Assembly: GCA_903936705.1 (NCBI GenBank)
Contig: CAIZWN010000004.1
Span: 1-53,928, forward strand
DNA length: 53,928 nucleotides
From: an uncultured Myxococcales bacterium
Lineage (GTDB): Bacteria > Myxococcota_A > UBA9042 > DTJE01
Direction of reading: 5' to 3'
The notes under the pieces were generated by a model that was not told the origin of the DNA, did no database searches, and saw nothing but the letters and a program-made list of their open reading frames with translations. The position numbers and the translations under genes are program-made. Below are positions 1 to 53,928 of this stretch, in pieces. Every line of letters starts with the position of its first letter. Positions within the stretch are counted from its first letter, which is position 1.

Positions 1-41
1 CTCCGGGACCGGAGTTCCGGCGGGGGCTCTGCCCCCACCGG
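1..41. repeat. Two adjacent perfect hairpins at window start
   Basis: Positions 1-14 form CTCCGG-GA-CCGGAG. Positions 17-41 form a long GC stem, CCGG-c-GGGGGC then loop TCT then GCCCCC-a-CCGG. They lie 3' of the minus-strand glycosyltransferase that ends at 191. There is no T-run beside either stem, so an intrinsic terminator is not demonstrated. The rest of 42-190 shows no gene I can support. Confidence 0.5.
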
Positions 42-190
42 CCTCCTGCAGTCTCGGCGCGGCCCTATCATTTATTTCCCCCGTGTGGTGGGCCGCGCCT
101 CCGACGGCTCCCTCCGGCGCACCCCCGGACCCGGCCCGCGGACGCTTTTTGAGGATCTGAGTGGCGTAATTGCTGGCTATATTCGGGGTC

Positions 191-1156
191 TTAGACCTTG
201 TCGGACGGTTCAATGTTTGTTAGATCGACGTTGCGGGTGCTGTCAGAGACCGCCCAGATCGCGTGGCTGTAGCCTCGCAGGTAGTCCAGATAACCGACTG
301 TCCTGGCGACGACTTCCATGGAAATCCCCAGCGCCGCTGCAAAGTCCGAACGAGTGTCGGTCAGCTTGAGCTTGCTGAGGGCCACGGCTAGCAGCGGCGA
401 GACGGCCATTGTCGAGACCTCGTACCCGCTGTGTGCCCGCAGCCAATAGTGACCTGAAGCGATCCGTCGCCGTTGTCGCAGGTATTCACGAACATTGTCC
501 GGTCCGTGGTTGACCACGACCGCGCCAGGGACATAGCGCAGCTGGAATCCGGCCCGCCGGACCATGGCCTCGATGCTGGCTTCATCGACGGCGCTGACCT
601 CCGGAATCGGTTCCAGCAGGGCAGATCGAATTGCGACTGCCTCTCCCATCTTTGGCGCCCGCAGCGCGATTTCGTGGTGCATGTCCCAAAGGTACCGCAC
701 GACCAGACCCATCATGTGGTCCGGGGGGTTGGTCGGCACCACGCGTCCGCCACACATTCCCACCACGGGGAATGCCGAAAGTTCGGCAAGCATCAGGTCA
801 ACGAAGCCTGGTTGTACGACAACGTCCGCGCTGGACAGGACCACAACATCGGCAGTTGGGTCGCGTTCGCGCAGGTATGCGTTTATGGCAGAGGCCTTTC
901 CAAGTCGCGCGTGCTGAACGATGACCCGAACACGCTTGTCAACCGCGCCGATGTCGTTGGCGATCTCGATCGTACGATCGGTGCATCCGCTGGCTACGAC
1001 GATCAACTCGGTTATCGTGCCACAGGTCGTCTTCTGGTTCAGCAGTGCATCGACGCACTGACGGATGTTGCGTTCCTCGTTGTATGCCGTCACAACGATG
1101 CTGACCCGCAACCCTGGGGCCTTGCTCTTCACCGGCTTCCTGCCTTTGGCAACCAT
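191..1156 (-). CDS. Family 2 glycosyltransferase
   Basis: This 321-residue protein is a GT-A fold family 2 transferase that should move a sugar from a nucleotide-sugar donor to a lipid or glycan acceptor at the inner face of the membrane. The N-terminal strand VSIVVTAYNEERNI is the typical nucleotide-binding start. LSSADVVVQPGF sits where the metal-binding DxD-type motif is expected, VDEAS resembles the catalytic acidic region, and RQRRRIASGHYW resembles the Q/RxxRW motif of processive members. The ATG at 1156 is chosen because AAGGAG lies just upstream; an open extension to 1231 has no such site. It is followed on the same strand by nothing inside the window and preceded by the epimerase gene, so it probably belongs to a surface-polysaccharide set. 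The acceptor cannot be told from the sequence. Confidence 0.85.
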   Translation of the reverse strand: MVAKGRKPVKSKAPGLRVSIVVTAYNEERNIRQCVDALLNQKTTCGTITELIVVASGCTDRTIEIANDIGAVDKRVRVIVQHARLGKASAINAYLRERDPTADVVVLSSADVVVQPGFVDLMLAELSAFPVVGMCGGRVVPTNPPDHMMGLVVRYLWDMHHEIALRAPKMGEAVAIRSALLEPIPEVSAVDEASIEAMVRRAGFQLRYVPGAVVVNHGPDNVREYLRQRRRIASGHYWLRAHSGYEVSTMAVSPLLAVALSKLKLTDTRSDFAAALGISMEVVARTVGYLDYLRGYSHAIWAVSDSTRNVDLTNIEPSDKV

Positions 1157-1252
1157 CCGAACTCCTTCTTCAAAACGGCTCTTTTTCGCACGGTCGAACA
1201 GCGTTGAATTCGCTGCGCCCCGACGACGCAACCAGCATGCTGACGGCCAAAC

Positions 1253-2218
1253 CTAGCGCATCCCTGGCCCGAGGCCCAGTGCCTGGGCGGTGCGCCTGAA
1301 TCCTTCCTCGTACCCGATTGCCGGCTCGAAACCCAGCACCTGTCTCATACGGTCGATCCGATAGGCGTGATCCACGGCTACGGTCGCCAGCTTTTCGCGC
1401 GTCAAGGGCGGTTCGCGTCCCCTGAAAAACCCGGCGGCATCCAGGGCGTCAAGCGCGCTGGCGCCAGCCTTCAGCAATGCCACTGGCGGTCCGATTGGCG
1501 GGATCCAGGTCCCGACCGCCCGGCCAGACAGTCGCACGAGATCAGCCATGGCAATGGGATCCCGGTACGTGCAAATGAACCTGGACCCTATGGCGGCTGG
1601 CGCTTCACAGGCCGTAAGCAAGGCGTTCGCGACGTCGTCGATGTATATCAATTGCACCCGCGATCGCCCTAGGCCAGGAACCACGAAAAAGCGTGCTGCG
1701 ACCATGCGCAGGATCTTTTCCATCATGCCGTTCGTGTCCCCGGGGCCGTAGGTGATGGAGGGTTGCACGATCACGAACGGAAGGCCGCTGTCCCGGACGG
1801 CATCCTCGCTTTCGATCTTGCTGCGACCATAAGGTCCAACCGGGTCCAACGGCGACATTTCATCGACAGGGAGCTGCGATGGGTCGCCGTAGACTGCCAC
1901 GCTGGAGACCAGTACCAGCCGTTTTGCGTGACGGCGTGCAAGCTCAATCGCCTTTCGAGTCAGTTCAAGGTTGACGCCCACGTACTCGGCAGGGGAAACG
2001 CCATGGCGATGCCGTACCGCTGCGGAATGGACCAGTGCGTCGAAGCGTCTTGAGGCCGGGCGGGCTGCCCATTCCTCCCACGTTCCGGCCTTGTCCGAAC
2101 CTGGACTTTCCGCGGGCCGACCGCGGTGAACCAGCCCCACTTTGCAACCAAGTTCCGTTGCGCGTCGGGCCACGGCCCCGCCAATGAATCCCGAAGCCCC
2201 CGTAACCAGCAGACGCAA
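1253..2218 (-). CDS. NAD-dependent epimerase/dehydratase (extended SDR)
   Basis: This 321-residue extended short-chain dehydrogenase/reductase probably acts on a nucleotide-sugar, as an epimerase, dehydratase or reductase. The N-terminus reads VTGASGFIGGAVARRA, the GxxGxxG dinucleotide-binding loop. SSVAVYGD and YGRSK supply the Ser and the YxxxK catalytic pair near residues 105-135. PSITYGPGDTNG is the conserved substrate-domain segment. It is about 100 bp upstream of the GT2 gene on the same strand and likely co-transcribed with it. The sequence does not fix which sugar it uses. Confidence 0.85.
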   Translation of the reverse strand: MRLLVTGASGFIGGAVARRATELGCKVGLVHRGRPAESPGSDKAGTWEEWAARPASRRFDALVHSAAVRHRHGVSPAEYVGVNLELTRKAIELARRHAKRLVLVSSVAVYGDPSQLPVDEMSPLDPVGPYGRSKIESEDAVRDSGLPFVIVQPSITYGPGDTNGMMEKILRMVAARFFVVPGLGRSRVQLIYIDDVANALLTACEAPAAIGSRFICTYRDPIAMADLVRLSGRAVGTWIPPIGPPVALLKAGASALDALDAAGFFRGREPPLTREKLATVAVDHAYRIDRMRQVLGFEPAIGYEEGFRRTAQALGLGPGMR

Positions 2219-2313
2219 CTACGAGCTCCATTTTCAGCTGCCGGAGTATAGGTCCGTGTCTTGACGGCGGCAATGGAAAGTGTGCCGTAAGCCAGTCGGC
2301 GCACGCCGGCGGT

Positions 2314-2334
2314 CTTTCGCGTCAGAAGCGAAAG
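2314..2334. repeat. Perfect 7-bp inverted repeat in a divergent intergenic region
   Basis: CTTTCGC and GCGAAAG are separated by 7 nt in the region between the minus-strand epimerase and the plus-strand methyltransferase-like gene. It could be an operator or a small hairpin. There is no T-run after it. Confidence 0.35.
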
Positions 2335-2353
2335 TACAAGTCCGGGTCTTTCG

Positions 2354-2382
2354 TTGACCAGTTTCGTCGCTTCGCTTACCCT
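2354..2382 (+). promoter_or_regulatory. Possible sigma-70-type promoter
   Basis: TTGACC (2354-2359) and TACCCT (2377-2382) are separated by 17 bp, about 28 bp upstream of the start of the methyltransferase-like gene. The -35 matches 5 of 6 consensus positions and the -10 only 3 of 6, so this is tentative. Confidence 0.3.
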
Positions 2383-2409
2383 CGCGGACGGTTTCGAGGG
2401 AGATGATTG

Positions 2410-3261
2410 ATGAACGAAGCATACGGAACACTTGATGTTGGACTCGGAACGGCCTACGAGCGGCTGGTGATCTACCGCCTTTTGGACAGGTGGTTTGCCG
2501 ACCGCCCTGTCTCGACCGCGCTTGATGGCGTCGTTGACGGGATGGGTGGCATTCCAGGGGTGCATTTGCTTGGTCTTGCTCGTCGCGGAACGAAGGTCAC
2601 GGTCTGCCTGCCGGACAGGAAGGCCCTTTCGATCGTTCGCGATATCTACCGGACGGTCGGAGTCGAGGACAAGCTGGTCCCGATCGAGGCTGCCGGTCCC
2701 GGCGCCGGGAAGTTCGATCTGGTCATGACTTTCAACGCGCTGCAGGAAGTTGATGACTGGCGCGCTCACGTTCAGAAGCTTGCTGGCTGGTCTGGCCGTT
2801 GGCTTGTCGTGTCGGTCACAAGTCCCTTCTCGTGGGGCGTCCAGGTGCGTAAGTTGCAGCGCCTGATCCAGCCCGCCGGACGGCCCGAGCGCTATGCTCA
2901 TCCTGCCGTGTTTCCCGCGAACCTGGTTCCAGAGCTTCAGCGCGTGGGTCGAATCGTGGACGAGGCGTACGTCGATTGCCCATGGTGGCCCGACCACGTG
3001 GTTTCAGCCGGAACCAGCATCTTCGACGCCCTGTCGGCGCGGGTCCCGTTGATCGGAGCGCAGATTGCGTCCCGGGCGCGTCGCGGGGACCCGGATGCCT
3101 TCCGGTTCGGGCCGGGGCGCTTTCCGTATTTCGAGGGCATGCCTGGATACGAGGAACTGCTGCGCCTGCTGGCCAAGCACCCGGCCTTTGACGGCCGCGG
3201 TTCCTTGCTGGGCCGCGTCTTTGGCCATCATCACGCCTGGCTGATCGACGTTTCGAAGTAG
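2410..3261 (+). CDS. SAM-dependent methyltransferase-like protein
   Basis: This 283-residue soluble protein looks like a diverged class I methyltransferase. VDGMGGIPGVHLLGLARRG occupies the place of motif I (glycine-rich SAM loop), TVCLPDRKAL follows as motif II, and FDLVMTFNALQEVDDW resembles the motif IV region. The C-terminal half carries no domain I recognise. The ATG at 2410 is preferred over the adjacent TTG at 2407 because GAGGGAGA lies upstream. It is the only plus-strand gene in the first 17 kb, sitting between sugar-nucleotide genes, so methylation of a glycan or lipid precursor is plausible but unproven. It converges on the radical SAM gene with only 9 bp between them. Confidence 0.6.
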   Translation: MNEAYGTLDVGLGTAYERLVIYRLLDRWFADRPVSTALDGVVDGMGGIPGVHLLGLARRGTKVTVCLPDRKALSIVRDIYRTVGVEDKLVPIEAAGPGAGKFDLVMTFNALQEVDDWRAHVQKLAGWSGRWLVVSVTSPFSWGVQVRKLQRLIQPAGRPERYAHPAVFPANLVPELQRVGRIVDEAYVDCPWWPDHVVSAGTSIFDALSARVPLIGAQIASRARRGDPDAFRFGPGRFPYFEGMPGYEELLRLLAKHPAFDGRGSLLGRVFGHHHAWLIDVSK

Positions 3262-3270
3262 TGGGGCGTC

Positions 3271-4359
3271 CTACAGTCCAGCTACCCGCAGCATTGCACG
3301 TGCCACTGTCGCCGGGTCCAGGATCATGTTGGTGTAGGCTGCATTTGCCAGTGGGCAAGAACACTGACCGGCCCGCACGCTGGCCCTGAAGGCGTCGGCC
3401 TTCGCCCCAGCCCAGACCGCGGCAAAATCGTAGTCGTAGTCCCGCACGTTCCCAAGGGACTCGGCCCGGACGCAGCATCCCCAGACCTCGCCGTCAGGCG
3501 CAAGCTGAGCGCTGGCAAGACCGGCATAGCAGGGGATTATCTGGCGCTTCTGCTCCAGGGTGGCGGCAGCGAGATCGTAGTATTCCATGCGCAGGGCCTG
3601 GATCAATCGAGCCACCGGACGCTTCGCGCGGGAATGGCCTATTGCGCTCTTCAGCACGGCGGCAGCCCGCCTGTAGTCAGCCGGATCCGGAGTAATCTGG
3701 CGCTCGGTCGTCAGAAGTTCAACCCGTTGCTCGGCTACCTCGGTGACGTACGAGTCCGGCCGGAATATTTCTCGGATGGATGCCTGAATGTCGGGGATCC
3801 TGGCCACGTTGGCCCTGGAAACGACCGTGTGAACTCCCATCAGAACATGTGGATTATCCGGCTGCAAGGATCGGATCAGGTCTGCGACCTCAAGCAGTTT
3901 CCGCCAGTTGCCCTTGGCTCCGCGCAGCTTGTCGTGTTCGTCGCCTATCTCGTCAACCGACAGGTTCAGGATCAACTGCGACCCGCGCGACGCTTGCACC
4001 ACCTTGGGCAGCAGTTCACGTATGCGCGCCAGTGCCAGGCCATTCATCGGGATGTTGATGGCCGAAGGTTCCAGTTCGCGGCGGGTCAGGTCAACGATCT
4101 CGCCGAGGTCGGGTCGCAGGAACTGGTCGCCCCCCGAGAGGGTCGCCCACACCGGCACCTTGCGCAGGCTGCGGTAGGTCTTTTCCAGTTCGGCCAACGA
4201 CAGTTCGTCGGATTTTCGCTGCCAGATCCCGCACGTCCCGCAACGCGATCCGCATCTGTAGGTCACGGAAACGGTTAGGTTGATCGGCAACTGTACGCTG
4301 TGACCGGCAGCATGTTCCAACCGGTAGCCAGCCATCCGGAAAGGAATGGGAATCTTCAA
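3271..4359 (-). CDS. Radical SAM/SPASM domain protein
   Basis: This 362-residue protein has a radical SAM cluster motif near residues 36-43, CGSRCGTC, a CX3CX2C arrangement in the usual TYRC context. TLSGGDQFLRPDL matches the GGEP-type SAM-binding loop. The C-terminal part carries a second Cys set (IIPCYAG, EVWGCCVR, GQCSCPL), the pattern of a SPASM auxiliary Fe-S cluster. Such proteins perform radical chemistry on peptides, sugars or small molecules. The 10-bp gap to the following GT-C transferase start suggests co-transcription with it. The substrate is unknown; the glycan context is the only hint. Confidence 0.85.
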   Translation of the reverse strand: MKIPIPFRMAGYRLEHAAGHSVQLPINLTVSVTYRCGSRCGTCGIWQRKSDELSLAELEKTYRSLRKVPVWATLSGGDQFLRPDLGEIVDLTRRELEPSAINIPMNGLALARIRELLPKVVQASRGSQLILNLSVDEIGDEHDKLRGAKGNWRKLLEVADLIRSLQPDNPHVLMGVHTVVSRANVARIPDIQASIREIFRPDSYVTEVAEQRVELLTTERQITPDPADYRRAAAVLKSAIGHSRAKRPVARLIQALRMEYYDLAAATLEQKRQIIPCYAGLASAQLAPDGEVWGCCVRAESLGNVRDYDYDFAAVWAGAKADAFRASVRAGQCSCPLANAAYTNMILDPATVARAMLRVAGL

Positions 4360-4369
4360 CGAAACCTCC

Positions 4370-5857
4370 CTAGGGCGCCGAAGCTGCGGCGCGTATGGCC
4401 GACAGCCGTCCTCGCAGGTGCAGCAGCCATACGATGCATGCGACCGTGCAAGTCAACACCGTGAAGATGATGCGGCCAGCCGAGCCCAGAGGCAGCAGCA
4501 CCGAGCCATCAACGACAATCACCAGGGACGATGCCGCGAACAGCCATGCACGCCAGGCCGGGTTGGCAAGTTCGACCGACAGCACCAGGCATGGCAGCAG
4601 GTACCATGGGTGAAATACCGGGGTGCCAACCGTGACAATCAGCATCTGGATCATCGCCATCGATGCCACCAGGTTGCGAAAGTCCTTGGCGCGCCAGGCC
4701 AGCCAGGCAGCTGCGGCGACAAGCCCCAGCAGGATCGGCAGGTTGACCAGCCCCACGATCCGCATCCAGGCGGCCTTGTCCGCGTGAAACAGTTCGGTCG
4801 CCACGACATAGAACGGTTCGGCCAGCGTGTTGGTAGGTTCGCGGCCGGTTGGCAGCGTGAAAGGTTGCAGGATCGTCTGGGCGCCGTCCCACACCATGGA
4901 ATACGCAGCCACGACCACGCCGGCCATCACCAGCGATGCCAACGCGGCGTCGCCAAGCCGCCTTGCGGGCGAGCCGTTTCCAGGTCGCAGCAGATATATG
5001 GCGAACATCGCAGCCGGGACGGCCATGGTGAGTTTCGACGCAACAGCCAGACCCAGTAGTGCGGCAGCCGGGATGATCCTGCCGCGCGAGGCCGTCAGGA
5101 GCCAGGCGGCCAGCAGAAAGGCCGGGACCAGTTCGTTCGAAGCCTGGCCACCGCCTTCCAGCCAGACTATTGGGCTGAGTGCCATCAGTGCGAACATCGA
5201 CGTGGAAGAAGCCGAGGCATCGGGCCTCGAGCAGTAGCTGGCCATCAGGGCCACAAGCCCCATGGCCGTCAGTGCCGCGGCCACCTTCGTCAGGGCCAGT
5301 GCCATCGGCAGCGATCCCCCCGATAGCAGCACACCTGGCGACCACCAGGCCAGCTCGATCGGACCGTAGATGCACGGACCGTTCATCCATCGGCCATACA
5401 CGTCCGACGAGAACGACGAGGCTGCCATCCCCGGCCAAGGCATCGTGTACGGGTTCACGCCTGTCCCGAAAGCCAGATCAACATAGGTCATCATGCTGAA
5501 TATGTCGTCGGACATCATCGGAAGCATGGGCGCTGCCACAAGGGACAGCAGGAACGAGAACCTGGCAATCCTCCATATCTCGGAACGCGACTGGTTGCCT
5601 GATTCCCCGCAAGCAGCAACCGCCCGGCGCAAGGCGTACCACGAAACCACGATCGCCGCGATGAAGCAGGCGGCGACGGCGATATCGGCGCCCGCGGGCA
5701 TCCAGTTCGTCCCCAGGTTCAGTTTGCGTCCCGCCAGAAAGAATCGCACCCACGAAAGTACCGTCAATGTAGCTGCGGTACCTGCCATCATCCCGGCCCA
5801 GGGACGGAACCGCGGTATTGCCGGCCCCGCCGGATGTCTTGCGTCAATCATTGCCAT
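4370..5857 (-). CDS. GT-C family membrane glycosyltransferase (mannosyltransferase-like)
   Basis: This 495-residue protein has about a dozen hydrophobic segments and the layout of polyprenyl-phosphate-dependent GT-C enzymes. MMSDDIFSMMTYVDLAFG places acidic residues in the first extracytoplasmic loop, followed by GVNPYTMPW, as in actinobacterial and myxobacterial DUF2029/mannopyranosyltransferase-like proteins. HPWYLLPCLVL is the late PWY-type motif. It would transfer a sugar from a lipid carrier on the outer face of the inner membrane. GGGAG precedes ATG 5857; an in-frame ATG two codons on is also possible. It is the upstream partner of the radical SAM gene. The family is clear, the sugar and acceptor are not. 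Confidence 0.75.
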   Translation of the reverse strand: MAMIDARHPAGPAIPRFRPWAGMMAGTAATLTVLSWVRFFLAGRKLNLGTNWMPAGADIAVAACFIAAIVVSWYALRRAVAACGESGNQSRSEIWRIARFSFLLSLVAAPMLPMMSDDIFSMMTYVDLAFGTGVNPYTMPWPGMAASSFSSDVYGRWMNGPCIYGPIELAWWSPGVLLSGGSLPMALALTKVAAALTAMGLVALMASYCSRPDASASSTSMFALMALSPIVWLEGGGQASNELVPAFLLAAWLLTASRGRIIPAAALLGLAVASKLTMAVPAAMFAIYLLRPGNGSPARRLGDAALASLVMAGVVVAAYSMVWDGAQTILQPFTLPTGREPTNTLAEPFYVVATELFHADKAAWMRIVGLVNLPILLGLVAAAAWLAWRAKDFRNLVASMAMIQMLIVTVGTPVFHPWYLLPCLVLSVELANPAWRAWLFAASSLVIVVDGSVLLPLGSAGRIIFTVLTCTVACIVWLLHLRGRLSAIRAAASAP

Positions 5858-5956
5858 TCTGCTCCCTGACCTGCTCGACCGCCGAGTATCGAGGGCGCAC
5901 GTTGGAGAGTCAATGTCATGCAGGAATCGTGGCGGCGGCTGGCCTCCCGGATCCGG

Positions 5957-7813
5957 TCACCCATGCACCGGCAGCGAAACCGTGAACGTGCTGCCCTCGC
6001 CGATCTTCGAGGCGACCTCGATCTCGCCGTGGTACATGTCCACCAGGCGCTTGACCAGAGACAGGCCAAGACCCGTGCCCTCGGCGAACTGCTTGGCGTT
6101 TCCCGCGCGGTAGAACTCGTCAAAGACGTGGCCCAAGGCGTCCTCGCTGATCCCTATCCCCGAGTCGCGGCAGACCAGCCTGGCCCTGTTCTTGTCAGAC
6201 ACGAGAGTGACCGAAACAAGGCCCCCGTCGGGAGTGTACTTCACGGCGTTTTCGACCAGGTTGCCGACGATCTTGTCCAGATCCTCGGCATTTCCGGCAA
6301 CCGTGACTGCGGCCTCGGGGATCACCGTGTCGATCCTGACATGCTTTCGTTCGGCCTCGGACGATACCCTCTCCAGCACGCCTCGAACGACTCCGCACAA
6401 TTCAGCAGTCCCGGAAGCCCTTCCCGGTACACGTCCCTTCATGCTGCCCAGTTCCATCAGGTCCTTCAGCAGGTCCTGAAGGCCGGCCACGCGCCGCACC
6501 ATCCGCGCCACCAGCGATCGCTTGCGCTCGTCCATCTCGCCCAGGAATCCCTCCTCGAGGATGCTCAGGCTGGACCTCAGCGATGCCACCGGCGCCTTCA
6601 GTTCGTGCAGCACCAGGAACACGAACTTGGCCTTTGCCTCCTCCAGTTCCTCGAGGTGTCGGTACGCCCTGGCGTTCTCTATGGCCACTGCCCCTTGCGA
6701 GGCAATCGCCATCAGGAAACCTATGTCCTCGTCGTCGAATTCGCGTCGTTCGGCCGTGTAAAGGCGCAGCACGCCAATCGCGGTTCCTCGCAGCAGCATG
6801 GGAGCCACCACCACCGAACGGATTCCCTCGCGCAGGACCTCCTCGGGATACTGGAAGGCAGTCGCGTCGCTGACATCGGGCACCTGAACCGACCAGCCCA
6901 GCAGCGCGGACTGGTCCACCGGGCTTTTCGCCGGATCAACGTCACCTTTTTGCAGGTATGTGTCGCTGAGCCCATATGCCGCACTTAGACGCAGACGATT
7001 ACCTTCGTCGTCCAGCAGGCGAATAGAGCACGCCTTGCCATACATTGCGACGGTTGTTCTGGCGACCACGGTGTTCAGCACGTGCGAAAGATCCAGCGTC
7101 GAGTTCACCGCGCGTGCGATGTCGTAGAGCGTCTGTGTTCGATGGAAGGCCGCCTCGACCGAGTCTTTCAGCCGCATAAGTTCGACCGTTCGCGCCCACA
7201 GCCGTCGCGCGATCGACCCTGCCAGGTGCGTGGCGAAAAGTATGGCCGTAGCGAAAAACAGCAGTCGCAGCCCGATCTGCCTTATGTCGTCATGCGGCAT
7301 CCCGTCGAAACCAGGCATAGGGCGGTGCGGCAGCAGGCCGGCCCCCTCGATTGCTGCCAGCAGGCCGACCAGCAGAACGCCGAAGCTGGCGTGCAGGTAG
7401 GCGGGGCGCGGCGGCAGCAGGATGCTTGCCAGAATGGCGTGAAACACGAAGAAGAACAGCAGCGGGCTGGTGATGCCACCCGTCAGGTGCACCAGGACGA
7501 TAAGGGCCACCCAGTCGGTAAGGAACTGCGCGCTTGCGAATCGGCCCCAAACTACCGTCGTTGATTCAAGGGTCTTCAGGTGCCGCAGGATGCGCCGAAA
7601 CAGCAGGTTGTATGCCAGGATTCCCACGCCCACTGCGCAGAAGGCAATCCCCGGCACAGGCAGGTCCGCCAGAAGCCACAGGACAAGGGTCCCGACGAAC
7701 ACCCCCGCACCGGCAAGCCAGCGCAGGCGGATAAGCCAGGCGCCGCGCTTTGCAAGTTCCTCCTCGAGGGGGGCCTGGGTCACGGGTCCAGGCCTATCGC
7801 GTTCGATGGCCAT
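5957..7813 (-). CDS. Six-TM GAF sensor histidine kinase with RegB-like motif
   Basis: This 618-residue kinase starts at ATG 7813, one base after the stop of the upstream kinase, with GGAGGGTG before it. An open extension to 8074 overlaps that gene and is rejected. Residues about 28-205 make six membrane segments. LTGGITSPLLFF near residues 110-121 resembles the GGxxNPF quinone-binding motif of RegB/PrrB, with Asn replaced by Ser. A GAF domain spans about 225-385. The phosphoacceptor His403 is in VLHELKAP, and the ATPase domain has NLVENAVKY, DSGIGI and GTGLGLSL. All catalytic boxes are intact. It is the last gene of the hydrogenase/Hdr/two-component operon. Redox sensing is an inference from the motif and context. 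Confidence 0.85.
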   Translation of the reverse strand: MAIERDRPGPVTQAPLEEELAKRGAWLIRLRWLAGAGVFVGTLVLWLLADLPVPGIAFCAVGVGILAYNLLFRRILRHLKTLESTTVVWGRFASAQFLTDWVALIVLVHLTGGITSPLLFFFVFHAILASILLPPRPAYLHASFGVLLVGLLAAIEGAGLLPHRPMPGFDGMPHDDIRQIGLRLLFFATAILFATHLAGSIARRLWARTVELMRLKDSVEAAFHRTQTLYDIARAVNSTLDLSHVLNTVVARTTVAMYGKACSIRLLDDEGNRLRLSAAYGLSDTYLQKGDVDPAKSPVDQSALLGWSVQVPDVSDATAFQYPEEVLREGIRSVVVAPMLLRGTAIGVLRLYTAERREFDDEDIGFLMAIASQGAVAIENARAYRHLEELEEAKAKFVFLVLHELKAPVASLRSSLSILEEGFLGEMDERKRSLVARMVRRVAGLQDLLKDLMELGSMKGRVPGRASGTAELCGVVRGVLERVSSEAERKHVRIDTVIPEAAVTVAGNAEDLDKIVGNLVENAVKYTPDGGLVSVTLVSDKNRARLVCRDSGIGISEDALGHVFDEFYRAGNAKQFAEGTGLGLSLVKRLVDMYHGEIEVASKIGEGSTFTVSLPVHG

Positions 7814-7814
7814 G

Positions 7815-9821
7815 TCACCCTCCTGGCAAATCGAAAACGAACATTGCCCACTGGTTCTCGCGCGTTTCGGCCCTGATTTGTCCGCCGTGCCGTTCGATGA
7901 TCTGGCGTGTGATGAACAGGCCCAGGCCAGTGCCCCGCTTTGCTCGCAGTTCGGCCACGTCCAGGCGGCTGAACTTCCTGAACAGTTTTTCGATGTCGGC
8001 CGGGCGGAAACCGCGCCCTTCGTTCTGGACGCGGAAGCGTTGTACGCCACTGGGCAGTTCCTCGTGCCAGACACGAATGGTGCTGTAGTGGCGCCCGTAC
8101 TTCACGGCATTGGACAGGAGGTTGTCCATCACGATCCGCAGAAGGTCGCGGTCGCCCTTCACCATGACATCCTCGGGCACGTCGATCGCAACGAACATGC
8201 CGGTCGCGTAGACTTGCCGGGACACCTGCTCCATGGTCGGGTCCAGAACCTCCTTGCGGAAGGACAGCGACCGCGGTTCGAACCGCAGTTCGTTCTTCTC
8301 GATTCGCGAAAGGTTCAGGTAGTTCAGAATCATCTCGTTCAGGTACTCGAGGTTGCGTTCGACCGCATCCAGCACGCGCGCCTGTTCGCCATTCGGCTGG
8401 CCGATCAGCCCCTCCTTCAGCGATCCGACCCCGAACAGGCAGGATGCCAGCGGAGACTTCAGTTCATGTGTCACGAACTCCAGCATGTCCATGTAGTTCT
8501 GATTCAGCTGTTTCAGGTTGGCATTCGATGACTGGAGGGCGGCGTTCGAACGCACCAGCGCTTCGCTTTCCCGATCGAGGTTGTCGGCCATCTGGTTGAA
8601 GGCGTGGTTCAGCGTGTGCAGATCCTTGAACACGCCGCCACTGGTTGGGACCCGTGCATTCAGGTCCAGCGCCGCCATGCGCATGGCCGCATCCGTCAGG
8701 CGGCGTATCGGTCGCGACAGCCACAGCGCCATCGCCAGTCCGAACAGCAAGGCAATCAACATCCCTGCTGCCGTCAGCCAGACGAACGACTGGATCAGCC
8801 GCGTCCGGTACCCCAGGAATTTCGCCTCGAGGATGCCCACGTACAGGATTCCGACGACCTTCCCGTCCAGATCCCTCAGCGGATCGTACGCGCTGAGGTA
8901 CCAGTCGTTCACCACGAACGCGCGGTCGCGGTAAGGTTTCCCGTCGGCCAGTACGACATCCTCCACTGCGCGAGACACGCGGGTTCCGATCGCCCGCATT
9001 CCGTCCTCACCAAGAACGTTGGTGGCGATTCGAACGTCGCGCATGAAGATTGTCGCGGTGCCCAGAGGACGGCCGTCAAACGTCTCGTTTCGAAAGACCG
9101 TGTCTCGTATGGCGTCGGGAATCGACCAGTTCCGGTTCAGGAGAATGCCTCCGACGACCATTCCCAGTGGCCTTCCGGCATCGTCAGACACGGTCTCAGC
9201 GGCCTCGATCATCAGGCCGTCCGATTCCAGGCGTTCCACTGTTGACGAGGCCATGGGCGTCGGTCTTACTTCGATTGTGGCCCTCTCCAGCAACTCGGCG
9301 CCGTCCGCAGCCAGGACCGTCGCTGGCAGGCGAACCGTTCCTGCAGCCGAACCGGTCAGCACGGCGTCCCGTCGCACGGGGTCCATCAGAGCGATATCTC
9401 CGTTCGTGTAGGGTGCGCGCGTCCGCATCACCGTGCGCCCGTCGTTGCCGACCAGGGTCAGCGTGTCCATGCCGGCGCGGTTCCGTATGGCCTCGAGCCT
9501 GCGTCGCAGGTCATCGACTTCCCCTCCGCTGGCCTGTCCGGACAGGACGTCCTGCGACCGTCTGAGGATCGACACGAATCTGGTGGTGTGACGAACGTTT
9601 TCCAGTTGCTGATCGTACAGTGCCCAGGCGGAATGCAGGTCCTGTTCGACGCGCCGTTGCGCCTCGCCTATAACGGCGTCCGAGGTCAAAGTATAGCCCA
9701 GAAGTACCGACACAGCGCCGCCCGCAAGCACCATCAGCGCGAACGCACCAAAGATGGTCCAGCGGATGCTGAGCAAGGGCCGCCGGCCCTCCGGGCGGTC
9801 GATGTCGGTCGACGCGCGCAC
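7815..9821 (-). CDS. Cache-HAMP sensor histidine kinase
   Basis: This 668-residue membrane kinase begins at GTG 9821, preceded by GAGGAG. A first membrane segment (about 22-45) is followed by some 290 extracytoplasmic residues with double-Cache features (DTLTLVGNDGRTVMRTR, then GKVVGILYVGILEAKFL just before the second TM). A HAMP domain with LSRPIRRLTDAA comes next. The phosphoacceptor His near residue 450 is in FVTHELKSPLAS. The ATPase domain carries NLLSNAVKYG and GTGLGLF; its G1 box reads NEGRGF, with Asn in place of the usual Asp. It probably binds a small extracellular ligand. It sits 20 bp after the response regulator gene in the same operon and is the likely kinase partner for it, alone or with the GAF kinase. 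Confidence 0.88.
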   Translation of the reverse strand: MRASTDIDRPEGRRPLLSIRWTIFGAFALMVLAGGAVSVLLGYTLTSDAVIGEAQRRVEQDLHSAWALYDQQLENVRHTTRFVSILRRSQDVLSGQASGGEVDDLRRRLEAIRNRAGMDTLTLVGNDGRTVMRTRAPYTNGDIALMDPVRRDAVLTGSAAGTVRLPATVLAADGAELLERATIEVRPTPMASSTVERLESDGLMIEAAETVSDDAGRPLGMVVGGILLNRNWSIPDAIRDTVFRNETFDGRPLGTATIFMRDVRIATNVLGEDGMRAIGTRVSRAVEDVVLADGKPYRDRAFVVNDWYLSAYDPLRDLDGKVVGILYVGILEAKFLGYRTRLIQSFVWLTAAGMLIALLFGLAMALWLSRPIRRLTDAAMRMAALDLNARVPTSGGVFKDLHTLNHAFNQMADNLDRESEALVRSNAALQSSNANLKQLNQNYMDMLEFVTHELKSPLASCLFGVGSLKEGLIGQPNGEQARVLDAVERNLEYLNEMILNYLNLSRIEKNELRFEPRSLSFRKEVLDPTMEQVSRQVYATGMFVAIDVPEDVMVKGDRDLLRIVMDNLLSNAVKYGRHYSTIRVWHEELPSGVQRFRVQNEGRGFRPADIEKLFRKFSRLDVAELRAKRGTGLGLFITRQIIERHGGQIRAETRENQWAMFVFDLPGG

Positions 9822-9841
9822 GGCAGCCTCCTCGCAGGTCT

Positions 9842-10252
9842 CTACCTGTGCAGAAGTTCCGCGATCTTCTCAAGCAGAAGGCGCGGCTTTACTGGCTTCT
9901 CCATGAACGCGTCGATCGGCAGCAGGCGGCTTCCCGCGTCCCCCGAAAACTTCATGCGTGTCTGCTGCTGAATGGACGTCATCATCAGGATCGAGACGTT
10001 TTCGTATTTCTTGTTCTGCGGGAAAAGTTCGAAGTTGCGCAGCTGGTTTACCACGCGGAAGCCCGCTACCAGGTCCTCCATCATCACGTCCAGGATGATC
10101 AAGTCCGGGGTGATGTTATCGATGATGTCCAGGGCCTCGGTAGCGCTGCTGGCCGATGCGAACTCGTAGCCGGCAGCCTCCAGCACCGACCGGACAATGT
10201 CCACAAGGTCGGTGTCGTCGTCCACCATGAAGATTCGCGCCTTCTTGTCCAT
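9842..10252 (-). CDS. Single-domain response regulator (REC only)
   Basis: This 136-residue protein is a CheY-like receiver domain with no output domain. The acidic pocket is DDD at residues 11-13 and the phosphoacceptor is Asp55 in LIILDVMMED. MMTS supplies the conserved Thr/Ser, and FMEKPV the conserved Lys. There is an insertion of about 15 residues between the beta4 region and the Lys (around RMKFSGDAGS). ATG 10252 is chosen for the strong GAGGAGGGAA ahead of it. It lies 11 bp after the degenerate kinase gene and 20 bp before the Cache kinase. With no DNA-binding domain, it must act by protein contact or pass phosphate on. Confidence 0.9.
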   Translation of the reverse strand: MDKKARIFMVDDDTDLVDIVRSVLEAAGYEFASASSATEALDIIDNITPDLIILDVMMEDLVAGFRVVNQLRNFELFPQNKKYENVSILMMTSIQQQTRMKFSGDAGSRLLPIDAFMEKPVKPRLLLEKIAELLHR

Positions 10253-10263
10253 GGGTTCCCTCC

Positions 10264-11007
10264 TCACGTTCCGGTCGTCGCCAACGGCAATCGAAGATCC
10301 GCACGGGTGCCTCGCCCCGGCCATGGGGCCAGTTGCAGATCCCCACCGATATACCGGGCCGCGGCCCGGCAGAACAGCATCGTGTAACCACGGCCCAGCT
10401 GGAGCCCGGCCCCGGTTTGTCGGAACTTGTCGAACACGGTGTCCAGCAGTTCGGCATCAGACTCGACACCCTCGGATTCGATCACCAGCACCAATTCGGG
10501 TACCGGGCCAGTCCCCTCGATCCGCACGGTGGTCTGTACCAGCCCTCCCGTGCGCGTGCAATCGACCAGAACACCATACAGACGTTCCAGGATGCGACCT
10601 ACCAGGGGGCTTCCTGCCCGGGGGCCCGGCAGGTCATCCACGAAGTCGAAGGCCGTGCGGATGCGTCGGCGCGAGGCGTCGTCGGCAACCCTGGTGGACA
10701 GGCGCTCGAACATTGCGCCGGGATCAAGGGGCTCGGATTCCAGTTGGTGCGAGGAATCCTCCATTCGGGTCAAATCCCTGAAATCGTCGATGAGGGATAC
10801 GAGGTGCTGGCAGTTTCGCTCGGCCTTCTCCAGCCACTTGTCCTGCCCTGGTGTTACGGCGCCCTCGATGCCGTCGCGCAAGGCATCCAGGCACATGATC
10901 ACGGTGGACAGGCCGCCCTTGAAGTCGTGGAAGAAGTGGTTGATCAATCGGTATTCCGGAGTGGTAACGCCGTCGATAGATGGATCGTCGGGGGCTGGCC
11001 GCCTCAC
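10264..11007 (-). CDS. Histidine-kinase-like protein with degenerate ATPase domain (ChpT-like layout)
   Basis: This 247-residue soluble protein has a dimerisation/phosphotransfer helix with His27 in FFHDFKGGLSTVIMCLDAL, followed by an ATPase-like domain that lacks key boxes. The N box position reads LYGVLVDCTRTGG without the conserved Asn, and the G1 box reads ESEGVES rather than DxGxG. A TGAGLQLG stretch and GRGTRADLRLPL at the end preserve the fold. A DHp domain with a degenerate catalytic domain is the architecture of the alphaproteobacterial phosphotransferase ChpT. GTG 11007 overlaps the TGA of the hydrogenase protease gene, so the two are translationally coupled; GGAGGA precedes it. The phosphotransfer role is inference. 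Confidence 0.75.
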   Translation of the reverse strand: MRRPAPDDPSIDGVTTPEYRLINHFFHDFKGGLSTVIMCLDALRDGIEGAVTPGQDKWLEKAERNCQHLVSLIDDFRDLTRMEDSSHQLESEPLDPGAMFERLSTRVADDASRRRIRTAFDFVDDLPGPRAGSPLVGRILERLYGVLVDCTRTGGLVQTTVRIEGTGPVPELVLVIESEGVESDAELLDTVFDKFRQTGAGLQLGRGYTMLFCRAAARYIGGDLQLAPWPGRGTRADLRLPLATTGT

Positions 11008-11489
11008 GCGATTCCTCCACTGGAAACGGCGCCCAGATCGGCGACAATTTCCGCGATGATGGCGGGCAACCTCGCCGTCAGGGATGCCGACAGCGTATCG
11101 TTGAAAGACGTCGCGTCGGTGACGCCTATCCCGTAGAACCTCAAATCCGGGGGAAGCGCTTCGCCCAGGTGGTTGGCCAGCGCAAAAGTCTCGAGGATTC
11201 CCGCGTGGTGCGACGACAGCCAGCCATCCGGGGGTGCCACGACCTGGGGCAGAAGAACCCTTGCCACCTCACCCTCCCGAAGACGTCCGTCGGCAACGCA
11301 ATCGATAACGACGCCGCGATCATAGCGCGGAGGACCCGAGAAGGCACCAAGAAGGTCGAGGGCGCTGCCGTCAAATGGCATCCATTCGGCACCCCGACCG
11401 CACGCGCAGGCAACGGCCTCGGCAACTGCCGGCCCGACGCCGTCGTCCCCGCGAATCGTGCTGCCTACCCCGACCACCAGCGTGCGCAT
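11004..11489 (-). CDS. Hydrogenase maturation protease (HycI/HyaD/HoxW family)
   Basis: This 161-residue protein belongs to the family of endopeptidases that remove the C-terminal peptide of the [NiFe] hydrogenase large subunit after nickel insertion. The N-terminus LVVGVGSTIRGDDGVGPAVA contains the GxGNxxxxDDGxG-type motif with Ser in place of Asn, and its Asp residues include the expected Ni-sensing acid. VVIDCVADG carries the second acidic site and SSHHAGI the conserved His region. ATG 11489 gives a 7-nt spacing to GGAGG; ATG 11492 is next to it. It follows mvhA by 34 bp, and that subunit retains a cleavable 25-residue tail. Confidence 0.9.
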   Translation of the reverse strand: MRTLVVGVGSTIRGDDGVGPAVAEAVACACGRGAEWMPFDGSALDLLGAFSGPPRYDRGVVIDCVADGRLREGEVARVLLPQVVAPPDGWLSSHHAGILETFALANHLGEALPPDLRFYGIGVTDATSFNDTLSASLTARLPAIIAEIVADLGAVSSGGIA

Positions 11490-11525
11490 CATAAAACCTC
11501 CGCGCGGCGATGACCGGGACGGCGG

Positions 11526-12989
11526 TCAGCGGACGACGCTGCGCACGACCACGCCACGTGCATCGCGGACCCGGACCTCCATAGGCATCTCGCCGGGCAG
11601 GGAATGCGTTGCGCAGCCGAAGCAAGGATCATACGCCCTGAACGCCATCTCGATCATGTTCAGCACGCCTTCCGTTACCTCGATACCCGGCTTGATCAGC
11701 CCCTTGGCGGCGTCACGGATGGACATGCAGATTGCGGCGTTGTTGTTGCCGGTTGCCACCAGCATGTTGCACCGGGTCACCATGCCGTTCTCGTCGGTCG
11801 CATAGTGGTGGAACAGCGTCCCGCGTGGCGCCTCGATGACGCCAACGCCCTCGCGCGGGGTGGCCGTCGGGATCGTGCGGACGTTCGGTGACGTGGTTTC
11901 CGGGTCGTTGATCAGTTCCAAACTGCGTTCCGCCGCATACATCAGTTCGATGACGCGTGCCCAGTGGTTTGCCAGCGTTGCGTGCACCGGCCCCTTTCCA
12001 AGCACCGAGAAGAACTTTTCGAACGCCTGTTGCGCCACGGGTGTCGCCATCCCGGTTGCGACGTTCAGTCGGGCCAGGGGAGCCACCCGGTACACTCCGC
12101 TGTCCTTGCCCGTCCGCAATCCCTTCCAGCCGACCGCCTTCAGGTACGGGAACTTCAGGTACGACCAGGGCTCGACGTGCTCGCCGATGTGGTCCAGGTA
12201 TTTCGTAGGGTCGAACTTGACGAACTCGTTCCCGTCCTCGTCGATGACCCGCAGTTGCCCGTCGTAGAAGTTGACGAAGCCCTTGTCGTCCACCATGCCC
12301 ATGTAATAGGTCTTCATTGTGTAAGGGCCGTTGACGATCAGGTCTACGTATGCGCTGTTGGCCAGCACCACGTCGTCGAACAGCTTCAGCGTGAACTTTC
12401 CGAACTCGACCAGCTCCTCACAGTGCTTGCGGATCTCGGCGATCTCCTCGGGTTTCGTGATCGCCTTGCTCATGCCTCCCGGTAGGCCGCACACCGCGTG
12501 GGTGGCCTTGCCGCCGATGATGGCCTGAATCCGCTGGGCCTTGGCCCGCGACGCTATGACAGCGCCGCCTATCTCCAGGCCGACCTTGGCGACAACGCCC
12601 AGAACGTGTCGCGTGGTCGGGTCCGATTGCGGACCGCACACAAAGTCGGGTGCCGCCAGCGCGTAGAAGTGAGCGATGTGGCTGTGGACGAAGTGCGCAT
12701 TCAGGAACAGCTCGCGCAGCTTCTTCCCGCCCGGTGGCGGCTGGACTCCGTACACGCCGTCACATGCCTTGGAGGCTGCCATGTGGTGCGGGCCAGGACA
12801 CACGCCGCAGGCGCGCTGCGTGATTCGCGGCAGTTCCTCGACCGGGCGGCCCTCGCAGAATTTTTCGATGCCGCGCAGCTCGGGAACCTGGAAGTAGACG
12901 TTCTCCACCTCGCCGGCGTCGTTCAGGAAGATGTCGAACTTTCCGTGGCCTTCCAGGCGGGTGATCGGGTCAACGGTGATGGTCTGCAT
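11526..12989 (-). CDS. mvhA: [NiFe] hydrogenase large subunit, group 3c (MvhA-type)
   Basis: This 487-residue protein is the catalytic subunit that binds the Ni-Fe(CN)2CO centre. The N-terminus VDPITRLEGHGK is diagnostic. The L1 ligands Cys61 and Cys64 are in RACGVCPGPHH, and the L2 ligands Cys456 and Cys459 in DPCFGCATH. After His462 there is a 25-residue C-terminal peptide that would be cut by the protease encoded next. The sequence style fits the F420-non-reducing/Hdr-linked hydrogenases. ATG 12989 is preceded by AAGGAG. It is separated from the small subunit gene by 93 bp containing two hairpins. It oxidises H2 and passes electrons through MvhG and MvhD to HdrA. Confidence 0.93.
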   Translation of the reverse strand: MQTITVDPITRLEGHGKFDIFLNDAGEVENVYFQVPELRGIEKFCEGRPVEELPRITQRACGVCPGPHHMAASKACDGVYGVQPPPGGKKLRELFLNAHFVHSHIAHFYALAAPDFVCGPQSDPTTRHVLGVVAKVGLEIGGAVIASRAKAQRIQAIIGGKATHAVCGLPGGMSKAITKPEEIAEIRKHCEELVEFGKFTLKLFDDVVLANSAYVDLIVNGPYTMKTYYMGMVDDKGFVNFYDGQLRVIDEDGNEFVKFDPTKYLDHIGEHVEPWSYLKFPYLKAVGWKGLRTGKDSGVYRVAPLARLNVATGMATPVAQQAFEKFFSVLGKGPVHATLANHWARVIELMYAAERSLELINDPETTSPNVRTIPTATPREGVGVIEAPRGTLFHHYATDENGMVTRCNMLVATGNNNAAICMSIRDAAKGLIKPGIEVTEGVLNMIEMAFRAYDPCFGCATHSLPGEMPMEVRVRDARGVVVRSVVR

Positions 12990-13082
12990 CGCCTTCTCCT
13001 TGGGTTGCCCGCTACTTTGTGTCGGGCCCCGGCGTCGGGCGAGGCCCTCACTCCTTCGACCCCGTGTCCGGGGCAGGGTCAG
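12990..13082 (-). repeat. Intra-operon spacer with two stem-loops between small and large hydrogenase subunits
   Basis: The 93-bp spacer contains GGGCC (13024-13028) pairing with GGCCC (13043-13047), and CCCCG (13060-13064) pairing with CGGGG (13069-13073) across a 4-nt loop. Neither is followed by a T-run in the direction of transcription. They could affect mRNA processing or subunit ratio; that is a guess. Confidence 0.4.
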
Positions 13083-14066
13083 TCAGTGCTCTCGCTGCGC
13101 GCGCCGCAGCATCGACACCGGCAGCGTGAACCGGTAGAACGTCCCCAGCGGGTCGACCAACTGGTCGCCCTTTGTCCGGGCCGCCTGCTCGTCAGAGGCG
13201 TCCACGATCGACGTCATCGCGGCCAGCGCGTCGGCCCCCGCGTCCAGGCTCCTGGGCATCGGCCCGTAGCATCCGCGGCACGGCATGTTCACGGCGGGAC
13301 AAAGGGATCCGCACCCCCCGCGCGTCGCCGACCCCATGCAGGTCAGGCCTTGCTCCAGCAGGCACTTCTCGGCATCCACGAAGATCTCCTGGGGCCGGTG
13401 GAATGCCTGGATTTTCGGCTTGTCGGACTTGGTGCGCAGGCACTCGTCGCACACCGCCTTGTCTCCCGCAATAGTCGACCCGACAGGCGGCAGGTTGCCG
13501 GTGGCGATGGCGTTCACCGCGACCATGACCGTGTCCGGCGTCGGGGGGCAGCCGGGCACGTAGTATTCGACCGGGATCACCTGGTTCAGCGAGTAGACGT
13601 CATCAAAAAAATCGGGGATGTGCAGGTCGCCTTCGGGTACCTTCGTGTGCGTCTGCGGGGTCGTGCCCTCCGGGTTCACGGTTGACGCCGTGTACCCGTA
13701 GACGGCTTCGAAGATCGTCTTCTTGCAGTGAAGGTTCGCCAGTCCCGGGATGCCGCCGAACGAGGCGCACGACCCGAAGGCGACCATCACCTTGCACTTG
13801 CGCCGCAGCAGGCGCGCCAGGTGCAACTGCTCGCTGTTGCGTACTGCCCCGTTGAACAGGCAGACATCGATTTCGCCGTCCGCCCACGACTCGACGTCCT
13901 TGTACTTATAGTCCATCGCGATGGGCCACAAGCGGATGTCCGCCACAGCCGCTATGTCCAGGATCTTTTCGTTCACGTCCAGGACGGCCATGTCGCAGCC
14001 ACCGCACGATGCGGCCCAGTACATCGCCAGTTGCAGCTTTTTTCCGTTCTTTTTTTCTTCGCCCAT
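13083..14066 (-). CDS. mvhG: [NiFe] hydrogenase small subunit, group 3c (MvhG-type)
   Basis: This 327-residue electron-transfer subunit carries Fe-S clusters between the NiFe site and MvhD. The proximal cluster ligands are in SCGGCDMAVLD near the N-terminus, in FGSCASFGGIPG and in VPGCPPTPDT. The C-terminal part adds a Cys-rich ferredoxin-like set (CDECLRTK, TCMGSATRGGCGSLCP, NMPCRGCYGP). There is no Tat signal, which fits a cytoplasmic enzyme. ATG 14066 is chosen because GGGGTGA precedes it; the ATG at 14081 has no ribosome site and overlaps mvhD. It is 4 bp downstream of mvhD. Confidence 0.92.
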   Translation of the reverse strand: MGEEKKNGKKLQLAMYWAASCGGCDMAVLDVNEKILDIAAVADIRLWPIAMDYKYKDVESWADGEIDVCLFNGAVRNSEQLHLARLLRRKCKVMVAFGSCASFGGIPGLANLHCKKTIFEAVYGYTASTVNPEGTTPQTHTKVPEGDLHIPDFFDDVYSLNQVIPVEYYVPGCPPTPDTVMVAVNAIATGNLPPVGSTIAGDKAVCDECLRTKSDKPKIQAFHRPQEIFVDAEKCLLEQGLTCMGSATRGGCGSLCPAVNMPCRGCYGPMPRSLDAGADALAAMTSIVDASDEQAARTKGDQLVDPLGTFYRFTLPVSMLRRAQREH

Positions 14067-14070
14067 GGCA

Positions 14071-14520
14071 TCACCCCGCATGCTCGGGAAGAGGACCGAC
14101 TGCCGCGCGCCGCCTCCAGTCCAGCGCCCCCAGCGCCCGGACCTGGGCGGTCATCTCGTTGACCACGCGGACGAACACGTCGCCCTCGGCGGCCGAGATC
14201 CACTCCAGCCTCAGGCGCTGCGGCTCGATCCCGAACTGCGCGACCATCTTTTCAAGCGCCGGGAATCGCCGCATGGCCTTGAGGTTGCCGTTGATGTAGT
14301 GGCAGTCGCCCGGGTGGCAGCCCGCCACCAGCACCCCGTCGGCTCCGTCCTGGAAGGCCCGCAGGACGAACGAAGGGTCCACGCGACCGCTGCACATCAC
14401 CCTTACCAGGCGCACGTTCGGGGCGTACTTCATGCGGCTGGTGCCGGCGAGGTCGGCGCCCGCGTACGTGCACCAGTTGCAACACAGAACCACGATCCTG
14501 GGCTCGAATGGAGTCGACAT
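14071..14520 (-). CDS. mvhD: Methyl-viologen-reducing hydrogenase delta subunit (MvhD/FlpD)
   Basis: This 149-residue protein is the small [2Fe-2S] adaptor that moves electrons from the hydrogenase to HdrA. Its five-plus cysteines are placed as in the family: LCCNWCTYAGAD at the start, VMCSGRVDP in the middle and AGCHPGDCHYINGN after it. The length is close to the usual 130-150 residues. It lies 3 bp after hdrA and 4 bp before mvhG, so the three are translated as a unit. Its presence marks the hydrogenase as Hdr-linked rather than NAD-linked. Confidence 0.93.
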   Translation of the reverse strand: MSTPFEPRIVVLCCNWCTYAGADLAGTSRMKYAPNVRLVRVMCSGRVDPSFVLRAFQDGADGVLVAGCHPGDCHYINGNLKAMRRFPALEKMVAQFGIEPQRLRLEWISAAEGDVFVRVVNEMTAQVRALGALDWRRRAAVGPLPEHAG

Positions 14521-14523
14521 TGT

Positions 14524-16488
14524 TTACTCCCACGCGAAAGCGGCGTCGATCTGCGCCAGCACCTGGAGGTCGTTGAAATGGTGTCCCGTGATGGCGCTGG
14601 ACGGGCATGTCGCAACGCAGGTTCCGCAGCCCTTGCACACGCTGGCATTGACCTCGGCCAGGTGCGTATCGTCGTGGAACGAGATCGCGCTGTACGGGCA
14701 GACGTCCTGGCACACCTTGCAGCCGCTGCAGAAGTCCTTCAGAACCTCGGCCGTCGCGGCTTCCACCTCGACCATCCCGCGCGAAATCATGGAAAGGGCG
14801 GTCGATGCCGCGGCCGCGCCGTGCGCGACGGTGTCCGGGATGTCCTTGGGGCTCTGGCACGACCCAGCGAGGTAAACGCCGTCTGTCGCTGTTGCAAACG
14901 GCTCCAGCTTCGGGTGTTTTTCCATGAAGAAGCCGTCCGGGCTGCGGCCCATGCCGAACAGCCTGGCGACCGCCTCGGCGTCGTTCTGCGGCGCAACCGC
15001 CGAAGCCAGGATCACCATGTCGACCGGCACGCGCAGCACCTGGCCCAGCGTCGTCGATTCGGCGCTGACGACCAGTTTGCCTGTCTCCTCGTCGCCGTAC
15101 GCCTGGTCTGTGACATAGGCCGCCTTGCCCCGGATGAACTTGACGCCCTCGTGCAGCAGGCGGTTGTAGAACTCCTCGTAGCCCTTACCAAAGCAGCGCA
15201 TGTCGATGTAGAAGTTGTAGACGGTCGCGTGCGTCTTTTCCTTGATCAGGTGGGCGAATTTCAGCGAGTACATGCAGCAGACGCGGCTGCAGTATTCCTT
15301 GTGGTTCCTGTCTCGGCTGCCAACGCAATGCAGGATCGCCACCGACTTTGGCTCGCTGCCGTCCTTGCAGGTGATCCGTCCGCCAGTTGGGCCGGTCGCG
15401 TTGTTCAGACGCTCGAACTCCAGGCCAGTCAGGACGTTCGGGAACCTGCCGTAGCCCCACTGGCCAAGGCCGTGCGGGTCGATCAGGCCCATGCCGGTCG
15501 CCACTATGATCGCGCCGACCTTCTCCTCGACCACGCGGTCCTGGTCGTCCCAGCGGATGGCCTTGGGTTCGCAGAAGATCTCGCAGATCTTGCACTTGCC
15601 GTTCTTGAAATACGTGCACGATTCCTTGTCGATAACCGGCCTGCCAGGCACGGCCTGCGGGAACGACCGGTAGATGGCTTTGCGTGTGGCCATCCCCTCG
15701 TCGAACTCCGACGGCACCTTCTTCGGGCATTTCTCCAGGCATACGCCGCACGACGTGCAGGTGGACTCGTCGACGTAGCGCGCGCGCTGCCGGATCTTCA
15801 CTGTGAAGTTGCCCACGTAGCCATCGACATTCTCGACGTCGCTGTAAGTCATCAACTCGATATTCGGGTGCTGAGCTACCTGCACCATTTTCGGCGTCAG
15901 GATGCAGGCGCTGCAGTCCAGGGTCGGGAAGGTCTTGTCCAGTTGCGCCATGTGCCCGCCGATCGACTGGGAGCGCTCGACCATGATGACCTTTGTTCCT
16001 GCGTTGGCGATGTCCAGGGCAGCCTGGATGCCGGCCACACCGCCGCCAACCACCAGAACCTTCGGTGTCACCGGCACCATGCGGGCTTGCAGCGGCTCCA
16101 GCAGGCGTGCCTTGGCGACCGCGGCGCGCACGATGTCGATCGCCTTCAAGGTGGCGGCCAGTTTGTCCTCGTGGACCCAGGAACAGTGTTCGCGGATGTT
16201 CGCCATCTCGAACAAATACGGGTTCAGGCCGGCCATCGCGCACGCCTTCCTGAAGGTCGGTTCGTGCATGCGCGGCGAGCAGGCGGCCACTACAACACGA
16301 GTCAGTTTGTGCCGAATGATTGCGTCGTTCAGCAGGTGCTGGCCCGGGTCCGAGCACATGAATTTGTACTCGGTCGAGAATACGACGTCGGGCCAGGCAG
16401 CGGCGGCCTCTACCACCCTGTTCACGTCCACGACGCCCGCAATGTTGGTGCCACAGTGGCAGACGAAAACGCCGATCCGAGGTTCCAT
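14524..16488 (-). CDS. hdrA: Heterodisulfide reductase subunit A (HdrA), electron-bifurcating flavoprotein
   Basis: This 654-residue protein holds the FAD that splits electron pairs between ferredoxin and the disulfide branch. It begins with the HdrA-specific Cys region FVCHCGTNIAGVVDV. VLVVGGGVAGIQAALDIA is the Rossmann FAD loop. An inserted ferredoxin has CTSCGVCLEKCP, with CKICEIFCEP nearby. SRVCCMYSLK lies in the thioredoxin-reductase-like part. A C-terminal pair of [4Fe-4S] motifs reads CSGCKVCQDVCP and CKGCGTCVATCP. ATG 16488 is set by GTAGGAGGGATC just upstream; a longer frame to 16569 overlaps the preceding gene and lacks such a site. It sits 22 bp after the HdrCB-type gene and 3 bp before mvhD. 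Confidence 0.93.
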   Translation of the reverse strand: MEPRIGVFVCHCGTNIAGVVDVNRVVEAAAAWPDVVFSTEYKFMCSDPGQHLLNDAIIRHKLTRVVVAACSPRMHEPTFRKACAMAGLNPYLFEMANIREHCSWVHEDKLAATLKAIDIVRAAVAKARLLEPLQARMVPVTPKVLVVGGGVAGIQAALDIANAGTKVIMVERSQSIGGHMAQLDKTFPTLDCSACILTPKMVQVAQHPNIELMTYSDVENVDGYVGNFTVKIRQRARYVDESTCTSCGVCLEKCPKKVPSEFDEGMATRKAIYRSFPQAVPGRPVIDKESCTYFKNGKCKICEIFCEPKAIRWDDQDRVVEEKVGAIIVATGMGLIDPHGLGQWGYGRFPNVLTGLEFERLNNATGPTGGRITCKDGSEPKSVAILHCVGSRDRNHKEYCSRVCCMYSLKFAHLIKEKTHATVYNFYIDMRCFGKGYEEFYNRLLHEGVKFIRGKAAYVTDQAYGDEETGKLVVSAESTTLGQVLRVPVDMVILASAVAPQNDAEAVARLFGMGRSPDGFFMEKHPKLEPFATATDGVYLAGSCQSPKDIPDTVAHGAAAASTALSMISRGMVEVEAATAEVLKDFCSGCKVCQDVCPYSAISFHDDTHLAEVNASVCKGCGTCVATCPSSAITGHHFNDLQVLAQIDAAFAWE

Positions 16489-16510
16489 GATCCCTCCTAC
16501 GGAGAGAGCT

Positions 16511-17653
16511 TCAAAGTGCCTGCGCGACGATCTCGACCACGTCCGCGATCTGCATCTGGTCCAGTCCAAGCGCGGTTTTTGCGTCCTCGAACATGCTGAT
16601 GCAGTAGGGGCAGGCTGTGACCACCGTGTCGGCGCCCTTGGCGACGGCCTCTTTCAACTTCAGCACTGCGAACCTTTCATTGACGGGCGTTTCCATCCAC
16701 AGGCGGCCGCCCCCACCGCCGCAGCAGACGGCTTCGTCACGGGTGCGTGCGAACTCGATCAGTTGCAGTCCAGGCACTCCACGCAGTACATCCCGGGGTG
16801 CGTCGTAGATGTCGTTGTTGCGCCCCAGATAGCATGGGTCGTGGTAGATGGCCTTCACCGGTACCGCGGTCTTCATGGCCAGCCGACCCGATCGCACCAG
16901 GTCCCGCAGCAGTTCCACGAGATGGGTCACCTCCCACTTTCCACCCAGTTCCGGGTATTCCTTGCGGAACGTGTTCAGGCAGTGCGGGGATGGGACCAGC
17001 ATCTTTTTGACGCCCAGACCGTTCATCAGGTTGATGTTGTGGTCGGCCAGGCGCTGGAAACTGCTCTGGGCGCCAGTTTTGCGGACCGCGTCGCCGCAGC
17101 ACCACTCGCCCCCACCGACGAAACCGTAGGACACGCAGCCAGCGTCCATCACCTTGGCTGCCGCCCGGATCACTTTCGCATTCCGTGGGTCGTAGGCCTG
17201 TGTGCAGCAGGTGAAGTAGGCGTACTCGGGTGTGCCGTCGAAGGCGGGCACCGGGTCTGCGCCCGCCCAGGCCATGCGCGCGGACGGCTCGCCGGACCAG
17301 GGATTGCCGTTGGACTGGACGCTGCCGAGGACCGCTCGCAATGTCTTCGGCGCCGCGCCAGTCTCGGCGATCAGCATGCGGATCGTGCGGACCAGATCCA
17401 CTATTTCCACGCCTTGCGGACAGCGATCAACGCAGGCGTTGCAAGTGGCGCACATCCACAAATCTTCGCCTTCGTAGCCTTCGAGTCCCAGTTGCGCGCG
17501 TGTGATGATGTCGCGGACGCGAAAGTCGCGGACAAGGTTCCAAGGGCACGTTCCGCTGCACGTGCCGCACTGGTAGCAGAGGTCCAGGGTCTTTCCCCCT
17601 ACCTCCGCGATCATCTCGGGAACTTCCATCATTGGCGTAGCGAAGTGGCTCAT
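16511..17653 (-). CDS. Fused HdrC-HdrB-type (Fe-S) protein with CCG domains
   Basis: This 380-residue protein combines an N-terminal HdrC-like ferredoxin with a C-terminal HdrB/HdrD-like half. The ferredoxin motifs are CYQCGTCSGTCP (from residue 26) and CATCNACVDRCP (near 69). The C-terminal half has two CCG-type regions, with TCCTQ plus GGGEWCCG and then DPCYLGR plus AVCCGGGGGRL, and ends with ACPYCISMFEDA. It would be the disulfide-reducing (or other acceptor-reducing) arm next to HdrA. It is the first gene of the ten-gene minus-strand series; an FNR-like palindrome lies about 110 bp upstream. Whether the substrate is a true heterodisulfide is unknown. Glycolate-oxidase-type Fe-S proteins share this fold, but the hdrA-mvh context favours Hdr. 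Confidence 0.88.
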   Translation of the reverse strand: MSHFATPMMEVPEMIAEVGGKTLDLCYQCGTCSGTCPWNLVRDFRVRDIITRAQLGLEGYEGEDLWMCATCNACVDRCPQGVEIVDLVRTIRMLIAETGAAPKTLRAVLGSVQSNGNPWSGEPSARMAWAGADPVPAFDGTPEYAYFTCCTQAYDPRNAKVIRAAAKVMDAGCVSYGFVGGGEWCCGDAVRKTGAQSSFQRLADHNINLMNGLGVKKMLVPSPHCLNTFRKEYPELGGKWEVTHLVELLRDLVRSGRLAMKTAVPVKAIYHDPCYLGRNNDIYDAPRDVLRGVPGLQLIEFARTRDEAVCCGGGGGRLWMETPVNERFAVLKLKEAVAKGADTVVTACPYCISMFEDAKTALGLDQMQIADVVEIVAQAL

Positions 17654-17762
17654 GAAGCACCCATCTTGAAGGAAGGGCCTCCGCCGGGACTTCCCCCTTC
17701 GGATCTGGTCCGCGAACCGGGGGGAAGGGCCATCCGTCGTAAGTTCTCAAATCCCGCGAATA

Positions 17763-17776
17763 TTGATTAATGTCAA
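17763..17776. promoter_or_regulatory. FNR/CRP-family-like operator upstream of the hdr/hydrogenase operon
   Basis: TTGATTAATGTCAA matches the FNR consensus TTGAT-N4-ATCAA with one mismatch. It lies 110 bp upstream of the first gene of the minus-strand operon. Read on the minus strand it begins with TTGACA, so it could overlap a -35 element, but no good -10 stands 16-18 bp away. Control by an anaerobic FNR/Dnr/HcpR-type regulator is a reasonable inference. Confidence 0.5.
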
Positions 17777-17947
17777 CGTTATGCTTCGCCCCATGAGTGT
17801 GGCGGTACGCGGCACAAGGCAGGGTAAGGTGTTGCGGTTGCCGTGTCGTGAATACCAGGCAGAATAAGGCGATGAGCCCACTTGAAGTCCGCTATTGCCC
17901 GACAATGGCTGGGCTGGCAGATATCGGACGCAAAGACTCGTAGATGT

Positions 17948-17959
17948 GGCAATATTGCC
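17948..17959. repeat. 12-bp perfect palindrome GGCAATATTGCC with flanking half-sites
   Basis: GGCAATATTGCC is flanked by ATTGCC at 17894-17899 and GGCAAT at 17967-17972, four copies of one hexamer in about 80 bp. This looks like an operator array for an unknown repressor or activator in the long leader of guaA. Confidence 0.4.
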
Positions 17960-18186
17960 CAAGTGCGGCAATTGGTCCCGGAATGCGGGTTTTCAGCTTC
18001 CTGGCGCCTCCCCAATCAGGGTGGACAGATCTTGTGCAACACAAAATTCAGCCGGCCAACGTCGTCGAGCCTCGTTCGGGTTGGGCAACTCCTCCAATGC
18101 CAGGACCATACGGCGCTTCCTCTTCCCCAGACGCGGGAAATCGGGTATCACGTTGCCACCCGCCGCCTGCGGAACAGGAGGATGCC

Positions 18187-20010
18187 ATGCAGCACGACGC
18201 AATAGCCGTCATCGACTTTGGCGGGCAGTATGCCCATTTGATCGCCACAAAGGTGCGCCGTTTGTGCGTGTATGCCGAGATCCGTCAGCCAGACGACCCA
18301 GTCGAGAAATTCGAGGGTTTCAAGGGCATCATCCTGTCCGGCAGCCCCGCGCTGGCGTCCCAGGGAGAGGACGACGACTACACCAAGGAAATTTTCGACC
18401 TGGACATCCCGATCCTGGGTTTCTGCTTCGGCCACCAGGAAATTGCGAAGCACTACGGCGGCACGGTGATCAACGGAGGCCGCGAGTGGGGCAGGGCGCA
18501 ATTGCACAAGGTCGGTGAGGCACATCCGCTGTTCGACGGCGTGCCCGAGGGCGACCAGGTGTTCATGAGCCACTTCGATTCGGTTACGGCGTTGGGGCCA
18601 ACATTCCGCGAGATCGGGTACACCCAGCTTGGCGGCTCGGGTACCCCGCACCGATTCGCTGCCCTCGCATCGGACTCGCTGCGTCGCTATGGCTTCCAGT
18701 ACCACCCCGAGGTGGATGACACCTTGCATGGCGGGCAGATGATCTCGAACTTCGTGACGGGAATCTGCGGCTGCAAGCCTTCATGGACGATGGATACTTA
18801 CCTGGCCGAGCAGGTCGAATCCCTGAAGCGCCAGGTTGGAGATCAGTCGATCTTCCTGCTGGTGTCGGGCGGTGTGGACTCGACAGTGTGCGCCAAGCTG
18901 CTGGGGCAGGTTGTCGGCCCTCAGCGGCTGCACCTGCTGCACGTCGACAACGGCCTGATGCGCAAGGGAGAAAGCGCCGCGGTGCTGGATATGTTCAGGG
19001 ACCTGGGTCTTGACCAGAACCTGCATTTCATCGATGCCACCGACGATTTCCTGGGGGCTCTGGCCGGGGAGGTGGAACCCGAGCGCAAGCGCGCCATCAT
19101 CGGCAACACGTTCGTGGCTGTGTTCGAGCGCGAGGCTCGGCGGCTGGGTATCGATGGACACCTGTTGGGCCAGGGCACGATCTACCCGGACACCATCGAG
19201 ACCGGCGGCACCAAGCGATCCGACACCATCAAGACTCATCACAATCGCGTGCCGATCATCGAGGAGATGATTCGGGCGGGGCGGGTCATCGAGCCGCTGG
19301 CCGAGCTGTACAAGGTCGAAGTGCGCGAACTGGGCGAGCGTCTGGGGATCGCGCACGACGCCATTTGGCGCCATCCCTTCCCGGGGCCGGGGCTGGGCGT
19401 GCGACTGTTGTGTTCGACGGGGGGCGCGGACCTGGCGGGAGTTGACCTTCTGCAACCGCAGGTGGCTGCTTTGGCGGCGCCATTTGGTCTTGACGGACGG
19501 GTGCTGCCAATCAGGTCCGTCGGTGTCAAGGCTGACCTGCGATCCTACGAGCATCCTGCGATCCTGACGGGCGACTTGTCTTGGGATCGTTTGCAGGAAG
19601 CCGTCGGGTCGATACTCAAGAATGCACAGGGTATAAACCGGTGTCTGTGGAATCTTGGGCCGCAGACCTATCGTGACGTCAGGCCGCTGCCTGCAACCAT
19701 GACCCGCGAACGGCTGGATCTGCTGCGCGAGGCGGATGCCATCGTCATGGACGGCCTGAAGCGGCATGGCCTGTACGACCAGGTCTGGCAGTGCCCGACG
19801 GCGCTGGTGCCAATGTCGGTCGATGGTGCGGGGCGGGAACTGGTCGTGGTGCGCCCCATCCAGTCCGAGCGAGCGATGACTGCCACCGCCGCGAATCTGC
19901 CGGCGGCCTTGCTGGCCGAGTTGCGTCGGGACCTGCTGGTCCTGCCGGGGGTTTCTGGCCTGGCCTACGATCTGACGTCGAAGCCGCCGGGCACCATCGA
20001 GTGGGAATGA
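18187..20010 (+). CDS. guaA: GMP synthase (glutamine-hydrolysing), long form
   Basis: This 607-residue enzyme converts XMP to GMP with glutamine and ATP. The class I glutamine amidotransferase domain has Cys80 in GFCFGHQ and the His/Glu pair in FQYHPEV. The ATP pyrophosphatase P-loop is VSGGVDSTVC. It ends YDLTSKPPGTIEWE as expected. Compared with the usual bacterial enzyme of about 525 residues there is an extra segment of roughly 95 residues (about 410-505). That segment contains LPIRSVGVKADLRSY, so the dimerisation region is doubled as in the long eukaryotic GMPS. ATG 18187 follows AGGAGG with good spacing; a longer open frame from 17944 is not needed. hemG follows 37 bp downstream. Confidence 0.93.
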   Translation: MQHDAIAVIDFGGQYAHLIATKVRRLCVYAEIRQPDDPVEKFEGFKGIILSGSPALASQGEDDDYTKEIFDLDIPILGFCFGHQEIAKHYGGTVINGGREWGRAQLHKVGEAHPLFDGVPEGDQVFMSHFDSVTALGPTFREIGYTQLGGSGTPHRFAALASDSLRRYGFQYHPEVDDTLHGGQMISNFVTGICGCKPSWTMDTYLAEQVESLKRQVGDQSIFLLVSGGVDSTVCAKLLGQVVGPQRLHLLHVDNGLMRKGESAAVLDMFRDLGLDQNLHFIDATDDFLGALAGEVEPERKRAIIGNTFVAVFEREARRLGIDGHLLGQGTIYPDTIETGGTKRSDTIKTHHNRVPIIEEMIRAGRVIEPLAELYKVEVRELGERLGIAHDAIWRHPFPGPGLGVRLLCSTGGADLAGVDLLQPQVAALAAPFGLDGRVLPIRSVGVKADLRSYEHPAILTGDLSWDRLQEAVGSILKNAQGINRCLWNLGPQTYRDVRPLPATMTRERLDLLREADAIVMDGLKRHGLYDQVWQCPTALVPMSVDGAGRELVVVRPIQSERAMTATAANLPAALLAELRRDLLVLPGVSGLAYDLTSKPPGTIEWE

Positions 20011-20047
20011 CCGCGGCCTTCCCGAGTCAATCGACCAGGGGGATCCC

Positions 20048-21487
20048 ATGGACAGGATCGTCATTGTTGGCGGCGGCATATCTGGTCTTGCGACTGCATT
20101 CAGGCTGGGCCTGGCGGCCGAGGCTTCCGGGCGGGCGGTACACCTGACGGTACTGGAATCAGGTGACGTTCCCGGCGGCAAGATGCGCTCCAGTCGCGAG
20201 GAAGGCTTTGTCATCGAGTGGGGGCCGAACGGCTTCCTGGACAGTCGTCCTAATGCGGTGGCTCTTGTGAACGACCTGGGTGCCGCGCCCTTGCTGCTGC
20301 GGGCCGACGAAACCGCCAGCAAGCGCTTTGTGTGCCGCGGAGGGCGGCTGGTTCGCCTGCCCGAAACCCCGCCTGCGTTTCTGAAGTCGCGACTGCTGTC
20401 CAGGGCCGGAAAATTGCGACTGATGCGTGAGCCGTGGATTCCTGCGGGTACCTTGCCGGACGAGGCTATCGGTGACCTGGCTGCACGGCGCCTGGGACCC
20501 GAGGCCCGTGACTATCTGGTGGACCCGATGATTTCGGGTGTTTTCGCCGGGGATCCCTCGCGCCTGAGTGCCGCGGCAGCCCTCCCGAGGCTGGTGAAGA
20601 TGGAGCGCGCGCACGGCAGTTTCATACGCGGCGCAATCGCGATGCAGGGCGGTCCGCGGAAACTGGCTGGCAAGATGTTGGCTCGGCTGTTCGGTCGTGG
20701 GTCGGGGGGCAGCATCAATGCCGGTCCGTCCGGGATGCTGACGTCCTTCAAGGGTGGGGTGGCGACCCTGGTCCAGGCGATGGCGGCCCGGGTTGGTCCC
20801 GGCTTGCGCCTGTCTATGCCGGTGACGTCCCTGCGGCGTACCGCGACTGGCTGGCTGGTGTCGGCCGGCACTGGCGAGGCCAGGCAGCACTTTCCCGCAG
20901 ACGCCCTGGTCCTTTCGTGCCCCTCTGACGAGGCGGCCAGGCTGCTGCAGGATTCTTCCAGAAGAATGGCGTCCGAACTTGCGGCGATCGGGTGCGCATC
21001 CATCACGGTGGTTGCCACGGCCTTCGCGCGCCAGGATTTGCCCCCTGGTGCAGTTGATGGCTTCGGATTCCTGGTTCCCGACATCGAGCATCGACCCATC
21101 CTAGGAACGCTTTGGGATTCCACGGTTTTCCCGGACCGCGCCCCGGATGGCCAGGTGCTGCTGCGTACCATGGTCGGTGGCGCGCGCCACGCGGATCTGG
21201 CAGTGACGCCTGACGACGCGCTGGTGCCGATGGTTCTGGCGCAGTTGTCCGACCTGATGGGAATTAGTGCCGTTCCTACAATGGTGCGTGTAGTCCGCTG
21301 GCCTAGGGGCATACCCCAATACGATGTCGGCCACCTGGATCGTATGGCGAGGATCGACGGGTTCCGGCGGCAACTTCCGGGTTTGTTCCTGTGCCACAAC
21401 GCGTACCGGGGCATCTCGCTGGACGACTGCTGTCGCGAGGCTGCCGAGACGGCCGGTGCCGTCATGTCGTCGTTAACGCTGTCCTAG
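20048..21487 (+). CDS. hemG: Protoporphyrinogen oxidase (FAD, oxygen-dependent type)
   Basis: This 479-residue flavoprotein oxidises protoporphyrinogen IX to protoporphyrin IX in haem synthesis. IVIVGGGISGLATAFRLG is the FAD dinucleotide loop. EWGPNGFLDSRP follows in the family-typical position near residue 60, DPMISGVFAGDPSRLS is the conserved central motif, and LFLCHNAYRGISLDDC is the C-terminal FAD contact. The length is normal for the HemG/HemY (Myxococcus-Bacillus) class. AGGGGGA precedes ATG 20048. Its presence shows the organism makes haem by the protoporphyrin route. The enzyme usually uses O2, which is notable beside a hydrogenase normally found in anaerobes. Confidence 0.9.
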   Translation: MDRIVIVGGGISGLATAFRLGLAAEASGRAVHLTVLESGDVPGGKMRSSREEGFVIEWGPNGFLDSRPNAVALVNDLGAAPLLLRADETASKRFVCRGGRLVRLPETPPAFLKSRLLSRAGKLRLMREPWIPAGTLPDEAIGDLAARRLGPEARDYLVDPMISGVFAGDPSRLSAAAALPRLVKMERAHGSFIRGAIAMQGGPRKLAGKMLARLFGRGSGGSINAGPSGMLTSFKGGVATLVQAMAARVGPGLRLSMPVTSLRRTATGWLVSAGTGEARQHFPADALVLSCPSDEAARLLQDSSRRMASELAAIGCASITVVATAFARQDLPPGAVDGFGFLVPDIEHRPILGTLWDSTVFPDRAPDGQVLLRTMVGGARHADLAVTPDDALVPMVLAQLSDLMGISAVPTMVRVVRWPRGIPQYDVGHLDRMARIDGFRRQLPGLFLCHNAYRGISLDDCCREAAETAGAVMSSLTLS

Positions 21488-21508
21488 GTCGCTTCGAGGA
21501 GGTTCAAG

Positions 21509-22399
21509 ATGCGTCTGGGAACAATCGAGATGGGTGGCGAGGCGGTTCCTGTTCTGGAGTGCGCCGGTGGCATCGTGGATTTGCGGTCGCTGGCTGCGAC
21601 ATGCGGCGTGACGCTTCCCGCGGCCGGTCGCGCGTTCATAGAAGCCTGGGAATCGCACGAACCGCATCTCGTGAAACTGATTGAAGGCGCAGTCAAGACT
21701 GGTCCCGCTGACCTGCCCTACCTTGACATGGCCGCGGTGCACTTCCTGCCACCCGTGCCCGACGCCAGGACCATCCTTGCCGTTGGCCTGAACTATCGAG
21801 CCCACTGCGCCGAACAGGGGCGAAACCCGCCCGAACACCCCATGTTCTTCGCCAAGCTTTCGTCCTGCATGTCTGGCCATGGTGCGTCCATTCCTGCCTG
21901 GCCGGTTACTGCCGAACTGGATTACGAAGGAGAACTGGCTGTGGTCATCGGTCGTGCGGGTCGGGGCATCCCCCAGGCCTCCGCTCTGGAACATGTGTTC
22001 GGGTACACGATCCTGAACGACGTGACTGCGCGGGACTTGCAGCGAAACGACCGTCAGTGGACCCGGGCCAAGGGGCTGGACGGGTTTGCTCCAATGGGAC
22101 CGTTCGTTGTGACCAGGGATGAAATCGTGGATCCCCAGGCATTGCACCTGAGGACCTGGGTCAACGGCGAGTTGCGCCAGGACTCGACCACGGCAGACAT
22201 GGCATTCAGCGTCGCCTGCCTGATAAGCGTCGCTTCGGAGGCGATCACGCTGCGGGTTGGGGACATAATCACGACAGGCACTCCCAGCGGCGTGGGCACC
22301 TACTTGAAGCCCCCGCGAAGCCTGGTTGATGGCGACGTCGTCAGGATTCGGATTGAAGGCATCGGGGAACTGGTCAACCCGGTGGCCAGTATCAGGTAA
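21509..22399 (+). CDS. Fumarylacetoacetate hydrolase (FAH) family protein
   Basis: This 296-residue protein has an N-terminal domain of about 70 residues and a C-terminal FAH fold. VGLNYRAHCAEQG, FAKLSSCMSGHG, ELDYEGELAVVIGR (metal-binding Glu residues), GYTILNDVTARDLQ and TTGTPSGVGTYLKPP are the family hallmarks in order. Members are Mg-dependent hydrolases or decarboxylases of 1,3-dicarbonyl compounds such as acylpyruvates, oxaloacetate or aromatic ring-cleavage products. GGAGG lies just ahead of ATG 21509, 21 bp after hemG. The exact substrate cannot be read from the sequence. Confidence 0.88.
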   Translation: MRLGTIEMGGEAVPVLECAGGIVDLRSLAATCGVTLPAAGRAFIEAWESHEPHLVKLIEGAVKTGPADLPYLDMAAVHFLPPVPDARTILAVGLNYRAHCAEQGRNPPEHPMFFAKLSSCMSGHGASIPAWPVTAELDYEGELAVVIGRAGRGIPQASALEHVFGYTILNDVTARDLQRNDRQWTRAKGLDGFAPMGPFVVTRDEIVDPQALHLRTWVNGELRQDSTTADMAFSVACLISVASEAITLRVGDIITTGTPSGVGTYLKPPRSLVDGDVVRIRIEGIGELVNPVASIR

Positions 22400-22591
22400 G
22401 CGTATGGTGTTCGATACCAGGACCGAAGCAAACTGCAGTGTTGTCATCAGATCGTTGATTTGAGTTTTGGCAAGGGCCGTGGTCCGGTTGGAGCGACCCG
22501 GCCGGAAGTTCAGGTTTCGCGACAAAATCGGGCGTATCAGCCTCGTTGACAGTTGCGGACGCGATCCAATAAGCTGCCCGCGGAGATACCG

Positions 22592-24568
22592 ATGCCAGGA
22601 CGCCACCGACAGTCGTTGTGCGTGGCCGTGATGGCGTCCATTCTTATTGCTACGCTTTTTCCTTCATTAGTCCTTGGCGCTGGTCCAATCCTGCGTCCGT
22701 CGGCCGCAGTCACAGTGCAACGCGCCTTGGACCGCATGGGACCTCGTTGGATCATTAGGGGCCTGACGATCAGGCCCGATCGCGTTAGGACCAGGTTGTG
22801 CGTTGGCTCGACCGACTGCCGGGATCTCGTCCTGTCGAATCCTGGTGCGGGATGCACCGGAGAAACGATTGGGCCTTGGTGCGTCGTTCTGGGTGGAAAT
22901 GGGCCGGATCTCCCGACGATGGAGGCCCTGCGTGAGGTCCTTCGCCTGGACGCCCCCGAGGACGTCTGGTTCGTGCCAATCGAACCCCCGCGGGCCATCG
23001 AGCCGGACTCGCACGACGGTGAAGTCTCATTGGGCGAGCCACTCGCAAGGTTTCCGTGGGCCTGGGTTGGCACGGGAGTTGGAGTCCTGGTGTTTGTCCT
23101 GGTCCTGGCGTTTTTCCTGGTGATGGTGTGGAGGGCTGCGCGACGTGTGCGTTCGTGGCACCTGGGGTTGCGTGCCGCCCTTGAAGATTGGACTGGTTGG
23201 CTGGCTAATCGGTTCAGCGAGGCATGGCATGGCTTGGTTGGTCTGCTGGCGGAACCGGGTCGGCAATATGATATGGACCCTTCGCGGCCCCTGTTTCGGC
23301 CGGCGTGGCGGGATCTTGGCTTTGCCTGGGTCCTTTGTTTTGCGGCCCGAGCCCTCTTTGTCTGGGGGGGGGGCGACGTCAATCCATGGACGCCAGAGAC
23401 ATGGTGGGAAAACGGCGTTCTGGTGGGAACGTCGCTGGAGTTCGATCAAATCCGGCCCCCATTGTTCAGCCTGTTGGCAAAACTCTTCTGGTGGCTCGGC
23501 GGCCGGACCTTGGAGGGTTGGCTGGCCGCTAACATGGTCGTGCTGGGTTTGACGGGGCCGGTTGTACTGAGCCTGTCGTGCCTTCTGGGTTTCCAGCGCG
23601 CCGCGGCCTGGGCCGTGACTTTCATCGCCGCAGTGGCCCCGTTTGCAATCGAGACCGTGTTCGGACAGGGCTACCTCGCCAGCCTCTGGCAACTCCCGAT
23701 GAATTCCCTGGTGTTCACGGCTATGCTGCTGGCATTCGTCAACGCGCTGAGGCACGGGTTCCGCCTGCGGTCCGGCCTGCTGTTTTCGCTGGCGGCGCAA
23801 GTGGCTTTCCTGGACCGGCCGAACGTCGTATCGACGCTCGTGACCTTGTATATGCTGGCGGCGGTGCGCGGTGTGGTCCTGGCGCGGCGCGACTGCGCGC
23901 GCGTCTTGCCGGGCATTGCGCGACTGGGCGTTTCGCTGGCGGTGCTGGGTCTTCTGCTGCTGGGCGTGGCGACGACGTACCGGATGAACGGTCTGTGGTT
24001 CTCGCCGTTCCCCCCACAGGGCGGTCCGAACGTCTTCTTCGGCAACAATCCGTATGTGGCTGGAGCGGTCTGCGATCCCGACTGTTTCACACTCGAGATG
24101 ACCTGGCTCGAGAGGGGACCGCCCGAGACCTCGTTCGAGGAGGCCGACCTGATCGAGGGTACTGATCGCTCGTTGATGCGAACGGGTCTGGCGTACGCAT
24201 TCAGTCACCCGGCCGAGACTTTGAAGGCCTGGCCGTGCAAGGCGGCGCGGTACTGGGGTGGCCCCCCATTGCTCGACTTCCTGGTGCGAGGCCACATTGA
24301 TCCGTCCCCGACGGCAGTTGCCCTGGTATACCACGTGCTGGTGCTGCTGGGGTTGATCCTGCTTATGGTGCAGCGTCGGTGGTGGGTTGTGATGTTCCTG
24401 GTCCTGGTGCCGCTGTCATACTTCATGCCATACCTGCTGCTGGGGCCCGTGCTGCGGTATCGGCTGACTACCGAACTGCTTCTTGTGGTTCTGGCCGGGT
24501 ATGGAGTGCAGCAATCGGCATTAATCGCGTGGCGGTTCGTGCGTCGTAGGCTCGCGAAACAGCCGTAA
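22592..24568 (+). CDS. Membrane glycosyltransferase-like protein with secreted N-terminal domain
   Basis: This 658-residue protein starts with a signal-like segment (to about residue 35). About 120 extracytoplasmic residues with four Cys follow (CVGSTDC, GAGCTGETIGPWC), then a TM helix and a basic cytosolic stretch. The C-terminal two thirds have eight or more hydrophobic segments in the style of GT-C (PMT/ArnT-like) transferases. FDQIRPPLFSLL resembles their first-loop Asp plus HPPL-type motif. ATG 22592 is preferred for the GGAGATACCG ahead of it over the TTG at 22553. A run of ten G lies inside the gene at 23364-23373. Its 3' end overlaps the convergent GT2 gene by 48 bp. The donor and acceptor are unknown. 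Confidence 0.6.
   Translation: MPGRHRQSLCVAVMASILIATLFPSLVLGAGPILRPSAAVTVQRALDRMGPRWIIRGLTIRPDRVRTRLCVGSTDCRDLVLSNPGAGCTGETIGPWCVVLGGNGPDLPTMEALREVLRLDAPEDVWFVPIEPPRAIEPDSHDGEVSLGEPLARFPWAWVGTGVGVLVFVLVLAFFLVMVWRAARRVRSWHLGLRAALEDWTGWLANRFSEAWHGLVGLLAEPGRQYDMDPSRPLFRPAWRDLGFAWVLCFAARALFVWGGGDVNPWTPETWWENGVLVGTSLEFDQIRPPLFSLLAKLFWWLGGRTLEGWLAANMVVLGLTGPVVLSLSCLLGFQRAAAWAVTFIAAVAPFAIETVFGQGYLASLWQLPMNSLVFTAMLLAFVNALRHGFRLRSGLLFSLAAQVAFLDRPNVVSTLVTLYMLAAVRGVVLARRDCARVLPGIARLGVSLAVLGLLLLGVATTYRMNGLWFSPFPPQGGPNVFFGNNPYVAGAVCDPDCFTLEMTWLERGPPETSFEEADLIEGTDRSLMRTGLAYAFSHPAETLKAWPCKAARYWGGPPLLDFLVRGHIDPSPTAVALVYHVLVLLGLILLMVQRRWWVVMFLVLVPLSYFMPYLLLGPVLRYRLTTELLLVVLAGYGVQQSALIAWRFVRRRLAKQP
23364..23373 (+). 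repeat. Ten-G homopolymer inside a coding region
   Basis: G10 covers codons near residue 258 of the membrane glycosyltransferase-like gene (encoding the W-GGG-D stretch). Slipping by one base would truncate the protein. Poly-G of this length is a classic phase-variation tract, and also a common place for sequencing error. Confidence 0.8.
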
Positions 24569-25288
24569 TCGGAACGCCAGGATGTAGGGTATCAGCCGGA
24601 GTTGACTGGCCAACCGGTAGCTGCTGCGCGGCGACTCGATCCAGGTGATGGGTACTTCGACCACCCGGTACCCCATTCGGATCGCGCGAATCAAGATCTC
24701 GGCATCCCAGAACCATCCGCGCAGCAGCGGACCTTCATAGCGGCTTACCTCGGCAAGGTGCTTGAAAACCTGGGTGCGGAAGACTTTCAGCCCGCACTGG
24801 TAGTCGGCCACCGAGCGGCCGAAGAGCAGTGAAAGGAAGGTTGTGTACGCATAGCTAGCCGCGATGCGGTGCCCTGATCGCTCGAGGCGCGAATCTGGAA
24901 GATAGCGGCTTCCGACGGCGCCATCTGCGCCGTCCACCAGGGCATCGATCAGGACAGGCAGGGTTTCGATGTCCGGCGACAGGTCGGCATCGACGAATCC
25001 GACCACGTCGGTGTCAGCCTCGGCCATTGCTCGGCCCATGTTCTCTCGCCACGAGTTCCCCTTCGATGACCTGCTCAACCGGATCGTGTCGGAAAGGAGC
25101 GGCAGCAGCACCTCGACTGTGCGGTCCGTCGAACCGTCGTCCACAACGACAATTCGCCACGATCCCTTCCGGTTCGCCAGCCGGCTTGCGACCTTGCGCA
25201 CCGACTGGCAGATGATGGCCTCCTCGTTCAGCACCGGTATGAAGATCGTGACGGAAGGCTGGGTCGGGATGGGAGCGTTTCGCTTCAT
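24521..25288 (-). CDS. Polyprenyl-phosphate-type glycosyltransferase, family 2
   Basis: This 255-residue soluble GT2 resembles dolichyl/undecaprenyl-phosphate glucosyl- or mannosyltransferases. VTIFIPVLNEEAIICQSV is the N-terminal nucleotide-binding motif. VVVDDGSTDRTVEVL and GFVDADLSPDIETL carry the Asp motifs (DDGSTD, DxD as DAD). GRSVADYQCGLKVFR is the conserved DxQCGxK segment. Such enzymes charge a lipid carrier that a GT-C enzyme then uses, which fits the convergent membrane transferase next door. ATG 25288 overlaps the stop of the upstream lipoprotein gene by 4 bp (ATGA), so the pair is translationally coupled. Confidence 0.87.
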   Translation of the reverse strand: MKRNAPIPTQPSVTIFIPVLNEEAIICQSVRKVASRLANRKGSWRIVVVDDGSTDRTVEVLLPLLSDTIRLSRSSKGNSWRENMGRAMAEADTDVVGFVDADLSPDIETLPVLIDALVDGADGAVGSRYLPDSRLERSGHRIAASYAYTTFLSLLFGRSVADYQCGLKVFRTQVFKHLAEVSRYEGPLLRGWFWDAEILIRAIRMGYRVVEVPITWIESPRSSYRLASQLRLIPYILAFRLRLFREPTTHEPPRD

Positions 25289-26190
25289 TGGGCCTCCCCC
25301 GGGGAAGCAGTGGGCGCGACCAGGATGACCTTCGATGGTGCGTCGATGACGCAACGAAATCCCAGGTCGGCTACTCGAGTGGCTGCGTCGAACCGAAGGT
25401 TCACGTCGGGACGGATGCTTCCGTATCGCGGGTCGGTCTCCCAGGCTCCCCCGCGGACGCTCTTCCACCGGCTTTCCGTGATCGAGTTCCAACGGGAGGA
25501 AGTCCACTCGCGAACGTTGCCCGCCATTCCGCCGATGCCCTCCGGAGTTTTGTCCAGCAACGGTTCTGTCACCGGGCAGGTTCCGAGCCCTTCTCGTCGA
25601 TCAAAGTCGTAGCGCCTCCAGCACAGCGCTTCATTGTCCGGAAGGCGGTAGCCCCACGGGTAGATCCGCGGCTTCTGCCCGCGGCCCGCTTGGACCCATT
25701 CCGCAGCCGTCGGAAGGCGTTTCCCGGCGTAAACGCAATAGGCCGTGGCCTGGCACCAGTCTACGCAATTGATAGGGTGGTCCAAACGATCGGGCCGTCC
25801 CCAGTTGCAGAAGTCAGCCTGGCCTGCGGCGGTGCAGACATTGGCCGTAACGCATGCCGTGTATGCGGCCAGAGTCACCTCGGACTCGTCGACGCATGTC
25901 GATCCGACCGGCTGATGCATGCCATCGATATCTTCGGATCCTTTCTCGTCGCCACTGCTTCCCGGCACGAAGGCCATTCCGGATGGACATTGGAATGTGC
26001 CCATGGCCTCCGGTCGGGCAAAGGCCATCGGTGCCGCAAGTTCCGTTTCCCCCGAGCACTTTCCGGCCTGATCCTCGTACGAGTGCCCGCAGGCCAAGCC
26101 CAAGGCCAGTGACGTGACTAAGACGGCGAGTCTTGGGACACGCAGAAAGCGGCGTGGGGATGACGAAGGCGAGATCGGAACCAGGCGCAT
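25285..26190 (-). CDS. Lipoprotein with sulfatase-modifying-factor (FGE-like) domain
   Basis: This 301-residue protein has a lipoprotein signal with lipobox LGLAC (Cys near residue 34) and should be anchored outside the cytoplasmic membrane. The rest is an FGE/SUMF1-like domain: PSGMAFVPGSSGD, ESEVTLAAYTACV, CNWGRPDRLDHPINCVDW, GKRLPTAAEWVQAGRG, IYPWGYRL, GMAGNVREWTSS, VRGGAWETDPRYGS, DLGFRCV. The two Cys used by true formylglycine-generating enzymes after the RGGS/A motif are absent, so a binding or structural role is more likely than formylglycine synthesis. Its GT2 neighbour overlaps it. A similar domain ends the pseudokinase at 35536-37917. Confidence 0.85.
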   Translation of the reverse strand: MRLVPISPSSSPRRFLRVPRLAVLVTSLALGLACGHSYEDQAGKCSGETELAAPMAFARPEAMGTFQCPSGMAFVPGSSGDEKGSEDIDGMHQPVGSTCVDESEVTLAAYTACVTANVCTAAGQADFCNWGRPDRLDHPINCVDWCQATAYCVYAGKRLPTAAEWVQAGRGQKPRIYPWGYRLPDNEALCWRRYDFDRREGLGTCPVTEPLLDKTPEGIGGMAGNVREWTSSRWNSITESRWKSVRGGAWETDPRYGSIRPDVNLRFDAATRVADLGFRCVIDAPSKVILVAPTASPGEAQ

Positions 26191-26299
26191 TGCGTTTCCG
26201 GAAGTGGCCTGACAGCAAGGCTAACTGCGGGATCCTCGGGCGTCAAGCCGGACGGGCACTTGGCAGTCCAGTCCTGTGTTCGAACTCAAATCGGAGTTA

Positions 26300-26309
26300 C
26301 CCCCCCCCC
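26300..26309 (+). repeat. Ten-C homopolymer upstream of the vWA operon
   Basis: The tract lies about 120 bp upstream of the predicted vWA promoter and 110 bp upstream of the divergent lipoprotein gene. Length changes here could alter promoter spacing or strength for either side. Confidence 0.75.
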
Positions 26310-26424
26310 GAAAAAATTCAAAAGCACGTGAAGCTGTGTTTAGTCGTTTCCACCCGAGTCAAGTCATTGGAAGCTGGTATCAAAAGCCGGGTCGGCGGAG
26401 GGGTGGGTTTACACAAAACTGGGC

Positions 26425-26453
26425 TTGACTAGAGGGCAAAACAAATATGTAAT
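26425..26453 (+). promoter_or_regulatory. Sigma-70-type promoter for the vWA/ABC operon
   Basis: TTGACT (26425-26430) and TGTAAT (26448-26453) are 17 bp apart, each matching 5 of 6 consensus bases. The predicted start of transcription is about 35 nt ahead of the vWA start codon. Confidence 0.6.
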
Positions 26454-26495
26454 CGCGCGGCAATAACCACTGGGCTCGACTTGTTGAGTGTGAAG

Positions 26496-28427
26496 ATGAA
26501 GAAGCGGTCGGGATATCTTTTCGCGGTGATGGTCTGCCTGCTGATCCCGTCGTTCTCCCGGGCCGAGGACGGTTCGGTTGAATCCGAGGACATGCGTTTT
26601 GCCATTGCGCTCGTGCAGGATCTTCAGACATTTCAGGAGCCGCGGAATTTCGAACGGACGGAAACCTTCACCATGCCGATCCTCAGGCCTTTTCGGATTC
26701 GTGAAACGGCTTGCGTTGGGCCTGATGGCCTGACTGCGCCGCCTCGTGTCACGATGCAGAACGGCAGGAGGATAGATTCGTGTGCGGTTTCGAACCAGGG
26801 AGTCTGGTACAAACTGGAGCGTTCCCCAAACCGCTTCGGTTGGGTTCTGGGTGACCACGTTGCGATATGGAATTCTCGCCACGCTCAGCGGCCCTCGATC
26901 GATGCATCCTCGGACCTGATTTCCGGGTACTGCGAGACCAAGGATGCCGACGCGGCGGCCCATGGCAAGAGCAGCCCATGCATGTCGATTTCGCGCAGTA
27001 TGGTGGCAGACCAGGGCGAACGGGCGCCCTTTCCGGTGATCGATACCGAGCTGTTCGGGGACGGGGTCGAATTTCCGCGAAAAAGGTACTTCAAGGTGCT
27101 GGTTCCGACCTTGTACAGCAACATGGTAGTGACTCAACCGAAGATCGGATCGAAGCGAGCGGGCGTGCCTATTGGCGAGCTGGAGATCATCCTCCTGATC
27201 GACGCCACGGCGTCAATGAAGGCCGAGATCGAGGGTACCAAGGAGGCCATTCGCGAGGTCATTCGGGACTTGAACGCGCTGTCCCAGGTCAATGCGCGCT
27301 TCATGGTCATCGGGTACAGGGACACGGACAAGCAGGAGTCCCTGTTGCCCGTGGAATCGACCGTGGATTCATCGGGCAAGCCTGGGTTCGTGTCGGCTGC
27401 CGAAGCCGTCAAGTTCCTGGATGTCCTGGAGTCTGGTGAGGGTGGGGACCCGCAAGAGGCGATTTGGGATGCTCTGTACCTGCTGAAGAACGTCGAGGTT
27501 ACGGCGGGTGCCAACCGGGTTCTGGTCCTGGTGGGTGATACCCCATCGGTCAACGTGACCCGCGGATTGACCTACCTGGGCACCGAGGTGCCGTCCGGAA
27601 TGAACAGTCGGACCGTTTTTTCGGCCATCGCGGACACAATTGGCGATTCGACCAGATTCCTGGCCCTTCTGATCAAGACCAGGGCAATGAAGAAGACGGC
27701 CGAGGAGATGCTGCAGGGAAACAAGTTCTACGACCACCAGTTCGACCTGCTGATCCAGAACGACAAGAAGCTCGTGAAGGCCACGATGTACAGCTTCCTG
27801 GTCAAGCAAACCCAGCGGGCGGCGGTCAGCATCCAGAACAACGATGCTTGCCGTAAGCGTATCGTTGATGTCGGCGAAGGGACTTCCAGCCAGATCTTCT
27901 GCGGAACGGATACGGCGCCTATGCGTGAGCGTATCCATGACCTTGTCAGGCAGTCGGGACGGAAGGGCGATCTGATAGTCATTCGCGAGTTGTGGCTGCC
28001 CGAGACCCAGAGCATGGACAACGTAGCGCTGGTGGCCGTGGAAGAAGCCAAGAACATGAGCAAGACCATGAATTCACTTGCGCAGAAGCTGGGGGACGAC
28101 GGCTCTGGTTGCGAGCGATACGGTGCCGAGATATGGGTCGAGGCGATTCGGGCGTTGATTCCCGTGGAGGAGACCGCCTCCAGCGACGGCGGCGCCATGC
28201 TGCAGATGCCCATGGTTGGCAAGAGTCTCCACGAGTTCTGGCGACTGAACGTCAACCGTGGGGATTCGTTGATTAACTTCAATCCACAGGACATCGCCAA
28301 ATTGGCGCCTGACCGGTGTCTGGTCCTGCGCGAGCGACTGTTCAGGTCGTCCCAGTCTGTTGACAGACTGCTGGACCGCAAGCGGGGCGCGCAGTTTCTA
28401 TGGCTTCCGTTCTCGGTCATTCCCTGA
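26496..28427 (+). CDS. Secreted von Willebrand factor A (vWA) domain protein
   Basis: This 643-residue protein has a signal peptide (basic start, hydrophobic core VMVCLLIPSFSRA) and no other clear membrane helix. An SH3-like N-terminal part (about 60-130) includes CVGPDGLTAPP and NQGVWYKLERSPNR. From about residue 228 there is a vWA domain with the MIDAS motif DATAS in IILLIDATASM, then GYRDTD and VLVGDTPSVN. The vWA style recalls the PpkA-type vWA of kinase-linked proteins. The C-terminal third is unassigned. ATG 26496 is chosen from several in-frame starts (TTG 26481, GTG 26490) because it gives the best signal peptide. It heads an operon with the ABC transporter and two exported proteins, suggesting a metal-dependent binding role outside the membrane. 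Confidence 0.8.
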   Translation: MKKRSGYLFAVMVCLLIPSFSRAEDGSVESEDMRFAIALVQDLQTFQEPRNFERTETFTMPILRPFRIRETACVGPDGLTAPPRVTMQNGRRIDSCAVSNQGVWYKLERSPNRFGWVLGDHVAIWNSRHAQRPSIDASSDLISGYCETKDADAAAHGKSSPCMSISRSMVADQGERAPFPVIDTELFGDGVEFPRKRYFKVLVPTLYSNMVVTQPKIGSKRAGVPIGELEIILLIDATASMKAEIEGTKEAIREVIRDLNALSQVNARFMVIGYRDTDKQESLLPVESTVDSSGKPGFVSAAEAVKFLDVLESGEGGDPQEAIWDALYLLKNVEVTAGANRVLVLVGDTPSVNVTRGLTYLGTEVPSGMNSRTVFSAIADTIGDSTRFLALLIKTRAMKKTAEEMLQGNKFYDHQFDLLIQNDKKLVKATMYSFLVKQTQRAAVSIQNNDACRKRIVDVGEGTSSQIFCGTDTAPMRERIHDLVRQSGRKGDLIVIRELWLPETQSMDNVALVAVEEAKNMSKTMNSLAQKLGDDGSGCERYGAEIWVEAIRALIPVEETASSDGGAMLQMPMVGKSLHEFWRLNVNRGDSLINFNPQDIAKLAPDRCLVLRERLFRSSQSVDRLLDRKRGAQFLWLPFSVIP

Positions 28428-28444
28428 CGTCGCTGGGGGTAGTT

Positions 28445-30949
28445 GTGGCTGGAAACGACGATCGTGCGGAAGACGCCGTTTGCGGGAAGGATACCAGGGA
28501 GGGATGTCTTGCCAGATGGACCTACCTGAGGAAGGACGTTGCCGTGGGCAACGGGAACGTGCGCCGTGTCCTGGATCTTGGTCCGGGATGGATCCCTCGC
28601 GGCCGGCTTACATGCGTGCTGGGGCCGTCGGGATGCGGCAAGACGACATTGCTGTCGGTGCTTGGTCTGGTTGATCACGATTTCGAAAGCGATATCGACA
28701 TTTGTCTTGATGGCCATCGGCACCAGGTCGGTTCCTGGACCGTACGCAAGCGCATGCGTGAATCAGGCGCCTTGCGGCGGCGGTTGGGATACGTGTTCCA
28801 GGAAATCCGCGTGCGTACCGGTGCGACTGCCTTGGAAAACGTCGTTGATCCAATGACATACCTGGGTCTTGGTCGCCGCAGCCAAAGGACGGTGTACGCC
28901 CGGAAGATGCTGGGCCTTTTCGGCCTTGCCGATCCCGACCTGGATCGCCCGATTTCTGCTTTCTCGGGTGGGATGCAGCAACGCACCGGGCTGGCCAGGG
29001 CGCTTTCGGTCGGCCCTGACGTGGTCGTGGCCGACGAGCCTACTGCCCAGGTGGATGACAAGCTGGCCGACTCGATCTACCGGGACCTCAAGCGTCGTTC
29101 GGCGGAAATGGGAATCACGGTAATCGTGGCCACCCACGACGAACAGATGGCCGAGCGGCATGCCGACCACATTTTGCGTTTCCAGCCGACAACCGACGAC
29201 GAGTCCGCGATGAACGTCGCGAAGGAGTCGGGTCGCTGGTTGTACACCATGAACGTCGAGCGCGAAAACACGAACGATGTCCCGCCTTCCGGCGCGGGAA
29301 TCGGTTTGCAGCCGGCGTCGTTTGCGACCTCGATCGGCGACATGGTCCTTGCCGCACTGGGGGAATTCCTGCCGCTGACCCGGGTGCTTGGGAGGGCCCT
29401 GAAATTCCTGCTGTTCGGTTGGATGGTGGCTCTTATGGGGCTTGTGACCCACCGTCCCCGCAAGCTGGTGGACGGGATTCCGCCTCATCGCTACGTGCCA
29501 ATCCTGGTTTCGATTGTCACCTTCGGGATGCTGGCGGCGATGGGGTTCGCGCTGTTCGGGGTCAAATCAGCCATCGTTGCGTTCCAGCGCGAGAAGCTGG
29601 ATTCCCTGCAGGTACTGCGTCGCGTTCGAGTCGAGAGCCCCGGGGATTTTTCGGGGAACGCGATGCAGTTGGATGGCGAGTCGGTCCGCAAGGCGGTTGC
29701 AGCCAAGGGCATCAACGTCGTGCACTTTGAGCCGGTATTCGAACTGGGCGGCGAGGCGCTGACCGCGGGTGACCGGCAGTACATGAGGGATTCGGAACGC
29801 TGGGCCGAGCCGCAGTTGCGGTCACTGCTGCATCCGGAACAGGTTGATGGCATCGAGCGAGGGCAGCGTCGGGTCTACCTGAACGTCATGGGCGCCGATC
29901 CGGGACAGCCACTGGCCTTGGATGTCGGGTTGCCGAAGGATGGCAGGAATTTCGGGACCGGCAAGGACGGGTTGCCGGATATGTGGATTGCGCGGAACGA
30001 GTGGGCGTGGCTGTTCGGTAATTTCGACGCGCTTCCGAATCCGGACGACAAAGTGGGTATGTTGATCGTCGCTGCCGAACCGGTGCGGCCCGCGGCCGAG
30101 GGCTCGGCGCCGAATTACCCTCCCTCGATCTGCGTCAATTTCAATATCGGCGGGCATCTGGCACCCAAGGCTGCTCCCAAGGGGTTCGAGTCCAAGGTGC
30201 AGAAACGGTTCTACCTGGGGGCCATTCGGAACGAGGTGCGTAATCGAATACTGGCATGGCAGGCCGATCCCTTGAATCCGGCCAGCGCCGTCCCGGCGTC
30301 ATGGTTGTGCGAGGGGACACCCGTCAATTCCGGATACGAGTACGTGAACAAGGATTCCCCGAAGACCCCTCGTGCCCAGGACTACGATTTTTTCGCGGAA
30401 TCCCCCGAACAGGCCCTGGCGCTTGAGGATGCGCTAGACAAGTACGCCATCGACAACCACATGGTGTTCGGCGGGGTCGTTGCCGAACGAGGGTTCATCA
30501 AGGAAGTCGTACGTCTGATCCGGCTTGCCGAGATCGTGGGATTTGCCTTGCATGTCCTGCCAATCGCGGTTGGCGGCGTGATCTTGTGGCTGGTCGTGCA
30601 CGAGATCCTTTATCGCCGGCGCGATGACCTGCTGCTGTTCCTGGTGATGGGTGCGCCGGCTCACAACCTGCATATCCAGTCGTTTATCCTGGCGGTTCTG
30701 GTGGTGCTGCCGGGAATTGCGTTCGGGTATCTTCTTGGCGGGATGGGGCCGGCGCTGCTGGCAAAGCTGGTCGGTGAAGGTGTCGTTCCTGCCGAGATGC
30801 TGAAGCAGATGAAAGAGGTGGGTATCGGGCCTATCGGGGTCGCGCAGACGACATTGGCTGCCATCGGCTTTGCCATGCTGGCATCGGTGACCGTGGTCAA
30901 GTCGGTGCTGTCAACGAATCCGGCGGCTGCGTTCAGGGGGATGCAATGA
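28445..30949 (+). CDS. Fused ABC transporter ATPase-permease, MacB-like topology
   Basis: About 834 residues. The N-terminal ATPase has Walker A GPSGCGKTT, signature FSGGMQQRTG, Walker B VVVADEP and the H-loop VATHDEQ. A first TM near VSIVTFGMLAAMGFALFGV is followed by a large extracytoplasmic domain of about 320 residues. Three C-terminal TM helices end in NPAAAFRG, the FtsX/MacB permease pattern. MacB-type proteins are mechanotransmitters that drive lipoprotein or substrate movement in the periplasm rather than transport through the membrane. The start is uncertain. GTG 28445 has a G-rich site before it; the ATG at 28400 overlaps the vWA gene by 28 bp and has none. The ATPase is longer at its N-terminus than usual (849 residues from 28400, MacB about 650). 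Confidence 0.85.
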   Translation: MAGNDDRAEDAVCGKDTREGCLARWTYLRKDVAVGNGNVRRVLDLGPGWIPRGRLTCVLGPSGCGKTTLLSVLGLVDHDFESDIDICLDGHRHQVGSWTVRKRMRESGALRRRLGYVFQEIRVRTGATALENVVDPMTYLGLGRRSQRTVYARKMLGLFGLADPDLDRPISAFSGGMQQRTGLARALSVGPDVVVADEPTAQVDDKLADSIYRDLKRRSAEMGITVIVATHDEQMAERHADHILRFQPTTDDESAMNVAKESGRWLYTMNVERENTNDVPPSGAGIGLQPASFATSIGDMVLAALGEFLPLTRVLGRALKFLLFGWMVALMGLVTHRPRKLVDGIPPHRYVPILVSIVTFGMLAAMGFALFGVKSAIVAFQREKLDSLQVLRRVRVESPGDFSGNAMQLDGESVRKAVAAKGINVVHFEPVFELGGEALTAGDRQYMRDSERWAEPQLRSLLHPEQVDGIERGQRRVYLNVMGADPGQPLALDVGLPKDGRNFGTGKDGLPDMWIARNEWAWLFGNFDALPNPDDKVGMLIVAAEPVRPAAEGSAPNYPPSICVNFNIGGHLAPKAAPKGFESKVQKRFYLGAIRNEVRNRILAWQADPLNPASAVPASWLCEGTPVNSGYEYVNKDSPKTPRAQDYDFFAESPEQALALEDALDKYAIDNHMVFGGVVAERGFIKEVVRLIRLAEIVGFALHVLPIAVGGVILWLVVHEILYRRRDDLLLFLVMGAPAHNLHIQSFILAVLVVLPGIAFGYLLGGMGPALLAKLVGEGVVPAEMLKQMKEVGIGPIGVAQTTLAAIGFAMLASVTVVKSVLSTNPAAAFRGMQ

Positions 30950-30966
30950 TGAATGAAGGTGTTTCG

Positions 30967-32982
30967 ATGGGTGGACTGAAGGTGAACAGGACCGCGAGAC
31001 TGCGAATGATGTTCGTAGTGGCGCTGGCGTTGCTGGCGGTGCCGTCATCGGCTGTCGCCGGCGATGGCTTGCCTTCCGACGGCGCGTTCCGGCTGCCGGC
31101 CGGCTTCAAGCCGCCGACCCGCAAGTGCGATCCTCGCGGGACTTGCGATGTCGGCCTGCGCTGGGAGGATGGTCGTCCCGAGTGGGTAATGAGGTGCCAG
31201 AATCCCCTGGAACCGCAGGTTGCGGATCGCCTGCATGCCCTGGAGGCATTGGAAAAGGACCAGTTGGTAATCGTCATTCCTCCCAAGCGCCTGGAGTTTG
31301 CCGGCAAGATCCAGGACTGGCTGGAAGCCAACAAGTTCAGCGAACTGCTGGACGGCGGGCAGGTGCGCATCCTGCAGCGGGTCGAGGCAGGGCGGCAGGC
31401 AGCCACCGCCGCGGTGCAGGGGGTTTGTCCCCAGCCCTACACGGCAGAGGACGGGACCTCGGTCCAGCCCAATACCGTAGTGGTGTATCTGGGCACGGCG
31501 GCCGAGGCGCCAGCGGCCAGTCCCTGCCCGAATGCCAGGTGGCCTCAGGCCGTTGTTACGATGCAGACTCAGAAGGACCTTGATCCCGTCATCGGCGAAA
31601 TGGTCAGATCCCTGGCATTGACCAAGCGGCAGGTGGCCGATATCGTCCAGCGCTACAAGCGGGGCTGCATCGACTTTGGTGATGCCAAGGATTCGATCGA
31701 ATTGCGGCTTGGTACCAATCCCAGCCGCCTGCCTGCTTCCCAGCGGCTGACCCGCGAGAACCTTGGCATCACCTCCTCGGCTGCAATGGAACAGGCGACG
31801 TCGCTGGGGATTTCGGTGTCCAGGCGGATCATTGCCAGGATTCCCCCGGACCAGTTGCAGGGCATTGCCCAGCAGGACGCCCGGGGCGGTTGGTTCGTGC
31901 GCGTTGTCGAACTGAACACGTTGTTCAAGACGGCGACCAAGGCCGGAGGTGTCGATCAGGACCGCAAGATGCTGAAGGAGCGGGTTGTCGGCTTGCGCAA
32001 GCAGGTCGTCGAACTCGACTGGATCGGCTCGGATTCGACGGCGAACAATTTGGGCCGCCGCGAACTGGATTCCTCCGGCGAGTCCCTGGCGGACCTGGAG
32101 AGCCGTTATGACCGGGTCTGTATCGAACTGCGTGGCACACCTTCCTGCGAGAAGGTTCGTGCGGGGCTGAATGAGTTCCGGGACAAGTTGACCCAGGCCC
32201 GTCTGGTTGCGCCCGAAGGCCCCACCGCGGTTGCGGACGATCGTCGTTCCGCCGGAGCCTCCAGGGCCAAGTATCAAGGAATTCTGAAGGGCGCCGCTGC
32301 CGACCTGGGCAGGCTTGAGGCCGATCTTGACAAGTGCAGCGAGGACCGGTGTCTTGACGACGCCATGGACCGCGTGGACCAGTTGGCCAGCAAGCTGAAC
32401 CAGACCAGGGACGAGGCGAAGGGCCTGGCGGTGTCCAGCCTGCCCAAGGACGCTTCGAGGATGCTGGTTGCACTCCAGAGCAGTCGGGCGAACGCTGAGG
32501 CACTGGTTCAGCAGTATCTGCCATCGACGGCGCCCAAGTCCAAGGGCATGTCCACGATGAAGATCGCTGGTATTGCGGTGCTGGCGGTGGGCGCAGCGGC
32601 GATTGTCGGCGGCGGTGTTCTGGTCGGGGTGGGGGAATCCACTCGTGGCAAATATGACAAAACAACAGGCTCGAAGGTTGTGAGAGCAGACGTCTGGGCC
32701 AAGGCCTCCTGCGGTGGCAGCGTAACCGGCTGCTACAAGGACGGAAATACTCTTCGATATGCCTACGCGGGCCTTCGTGACCTGAAGACCTGGCAGCGCC
32801 TTCAGTCAAACATTGGCTATGGCTTGCTTGGGGCAGGAGCCGCCGTGGCAATTACCGGTGGCGTCTTGTGGGTAGTGGACTATTTCCAATCCAAGGAGAC
32901 GCCCAAGAAGGTATCGATCATTCCATCCGTGGGAGTTGGGCGAAATGGCGCGGTTGTAAGTGGCCTTCAGGGCAGCTTCTAA
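30967..32982 (+). CDS. Secreted helical protein with two C-terminal TM segments
   Basis: This 671-residue protein has a signal peptide (VALALLAVPSSAVAG) and a long, largely helical middle rich in Lys, Glu and Asp, with about ten cysteines and coiled-coil-like stretches. Two Gly/Ala-rich hydrophobic segments lie near residues 530-557 and 616-640, followed by VSIIPSVGVGRNGAVVSG at the end. That tail (two glycine-rich helices plus a short beta-rich close) is frequent in myxobacterial exported proteins. I do not recognise the central domain. ATG 30967 is preferred for the GAAGGTG before it; ATG 30946 overlaps the ABC gene stop. It probably is the periplasmic partner of the MacB-like protein. Confidence 0.7.
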   Translation: MGGLKVNRTARLRMMFVVALALLAVPSSAVAGDGLPSDGAFRLPAGFKPPTRKCDPRGTCDVGLRWEDGRPEWVMRCQNPLEPQVADRLHALEALEKDQLVIVIPPKRLEFAGKIQDWLEANKFSELLDGGQVRILQRVEAGRQAATAAVQGVCPQPYTAEDGTSVQPNTVVVYLGTAAEAPAASPCPNARWPQAVVTMQTQKDLDPVIGEMVRSLALTKRQVADIVQRYKRGCIDFGDAKDSIELRLGTNPSRLPASQRLTRENLGITSSAAMEQATSLGISVSRRIIARIPPDQLQGIAQQDARGGWFVRVVELNTLFKTATKAGGVDQDRKMLKERVVGLRKQVVELDWIGSDSTANNLGRRELDSSGESLADLESRYDRVCIELRGTPSCEKVRAGLNEFRDKLTQARLVAPEGPTAVADDRRSAGASRAKYQGILKGAAADLGRLEADLDKCSEDRCLDDAMDRVDQLASKLNQTRDEAKGLAVSSLPKDASRMLVALQSSRANAEALVQQYLPSTAPKSKGMSTMKIAGIAVLAVGAAAIVGGGVLVGVGESTRGKYDKTTGSKVVRADVWAKASCGGSVTGCYKDGNTLRYAYAGLRDLKTWQRLQSNIGYGLLGAGAAVAITGGVLWVVDYFQSKETPKKVSIIPSVGVGRNGAVVSGLQGSF

Positions 32983-33010
32983 GGCCTTGAATTCCTGGAG
33001 GGATCGTTCG

Positions 33011-33379
33011 ATGAATAAATTCGTATTGATTTCATGTGGGTGGCTTGCGGCATTCGTGATTGTTGGTGCGGCTGGATGTGCGCTTGATAAGAAGGAGTGT
33101 TCGACCTACAAGGATTGTGAATCCGGTTTTGTGTGCATCAATGATCCGGCTTCCGACTATTCCTACTGTCTGTGGGGCAGCGGGTTTGGGGGGGATGATG
33201 GTTTCTGTTTCCCCACCGCCGCTGAAATTGTTGATGGCGATAGAACGTGCAATGATAATCGGGTGTTCCAGTGTTTCACTGATGCCAGATGCGGCGGCAA
33301 GACCTGGGTGTTGATCGATGACTGTTATGCCGGCAATCGGACGTGTGGCGGCACCCCTTCGCAGTGTCTGCCAAAATAG
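33011..33379 (+). CDS. Small Cys-rich lipoprotein
   Basis: This 122-residue protein has a lipoprotein signal with lipobox VGAAGC at about residues 22-27. The mature part has about a dozen Cys, including CSTYKDCESGFVC, the Cx5Cx5C-like pattern common in myxobacterial lipoproteins, and CFTDARCGGKT and CYAGNRTCGG later. The Cys probably form disulfides outside the cell membrane. GGAGGGATC precedes ATG 33011, 28 bp after the previous gene, so it closes the vWA/ABC operon. The gene is noticeably less GC-rich than its neighbours. Its function is unknown. Confidence 0.75.
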   Translation: MNKFVLISCGWLAAFVIVGAAGCALDKKECSTYKDCESGFVCINDPASDYSYCLWGSGFGGDDGFCFPTAAEIVDGDRTCNDNRVFQCFTDARCGGKTWVLIDDCYAGNRTCGGTPSQCLPK

Positions 33380-33428
33380 CTTCCCGAAAATTTCGAGATG
33401 AAGTTAGCTCAGGGCCTGCAGACCATCC

Positions 33429-35324
33429 CTAATTCGACCGCAAACACATCGGTTCCATGAAGACCTTTCCGGCCTTGATCAGGCGTTCGGCGGTCAGGCT
33501 TTTGGCCACCGGGTCGCAGTCGGTCATGTTGCCGCGGAAGTGGAATACCATCTCGGGGTCCACGGACGGGGGCATTTGCCAATCGAACGGCGTGCGGCCC
33601 TTGGATTCCCCGTTGATCGTCACCTTCATGCCAGATGGCAGGGATGCGATACGAATGACGGTAGGAGGCGTCGTGACCGGCGCGGGGGCTGCAACCTCGT
33701 TGCCAGACGCAGCACCGGCGGGACTTTCCTGGCCGGTTGCGGTTGCCGCCGGCACTGGCTCGCCCGCCGCAACAGCCTCGGCAGCCAGGGGCTGTCCAGA
33801 TGGTGCGGGCGCAGGGATGTTTGCTGGCGGAGTGTTTGCCTGGGCCGCAGGTGCCTCGTTTGCAGCAGCAGGAGCAGTCGCAGGAACAGTTGGCTGCTTG
33901 ACCGCGGCAACAGTCGCAGCGTCGGAACTAGCCGTCTGGTTCTGATTCATGTTCGGCAGTTGCATGATCACCCAGGCGACACCGATACCCATTGAAAGAC
34001 CCATGATGATGGCCAGGACCCAGCGCAGCCAGGTCATGCGCTTTCCATCGGACGGAGGAATCCGTTCGACCGTCCGGGTCGGGTCGGGTGTGCGCTGGGG
34101 CCCGCGTGTCGATGGCCCGCCCCGTTCGACGCGCTGACCAGCCTCCTTCTGTGGCGGCAGAGGTCCGGTTGTCTCCTCCTGGCGGGGGGGATTCTTGCCG
34201 TCTGACCATCCGGGCATCGCGGAAGGCGTCTCTGGTTTGGAGGCCTCGGTAGAAAGCACCGATGGAGGCGACGTCGGCAGGCCGCCTCCGGATGACGACA
34301 GGTACAGAAACTCGTCCAGCATCTGGCGGGCCGAGGCCGGTCGGGCACTCTGGGAAGGCGACAGACAGCGACGGAAGAACGACTTGACGTTCGGCGAAAG
34401 CCCGATGGCCTCGGGCAGGTCGGTTGGGTCAAAGGAAGGATCCGCCTTTTTCGTCAGGACGGTGATTACGGAATTCCCCGGGAACGGCAGCACGCCTGTC
34501 ATCGCCTGGAACAGCATGATCCCGGTGGCGTACAGGTCCGTGCGTCCGTCGATCTCGACGCTTCCGCCATGCTGTGCCTGTTCGGGCGCCATATAGCTGG
34601 GTGTGCCAAGGATGTCGACGGCCCCCGACAAGGTATTGTCGATTGAATTGGCATCGCTGCCTGTGACCTTGGCGATTCCGAAGTCCAGGATCTTCGCTTT
34701 GGGCGACGTTTCGTCCCCGGCAACCATGACGTTGCTGGGCTTGATATCCCGATGGACGATCCCGGCGCGATGGGCCGTATCAAGCGCGTCCAGAATCTGG
34801 CTGAACAGCACCTTCAGGAACAGTGGATGCAGCGCCCTGCCTTGTTTCCGATGCTCGGACAGGATGCGGTCGAATCCCCTGCCTCCGCGAACGTATTCCA
34901 TGACCATGAACGGCAGTTCAAAGCCAAGGTCCTCGACGCCGAAATCATAAAGGCGAACGATGTTGGGATGTTCTAGCTTGCACAGGGCTACCGCCTCGCG
35001 GCGGAATCTCTGGCGGGTAACGTCCTGCAGTGCCGTGTTTGCAATGACCTTGACCGCGACCTCGCGCTCGAGGTCCATGTGGATTGCCAGGAACACGGCG
35101 CCCATGCCGCCTTCGCCCAGCAGGCCGGCCAGCAGATATTTTCCCGAAAACACCCTGCCCAGCAGCGGATCAACCGGTCGATTACGTCCGGTATAATATT
35201 CTTTGGCTTTCCTGAACCACGTGTCCGGAATGAACCGATAACCGCTCTCTGCGCATGAGGGCTTGCTGCAAGCCTCTCCAACCCGGGCGCCTACGGCGGC
35301 GCAATGTGGGCAGATCGACGTCAT
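33429..35324 (-). CDS. Ser/Thr protein kinase with zinc-ribbon N-terminus and PEGA domain
   Basis: This 631-residue transmembrane kinase begins with a Cys-rich zinc-ribbon-like stretch (CPHCAAVGARVGEACSKPSC). The Hanks-type kinase domain is complete: GEGGMGAVFLA, VKVI, HRDIKPSNVM, DFGIAK and MAPEQ. A Pro/Gln-rich linker leads to one TM helix (LRWVLAIIMGLSMGIGVAWV), an Ala/Pro-rich extracytoplasmic stalk and a PEGA domain (VIRIASLPSGMKVTINGES) near the end. PEGA domains bind cell-surface glycans or proteins. ATG 35324 follows GGAGGGG; an open extension to 35600 runs into the divergent gene. It is divergent from the pseudokinase gene and convergent with the small lipoprotein, and is likely the active member of the pair. 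Confidence 0.9.
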   Translation of the reverse strand: MTSICPHCAAVGARVGEACSKPSCAESGYRFIPDTWFRKAKEYYTGRNRPVDPLLGRVFSGKYLLAGLLGEGGMGAVFLAIHMDLEREVAVKVIANTALQDVTRQRFRREAVALCKLEHPNIVRLYDFGVEDLGFELPFMVMEYVRGGRGFDRILSEHRKQGRALHPLFLKVLFSQILDALDTAHRAGIVHRDIKPSNVMVAGDETSPKAKILDFGIAKVTGSDANSIDNTLSGAVDILGTPSYMAPEQAQHGGSVEIDGRTDLYATGIMLFQAMTGVLPFPGNSVITVLTKKADPSFDPTDLPEAIGLSPNVKSFFRRCLSPSQSARPASARQMLDEFLYLSSSGGGLPTSPPSVLSTEASKPETPSAMPGWSDGKNPPRQEETTGPLPPQKEAGQRVERGGPSTRGPQRTPDPTRTVERIPPSDGKRMTWLRWVLAIIMGLSMGIGVAWVIMQLPNMNQNQTASSDAATVAAVKQPTVPATAPAAANEAPAAQANTPPANIPAPAPSGQPLAAEAVAAGEPVPAATATGQESPAGAASGNEVAAPAPVTTPPTVIRIASLPSGMKVTINGESKGRTPFDWQMPPSVDPEMVFHFRGNMTDCDPVAKSLTAERLIKAGKVFMEPMCLRSN

Positions 35325-35361
35325 TGACCCCTCCGGCTTCCGTATTTTGCGAGCACGCGGG

Positions 35362-35390
35362 ATCCTAATACCAGGTCGCTTGTGATTCAA
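35362..35390 (-). promoter_or_regulatory. Possible sigma-70-type promoter for the PEGA kinase
   Basis: On the minus strand TTGAAT (35390-35385) and TAGGAT (35367-35362) are 17 bp apart, about 38 bp upstream of the kinase start. Confidence 0.35.
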
Positions 35391-35535
35391 CCCGGTTTCT
35401 AAGGTCTCGAAAGATTCCTGATCTGCCTTTTTTCGGCGCAAAGCGATGAATAAGGTCCAACCGTTGTCGCGTGTTGTGGTAATCTTTGCCCCCGTGGCGG
35501 ACCGTCGGTTCTGGCGGTTTTTTGGGTGACAAAGG

Positions 35536-37917
35536 ATGCCGAAAACGGTCAGGGATTGGCTGCTGGAACAGGAGATCGGCAGGGACGCCGTCAGCGTCAC
35601 CTTCCGTGCCCGTCATCGCAACCTGTCCGGCGAATGGACTGTCAAGGTCTACCAGGAAGGCGTCCTGGATCGCGAAGCCGTTCGCGAGGCCTTCATCCGT
35701 GAGGGCGTTGCCCTGGCCTCGGTGCAGCATCCGAACCTTCTGCGAATCCAGGTGCCGTTCGTCGAGGACAAGCTGACCTACTGCCCCATGGAATGGGTTT
35801 CGGGCCGTTGTCTGGACGTACTGATTCACGAGGGCCCACCGCGCTGGACGGTGGATTCAGCCGCCAGGATACTGGTTGCGGCGGCCGAGGGAGTCGGCGA
35901 GGCTCACAGGCAGAATCCCCCCATAGTTCACCGTGATCTTAGACCCGAGATGATTCGTGTCATGGAAGACGGCCTGGTCAAGGTCGGCGACTTCTGCCTG
36001 GGCCAGACGATTGACGAGCGGTCGGTAAACGGCACCGTTCATGAGGTCTGGGACCCCAGATACACGTCACCCGAGGTCCTGGGAGGAAAGGCCTCGACGG
36101 TGCGTTCGGACGTGTATTCACTGGGTTTGATCCTTTACAGGATGCTTGCCGGCCGTCTGCCGTTCGATCTTCCAAAGGCGAAGAACGTCATCGGATTGAT
36201 ATTTGCCCTGCACAAGGCCCACGGCAGCGGGCTGGTTCAGTTGCGGGACCTGGTGCCCGAGGTGCCAGTATCGCTTGCCGGCCTCGTCATGGACTCGATT
36301 GGACCTGCTGCCGGGCGGCCCGAGAATGCCTCTGTTTTTGCCGAAAAACTTGCCGCGTCCGCCGGGGTCGTCAGAACCCGAATGCCGGTTGCGCATACCG
36401 AGGATGACGAGACTCGTATTGGGCTGTCGGTCGATGCCGTGCGCAAGGCTCTGGGGATGGACCCGCTTGCGACGTCTGCGGCAGGTGCCGATCCCGTTGC
36501 GACCACGGCCGGCAGTCACCAACGACCCATTGAATCGGGCGGGGGTATGGCAAGACCGGCGCCTGTCCCGGCTGTTCCCTCTGTCCCGTTTTCGCGCCGA
36601 ATCAGGCAGCCTTGGGTGATAGTTACATTGGTGACGATGCTGGTTGTGGCCGGTGGCATCGCCTTCTGGCGGTTCTTCGAGGTCCCAAGGCGCCAGAAGG
36701 CGGCCATTGACAGCGCGGATTGTGACAAGGCCCGAGGTATGCGTGATCGTGGTGCTTGGGCCAGCTATCTTGGGGCGCACGCAAAGGGCATTTGTGCGGT
36801 CGAGGCCGCGACGGCCATCAAGGACATCGATGCCTGCGCCCTGGCTCGCAAGAACGCGGATGCTGGGTCGTGGAAGGAATATTCCAAGTCGTTTCCCTCG
36901 GGAATATGCAAGACCGAGGCAACCAGTGCGATCCAGGCCGGGGAACAGTTGGCGTGCAAGACTGCCAGGGCGGCGAATACGTCGAAGTCGTGGCGGTCGT
37001 ACCTGGATGCAAATCCGGCCGGCGTCTGCATCGACGAAGCGAAACGGGCCATCCAGGACCTGGCGGCGTGCGACAAGGCCCGCAGCACGGCAGATATCGC
37101 GTTATGGAAGGCGTACCTGGACGTGTACCCCGAGGGGACCTGTCATGGCGAGGCCGAGACGGTCCTGCATGTCTCAACCCGCCTGATCAAGTGGATCGAG
37201 ATCCCGGGCGGCCGATTCGAGATGGGTTCCAGGCGCGGCGGTGACGATGACGGAATGCCTCGTCACGAAGTGACTGTTCCGACCTTCCTCATGGCGAAGA
37301 CCGAGGTGACGGTGGAACAGTACCGGGCCTGCGTAGGCGCGGGCGTCTGTTCGCAGCCAGGCGCCGGTGACAAGTGCAACTGGGGCGTATCGGGTCGGGA
37401 CTCCAGTCCGGTGAATTGCGTGACCTGGCATCAGGCGCGGGTGTTCGCGAAGTGGGTGGGCGGCCGCCTTCCGTCCGAAGCAGAATGGGAGTACGCGGCC
37501 CGCAGTGCAGGAAAGGACCAGGAGTACCCGTGGGGTGATACCGTGGCGTCATGTGCTTTTGCAATCATGGACGATGCGAACGCTGCGCGCGGACAGAACC
37601 GAGAAACTGCAGGCTGCGGAGCGGGGACAACGTCGCCCGTGTGCTCCAGGCCCGACGGGAATTCCTTGCAGGGGGTTTGTGACCTGGCCGGCAACGTCTG
37701 GGAATGGACCGAGGACTGCTGGCACGAATCCTACACGGGCGCTCCGGCCGATCATGTGCCGTGGACTGCGGGATGCCAGTCGGGGGCCAGGGTCTGGCGT
37801 GGCGGTTCGTGCCTTGGCAGCGAACGTCTGCTGCGATCGACCTTCAGGTTCCGCGGGGATCCCGGAAACCATAGTACCGGCCTGGGATTCAGAACCGTCA
37901 GGTCCGGGCCTCCTTGA
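35536..37917 (+). CDS. Probable pseudokinase with four Cys/Trp repeats and FGE-like domain
   Basis: This 793-residue protein starts with a Ser/Thr kinase fold in which several motifs are altered. The P-loop is EIGRDAVSVTF with one Gly, the catalytic loop reads HRDLRPEM (Lys to Arg, Asn to Met), and DFG is DFC. The AVK-type Lys (TVKVY) and HRD Asp remain. One TM helix lies at about 358-380. Residues about 394-545 hold four repeats of roughly 38 residues with the pattern C..A, W..Y, G.C..EA. From about 553 there is an FGE/SUMF1-like domain (GGRFEMGSRRGGDDDG, CNWGVSG, GGRLPSEAEWEYAAR, YPWGD, GNVWEWTEDCW, WRGGSCLGSE) lacking the catalytic second Cys. It heads a five-gene operon. Loss of the Mg-binding Asn makes catalysis doubtful. 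Confidence 0.85.
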   Translation: MPKTVRDWLLEQEIGRDAVSVTFRARHRNLSGEWTVKVYQEGVLDREAVREAFIREGVALASVQHPNLLRIQVPFVEDKLTYCPMEWVSGRCLDVLIHEGPPRWTVDSAARILVAAAEGVGEAHRQNPPIVHRDLRPEMIRVMEDGLVKVGDFCLGQTIDERSVNGTVHEVWDPRYTSPEVLGGKASTVRSDVYSLGLILYRMLAGRLPFDLPKAKNVIGLIFALHKAHGSGLVQLRDLVPEVPVSLAGLVMDSIGPAAGRPENASVFAEKLAASAGVVRTRMPVAHTEDDETRIGLSVDAVRKALGMDPLATSAAGADPVATTAGSHQRPIESGGGMARPAPVPAVPSVPFSRRIRQPWVIVTLVTMLVVAGGIAFWRFFEVPRRQKAAIDSADCDKARGMRDRGAWASYLGAHAKGICAVEAATAIKDIDACALARKNADAGSWKEYSKSFPSGICKTEATSAIQAGEQLACKTARAANTSKSWRSYLDANPAGVCIDEAKRAIQDLAACDKARSTADIALWKAYLDVYPEGTCHGEAETVLHVSTRLIKWIEIPGGRFEMGSRRGGDDDGMPRHEVTVPTFLMAKTEVTVEQYRACVGAGVCSQPGAGDKCNWGVSGRDSSPVNCVTWHQARVFAKWVGGRLPSEAEWEYAARSAGKDQEYPWGDTVASCAFAIMDDANAARGQNRETAGCGAGTTSPVCSRPDGNSLQGVCDLAGNVWEWTEDCWHESYTGAPADHVPWTAGCQSGARVWRGGSCLGSERLLRSTFRFRGDPGNHSTGLGFRTVRSGPP

Positions 37918-37980
37918 TCTGTAATGCTCGCGCACGAAACTTCGTGGTACTATCGGCCACCGGAATTCGGGAGGACAGTG

Positions 37981-39054
37981 GTGGGCTCGGGGTGTGTGCG
38001 TCAAGCGCTGGGGAACCAGTCTGCGTATGGCGGGTCCCTGGTTCTGTTGTCCGTTTGCATGGCGGCATTCTCGTTTTCCCAGGCAGCCAGGGCTGACGAA
38101 GGACTTACCGGCCCGCCTGATCGGACGCGCTATCCTCGCGAGGCCTTCCTTCTTGGTGACGGTTCGGGACTGACGTTGGCAGTGGCGCGTGACAGTGCCA
38201 GGGCCGAGATCGCCCGATACTTCGAGGTTCGGATAGACAGTTCCTTCGAATCGCTGACCCGTACCATCAGTCTCGTAAAGAACAATGTCGAGACCAGCCA
38301 CGCTTCGGAGGACGTTCAGACGCGGACACTGTCGGAGACCAAGGTGGTCCTGGAGGGTGTCGAGATCGTTGCCACCTGGAAAAGCGAGGGCCAGATTCAT
38401 GCTCTTGCGGTGCTGGATCGAGGAATGGCTGCGCAGCGACTGGTCGAGGGGATCAAGACCATGGATCGCGACATCCAGGGGTTGCTGGAATCGGCACGCG
38501 CGCTTCCCGGGTCGGTAGAACTGATTCGGAAGGTAAATCGTGCCATTTTCCTGTTTGCCGTGCGGCGCATCCAGCAGCAGAAACTGGCGCTGATCCAGGC
38601 GTCGGCGGTTCCGCCGCTGCCCATTTCGCAGACCGACCTGTTGCTGGAACTGGACCACGCGTTCAAGGCCAGTCCAATCATGGTGAAGATGACCGGGGAC
38701 GAGGGAGGTCGGATCCGTGCGGCTGTCGAAAGCGAGTTCACGCGCAAAGGGTTTCGCGTTACACAAAGTGACTATGACGCAGTGATCAGGATTCGAGGGC
38801 AGTGGGCCACCGAAGTGCTGGTATCTACTGACGAACGATTCCGATATGTGAGCTGGTCGTTGAGGCTGCAAGCCACCGATCTCGAGAAGGCTTCCGTCGA
38901 TCTCGCGGTTCTGGAGGAACGTGGCAGGGAAGGGCACAAGACGGTGCCCGGGGCGATCCAGCGATCCGAGGCTGCTGCCTGCGCGCGAATCTCCGACAAG
39001 ATCGGGCTGGTGCAAAAGATCATGCTGGCAATCGTTGCGATGCCGGGGGAATGA
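37981..39054 (+). CDS. Secreted LPP20-like protein
   Basis: This 357-residue protein has an N-terminal export signal (SLVLLSVCMAAFSFSQAARA). The following 130 residues match the LPP20/FlgP style: ARDSARAEIARYFEVRIDSS, then a stretch rich in Ser and Thr, then LEGVEIVATWKSEGQIHALAVLDR. The C-terminal part (about 200-357) looks like a second alpha/beta domain with SEFTRKGFRVTQSDYDAVI. LPP20 proteins are outer-membrane or surface-associated. GTG 37981 is chosen because GGGAGG lies 6 nt upstream and it gives a compact signal peptide; ATG 37924 has no such site. The CsgG-like gene starts one base after its stop, implying coupled translation. Confidence 0.65.
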   Translation: MGSGCVRQALGNQSAYGGSLVLLSVCMAAFSFSQAARADEGLTGPPDRTRYPREAFLLGDGSGLTLAVARDSARAEIARYFEVRIDSSFESLTRTISLVKNNVETSHASEDVQTRTLSETKVVLEGVEIVATWKSEGQIHALAVLDRGMAAQRLVEGIKTMDRDIQGLLESARALPGSVELIRKVNRAIFLFAVRRIQQQKLALIQASAVPPLPISQTDLLLELDHAFKASPIMVKMTGDEGGRIRAAVESEFTRKGFRVTQSDYDAVIRIRGQWATEVLVSTDERFRYVSWSLRLQATDLEKASVDLAVLEERGREGHKTVPGAIQRSEAAACARISDKIGLVQKIMLAIVAMPGE

Positions 39055-39055
39055 G

Positions 39056-39847
39056 ATGACCAAGGCTGGTTACAACGTACGACATGGGTTTTGGGCGACC
39101 GTGCTGTTGGTGGCTGTTCTTGCCGCATGCGGAGGTGCACAGCAGCGCTCCGATTCGGGCGCCAGCGGGGCAAAAGCCGGCTCGGGCGCCAGGAAGGTTG
39201 ATCCGAACGACCCGTTTGCGGGGGGCTGCTCTCGCCAGGGTGAGGCCGGGAAGACCGTCATCAATCCCGAATGCATACGTTGCAACCCGGCGGTGGCCGA
39301 GAATCTGACCATTGCCGACCTTGGAACTGTCGCAGTTGCCAGCGTGGAGATCGTGGGCAATGCCACGCTGGGGGCGAGTCGCGAGGTAATTCGGCGCAGT
39401 CACGATGACACGATGGGCATCACCGAGGTCCTGACGCGTCGATTCATCGAGGCTGGGGTTCCCATGGCCGAGCGGGACAAGGCTCTTGCAAACAAGATGT
39501 TCGATGAACTCGAGTTTTCCGCGTCAGGGGCAGTCGACGATGCGTCGGCACCAGCCATCGGACACCAGCAAGGCGCCAAGACGCTGGTTGTCAGCCAGTT
39601 CGAGTTCAACGGGGAATTCGACTACGGGGCCAACGAGGGCGGGGACATAATACTCCGGGAACCCAAGTCGATCAGCTACCAGGCGATCAGAATCAAGGGG
39701 CTTGACGTGTCCAGGGGTCTGGTTGTATTCGACGTGCGCTACAGCATCACAGGCAATGTTTCGAAGGTGCTGATGCCGAAGGTTCTGGCCCAGTACGCCG
39801 TGCAGGACATCCTGAAGAGATTGCGCACTGCCGGGCCCAGATTCTGA
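39056..39847 (+). CDS. CsgG/LpoB-like lipoprotein
   Basis: This 263-residue lipoprotein has lipobox LAAC near residue 24. The mature part resembles the CsgG/LpoB/FlgT-type alpha/beta fold. VAVASVEIVG is the first strand, then DDTMGITEVLTRRFIEAG and MAERDKALANKMFDELEF. The next stretch is SASGAVDDASAPAIG plus HQQGAKTLVVSQFEF, the 'gad-l-v-g' step of the family. VDPNDPFAGGCSR before it is a short linker with Cys. Members form outer-membrane pores or regulate cell-wall synthases. The start at 39056 sits directly after the LPP20-like stop. The pairing of LPP20-like and CsgG-like proteins is familiar from envelope and flagellar contexts, but no flagellar gene is nearby. Confidence 0.65.
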   Translation: MTKAGYNVRHGFWATVLLVAVLAACGGAQQRSDSGASGAKAGSGARKVDPNDPFAGGCSRQGEAGKTVINPECIRCNPAVAENLTIADLGTVAVASVEIVGNATLGASREVIRRSHDDTMGITEVLTRRFIEAGVPMAERDKALANKMFDELEFSASGAVDDASAPAIGHQQGAKTLVVSQFEFNGEFDYGANEGGDIILREPKSISYQAIRIKGLDVSRGLVVFDVRYSITGNVSKVLMPKVLAQYAVQDILKRLRTAGPRF

Positions 39848-39866
39848 CGGTTTTCCGGGGGGGGCG

Positions 39867-40631
39867 ATGAATAGCGATCGTGATGACGACCCGGTGACGG
39901 TTCACGAATCCACTGATGACACGGCGAAACTTGCTGCCGAAGCGAGATCCGCGGCTCGCAGGGCCGCCGTGATTTCCGGCGTCGGGGCGGCGGCTGTGGG
40001 GGCTGTCGGGTGGGTCGGTTCCGAGATGGCGGCCGACGCCGTTGAACAGGCCAAGAACGAGGCAATCGCCGAGCTGGACCTGCGCCAGCAGACCGATGTG
40101 CAGGAGGCCAGTGCCAAAATCCTGGGCCTTGGCGAGGAGCAGTCCTCCCGCCTGCAGCTGCAGGCCGACAGCATCGAGGATCGGCTGGTCGTGCAGTCCG
40201 AGGACCTGGCGGCAGGTTTGATCCAGCGTTTGCACGAGGCAGCTGAACGTCTGACCCATCAGGTCGAGGATTCGCTGTTCAGCATCATGCGCGACGGGGA
40301 ACGGGAGCTTCATCGCTTGTCCCAGGAACTGGAGGCGGAAATCACGGAACAGCGGGAACAGGCGCTGGCCGAGATCCGCGGTGCCGGCGCCAGGGCCGTG
40401 GAACTGGCGCAGACTCAGCTTGAGGGCATAAGGTCCGAGGCCGAGCGGGTTGCAAGCGTTGTCAGCGCGAACATGGACGAACGGATCCACCAGTTCGAGA
40501 CCAAGGTTTCCGGGGCCGTCGAGAGTGTCCACACCGCCGCCGAGACTCGGGTCAGCGAACTGCACAACCTGCAGGGGTCCTTCCGGGTTGACCAGGGTGC
40601 GAATCCCGAGGACGATTACGAAATCGGTTAG
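39867..40631 (+). CDS. Coiled-coil membrane-associated protein
   Basis: This 254-residue protein has one hydrophobic, Ala/Gly-rich segment near residues 34-52 (AVISGVGAAAVGAVGWVG). After it comes about 180 residues of heptad-like helix rich in Glu, Gln, Arg and Ala, much like apolipoprotein or phasin-type helices. No catalytic motif is seen. A run of eight G upstream of ATG 39867 (39857-39864) serves as a strong but unusual ribosome site. It lies 19 bp after the CsgG-like gene and 17 bp before the two-TM protein. It may form a filament-like or tethering helix bundle; this is a guess from composition. Confidence 0.65.
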   Translation: MNSDRDDDPVTVHESTDDTAKLAAEARSAARRAAVISGVGAAAVGAVGWVGSEMAADAVEQAKNEAIAELDLRQQTDVQEASAKILGLGEEQSSRLQLQADSIEDRLVVQSEDLAAGLIQRLHEAAERLTHQVEDSLFSIMRDGERELHRLSQELEAEITEQREQALAEIRGAGARAVELAQTQLEGIRSEAERVASVVSANMDERIHQFETKVSGAVESVHTAAETRVSELHNLQGSFRVDQGANPEDDYEIG

Positions 40632-40648
40632 GCCGGGTCGCTCCCGGG

Positions 40649-41884
40649 ATGGGGTTTCTGGTGGCAGGCGGTGGTTCGGACCCAGTCTTTCATGCCAGGC
40701 GCTTTCTGGCCATGCGTGAGCGCCCGGGATTTCCCGAGCAACTCAAGGACGACCTCAAGGATCTTGAAAGCCGGGCTGACGCGATTCCTCGTTCGGCCGA
40801 ACGGCACCAATGGGTCGTGTTCTACGAGGATCTTCTGGAGGTGGCTCGCGACGCCTTGGCGCGGGTGCGCGGAGTGGCTCCGAATCATCCCTCTCCTGGC
40901 CCGCAGGTGAACCCGGGGCCTGCGCCCTGGGGCGGCGGCTCGTCGCAGTCCGTCAGGCGCCAGTTGTCGGACCTCGAGAAGTCGGACCGTGATGCCGTTG
41001 CATACATCATAAACGACAGGGTTCCGCGGCAGCGAAACACCGAGGTCAAGCTGCTGATCGAGGAACTCACCGATGATCTTCCGACCGAAGTCTCGCTGGT
41101 CGGCAACATCCTGGAAGTGCGCTTGTCGCAGGATGCCACTGACGATTTGAGGGCCAAGATCGAGGAAGCGTGCTGCCGCTGGAAGGAAAAAGTCCTGTCG
41201 GGGACGGCCACTCGGGTCGAGCGTCATCGGGAACCGGTTCTTCGGCGGCTGCAGCCCGGGCTTGCTGCGATTGGTCTGACATTTCCGGAAATTCCGTTGG
41301 AGGTTGGTTCCGACAGACTGCCTTCCCCGAAGCTGCCAAGGATCATTCGTGGCAAGGTTCCAACCTGGCCCGAGGCGGCATGGAAATTCTTCCGGTCCAT
41401 GCTGGGCATGGTCTTCCTGTTTTCGATGATTGTGGTTCCACTGGGCCTGAGCCTGGGATTGCAGATCAAGAAGGAGATGGTAATCATTCCGCTGGTGCCC
41501 CTCTTTCTGTTGATTGCCAGCATCCAGGCCACCCGAAACCGTCGGTCCGAGGCCGAACAGGTGTCCGAGCGGCTGAAGGGCGAATTGCAGAAGTTGATCG
41601 GGGCAAAACTCAGGGAATTCGCGGATCAATACCGGCAGGACATCCTTGGCGCCATCAGGCGTTTCCAGGCAAGGAACGATCAGGCCCTCAAGCTGTGGCT
41701 GTTCGATGTCGAAGAGCGGGAGCAGCGGATGGTGGGCGCGGTCGTTGCTGCGCCGACGCCCGAGGTGGTCGTCGAGGCTGGCGGCTCGATCAGGAACCAG
41801 GCTATTGCTGAACAGTTGGCCGACCGCATCATCCCGGCAATCGAGGCCAGGCTGGCCGAATTGGCGGAGTCTGGGGCAGGCTGA
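40649..41884 (+). CDS. Two-TM hairpin protein with long flanking helices
   Basis: This 411-residue protein has about 250 mainly helical residues, then a tight pair of membrane helices at about 250-292 (MLGMVFLFSMIVVPLGLSLG and VIIPLVPLFLLIAS). About 115 further helical residues follow (EAEQVSERLKGELQKLIG and onward). No GTPase, kinase or known catalytic motif is present. The hairpin with helical arms is the shape of dynamin-like membrane paddles without their GTPase, but this is only a likeness. It ends the five-gene pseudokinase operon and converges on hflX with 31 bp between. Confidence 0.6.
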   Translation: MGFLVAGGGSDPVFHARRFLAMRERPGFPEQLKDDLKDLESRADAIPRSAERHQWVVFYEDLLEVARDALARVRGVAPNHPSPGPQVNPGPAPWGGGSSQSVRRQLSDLEKSDRDAVAYIINDRVPRQRNTEVKLLIEELTDDLPTEVSLVGNILEVRLSQDATDDLRAKIEEACCRWKEKVLSGTATRVERHREPVLRRLQPGLAAIGLTFPEIPLEVGSDRLPSPKLPRIIRGKVPTWPEAAWKFFRSMLGMVFLFSMIVVPLGLSLGLQIKKEMVIIPLVPLFLLIASIQATRNRRSEAEQVSERLKGELQKLIGAKLREFADQYRQDILGAIRRFQARNDQALKLWLFDVEEREQRMVGAVVAAPTPEVVVEAGGSIRNQAIAEQLADRIIPAIEARLAELAESGAG

Positions 41885-41915
41885 TCTTCCAGACCGATCT
41901 TCGGCTATTCCGATG

Positions 41916-43214
41916 CTATCGCGTGTTTTGACCGGACAGTTCCGACAGCCGGTCCAGGCTGGCTCGGTGGGCGACCACTCGGTACGTGCCGCCGTCCTCG
42001 TCGTAGGACTCTTCCAGCACATCGGTCGTTGCGAACAATGCGGCGCGCACCGCCCCTTGGTCGTGGCGCAGTTTGATGACGGCCTCCTCGCGTGCCCCCT
42101 CGAAGAAGGTGACTATGCGTCCGTGGACACCGGCCACGTCATCTGCCGACTTTGCCGAGATGACCCACGCATCGGGATAGGCCACTCGCAGGGCATCGAT
42201 CCTTTCCGGGTCGTCGATGCGGTCGCACTTGTTGAGGACCAGTCGCGCGGGCGTTTCGCCGGCACCAATCTCTGAAAGGACCTCGTGGGTTGTTCGCATC
42301 TGGGCCTCGAAGTCCGGGTCCGAGGCGTCCACCAGGTGCAGCAGCAACGAGGACTCGAGGGTCTCATCCAGCGTCGACTTGAACGAGGCCACCAGATCGT
42401 GTGGCAGGTTCCGGATGAAGCCGACGGTGTCGGATACCAGAATGCGAGGCTCGACGGGTGGGTGCAGTGCCCGTACGGTCGTGTCCAGCGTGGCAAACAA
42501 CTTGTCGGCGACATAGGCGTCGCTGCCCGTCAGGGCTCGCATCAGGGTGGACTTGCCTGCGTTGGTATATCCGACCAGCGCCACCCGCCGCAAAACCTGG
42601 CGGCGCGATCGCTGGGTCTTGCGGTCGATTTCAATGTGGGCCAGTTCGTCGCGCAGTTCGGCAATCCGATCGCGTACCTTGCGGCGGTCCAGTTCCAGGT
42701 GCGATTCGCCCGCACCCTTGGCGCCAATGCCGCCTTGCTGACGTCCGCCCTTGCCCTTGTTCATTTCGCGAATGCGCGGGGCCATGTAGGCCAGCCGGAC
42801 GATCTCGACCTGTGCTCGTGCCTCGCGGCTGCGGGCGTGGCGATGGAAGATTTCAAGGATCACGGCGGTCCGGTCCAGCACGTCCGCCTTGACAGCCTTG
42901 CCAAGTTCGCGGGCCTGGGAAGGTGATATCTCGTGGTCCACCAGCACCAGTTGCGGGTGGCCAGGATGTGCTTCAAGGTCATCTGCCAGCACTTGCGCCA
43001 GTTCCTCGACCTTGCCCGGCCCCAGATAGGTTGCCGAATCGAAATGCTGGCGTTTTTGCACCAGACGGCCAATGACGTCCAGCCCAAGCGTTTTTGCCAG
43101 ACGGTTCAGTTCGGCCAGCGAGGCGGCAGCGTCTCCGTCGGTCACGTCCGGCAGTTGGACCGCAGCCAGCAGCGCGCGCGGTTTCTCGTCGTCGTCGTCG
43201 AACAGTTCAAACAA
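41916..43214 (-). CDS. hflX: GTPase HflX
   Basis: This 432-residue ribosome-splitting GTPase has the HflX N-terminal domain (about 1-190; ATYLGPGKVEELAQVL is characteristic) with a helical linker (GEKGPGE-like GIGAKGAGESHLELDRR). The G domain follows: G1 GYTNAGKST, G3 DTVGFI, G4 NKCD and G5 SAKS. HflX rescues stalled ribosomes under heat and antibiotic stress. The start is a TTG at 43214, supported by GGAGG six bases upstream and by no better ATG nearby. It is not part of the envelope operons around it. Confidence 0.93.
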   Translation of the reverse strand: MFELFDDDDEKPRALLAAVQLPDVTDGDAAASLAELNRLAKTLGLDVIGRLVQKRQHFDSATYLGPGKVEELAQVLADDLEAHPGHPQLVLVDHEISPSQARELGKAVKADVLDRTAVILEIFHRHARSREARAQVEIVRLAYMAPRIREMNKGKGGRQQGGIGAKGAGESHLELDRRKVRDRIAELRDELAHIEIDRKTQRSRRQVLRRVALVGYTNAGKSTLMRALTGSDAYVADKLFATLDTTVRALHPPVEPRILVSDTVGFIRNLPHDLVASFKSTLDETLESSLLLHLVDASDPDFEAQMRTTHEVLSEIGAGETPARLVLNKCDRIDDPERIDALRVAYPDAWVISAKSADDVAGVHGRIVTFFEGAREEAVIKLRHDQGAVRAALFATTDVLEESYDEDGGTYRVVAHRASLDRLSELSGQNTR

Positions 43215-43304
43215 GTGGACCTCCGGTTCACGGGTTTCCTTTTACCCTGTTGCGAGGGCCGGGGGAAGCGCGTGGACAGCCAAACGGCTCGCAGACGCTA
43301 GGCG

Positions 43305-44633
43305 TCAGGTCGCCGGACCTCGTGTTCGGATTCGCCAGCAGCGGTGGATCTGGCGGTTCCGGTAGTCTTCCGGGACTGTCGCGTCGGTGATGTCTTCCAG
43401 CGAACCGACGCCAAGGCCCTCGAAGTGGGGTTCGAACCTCTGGTGGTTGGTGCTGAACACGATCGTGCCACCGGGGCGCGTAATGGCCAGCACTCGTCGC
43501 AGCAGGCTCGGGTGGTCCCGAGACACATCAAAGCCGGTTCCCTCGTCCTTTCGGTGCGAGAACGACGGCGGATCGACGAAGACAAGGTCCCACAGTCGTC
43601 CTTCCAGTCTTGCCCGGTCAAGAAAGTCCAGCGTGTCGGCTCGTACAAGGCGGTGCTTGTCGCTCCACAGACGGTTCAGTTCCAGGTTGTCCCTTGTCCA
43701 GTCCATGTAAGTCGACGAGCGATCGACCGTCACGGTAGTTCGGGCCCCTCCTGCGGCCGCGGCGCAGGTGAACGAGCCCGTGTAGGCATACAGGTTCAGA
43801 AAGTCGGCTCCGTACGCCATCGAACGGACCATGGAGCGCGTGTCGCGATGATCAGGGAACAGCCCCGTGTCGAGGCGGTCGTCCAGGTTCACCAGGAATC
43901 GCATTTCACGTTCGTTGACGGCGATGCGCCGGCCGGTTTGCCCAAGCGGGGCATAGCGTGGCCCTTCTCCGTGTCCCGTGGCGCGCCGCCTCAGATGCCT
44001 GCGTTCGGGGGGGACGTTCAGTGCGGTCCCGACCGCTTCGGCCATGGCGGGCAGCCATTCAGGCCCGGTCTGCAGGCGTACGTACTCGGCTATGACTAGA
44101 TGTCCTGCGAACCAGTCGACCACGGCCCGCACCTCGGGTATGTCCCGGTCATACAGGCGAAAACAGTCGATATTGTCGCGGGCAAAACGCTTCTGGAGGT
44201 GGGCAAAGCGTTTGCGGACGCGATTTGCCAGCATCGTGGCGTGCTGCGCCACGTGTTCCGAGTCGAAGGTGCGGATTCCCCGCCTGGCTGGTGGTGCGCT
44301 GGAAGGAAGGGACCGGGGCGAATCGCCAAAGGACGGCGAGTCCGGCGGCCAGGATTCTGCTTGCGGCTGGTCCTGTGGTTGCTGGTCCTGGGCTAGCTGG
44401 TCCAGGGGTTGCTGGTCCTGGGGGTGCTGGTCCCTGGGCTGTTCGTCCGGTTCTGACTCGTCCCAAGGTTGCCCGTCTAGTAAGGGATCCGCAGCGTGTA
44501 GCCCGCTTGATCCGCCTGATCCGCTGGATCCGCTGGCCTCCACGGGTCCGTTCTTCTGCGGATCATCCACACTCGCTTCATTGGCGTGCGCGCCGGGTTC
44601 GTGAATCCGAGGATCGTTGTCTGAACCATTCAT
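43305..44633 (-). CDS. rlmK: 23S rRNA m7G methyltransferase, RlmK-type (stand-alone)
   Basis: The C-terminal 310 residues match the RlmK half of E. coli RlmKL. MLANRVRKRFAHLQKRF, CFRLYDRDIPEVRAVVD, VNLDDRLDTGLFPDHRDTR, DFLNLYAYTGSFTCAAAAGG (SAM loop), LVFVDPPSFSHRKDE (NPPY-type catalytic motif) and NRQIHRCWRI appear in order. It should methylate guanine 2069 (E. coli numbering) of 23S rRNA. The RlmL half is absent. The first 115 residues are low-complexity, with five tandem five-residue repeats of the xPxDQ type from a 15-bp DNA repeat. ATG 44633 lacks a ribosome site, so the true start may lie further in, for example near the FDSEHVAQH region. Confidence 0.85.
   Translation of the reverse strand: MNGSDNDPRIHEPGAHANEASVDDPQKNGPVEASGSSGSGGSSGLHAADPLLDGQPWDESEPDEQPRDQHPQDQQPLDQLAQDQQPQDQPQAESWPPDSPSFGDSPRSLPSSAPPARRGIRTFDSEHVAQHATMLANRVRKRFAHLQKRFARDNIDCFRLYDRDIPEVRAVVDWFAGHLVIAEYVRLQTGPEWLPAMAEAVGTALNVPPERRHLRRRATGHGEGPRYAPLGQTGRRIAVNEREMRFLVNLDDRLDTGLFPDHRDTRSMVRSMAYGADFLNLYAYTGSFTCAAAAGGARTTVTVDRSSTYMDWTRDNLELNRLWSDKHRLVRADTLDFLDRARLEGRLWDLVFVDPPSFSHRKDEGTGFDVSRDHPSLLRRVLAITRPGGTIVFSTNHQRFEPHFEGLGVGSLEDITDATVPEDYRNRQIHRCWRIRTRGPAT
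44367..44441 (-). repeat. 15-bp tandem repeat, five copies
   Basis: Five near-identical 15-bp units (CTGGTCCTGGGGNTG type, at 44367, 44382, 44397, 44412 and 44427) encode a Gln/Asp/Pro repeat in the N-terminal extension of the RlmK-type gene. A shorter 9-bp GATCCGCCT-type repeat lies at about 44505-44535. The repeats are in frame and multiples of three. Confidence 0.8.
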
Positions 44634-44779
44634 GGGCGGTAAGGTAACATCAACCGGGCAAATCGCGAACGGTTCATTGATGGAAAGCCCGGATCCAGGC
44701 GCAGTATCGTGGCATGAACCGGGGTTGGCATTGGTCGCGATCTTCCGGTGCCAGCGGATTTAATGCCGTTGCCTGTAAC

Positions 44780-44806
44780 TTGCACCCGGATTCGCCTTCG
44801 GATAAT
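44780..44806 (+). promoter_or_regulatory. Possible promoter for the serine-hydrolase-like gene
   Basis: TTGCAC (44780-44785) and GATAAT (44801-44806) lie 45 bp ahead of the start. The -10 is close to consensus (5 of 6), but the spacer is 15 bp, shorter than ideal. Confidence 0.3.
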
Positions 44807-44851
44807 GCTGGCATCTGGTCCCGGCATGTGCCGGTTCTTCGAGGATGAAAC

Positions 44852-46687
44852 ATGCAACCTGGCGATTATCGGAATGCCAGTTCAAGGCTGAACACACTGG
44901 CGGTCGGTACCGTCCTGGCCGTGACCATTATGTCGTCAGCCCTGCGGGCAGCAGAACCGCGCGTCGACGGTATTGCGGCGGGTGACTGGGAAGGCGCGCA
45001 CAAGGCCGCCTTTGAAGCGGCGGAACGGCTGATGAGGTCTTCCAACGTGGTCGGGATGAGCCTTGCCGTCGTCGATGGCGATCGTGTCGTCTGGGCTGAC
45101 GGCCTGGGCCGCGCGGACGATGGAACAAAGGTCGCTGCTTCCCCTCGGACGATCTACCGCGCTGGCGGCATTTCGGCGCTATTGACCATCACGGCGGCTC
45201 TTCAGTTGGTCGATGCCGGCCTGATTGACCTTGATTCACCGGTTCGAAAATACCTGCCTGGCTTCAAGGTCAGGCCCCGCTTTCCTGGTGCCCGCGAGAT
45301 CCTGGTGCGCGATTTGATGACCCATCATTCGGGCCTGCCTCATACGGTCAACAAGGGATCTCGCGGCACGCGGCCCGGGTCGTTCACGGAACTCGTTGAT
45401 GCCCTGCAGGAGGAATCGCCGCTGCTTCCTCCTGGCACTGCCTTCAGCCCATCCGAGGCCGCCGTCACCCTGCTGGGACTGATTGTGCAGACAGTCGCGC
45501 AGCGTGACTTCGTGCCCTACATGCGCCAGACGTTGCTGGCCCCGCTGGGAATGGAGAACGCGGGTTTCGCGGTCGAGCGGGAGCGTTCGAACTTTGGAGC
45601 ACGAGGACATCGCAAGGGGAAGTCCGAGGAGGAACCTGGGCTGCGGGACGTTCCGGCGGTCGGGTTGAATGCGTCCGTGCTGGACCTGGCCCGGTTTGCC
45701 TCGATGACCCTTGGAGGTGGGCGACTGGGGGACAGAGAATTCCTGCGTCCGGCAACGGCGGCCGAGATGCTGCGTCCCCAGAACGCGAATGTGCCGATGG
45801 CATTCGACATGCGGGTGGGCTTTGGCTGGATTGGCTGGGCCTTTCTGGGCCTGTCGTTTCCTGGCGCGGGGCCTGTTTGGCACATGTCGGGCGACACCCT
45901 GGATTTCCATTCCATGATTCTGGTCCTGCCGTCGCAGGGGTTGGCGGTGGTCGTCATGGCCAACTCGGCCGGATCGGAAGCCGCTGTCAGCAGGGTTGCC
46001 GAGGAAACCATGGTGGCGGCGCTGCAGGCCAAGTCGGGATGGCGTCGTCCCGAACCGCTGATGCCTCAACCAGATGGACCTGAGTTGAGCGAATCAGAAC
46101 TTGCGGCCTGGGAAGGCGACTGGGCGACGGTGACCGGATACGTGCGAATCTTCCGCAAGGGTGACTCGCTGCGCTGCGCTGCTTTCGGCAGGACGTTCAA
46201 CCTGGTGCCGCGCGAGGACGGGCGTCTGGCGGTCAGGCTGAAACTGGCAGGGCTGATCCCGGTTTCGCTGGGGCCGTTCGAGCGTATGGGTCTGTCCAGG
46301 GAGATTGTGGACGGGCGCGAGATTCTGGTGGCCGAGGCCGACGGGACGCGGATGGTCGCTGGTGAGCGTGTTCGACCGGCACCGGTGTCCGCGGCCTGGG
46401 CGGGTCGGCTGGGCCATTATGTTGTGACAAATCCAGGCACCGACCTGCTGCTGGTCGAGGAATCGGAACTGAAGATCGAACGCGGTGTGCTGCTGGTCGA
46501 GTTCGAGATGCCTCGCCTGACCGGTGATCTTCGAATTCGTCTGCCGCTGGTGCCCCTGTCGGACGACGAGGCGGTTCTGGGGGGAATTGGGACTGGACTG
46601 GGCGACATGTTCCGTGTCGTCACCCTGCCGGACGGAATATCCGGTTTGCGATACTCGGGATACCTGCTGGGTCTGAAGAAACGTTGA
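44852..46687 (+). CDS. Secreted serine-hydrolase-fold (beta-lactamase-like) protein lacking the SxxK
   Basis: This 611-residue protein has an export signal (TVLAVTIMSSALRAA) and a class C beta-lactamase/penicillin-binding fold to about residue 390. VGMSLAVVDGDRVVWADGLG, YRAGGISALLTITAALQLVD, SPVRKYLPGF, VRDLMTHHSGLP, PLGMENAGF and HMSGDTLDFHS are in order. The catalytic motif expected as GSxSK is GGISA: Ser is Gly106 and Lys is Ala109. The YSN-type motif reads FSPSE. The active site therefore looks dead. The C-terminal 220 residues are a beta-rich extension. GAGGATG precedes ATG 44852. It probably binds cell wall or a partner rather than hydrolysing. Confidence 0.8.
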   Translation: MQPGDYRNASSRLNTLAVGTVLAVTIMSSALRAAEPRVDGIAAGDWEGAHKAAFEAAERLMRSSNVVGMSLAVVDGDRVVWADGLGRADDGTKVAASPRTIYRAGGISALLTITAALQLVDAGLIDLDSPVRKYLPGFKVRPRFPGAREILVRDLMTHHSGLPHTVNKGSRGTRPGSFTELVDALQEESPLLPPGTAFSPSEAAVTLLGLIVQTVAQRDFVPYMRQTLLAPLGMENAGFAVERERSNFGARGHRKGKSEEEPGLRDVPAVGLNASVLDLARFASMTLGGGRLGDREFLRPATAAEMLRPQNANVPMAFDMRVGFGWIGWAFLGLSFPGAGPVWHMSGDTLDFHSMILVLPSQGLAVVVMANSAGSEAAVSRVAEETMVAALQAKSGWRRPEPLMPQPDGPELSESELAAWEGDWATVTGYVRIFRKGDSLRCAAFGRTFNLVPREDGRLAVRLKLAGLIPVSLGPFERMGLSREIVDGREILVAEADGTRMVAGERVRPAPVSAAWAGRLGHYVVTNPGTDLLLVEESELKIERGVLLVEFEMPRLTGDLRIRLPLVPLSDDEAVLGGIGTGLGDMFRVVTLPDGISGLRYSGYLLGLKKR

Positions 46688-46759
46688 TTTGGCAGGGTTC
46701 CTGTGGCCGGAATTTGGCAGTAGACTGCCGCCCGGATTGTTCCCGAGTTGGAGGACGAC

Positions 46760-49048
46760 ATGGCAGGTTTCACCTATCGCGACGGAAGGTTTTTCAAGGA
46801 CGGCAAGCCCTTCTATTTCCTGGGCGCCGAGTACCAGTACTACCGCGACAAGCGATCGAACTGGGCTGCGCGCCTGGACCAGTTGAAGGCGGCAAACGTC
46901 AATGTCGTCTGCTTCTATACCCCCTGGCGACACCACATCGTTCATGACCCGGTGACTGGCGCCGTGTCCTACGACTTTGACGGGCGCACCCTTGATTCGC
47001 GCGACCTGCGAACTTTCCTGAAGCTGTGTCACGAGCGAGGCCTGTGGATGCTGGCCAAGCCCGGCCCGTTCGTCCACAGCGAGTTGAACATTGGCGGATT
47101 GCCCGATATCAGCTCGCCATCGTTCAATTCGGGCATCGAACCAGTTCGTGTCCAGGACGGAAGCGCGCTGTACTGGGAATACGACCACACGCAGTTGCCC
47201 AGCCCGAACGACTATGCCTTCGATTCCCTGGCCAGGACGTGGCTGCGTGAGGTTGGCAAGGTCCTGATGCCTCACGTTGCGCCGAAGGGCAGCATCATCG
47301 CAATCCAGTTGCTGGACGAGACGATCTACTGCACGTCGAACGATGCCCCGTGGCACTTCGGTTATGACGCCCCTGACGTTCGCCAGTTCCATGCGATGCT
47401 GGCCGCAAAATACGGCACTGTCAGTGAATACAACCGCGTGCACGGGACCGAGGTGGCCGCCTTCGAGTTCGTGGTGCCCCCCAGGCTTGATCCGTCCAAG
47501 CCGGTGGCGTTGGCGAGGCGCGATGTGCTGGCGCTGGTTGATTGGGGCGAGTTCCAGTGGAGGATTCGGCGCGAGGTCTATGCGCGCTACAAGGCGTATC
47601 TGGGCATCGACCTTCCCTACCTGACGAACTACGCGGGCATCACGCCGCCGATCGACGAGAACGTGCCGGACAGGCAGGAGGAATCCGTAAAGGACACGCC
47701 GCGGTCATACCTGCCGCTGTATCCGGAATGGTGGCTGAACCAGAATCGAGTGGACCAGGATCTGGACGTCTACGAATACGGCATGATCAGCTGGTTGGGC
47801 GTGGCGTCCTACAACGTGCCGGACGCTTCCACCCCCCCGGCCGAGGACGTCGGGGCGAACGAGGTCTTCAATCGGTACATCAACACGTCGCGCAGGCGCC
47901 GCGGCATCAACATCGAGGAAAACTGGGGCTTTGCAACGCTGTACCATCCGATGTCGAAGTACCCGATGATCCCGTTCTTCCAGACGCTGGCATGTGTGGC
48001 CGGCGGGTGCACCGGATACGTCGTCTTTACCGGCGTGTCGCACGGGTACTGGGTGGATGACCTGGATCGCACGACGCAGAAGCAGCATCGCACCTTCCCG
48101 TCAGACGCGCCCATCGGCGAGAACGGCGAGACCGGTCCGATGTACGAGACCATGAAGACGCTGAACGAGTGGTTTGCGCGCGAGGGCCAGTCATTCCTGC
48201 AAGCCGAGCTGGACATGGACATATGCCTGCTGGCGATTCCCGAATACGCGGCCGTGTCGTCGTGGGTACCCGAGGGCAAGGCGCCGCATTGGGTCCTGCG
48301 CCATGCCGTGCCGCGCACCGGATATGACGTGATCGAGCCGGCAACCATGACGTGCAATGCCAGCGGAGTGAACTACGAGATTGCAGAACTGCCGGCGCTG
48401 TCCGCAGACGACCTGTTGAAGAAGGGGCGGGCGGCCGTGCACCTGTCGTTCTTCCTTGACCGAAAGGACCAGGAGACCCTGGTGGATTTCGTGAAGCGCG
48501 GGGGGACGTTGATCGCGTCGGGCGAGTTGCCGGCTTTCGACGGGAAGATGGACCCGTGCACGATTCTTGCGGATTTCGTGCGGGCCTACGGCGACGGCAA
48601 GTCGCGCGCCAAGGGCCTTTTGTTGTATTCGACGGGCAATGTCTTCAACGACCAGCGGGCGTTCCTGGGCAACCTGCGCCTGGCCGGCTGGCAGAAGAAG
48701 GTCGGTTACAGTGACGGGCTGCGTGCCTTTGTGTACCGGCATGACGAGGACTACTACATCTTCTTCTTCAATTTCGACCGGCATGGCCGCCACGAGAAGA
48801 CCGTCGAGTTCTACGGGAGGCGGTTGGACCTGGTCGTCGGCAGCAAGACCTGCGGCGTCGTGCACGTGAAGGGCGGCGGCGCCGGGTCGGTCGCGAAACG
48901 CAAGGGCACGAAGGATCCGGTCGATCGCATCGTGTCCTATCTGGTAAAGGGCGAAAACGAATTCGAGGGCGAGAAGGCCGAGGTCGTGTTGCGCCTTGGC
49001 CGGCAGGTGATCAGCTTCAGCGGTGATGCGTCGGGATACGATCTGTAG
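46760..49048 (+). CDS. Diverged GH35-like beta-galactosidase/glycosidase
   Basis: This 762-residue protein has an N-terminal TIM-barrel of the GH35 type (FFKDGKPFYFLGAEYQYYRD, WAARLDQLKAANVNVVCFYT, MLAKPGPFVHSELNIGGLPD). The acid/base region reads IAIQLLDETIY, where GH35 usually has N-E; here Asp precedes the Glu. A possible nucleophile Glu is in NIEENWGF. The C-terminal third has a glutamine-amidotransferase-like (GATase1-like) beta/alpha part (VDFVKRGGTLIASGELPAFDG) and a small beta domain. No signal peptide is seen, so it may act in the cytoplasm. ATG 46760 is set by GGAGGACGAC. It lies 72 bp after the serine-hydrolase-like gene on the same strand. Substrate unknown. Confidence 0.75.
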   Translation: MAGFTYRDGRFFKDGKPFYFLGAEYQYYRDKRSNWAARLDQLKAANVNVVCFYTPWRHHIVHDPVTGAVSYDFDGRTLDSRDLRTFLKLCHERGLWMLAKPGPFVHSELNIGGLPDISSPSFNSGIEPVRVQDGSALYWEYDHTQLPSPNDYAFDSLARTWLREVGKVLMPHVAPKGSIIAIQLLDETIYCTSNDAPWHFGYDAPDVRQFHAMLAAKYGTVSEYNRVHGTEVAAFEFVVPPRLDPSKPVALARRDVLALVDWGEFQWRIRREVYARYKAYLGIDLPYLTNYAGITPPIDENVPDRQEESVKDTPRSYLPLYPEWWLNQNRVDQDLDVYEYGMISWLGVASYNVPDASTPPAEDVGANEVFNRYINTSRRRRGINIEENWGFATLYHPMSKYPMIPFFQTLACVAGGCTGYVVFTGVSHGYWVDDLDRTTQKQHRTFPSDAPIGENGETGPMYETMKTLNEWFAREGQSFLQAELDMDICLLAIPEYAAVSSWVPEGKAPHWVLRHAVPRTGYDVIEPATMTCNASGVNYEIAELPALSADDLLKKGRAAVHLSFFLDRKDQETLVDFVKRGGTLIASGELPAFDGKMDPCTILADFVRAYGDGKSRAKGLLLYSTGNVFNDQRAFLGNLRLAGWQKKVGYSDGLRAFVYRHDEDYYIFFFNFDRHGRHEKTVEFYGRRLDLVVGSKTCGVVHVKGGGAGSVAKRKGTKDPVDRIVSYLVKGENEFEGEKAEVVLRLGRQVISFSGDASGYDL

Positions 49049-49114
49049 CCACGGCGGTTGGCCAGGCAACATGTGCTAGCATGAGCGTCCGCCAGGCCCC
49101 CGGGAGGTTTGCCA

Positions 49115-49975
49115 TTGTCCCAGCAGCGTTTCATCGGGTTCTCGAAGGCCGGGCTTCTGAATGCGCTGGTCCATTTTCTGACAAGGGACATCAAGCTGAC
49201 CCGCAAGTTCCTGCGCGGCCTGGAATTCCAGGGGGCCGAGGCGAACCTGCTGGTCCGGCAGGTGGCCAAGGAACTGTCTGAATGCACATTTTTTGTCGAG
49301 CCGGGGCTGGGTGAATTCGGCATCCCGGACCTCGTGATTGTTGCGCGGGCGGGCGAAGCCGGGCGTCGGCTGGTTTTCTTTGTCGAGGTGAAGGCCAAGT
49401 CCTACATGGATTCGGCAGCCTCGAACAGCAAGGGCTTTCGCGGCCGAAACTTCGGCAGTTTCATCAACGGGCAGTTGTCGATGCGGTACCGATTCGCGCG
49501 GGCCGTCGCGCAATGGGACGCCAGGTCGATTTCAGGCATCGCGGAACCGCACGAGGTCGCGTCTGCATCGGCCCGCTTGCTGGGGGACGATTTCGGTCGC
49601 GGCCGGCGCCTTCGCAAGCCGGAGGTGCTGAAGGGCATAGGTCAGGCGATGCGTCCCGACTTCAGCCAGTCCGAGGGCGAGTTCCTTGACCGCACCTTCT
49701 TTGTGGCCGTGACCGAGGATTCTGCCAATCCTCTCAAGGGGCCTGACAGCGAGGTTTTGCGGGACCATTTGCCGTGCTACCCCGCCGCCATTGACGGGGA
49801 TCGGTTCGCGGCCGGCGCAATTGCCCGCACCGGATGGTGCGGATGGCCGGATCTCGAAAGCCACCTGGAGGGTCTGACGGGCGACCAGGAATACAAGCTG
49901 GCCCTTCCCCTGTCCCTTGGGCCGGTCCGCGCGAGGGCGAAACGCGGTTCTACCGGCCATCGTTCTCCCGGGTAA
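49115..49975 (+). CDS. PD-(D/E)XK nuclease-like protein
   Basis: This 286-residue protein carries FGIPDLVIV near residue 70 and LVFFVEVKAKSY about 20 residues on. This is the spacing of the PD and (D/E)xK catalytic motifs of restriction-type and repair nucleases. The rest of the fold is unassigned, and no specificity or helicase domain is present. The start is taken as TTG 49115 because GGGAGG is 7 nt upstream; TTG 49109 is too close to it. It is the last plus-strand gene before the beta-helix gene. A stand-alone nuclease domain of this size may be part of a repair or defence function, but no partner is visible. Confidence 0.6.
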   Translation: MSQQRFIGFSKAGLLNALVHFLTRDIKLTRKFLRGLEFQGAEANLLVRQVAKELSECTFFVEPGLGEFGIPDLVIVARAGEAGRRLVFFVEVKAKSYMDSAASNSKGFRGRNFGSFINGQLSMRYRFARAVAQWDARSISGIAEPHEVASASARLLGDDFGRGRRLRKPEVLKGIGQAMRPDFSQSEGEFLDRTFFVAVTEDSANPLKGPDSEVLRDHLPCYPAAIDGDRFAAGAIARTGWCGWPDLESHLEGLTGDQEYKLALPLSLGPVRARAKRGSTGHRSPG

Positions 49976-50120
49976 TTCATCTGGTCATCGGGTGCAGGCT
50001 TTTAGAGGTTCCAGGGTGCGAATCCTGACTGACTGCAAGTCGGGCCAAGCCTAAGTGCCCAGGCCCACGTTACGAGAGTGATGTCGTCGTAAAGGTCCCG
50101 AGGTGCAGCCCGGGCAGGCG
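49976..50120 (+). ncRNA. Possible structured RNA with cobalamin-riboswitch-like core (weak)
   Basis: Between the nuclease-like gene and the convergent beta-helix gene are three successive small stems: CAGG/CCTG (50012-50015, 50024-50027), GACT/AGTC (50031-50034, 50038-50041) and GGGCC/GGCCC (50042-50046, 50062-50066). The first loop reads GGTGCGAAT, followed by CC, like the core of AdoCbl riboswitches. The conserved B12 box is not found and no plus-strand gene follows within 1.3 kb. It may be coincidence or a decayed element. Confidence 0.2.
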
Positions 50121-51281
50121 TCAGGGGGTGGCTTCAATCATCTCCATGGTGCTGCTGACCGCGGTGCACATGTCCTCCTTCACCCCGTCATGCCAGCATT
50201 CGTTTCCAGTCAGGTCCTCCATCTGGCCTCTGCCGCCGGCCGTGCAGTCAGGAGCAATCTCGACGTCCAAGTAGAACGCGCCATCGGTGATCGTGTTGTT
50301 ACCCAGGGAGGCATTGGACGGACGCCCGTCGCCCGAGCAACCGGTTACCGTGATGCCGCTGCGCTGGTTCGCGACGAATGTCGAATCCAGGATGGTCACC
50401 TGCTTTGAATAGAACGAAACCAGTCCGTCACCGAAGGACTCGTCGGCAAGGGCCAGGTTTCCCGAAAGGTCGCACTGGATCAGCGTGGCTGGGGCGTTTT
50501 CAAGGTAGACGCCGGCCAGGTGGTTCCCGGTCGAAACGACGTGGGTCATCATGATTGCTGCCGCGTTGCCAATGATCGCGATTCCCGGGCCCTTGCTGCC
50601 GGTGACCGTGACCTTGTTCAAGGCAATCCAGGGTTCGCCTGTGTAGGTACCGTCGTTGCGGACGATCATCTGGGCAAAAATTCCGATGTTGCCGCTGTCC
50701 GTCGAACTGAGGTTTACCAATCGCAAGGCCCGGGCGCCCAGGATCGACAGGCCGTTGAACCGCGAGGCGCTTACCTTGACGTTCGTCGCGTACAGTACGT
50801 CGAAGGTCCCGAAGACGCCACGGCCGGCGCCGTTGATCAGCAGGCGGTTCAGAATCACCTGAGGTTGCCACTGCTGGGTTTCCGAGGCCGTCAGGATCCC
50901 GTAGGCGCCGCCGGTCAAAGTCAGGTTTTCCAGCGTGCCGCTGCCCTGATCCCCGAAAGTGATTACGGCCTGCTCTTCCGCCAGCGCCCGGATTTCCGTC
51001 GGCGCGGCAGCCGTCCCAAGCCCCTTCAACGTCAGGGTCTTGCCGGCGATGCGGATCGCCTCGACATAGACGCCGGCCTTTACGCGAACGGTCCCCCCGT
51101 TGCCCACGGCATTGATGCCGGCCTGCACGGTCGGGTACCTGGTGCTGGGTACTGTGACGGTCAGTGGTCCCTGGGTCTGCGGCAGGCACTGGCCTGGCAC
51201 GCACTGCTGGGCCGGTGCCGGGTGCGACCACGCGACAGTCATGACCGACAACAGCACGAGGGACAAGGGAATCAACCGCAT
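50121..51281 (-). CDS. Secreted right-handed beta-helix protein
   Basis: This 386-residue protein has a signal peptide (LSLVLLSVMTVAWSHPAPA) and a small Cys-containing segment, then a parallel beta-helix of the pectate-lyase/PbH1 type. VPSTRYPTVQAGINAVGNGGTVRV is the opening turn, given here as VPSTRYPTV then NAVGNGGTVRV. Regular turns follow (EAIRIAGKTLTLKGLG, GTLENLTLTGGAYGI, NGAGRGVFGTFDVLYATNV, NLSSTDSGNIGIF). Short Cys-containing loops occur near the end. Such proteins bind or cleave polysaccharides; no obvious catalytic Asp pair can be assigned. The ATG at 51281 follows GGAGGTCACGA, a good site. The gene is convergent with the nuclease-like gene. Confidence 0.85.
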   Translation of the reverse strand: MRLIPLSLVLLSVMTVAWSHPAPAQQCVPGQCLPQTQGPLTVTVPSTRYPTVQAGINAVGNGGTVRVKAGVYVEAIRIAGKTLTLKGLGTAAAPTEIRALAEEQAVITFGDQGSGTLENLTLTGGAYGILTASETQQWQPQVILNRLLINGAGRGVFGTFDVLYATNVKVSASRFNGLSILGARALRLVNLSSTDSGNIGIFAQMIVRNDGTYTGEPWIALNKVTVTGSKGPGIAIIGNAAAIMMTHVVSTGNHLAGVYLENAPATLIQCDLSGNLALADESFGDGLVSFYSKQVTILDSTFVANQRSGITVTGCSGDGRPSNASLGNNTITDGAFYLDVEIAPDCTAGGRGQMEDLTGNECWHDGVKEDMCTAVSSTMEMIEATP

Positions 51282-51483
51282 TCGTGACCTCCGTCAATGC
51301 AAGCCTACCGGACATCAATGACCCTTTGGCCGGACTCTAGCAGTTATCCCGGACTAGTACGAGCCAAATTGCCCGAGCAGTATTGGTGATGCGGGCCAGT
51401 CGTTCAAATTGCCATCGGTCAACCCTATTCGGGTATCAAGAATTTGCAAAAGGCTGCCGGAAGGGGCAGCCTAGGGAATCGGC

Positions 51484-53673
51484 TTGGAGTTTGAGGAAAG
51501 CGCCATCCACAGCAAGTCCCCTCGCAGTAACGTGCCGCGCCACGTTTCGTTCATCAGCGCCCGATGGGCCTGGGCTTTGCTGCTGCTGCTGGGCATTTGC
51601 GCCACGACACTGACAGCCCTGTTTGCGAAATCACATGTGGATGGCACCCAGCAACAGCACTTCGCCACCGAATGCGAAAGGCTGTCGAAAATGGTCTCCG
51701 AGAGGTTGGCTGACCATGCCCGTCTGCTGCGCGGGGGTGTTGCGCTGTTCGCCGCTTCCGATTTTGTGAGTCGGGATGAGTGGCGCAGGTACAGCGAAAA
51801 CCTGAATCTGGAACAGCAACTCCCTGGCATTCAGGGCTTTGGCTTTTCCCTGTTCATTCCGAAGGGGCAACTGGCCGAGCACATCCGACAGGTTCGAAGC
51901 GAAGGATTTCCCGATTACGATGTGTTTCCTGAAGTCGAACGGGAAATCCAATCGGCAGTCATCTACGTAGAGCCGTTCTCTGGTCGAAACCGTCGCGCCT
52001 TCGGTTATGACGTGATGTCGGAACCGGTGCGTCGGGCAGCTGGGGAATTCGCGCGCGACACTGGCATAACGGCTCTGTCCGGGAAGGTGACGCTGGTTCA
52101 GGAGACCACTAGCGAGGCCCAGGCAGGCACCTTGATGCTAGCAGCGGTCTACAAGAACGGCATGCCGACTGGCACGATTGATGAACGGCGCGCTGCCTTT
52201 TATGGCTGGGTGTACAGCGCCCAACGTATGAACGACTTCCTGCAAAGGATTGTCGCGGAATGGCATCCACAGGGAGATTATTCCCTGGATTTCAGGGTTT
52301 TTGATGGTCGCGAGCCGGTCGCATCGTCATTGTTGTACGAATACCACCACGATACGGCAGAGGGCAGCGAGGCGCATGAACACTTGACGCAGCAGAAGAT
52401 TGTGGAATTCAACGGCCACTACTGGACCCTGCTTTTTGCAAAGGCTGGCATTCCGGTATTTTCGGCAGCCTATATCAGCGTCTGGGTCATCCTATTGGCC
52501 GGAGCGTCCATCACCTTCCTGCTTCTTGCACTGTTCCGATCGCTGTCGCGGGGCGCCGAAGGGCTGCGGACTAGCGCCGCCAACTACAGGACGCTCGCCG
52601 ATTCCGGCCAGGCGCTGATTTGGAAGGCACGCCGCGATTCGTTGTGCGACTACTTCAACAAGACCTGGCTTGATTTCACGGGACGTACTTTCGAGCAGGA
52701 ATTCGGCAACGGTTGGGCCGAGGGTGTCCATCCAGATGACTTGCAGCGTTGTTTGGCCATATATACAACAGCGTTCGCCAAACGCGAGCCTTTCAGCATG
52801 GACTATCGCCTGCGACGCCATGACGGCGAGTTCCGCTGGCTGCAGGATGATGGTTGCCCCCGGTACGACGCGAACGGGCGCTTTGTCGGATTCATCGGCT
52901 ATTGCCTGGACGTGACGGACAGGAAGCGCCTCGAGACCGAACTGCTGACAAAAATCGAGGAACTGGATGGGTTCAGCTACGCTATTTCCCACGATCTGAA
53001 GGGCCCTCTGGTGACCATCCAGGTTTTCGCCAGCATGATCGAAAAGGAGTTGGCCGCCGGTAGTCAGGCGAACGTTTTCCACGACCTGTCCGGGATCAAG
53101 GAGGGCGCGGCGAGGATGCTGACCTTGGTCGATCACCTCCTGGTGCTGGCGATAGCCGGAAAGGTCGTGAATGCAGCGACACCGGTGGACATGAAGCTGT
53201 TGGTCCGGGAAGTGCTGGCCGGTCTGACCGGTTTGCTTGCAGAGCATCACGTTGAAATGTCCATCGACGACGATCTGGGCACCGTACACGGCGATTTCAG
53301 CCGGATTTCGACGGTAGTCCAGAACCTGATCGAGAATGCCGTGAAGTTCGGGCCCACCGAGGCTCCATGTAGCGTGAAGATCGGTGTGCGGCAGGACGGC
53401 GATGAACGTGTCTTTTTCGTCGGCGACAACGGCAAGGGAATAGATCCCCGGGAACATGAGCGAGTCTTTGGGTTGTTCAACAGGCTGGACACAGACACTG
53501 CCGGAACGGGAGTCGGCCTGGCGCTTGCGCGTCGGATCGTCCAGGCGCACGGTGGGCGGATATGGGTGGAATCGGAAGGTCTGGGAATGGGTTCGCGCTT
53601 CTGTTTTACCTTCGGCACAACGCCGGAGGAGGAATCGTCCAAGGTGCTGGAACTGAGCCGTCCCCTCGCGTGA
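51484..53673 (+). CDS. CHASE-PAS sensor histidine kinase
   Basis: This 729-residue membrane kinase has a TM helix at about 28-48. A CHASE extracellular domain (about 80-270; VEPFSGRNRRAFGYDVMSEP is its hallmark) and a second TM at about 322-345 follow. A PAS fold with PAC motif (about 370-480; EFRWLQDDGCPRY, FVGFIGYCLDVTDRK) precedes the kinase. The phosphoacceptor is near residue 501 in AISHDLKGP. The ATPase domain has NLIENAVKFG, GDNGKGID and GTGVGLALARR, all intact. CHASE domains bind cytokinin-like or other small ligands. The start is TTG 51484 with AGGGA six bases upstream. No response regulator gene is adjacent, so its partner lies elsewhere. Confidence 0.9.
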   Translation: MEFEESAIHSKSPRSNVPRHVSFISARWAWALLLLLGICATTLTALFAKSHVDGTQQQHFATECERLSKMVSERLADHARLLRGGVALFAASDFVSRDEWRRYSENLNLEQQLPGIQGFGFSLFIPKGQLAEHIRQVRSEGFPDYDVFPEVEREIQSAVIYVEPFSGRNRRAFGYDVMSEPVRRAAGEFARDTGITALSGKVTLVQETTSEAQAGTLMLAAVYKNGMPTGTIDERRAAFYGWVYSAQRMNDFLQRIVAEWHPQGDYSLDFRVFDGREPVASSLLYEYHHDTAEGSEAHEHLTQQKIVEFNGHYWTLLFAKAGIPVFSAAYISVWVILLAGASITFLLLALFRSLSRGAEGLRTSAANYRTLADSGQALIWKARRDSLCDYFNKTWLDFTGRTFEQEFGNGWAEGVHPDDLQRCLAIYTTAFAKREPFSMDYRLRRHDGEFRWLQDDGCPRYDANGRFVGFIGYCLDVTDRKRLETELLTKIEELDGFSYAISHDLKGPLVTIQVFASMIEKELAAGSQANVFHDLSGIKEGAARMLTLVDHLLVLAIAGKVVNAATPVDMKLLVREVLAGLTGLLAEHHVEMSIDDDLGTVHGDFSRISTVVQNLIENAVKFGPTEAPCSVKIGVRQDGDERVFFVGDNGKGIDPREHERVFGLFNRLDTDTAGTGVGLALARRIVQAHGGRIWVESEGLGMGSRFCFTFGTTPEEESSKVLELSRPLA

Positions 53674-53703
53674 TTCACGAATTACCTGGCAAGTTTGCAC
53701 ACG

Positions 53704-53732
53704 TTGACACGAGGTATCGCGCTGCCGATACT
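53704..53732 (+). promoter_or_regulatory. Sigma-70-type promoter for the terminal lipoprotein gene
   Basis: A perfect TTGACA (53704-53709) and GATACT (53727-53732) are separated by 17 bp, 56 bp ahead of the start codon. Confidence 0.5.
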
Positions 53733-53788
53733 TTGCCGCGCCACGCAAGGACTCATGAATGAGGCTTCCGTGCGCCCAAGGATTGGCA

Positions 53789-53928
53789 ATGATAACCATG
53801 CGATTTCGGCAAGTTCTGGTTGTTCTGGTCGGCTTGGCACAGGCGGCATGCGTTTCGGGATCTACGGCTGCCGATGTCGTGCCGGAAACCGGCGGGTTTG
53901 AGGTTGCTTTCGACGTTCTCCCCCCAAG
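53789..53928 (+). CDS. Lipoprotein, N-terminal fragment (cut by window end)
   Basis: The frame from ATG 53789 reads MITMRFRQVLVVLVGLAQAA then CVSGS, a lipoprotein signal with lipobox AQAAC. AAGGA lies six bases upstream of ATG 53789; a second ATG is at 53798. The frame is open to the window edge (about 46 residues seen). The mature part begins Ser/Thr-rich and is otherwise unassigned. It has its own promoter and is separated from the CHASE kinase by 115 bp. Confidence 0.6.
   Translation, partial: MITMRFRQVLVVLVGLAQAACVSGSTAADVVPETGGFEVAFDVLPP

Follow-up and report, generated by a model that had tools for sequence, protein, structure and literature searches.

A conserved ten-gene operon joining Hdr-Mvh hydrogenase genes to a kinase and receiver module in an uncultured myxobacterium

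Ten adjacent minus-strand genes (17653-5957) in the window, the 53,928-nucleotide stretch of DNA from an uncultured myxobacterium analyzed here, encode an Hdr-Mvh hydrogenase together with a set of signalling proteins. We consider it probable (about 0.6) that they form one co-inherited operon in which the last four genes serve as a dedicated signalling module, with two kinases feeding phosphate to a single-domain receiver (REC) that exchanges it with a degenerate kinase-like protein (dHK), and with the output located outside the operon. The ten-gene block is a conserved unit, yet it is not unique, since the REC family recurs beside other hydrogenases. To our knowledge, how anaerobes control when an electron-bifurcating hydrogenase runs is largely open. 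A concrete handle on this control is provided by a receiver family linked to bifurcating enzymes across phyla, in the form of a conserved aspartate, a conserved histidine and three operons within one genome that lend themselves to comparison, and the recurrence of the family and its sensors argues for repeated recruitment of signalling to such enzymes.

Layout of the operon and its hydrogenase genes

All ten genes are open frames and were identified by Pfam or NCBIfam; they are listed in order of transcription, preceded by the region upstream of the first gene.

17654..17800, minus strand: candidate operon promoter region from an upstream alignment of five genomes; no promoter called here by the consensus scan
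16511..17653, minus strand: hdrCB, fused HdrC (4Fe-4S dicluster) and HdrB-like (CCG domains) protein, 380 aa; Pfam CCG 2.3e-30 (two stretches), Fer4_8 3.6e-10
14524..16488, minus strand: hdrA, FAD/4Fe-4S subunit, 654 aa; Pfam; NCBIfam HdrA2 839 bits (cut-off 1100)
14071..14520, minus strand: mvhD (FlpD), 149 aa; Pfam FlpD 1.9e-55
13083..14066, minus strand: mvhG, small hydrogenase subunit, 327 aa; Oxidored_q6 1.5e-27; VhuG 230 bits (cut-off 450)
11526..12989, minus strand: mvhA, [NiFe] large subunit, 487 aa; NiFeSe_Hases 4.6e-41
11004..11492, minus strand: hydrogenase maturation protease, 162 aa; NCBIfam hydrog_prot TIGR00072 75.9 bits (cut-off 47.45); no Pfam match at 0.001
10264..11007, minus strand: dHK, soluble kinase-like protein, 247 aa; HisKA 7e-7, HATPase_c 9.4e-8; 4-bp overlap with the protease gene
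9842..10252, minus strand: REC, single-domain receiver, 136 aa; Response_reg 1.7e-16
7815..9821, minus strand: Cache kinase, sCache_3_3-HAMP-HisKA-HATPase_c, 668 aa; Pfam
5957..7813, minus strand: 6TM-GAF kinase, PilS-like membrane domain, GAF, HisKA and HATPase_c, 618 aa; 6TM_PilS 6.1e-7, GAF_2 3.9e-15, HATPase_c 3.3e-27

The open frames and domain matches thus confirmed the earlier note's account of ten same-strand genes combining Hdr-Mvh components with a signalling set. The exact gaps from hdrCB to the GAF kinase gene (22, 3, 4, 93, 33, -4, 11, 20 and 1 bp) agreed with its description of spacing mostly under 35 bp, 93 bp between mvhG and mvhA, and an overlap at the protease/kinase junction. 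Its gene details required correction in that the "HdrCB-type" component is one fused 380-aa protein and in that the starts lie at 16488 for hdrA and at 7813 for the GAF kinase gene. A GGAG-like stretch lies just 5´ of eight of the ten starts, the exceptions being hdrCB and, less clearly, mvhG, and the start codon is GTG for the dHK and Cache kinase genes. Purifying selection was observed against two other genomes, with dN/dS of 0.10-0.18 for seven genes (G002) and 0.11-0.35 for eight genes (G011), mvhD falling outside both comparisons; the values for dHK were 0.18 and 0.20, respectively.

The first six genes probably encode an Hdr-Mvh complex and its protease, and the complex would couple H2 oxidation to ferredoxin and disulfide reduction. 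MvhD, MvhG, HdrA and HdrB/C are all encoded together. MvhA carries the motifs ACGVCPGPHH and DPCFGCATH, with the N- and C-terminal CxxC both present; C61/C64 and C456/C459, invariant in 10 aligned sequences, are the motif cysteines that we take to be nickel ligands. The NCBIfam matches to HdrA2, VhuD, VhuG and VhuA all fell under the equivalog cut-offs of those models, and positions 647-773 of the HdrA2 model were matched by the separate MvhD. Every subunit of HdrABC-MvhADG (group 3c [NiFe], a group assigned here from gene content) and both MvhA CxxC motifs are also found here, but HdrC and HdrB are fused and the operon runs on into the kinase and receiver module.

Conservation of the block and features of its signalling proteins

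The search for the same ten-gene order that the earlier note had suggested gave three relatives with all ten genes (L032, L033 and L035), a fourth (L031) with nine of ten, where the contig ends inside hdrA, and a fifth (L034, genome G007) with nine genes in order and the GAF kinase gene displaced but nearby. The hdrCB orthologues are 72-86% identical and occupy the same position in L032-L035. Since the order recurs in relatives, the arrangement is more than chance; the genomes compared are mostly metagenome assemblies. Related genomes carrying the two gene sets apart were looked for and not found, the displaced kinase gene of L034 being a partial exception. None of 15 proteins encoded in the flanks of the window was matched beside the block in the five relatives, over flanks of a few kb.

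Two of the kinase-like proteins have catalytic boxes. In the Cache kinase, the H, N and G2 boxes are kept in all six aligned sequences and the G1 box reads NEGRGF in place of DxGxG. In the GAF kinase, the catalytic boxes and the membrane motif are kept in all seven aligned sequences (the seventh being the L174 kinase). The membrane part carries LTGGxxSP, with GGxxSP in 7/7, which merely resembles and does not match the motif of the quinone-sensing kinase RegB/PrrB, given as GGXXNPF in PMC10525716. REC residues D12, D13, D55, T92 and K119 are invariant in six orthologues, and S93 also is kept in the window REC.

For dHK, H27 is invariant in six aligned sequences, while the N-box Asn and the G1 DxGxG are absent. 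The earlier note's "four-component phosphorelay" holds for the anatomy alone, with two kinases carrying catalytic boxes and a third kinase-like protein without ATP boxes. A profile search placed dHK among ordinary and hybrid kinases, and the AlphaFold2 model (pLDDT 82) had RetS as its best match in the PDB, with GacS and DivL among the others. RetS and DivL are pseudokinases and ChpT and Spo0B are phosphotransferases; dHK shares with both types a kinase fold with a degenerate ATP site. It differs, compared with DivL, in retaining the phospho-acceptor histidine. The ChpT-type combination of a conserved His and lost ATP-binding boxes is found in dHK, but the protein gave no accepted match to HPTransfase (PF10090), and this assignment was rejected: there was no match for the window or L033 dHK, and L034 dHK, the only one of three tested to give any match, scored 14.7 bits (cut-off 22.9). 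Across 188 Myxococcota genomes, dHK matched in six, four times within the ten-gene operon and twice weakly elsewhere, so that strong matches are confined to the operon. A comparison with plasmid records gave 128 matches, all below 60% identity (28% for the five listed).

No DNA-binding or enzymatic output regulator (Pfam, NCBIfam) and no H2-sensing domain or sensor hydrogenase subunit (Pfam) was detected among the ten genes; an H-cluster-kinase homologue is encoded elsewhere in the genome, in a separate operon (L168). Sensing of H2, redox or the quinone pool, as suggested by the earlier note, is conjectural. We propose that the Cache kinase senses a periplasmic ligand and, as a guess, that the 6TM-GAF kinase senses the membrane or quinone state. 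Both kinases, seemingly intact, would phosphorylate REC at D55, and REC, without an output domain, would act as a phosphate shuttle. Via H27, dHK may trade phosphate with REC, or it may brake the kinases as a bound pseudokinase. The final output would then lie beyond the operon.

We also noted that the Cache and GAF kinase genes of G007 (L034) have between them a gene for a REC/sigma-54-activator protein, which runs convergent to the Cache kinase gene. In the window's own genome, a Cache-kinase paralogue on C8 is followed by an apparent NtrC-type regulator, as read from the translation.

A receiver family found beside bifurcating hydrogenases

Judged by its sequence, REC is a member of a receiver family that turns up repeatedly next to hydrogenases of both the Hdr-Mvh [NiFe] and the HydABC [FeFe] type. 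In a tree from which L143 was left out as a duplicate of L179, a 39-row set comprising the linked RECs and four unlinked ones (the L180 REC at 8124 being labelled unlinked) stood apart, with support 90/85 and in 88% of bootstraps, from 26 generic RECs. Hydrogenase-operon genes lie within 1.5 kb of 11 of 14 top-tier versus 0 of 16 lower-tier REC loci, with four of the 11 being the ten-gene operon itself and the boundary between tiers drawn after the list was seen. Of all 25 top-tier Myxococcota loci outside the ten-gene operon, 19 lie in a region with HydA or H-cluster-kinase genes, two are near NuoE or NuoEF genes only (L170, with a NuoE start at the contig end; L245, with NuoEF and a HydA-like fragment), and four (L162, L179, L246 and L247) have no clear hydrogenase gene in the region. 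Hydrogenase or Hdr genes were present in 12 of 18 REC regions at other loci in 42 genomes, with no clear hydrogenase gene in the examined region of L225, L229, L230, L233, L234 and L240. The L180 REC is ~1.5 kb from hydrogenase genes, on the opposite strand and not adjoining, and the L243 and L244 RECs are ~1 kb from such genes and divergent. The A4 profile was built in part from RECs chosen for their closeness to Mvh, and independence is therefore limited to the results for [FeFe] and other non-Mvh loci.

Sensors recur as well. The Cache sensor was found at six places in 5/188 Myxococcota genomes, five of them within or next to genes for Hdr or Hdr-Mvh and the sixth adjoining NuoE/NuoF-like genes. 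Chloroflexota and Bdellovibrionota also carry it next to Hdr-Mvh. The L165 kinase combines Fe_hyd_lg_C, HisKA and HATPase domains, and an 83% identical homologue is encoded beside the REC family on C5 of the window's own genome, which has two REC-family copies beside hydrogenase genes. The same genome encodes a REC that by sequence is of another type, apparently joined in one protein with a NuoE-like electron-transfer subunit (L193, 8894-10045). Similar REC/kinase sets occur beside Hdr-Mvh and HydABC-type [FeFe] hydrogenases in several phyla; the signalling set built into the Hdr-Mvh operon, of which the earlier note knew no other case, is thus upheld as built-in but not as one of a kind.

A kinase or REC was counted in the directon of 15/80 named Mvh loci and none in 65/80, many of the loci ending at contig ends. 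The script count was 19/80, from which L060, L064, L071 and L085 were rejected as kinase loci on the basis of length and context, a 179-234-aa HATPase protein lying beside a 608-610-aa gene taken as NuoF-like. The module is hence not needed for the enzyme. REC linkage required six changes on an MvhA tree, built by a quick method with one very long row (L053) and omitting MvhA pieces below 350 aa as well as L051, which shares its contig with L032; L086 and L128 were scored REC-plus though the REC is beyond the directon drawn by the script, whereas L060 and L087 were scored REC-minus though a REC is near.

Promoter evidence and alternative readings

On the minus strand, a consensus scan for sigma-70-like sites called none within the operon or upstream of hdrCB. 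The sole minus-strand match is at 5913, downstream of the last gene, and two minus-strand terminator-like matches (7262 and 6234) are both within the last gene. The terminator or promoter between the protease and kinase genes that would have spoken for separate units was thus not called, albeit by a scan that is weak evidence since neither count exceeds that in shuffled sequences. In the upstream alignment, TTGACA is present 103-126 bases 5´ of the hdrCB start, or at the homologous position, in four genomes, and G007 has TTGACT at 118 and 93. Sigma-54 control was considered and rejected: no consensus site upstream of hdrCB went beyond shuffle expectation in four of five genomes, G007 being marginal (0.05).

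These upstream data bear on a real but minor possibility, that an unlinked DNA-binding regulator receives the signal of the kinases and REC and sets operon transcription, as in other regulated hydrogenases. Local two-component control of this kind would fit the sigma-54-activator gene in G007 and the NtrC-type regulator behind the Cache-kinase paralogue, but the ten genes include no output regulator and the sigma-54 search speaks against it. Rather unlikely, in our view, is that the receiver family is devoted to H2 and electron-bifurcating metabolism as a standard phospho-switch acting on unrelated bifurcating hydrogenases themselves, with Cache, 6TM-GAF, H-cluster domain-kinase fusion and FrhB domain-kinase fusion as interchangeable sensors. 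We think it still less likely that phospho-REC, or a REC-dHK pair, binds Hdr-Mvh and throttles bifurcation; REC is without an output domain, lies inside the operon and recurs beside enzymes, and the NuoE-like fusion could be read similarly, but one shared docking surface is unlikely because the family accompanies enzymes with unrelated subunits, both MvhADG-Hdr and HydABC-type. Chance insertion of a kinase cluster behind the hydrogenase genes, retained in one family, is very improbable and already largely refuted. It would fit two of the four other mvhDGA loci seen in the phylum, namely L048, where 5 kb downstream of mvhA contain no signalling set, and L037, where the protease gene is followed by nothing more than a truncated REC (L036 and L042 reach the contig end ~1 kb after mvhA). 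Against it, the order is kept across genera with 0/15 flank proteins beside the block, and both the REC family and the Cache sensor recur in other phyla.

Bacteria have repeatedly paired this receiver family with hydrogenases and Hdr complexes, and the proposed module has partial counterparts. Among the matches listed in open-licence literature, by titles and the starts of abstracts, none was about the receiver family or the ten-gene operon. For Desulfobacterium autotrophicum HRM2, the legend of one figure (PMC2702500) marks genes near hdr loci as encoding a response regulator, a histidine kinase, a CheY-like regulator and one putative regulatory protein, as labels alone, with no family, conservation or mechanism treated in the available part of that paper. 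In Hydrogenedentota, kinase-fused group C [FeFe] hydrogenases are described beside bifurcating group A3 hydrogenases (BfuT; PMC11406978, the main text of which has no match to "response reg"); signalling proteins thus lie beside a bifurcating hydrogenase as here, but with an H-cluster sensor, whereas the window operon is without one and its enzyme is [NiFe]. The L165 kinase, with its homologue on C5, is of this kinase-fused kind. Kinases and response regulators also are reported beside the tmc redox genes (PMC5109826).

The ten-gene operon in the window and in Myxococcota relatives

The ten genes that the earlier note had assigned to one operon were confirmed in the window, which is a single contig of a genome of 4.85 Mb assembled into 84 contigs. 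In order from upstream to downstream, the operon reads:

17653-5957, minus strand: HdrCB (fused), HdrA, MvhD, MvhG, MvhA, maturation protease, degenerate histidine kinase (dHK), single-domain receiver (REC), Cache kinase, 6TM-GAF kinase

The nine junctions measure 22, 3, 4, 93, 33, -4, 11, 20 and 1 bp in operon order, and the overlap noted between the protease and dHK genes is four bases. A consensus scan gave no minus-strand match at this junction and none upstream of hdrCB as a promoter either, with counts not in excess of those of shuffles. A TTGACA box that may be part of the operon promoter precedes hdrCB by 103-126 bases in four genomes (window 17654-17800), with TTGACT in a fifth.

An MvhD search of 89 genomes gave matches in 22, at 42 places, and 20 regions were taken around the better matches. 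The signalling and hydrogenase sets proved to be united in relatives, with the full ten-gene order in three loci (L032, L033, L035), nine of the ten genes in L031, where the contig begins within hdrA, and nine in order in L034, where the GAF kinase gene is displaced 3.3 kb further and on the opposite strand. One genome, G001, is of the same genus as the window's genome, and the nearest MvhA in named genomes, at 92%, is from an uncultured Myxococcales bacterium; the host is taken to belong to Myxococcota. None of 15 proteins encoded around the window's operon had a match next to the block in these five relatives (E 1e-5; flanks of a few kb), so the block is kept together while its surroundings vary. 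Pairwise dN/dS against two relatives was 0.10-0.35 (seven and eight of the ten genes compared), with 0.18 and 0.20 for dHK. The ten-gene operon is real and conserved.

Among mvhDGA loci elsewhere in the phylum, L048 lacks such a signalling set within 5 kb after mvhA, and L036 and L042 are uninformative on this point, their contigs stopping ~1 kb after mvhA. In L037, a REC reading frame is cut short directly after the protease gene (10230-10685) and may be the remnant of a comparable layout.

The receiver family beside [FeFe] hydrogenases

We searched 188 Myxococcota genomes with a profile of 14 RECs (A4) and obtained 29 places with E-values no higher than 3.7e-29, a top-tier boundary chosen after the list was seen, followed by a tail with longer regulators. 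Counting hydrogenase, protease, NuoE/NuoF partner and H-cluster kinase genes within up to 1.5 kb per side of 30 A4 loci, we found such genes at 11 of 14 top-tier loci (L131-L144), including four copies of the ten-gene operon, and at 0 of 16 lower-tier loci (L145-L160). Larger regions were examined for each of the 25 top-tier places that lie outside the ten-gene operon, and 19 of them contain HydA or H-cluster-kinase genes; L170 has just the start of NuoE before the contig end, L245 carries NuoE and NuoF plus a fragment resembling HydA, and L162, L179, L246 and L247 have no such hydrogenase-related genes. At L180, L243 and L244 the query-matching REC is divergent and ~1-1.6 kb from the hydrogenase operon, which contains a second REC. 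Since A4 was partly built from RECs picked near Mvh, only the link to [FeFe] hydrogenases counts as independent; overall, the association of the REC family with hydrogenases is strong.

Two layouts recur, REC-NuoE-NuoF-HydA and NuoE-NuoF-HydA-kinase-REC-hybrid kinase. HydA of L163 scores above the cut-off of the NCBIfam model for NADH-dependent group A6. The kinase of the second layout bears an Fe-hydrogenase large-subunit domain (Pfam, L165, 6190-8232), and the same operon encodes a NuoF of 1043 aa (1123-4254) whose C-terminal part is GltD-like (Fer4_20/Pyr_redox_2). The window's genome has one of each layout, L178 on contig C35 and L168 on C5, and thus all three of its A4 places reported at 1e-22 (22/75 candidates scored) are beside hydrogenase genes. 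The REC of the C5 operon is followed, some 5 kb on, by a second Hdr-MvhD cluster (L047, 106000-125000), with no MvhA or MvhG matches across 19 kb. Near the REC of L162, which is without hydrogenase, a reading frame of 1280 aa that contains 163 cysteines (2560-6402) is possibly a multihaem cytochrome.

The receiver and Cache sensor in other phyla

Named genomes gave 581 confirmed Mvh loci, of which the best 80 were used (many cut by contig ends; L051 and L032 share one contig). In 19 of the 80, a script counted a kinase or REC within the directon. Four of these were dropped as probable non-kinases, leaving 15/80: eight with a short single-domain REC (L051, L073, L079, L080, L084, L099, L100, L123), four with a longer regulator (L055, L067, L102, L107) and three with a kinase only (L076, L101, L120). 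The A4 search of 42 Mvh-locus genomes, selected for having Mvh, gave matches at 1e-25 in 25. Hydrogenase or Hdr genes were present in 12 of 18 regions around such matches (L224, L226, L227, L228, L231, L232, L235-L239 and L241, the last repeating the L060 locus) and not clearly present in L225, L229, L230, L233, L234 and L240. L248, which repeats the L079 locus, has Hdr-Mvh genes, two RECs and one Cache kinase. In a WOR-3 MAG, a kinase-type ATPase domain is fused to an FrhB/FdhB-like redox protein (L128, 470-2506), adjoining a REC of the A4 family and an hdrA gene.

A REC tree with 65 rows sets the linked RECs, together with four single-domain ones that carry the unlinked label, apart from 26 generic RECs (support 90/85, 88% of bootstraps), with many inner forks unresolved. 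An MvhA tree of 89 rows, built by a quick method, requires six changes of the REC label (15 rows), each forced by starred branches; these may be gains or losses, and are most simply read as repeated recruitment.

Cache-HAMP kinases whose sensor parts are homologous to that of the window (28-36% identity over 391-414 residues) were found in Bdellovibrionota (L084), in Chloroflexota (L123) and at L041, an Hdr-MvhD locus of Myxococcota, with a strong profile match on the other strand at L079 (Chloroflexota) and a weak one (2e-6) at L055. Across the 188 Myxococcota genomes, the sensor matched at 1e-40 in no more than six places, spread over five genomes: four in the ten-gene operon, one at the L041 locus and one on C8 of the window's genome. 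Translations and tblastn, rather than Pfam, indicate that the C8 Cache kinase gene is followed by genes for an NtrC-like regulator, a receiver apparently fused to a NuoE-like electron-transfer subunit (L193, 8894-10045) and NuoF.

A putative phosphorelay and its alternatives

Kinase and receiver motifs have well-established roles. The H, N and G2 boxes are kept in every aligned row of both large kinases (6 and 7 rows), with NEGRGF as the G1 box of the Cache kinase, and the REC keeps all its phosphorylation residues. In alignments, dHK retains a histidine, H27, and the G2-box GxG, has LVDCTR at the position of NAVKYT in active kinases and has lost the DxGxG box. Its AlphaFold2 model from six sequences (mean pLDDT 82) had the RetS kinase region as its top match in the PDB, followed by GacS; DivL was among the further matches, as were many ordinary kinases. 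RetS and DivL are non-canonical kinases. Searched against the 188 Myxococcota genomes, dHK had six matches at 1e-18, of which four lie in the ten-gene operon and two weak ones outside it (3e-21, 5e-20).

The anatomy, conservation and association of the signalling set are established. It would act as a relay in which the Cache and GAF kinases phosphorylate REC, REC exchanges phosphate with H27 of dHK, and the output lies elsewhere, outside the operon. Alternatively, dHK could be a pseudokinase restraining the kinases. Direct gating of the enzyme by the signalling set is possible, but this reading is weakened because one REC family accompanies unrelated enzymes. In G007, a sigma-54-activator response regulator (L034, 11163-12563) sits between the Cache kinase and the GAF kinase, the latter having left the operon there, but sigma-54 sites upstream of hdrCB found no support.

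Regulators near such enzymes are already known from earlier papers, which describe a response regulator, histidine kinase and CheY-like regulator near hdr loci (figure legend, Desulfobacterium autotrophicum genome, PMC2702500), kinase-fused group C hydrogenases adjoining bifurcating [FeFe] hydrogenases in Hydrogenedentota (PMC11406978), a putative sensory hydrogenase upstream of a bifurcating one with a flanking kinase-like ATPase gene (PMC8163306), and kinases and response regulators neighbouring tmc redox genes (PMC5109826). The literature searched gave no account of a receiver family common to two unrelated enzyme types, the ten-gene unit or dHK.

The membrane part of the GAF kinase carries LTGGxxSP in 7/7 sequences; as the quinone motif of RegB is GGXXNPF (PMC10525716), a quinone role for this kinase is a guess.

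Follow-up and report, generated by a model that had tools for sequence, protein, structure and literature searches.

What might a MacB-like ABC protein do when it is encoded in one operon with an exported vWA protein, an exported helical protein and a Cys-rich lipoprotein, rather than with an adaptor of the MacA type? The question is raised by a locus of an uncultured Myxococcales bacterium, for which we analysed a continuous stretch of 53,928 nucleotides (hereafter 'the window').

Organization and occurrence of the gene set

All four ORFs of the locus are found on the + strand of the window, co-directional and tightly packed (intergenic spacing across the operon ranges from overlap to ~30 nt), in agreement with an initial sequence-only reading that had placed them in a single operon. 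The first gene (26496–28427, ATG start) encodes an exported vWA protein of 643 amino acids. It is overlapped by the ORF of an ABC half-transporter with a MacB/LolC fold, which opens at 28400, ends at 30949, and is identified by ABC_tran and FtsX domains above the Pfam cut-off, by alignment and by fold matches; conservation begins at approximately residue 38, and a GTG codon at 28445 provides an alternative start. The third gene, which is supported by homologues and by a structure model, runs from 30946 or from an ATG at 30967 to 32982; the latter start yields the exported helical protein of 671 amino acids described initially, and the former is also possible. Its C-terminal TM-hairpin module (32551–32979) was recognized by profile matches and by matches of a hairpin HMM elsewhere. 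The fourth gene, separated from the third by 28 nt, encodes the Cys-rich lipoprotein (ATG at 33011, ending at 33379). No terminator-like sites were found on the + strand between the operon genes, and the single such site in the operon (position 30710) is inside the ABC gene; terminator-like sites were not commoner than in shuffled sequence.

Two further genomes of the family (JARKOL010000355 and JAKPTZ010000002) share the vWA–ABC–helical gene order. Because this order is kept in two other genera, we regard the three ORFs as real genes; identities to the counterparts in those genera are 54–56% for the ABC protein, 44–50% for the vWA protein and 28–30% for the helical protein. Protein searches across 53 genomes placed the homologues of all three in the same two relatives (designated G009 and G004), and a pattern scan of genome contigs for the ABC protein returned the same two contigs only. 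A profile built on the permease half of the ABC protein matched 3 of 379 genomes of the phylum and a profile of the whole protein 3 of 52 genomes of the class (3 of the 13 family members), with none in the remainder of the phylum sample; three copies are known in all. Full-length homologues of the vWA and helical proteins are confined to exactly the three ABC-bearing genomes among these 379, and the remaining matches elsewhere cover only the vWA domain or, for the helical protein, only its C-terminal part.

The neighbourhood search in Myxococcota thus placed both partner genes beside the ABC gene in 3 of 3 cases. Relatives carrying the ABC gene without the other two, which would have spoken against the set, were sought in all 379 genomes across the phylum and none was found. 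Since the ABC gene never occurs without its two companions, we conclude that the three belong together, as had been suggested. The shared order in three genera, combined with perfect co-occurrence, indicates long-term linkage.

In two genomes of the same genus as the window (G001 and G002), HflX is retained at 79–81% identity and the genes adjoining it are unrelated. The operon block is therefore an accessory unit and no fixed part of the chromosome. A fixed chromosomal site was rejected on these grounds, as were a plasmid-borne element (no plasmid match) and a defence system (PADLOC matches were merely generic, to a kinase, an NBD and a caspase). Neither a curated family nor any paper retrieved in literature searches names or describes the vWA–ABC–helical set, consistent with the earlier impression that it corresponds to no named system.

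A run of ten C residues (26300–26309), located between a divergent FGE gene and the vWA operon, is possibly a phase-variable tract; no homopolymer runs of nine or more were found in the relatives' loci examined. A G10 run is also present at 23364, within the ORF spanning 22553–24568.

The ABC protein and its encoded partners

The ABC protein contains Walker A, Q-loop, signature, Walker B and H-loop motifs, and comprises a fused NBD, four TM helices and a periplasmic domain; NBD and permease form one polypeptide in all three copies. Hydropathy analysis places TM1 at residues 368–386 and TM2 at residues 715–733, with ~320 periplasmic residues (including an invariant Cys pair, C578 and C637) between them. 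The same topology, with four TM helices and the periplasmic domain between TM1 and TM2, is indicated for all three members by hydropathy and alignment, and by the structure model. A further segment (residues 333–351) is probably an amphipathic helix preceding TM1, since it is not hydrophobic by score in the relatives. The FtsX domain was detected in all three members, the MacB_PCD domain (PF12704) was absent from all three at E ≤ 10, and no solved relatives of the periplasmic part were found by sequence. Among NCBIfam models, the NBD is nearest to FtsE, with LolD not far off (both within the best three NBD models).

An AlphaFold model of the ABC protein, weak overall (pLDDT 54, pTM 0.42), was used in a fold search of the PDB. 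Ranks 1–7 were all occupied by full-length MacB (E values 1e-16 to 4e-13, across ~800 columns), and LolC/LolE, matching the permease half, followed among NBD-only matches. Two helices of this low-confidence model (residues 366–402 and 697–739) exceed the membrane span, like those of the MacB stalk; the domain arrangement and the stalk are weak evidence because the model as a whole is poor. Hydropathy, alignment and fold matches nonetheless agree on the MacB topology with an enlarged periplasmic domain that had been read from the sequence. Assignment of the protein to the type VII superfamily (MacB/LolCDE/FtsEX) is well supported; membership in the MacAB–TolC pump family is not supported, because the adaptor is not encoded with it.

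The vWA protein begins with a clear Sec-type signal peptide, followed by an SH3-like N-terminal region, a MIDAS vWA domain (residues ~231–350) and a C-terminal region. The Pfam model VWA_4 matches three of five vWA members, falling below the cut-off in the window protein (E = 1e-4) and reaching 6e-6 in a relative. A weak match to bacterial SH3 was obtained with one homologue, and no solved relatives were found by sequence. The DxT/SxS motif (D236xT238xS240, in the 643-residue numbering), a Thr near position 289 and D318 are all present and are retained in the alignment with both orthologues. The intact MIDAS described initially is therefore plausible, as judged from these residues.

Both operon copies of the relatives keep the MIDAS residues, but two paralogues do not: in a lone paralogue of G004 (L018:3287–5281) the MIDAS has degenerated, and a tandem paralogue of G009 (L016:8021–9274) has lost the entire vWA domain and kept both flanks. 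That the flanks persist in paralogues with a degenerate MIDAS or a missing domain suggests that these regions have a role of their own. The G004 operon copy (L017:6411–8510, on contig C107) contains one in-frame TAG near its C-terminal region, which may represent an assembly error, decay or a recent mutation (these being indistinguishable).

The helical protein carries a signal peptide and has no Pfam domain. Its homologues are found in the same two genomes, together with one lone paralogue, and ten Cys residues are invariant across the four homologues. In the structure model, an alpha/beta domain and a helical region are accompanied by a TM hairpin at the C-terminus (residues 542–560 and 623–645), on account of which the protein is probably membrane-anchored and not merely exported. 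No solved protein clearly resembling it was found by sequence or by PDB fold search; NheB, EnvC and other weak matches were set aside as likely coiled-coil noise. The Cys-rich lipoprotein has a hydrophobic N-terminus that extends to a lipobox-like AAGC (in which A at −3 is unusual yet allowed), 11 further Cys residues and, downstream of the lipobox, the motif C-x5-C-x2-3-G-x2-3-C.

In the window and both relatives, a protein with the C-terminal hairpin is followed by a lipoprotein with this motif, and the pair is present in further genomes too. The hairpin module also occurs in TPR-type proteins throughout Myxococcota (at least one of them with a TPR N-terminus), and at the loci examined a hairpin gene is usually succeeded by one for a Cys-rich lipoprotein with the motif soon after its lipobox. 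Among these pair loci are the three ABC loci, five orthologous loci belonging to one family, three pairs in tandem on contig C264 of G009 and a locus in genome G366, whose lipoprotein has a degenerate motif near its N-terminus and the motif again further along; the lone paralogue on contig C26 of G009 and a locus in G015 are exceptions. The motif is present in 9 of 619 control reading frames, a control set that includes some of the same lipoproteins. The recurrence of such loci leads us to see in the helical and Cys-rich genes one version of a widespread Myxococcota hairpin/lipoprotein pair. The earlier description of both products as exported proteins without a known domain holds as far as the signal peptide, the lipobox and the lack of a Pfam domain in the helical protein are concerned; it has to be amended in that they are variants of a recurrent pair and that the helical protein bears a TM hairpin. 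The G009 array itself (L066:5227–16077, on contig C264) consists of a PEGA kinase gene and then a tandem series of hairpin-protein genes, three of which are each trailed by a Cys-rich lipoprotein gene; the lipoproteins scanned in this array have FGE or Lcl_C C-termini.

Neighbouring FGE, kinase and caspase genes

Upstream of the operon, on the − strand, lies the gene for a divergently encoded FGE-domain protein with a signal sequence (25285–26190; FGE-sulfatase, E = 4e-27). Both relatives have the lipoprotein as a fusion with an FGE-like domain, whereas the window FGE gene is separate from the lipoprotein gene. The window protein and the FGE portion of the fusion in G009 are 33% identical, and the window protein is possibly the counterpart of that fused portion. 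Downstream, also on the − strand and thus opposite to the operon, is the gene for a Zn-ribbon Ser/Thr kinase with a TM helix and a PEGA domain (33429–35324 with the likely start, the ORF opening at 35600; Pkinase, E = 4e-47). It is followed on the + strand by genes for a Ser/Thr kinase–TM–FGE protein (35536–37917; Pkinase and FGE-sulfatase matches), an exported LPP20-family protein (37924–39054; E = 1.6e-7), which is possibly an outer part of the neighbourhood, and a putative lipoprotein of uncertain membership (39056–39847; signal and lipobox recognized by eye, no family found in Pfam).

The region downstream of the operon in G004 contains genes for a PEGA-type kinase, an FHA protein, a caspase–FGE protein (at the position of the window kinase–FGE gene) and a DUF4384 lipoprotein (at the place of the LPP20 gene). 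Across seven genomes, the window PEGA kinase finds its best match in the G004 kinase; the G009 contig stops after the lipoprotein–FGE gene, and the kinase comparison rests on the window and G004. Metacaspase–FGE fusions are already known from 33 sequences (PMC3501461) and have the same architecture as the G004 caspase–FGE gene, which is a neighbour outside the ABC core; in the window a kinase stands in for the caspase. The window genome has 32 FGE-sulfatase domain matches, several of them in large multi-domain frames, representing an expansion of the fold. Because FGE domains and kinases of this kind are abundant in these genomes, the neighbours could be there by chance, and the evidence that the FGE and kinase/caspase genes belong to conserved surroundings is suggestive.

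At four loci in relatives (L065, L067, L069 and L072), genes for other Zn-ribbon Ser/Thr kinases of this group lie no more than a few kb away from a gene for an ABC NBD, the NBDs there being 30–40% identical to that of the window. Elsewhere in the window (11526–17653), genes resembling those for non-F420-reducing hydrogenase subunits and HdrA/HdrB-like proteins, named by eye, suggest an anaerobic lifestyle.

Candidate functions of the set

No MacA adaptor encoded with the ABC protein was recognized in the three loci, and the listed ORFs around the window operon include no MacA- or TolC-like gene, as had been observed at the outset. The accompanying premise, that MacB-type machines normally come with a MacA-like adaptor and TolC, is too strict: the same architecture occurs in the adaptor-independent systems LolCDE, FtsEX and YbbAP (PMC5985334). 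The set seems to be an undescribed and rare variant within a known class of machines, and less likely a drug pump. Our preferred reading, to which we assign a probability of roughly 0.4, is that the ABC protein would form a dedicated mechanotransmission machine of type VII (with the MacB/LolCDE fold) and would act on partners in the envelope. This proposal draws on MacB, in which ATP binding is coupled to movement of the periplasmic head and the substrate is not moved through the membrane (PMC5985334), and on FtsEX–EnvC and YbbAP–TesA, type VII systems that, instead of exporting drugs, work on a periplasmic partner of their own (PMC7668044, PMC12646458).

The window protein has in common with MacB an N-terminal fused NBD, four TM helices, a large periplasmic domain between TM1 and TM2 and a C-terminal FtsX domain, and MacB is its best structural match over the whole length of the low-confidence model. 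It differs in the lack of MacA and TolC at the locus, in a periplasmic domain of ~320 residues in which Pfam detects no MacB_PCD and which contains the invariant Cys pair, and in being always encoded with the vWA and helical partners. The likeness to FtsEX–EnvC and YbbAP–TesA is proposed by analogy; neither EnvC nor TesA is related to the window partners, which are a MIDAS vWA protein and a helical protein with a TM hairpin, and YbbP is a fused double half-transporter, unlike the half-transporter of the window.

The strongest rival to the mechanotransmission machine is a Lol-like exporter, in which the ABC protein would pull the Cys-rich/FGE lipoprotein out of the inner membrane and pass it on, the vWA and helical proteins serving as periplasmic carriers or chaperones. 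LolCDE shares the type VII fold, works on lipoproteins and is itself a MacB-type machine without an adaptor (PMC5985334); moreover, LolC/LolE come next behind MacB among the fold matches, LolD is among the nearest NBD models, and a lipoprotein gene lies downstream of the operon in all three genomes. We consider this reading unlikely, however, since hairpin/Cys-rich lipoprotein pairs are present in many genomes that lack the ABC gene, so that such lipoproteins need no ABC protein of this kind. In addition, the seven best full-length fold matches are all to MacB, the single fused window protein differs from the separate LolD NBD and LolC/LolE heterodimer, and no LolA-like fold or gene was noticed among the matches obtained.

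An efflux pump of the MacB type, with the helical protein in the place of MacA or with MacA and an outer-membrane channel borrowed from elsewhere, would accord with those seven structural matches, with an exported and partly helical partner, and with the presence of a MacA-like gene in the genome. The sequence-only reading had likewise proposed that the exported proteins replace the adaptor. This could not be upheld: the structure model, Pfam and the PDB fold search show no lipoyl, beta-barrel or alpha-hairpin adaptor domains in the helical protein, and its predicted secondary structure differs from that of a MacA-type adaptor. A separate MacA as the true partner was also looked for; the one in the genome (contig C69) was rejected, as it resides in its own MacA–NBD–permease operon. 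The vWA protein would moreover be left unexplained, and a pump of either kind appears improbable.

We regard as still more doubtful a sensor in which the ABC and vWA proteins would detect an envelope ligand and signal, in a BceAB-like manner, to the PEGA kinase and a kinase–FGE or caspase–FGE effector. Both the window and G004 have the PEGA kinase gene next to the operon, and FHA and caspase–FGE genes are present in G004, but the window kinase is on the opposite strand, the G009 contig ends before any such position, and similar kinases are numerous in these genomes. BceB is, furthermore, a fused ten-TM protein, in contrast to the four-TM MacB topology of the window protein. Hitch-hiking by chance, in which genes of a small accessory island travel together without forming one complex, would fit the patchy occurrence (3 of 13 family members) and the unrelated genes beside HflX in the same-genus genomes, but is very improbable given the same order in three genera at 28–56% identity and the perfect co-occurrence.

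If the set does form a type VII mechanotransmission machine, the ABC protein would act as a homodimer, in which binding and release of ATP would zip and unzip TM1 and TM2, so that the periplasmic heads would move and the substrate would not cross the membrane. By analogy with FtsEX–EnvC and YbbAP–TesA, which drive their own partners, this head movement would probably act on the vWA and helical proteins as dedicated envelope partners, with the vWA protein holding a ligand through its MIDAS metal. The work performed might be the placing, presenting or remodelling of a surface or outer-membrane component, for which the best candidate would be the paired Cys-rich/FGE lipoprotein, and the adjoining PEGA kinase and kinase–FGE or caspase–FGE protein would be a probable signalling arm. 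The full scheme, an undescribed type VII system in which head movement, the vWA protein and the anchored helical protein would place or remodel Cys-rich/FGE lipoproteins under the control of the PEGA kinase and the caspase–FGE or kinase–FGE protein, is put forward tentatively, as a possibility that we hold to be somewhat doubtful.

The pair of a TM-hairpin protein and a Cys-rich lipoprotein, some with FGE or Lcl_C domains, represents a widespread envelope pair of Myxococcota that is unnamed in the family libraries searched. Type VII ABC machines use one motion for very different jobs, with the periplasmic partner setting the job; if the proposed reading is true, a new class of partner for these machines would be added, in the form of a MIDAS vWA protein together with a helical protein anchored by a hairpin.
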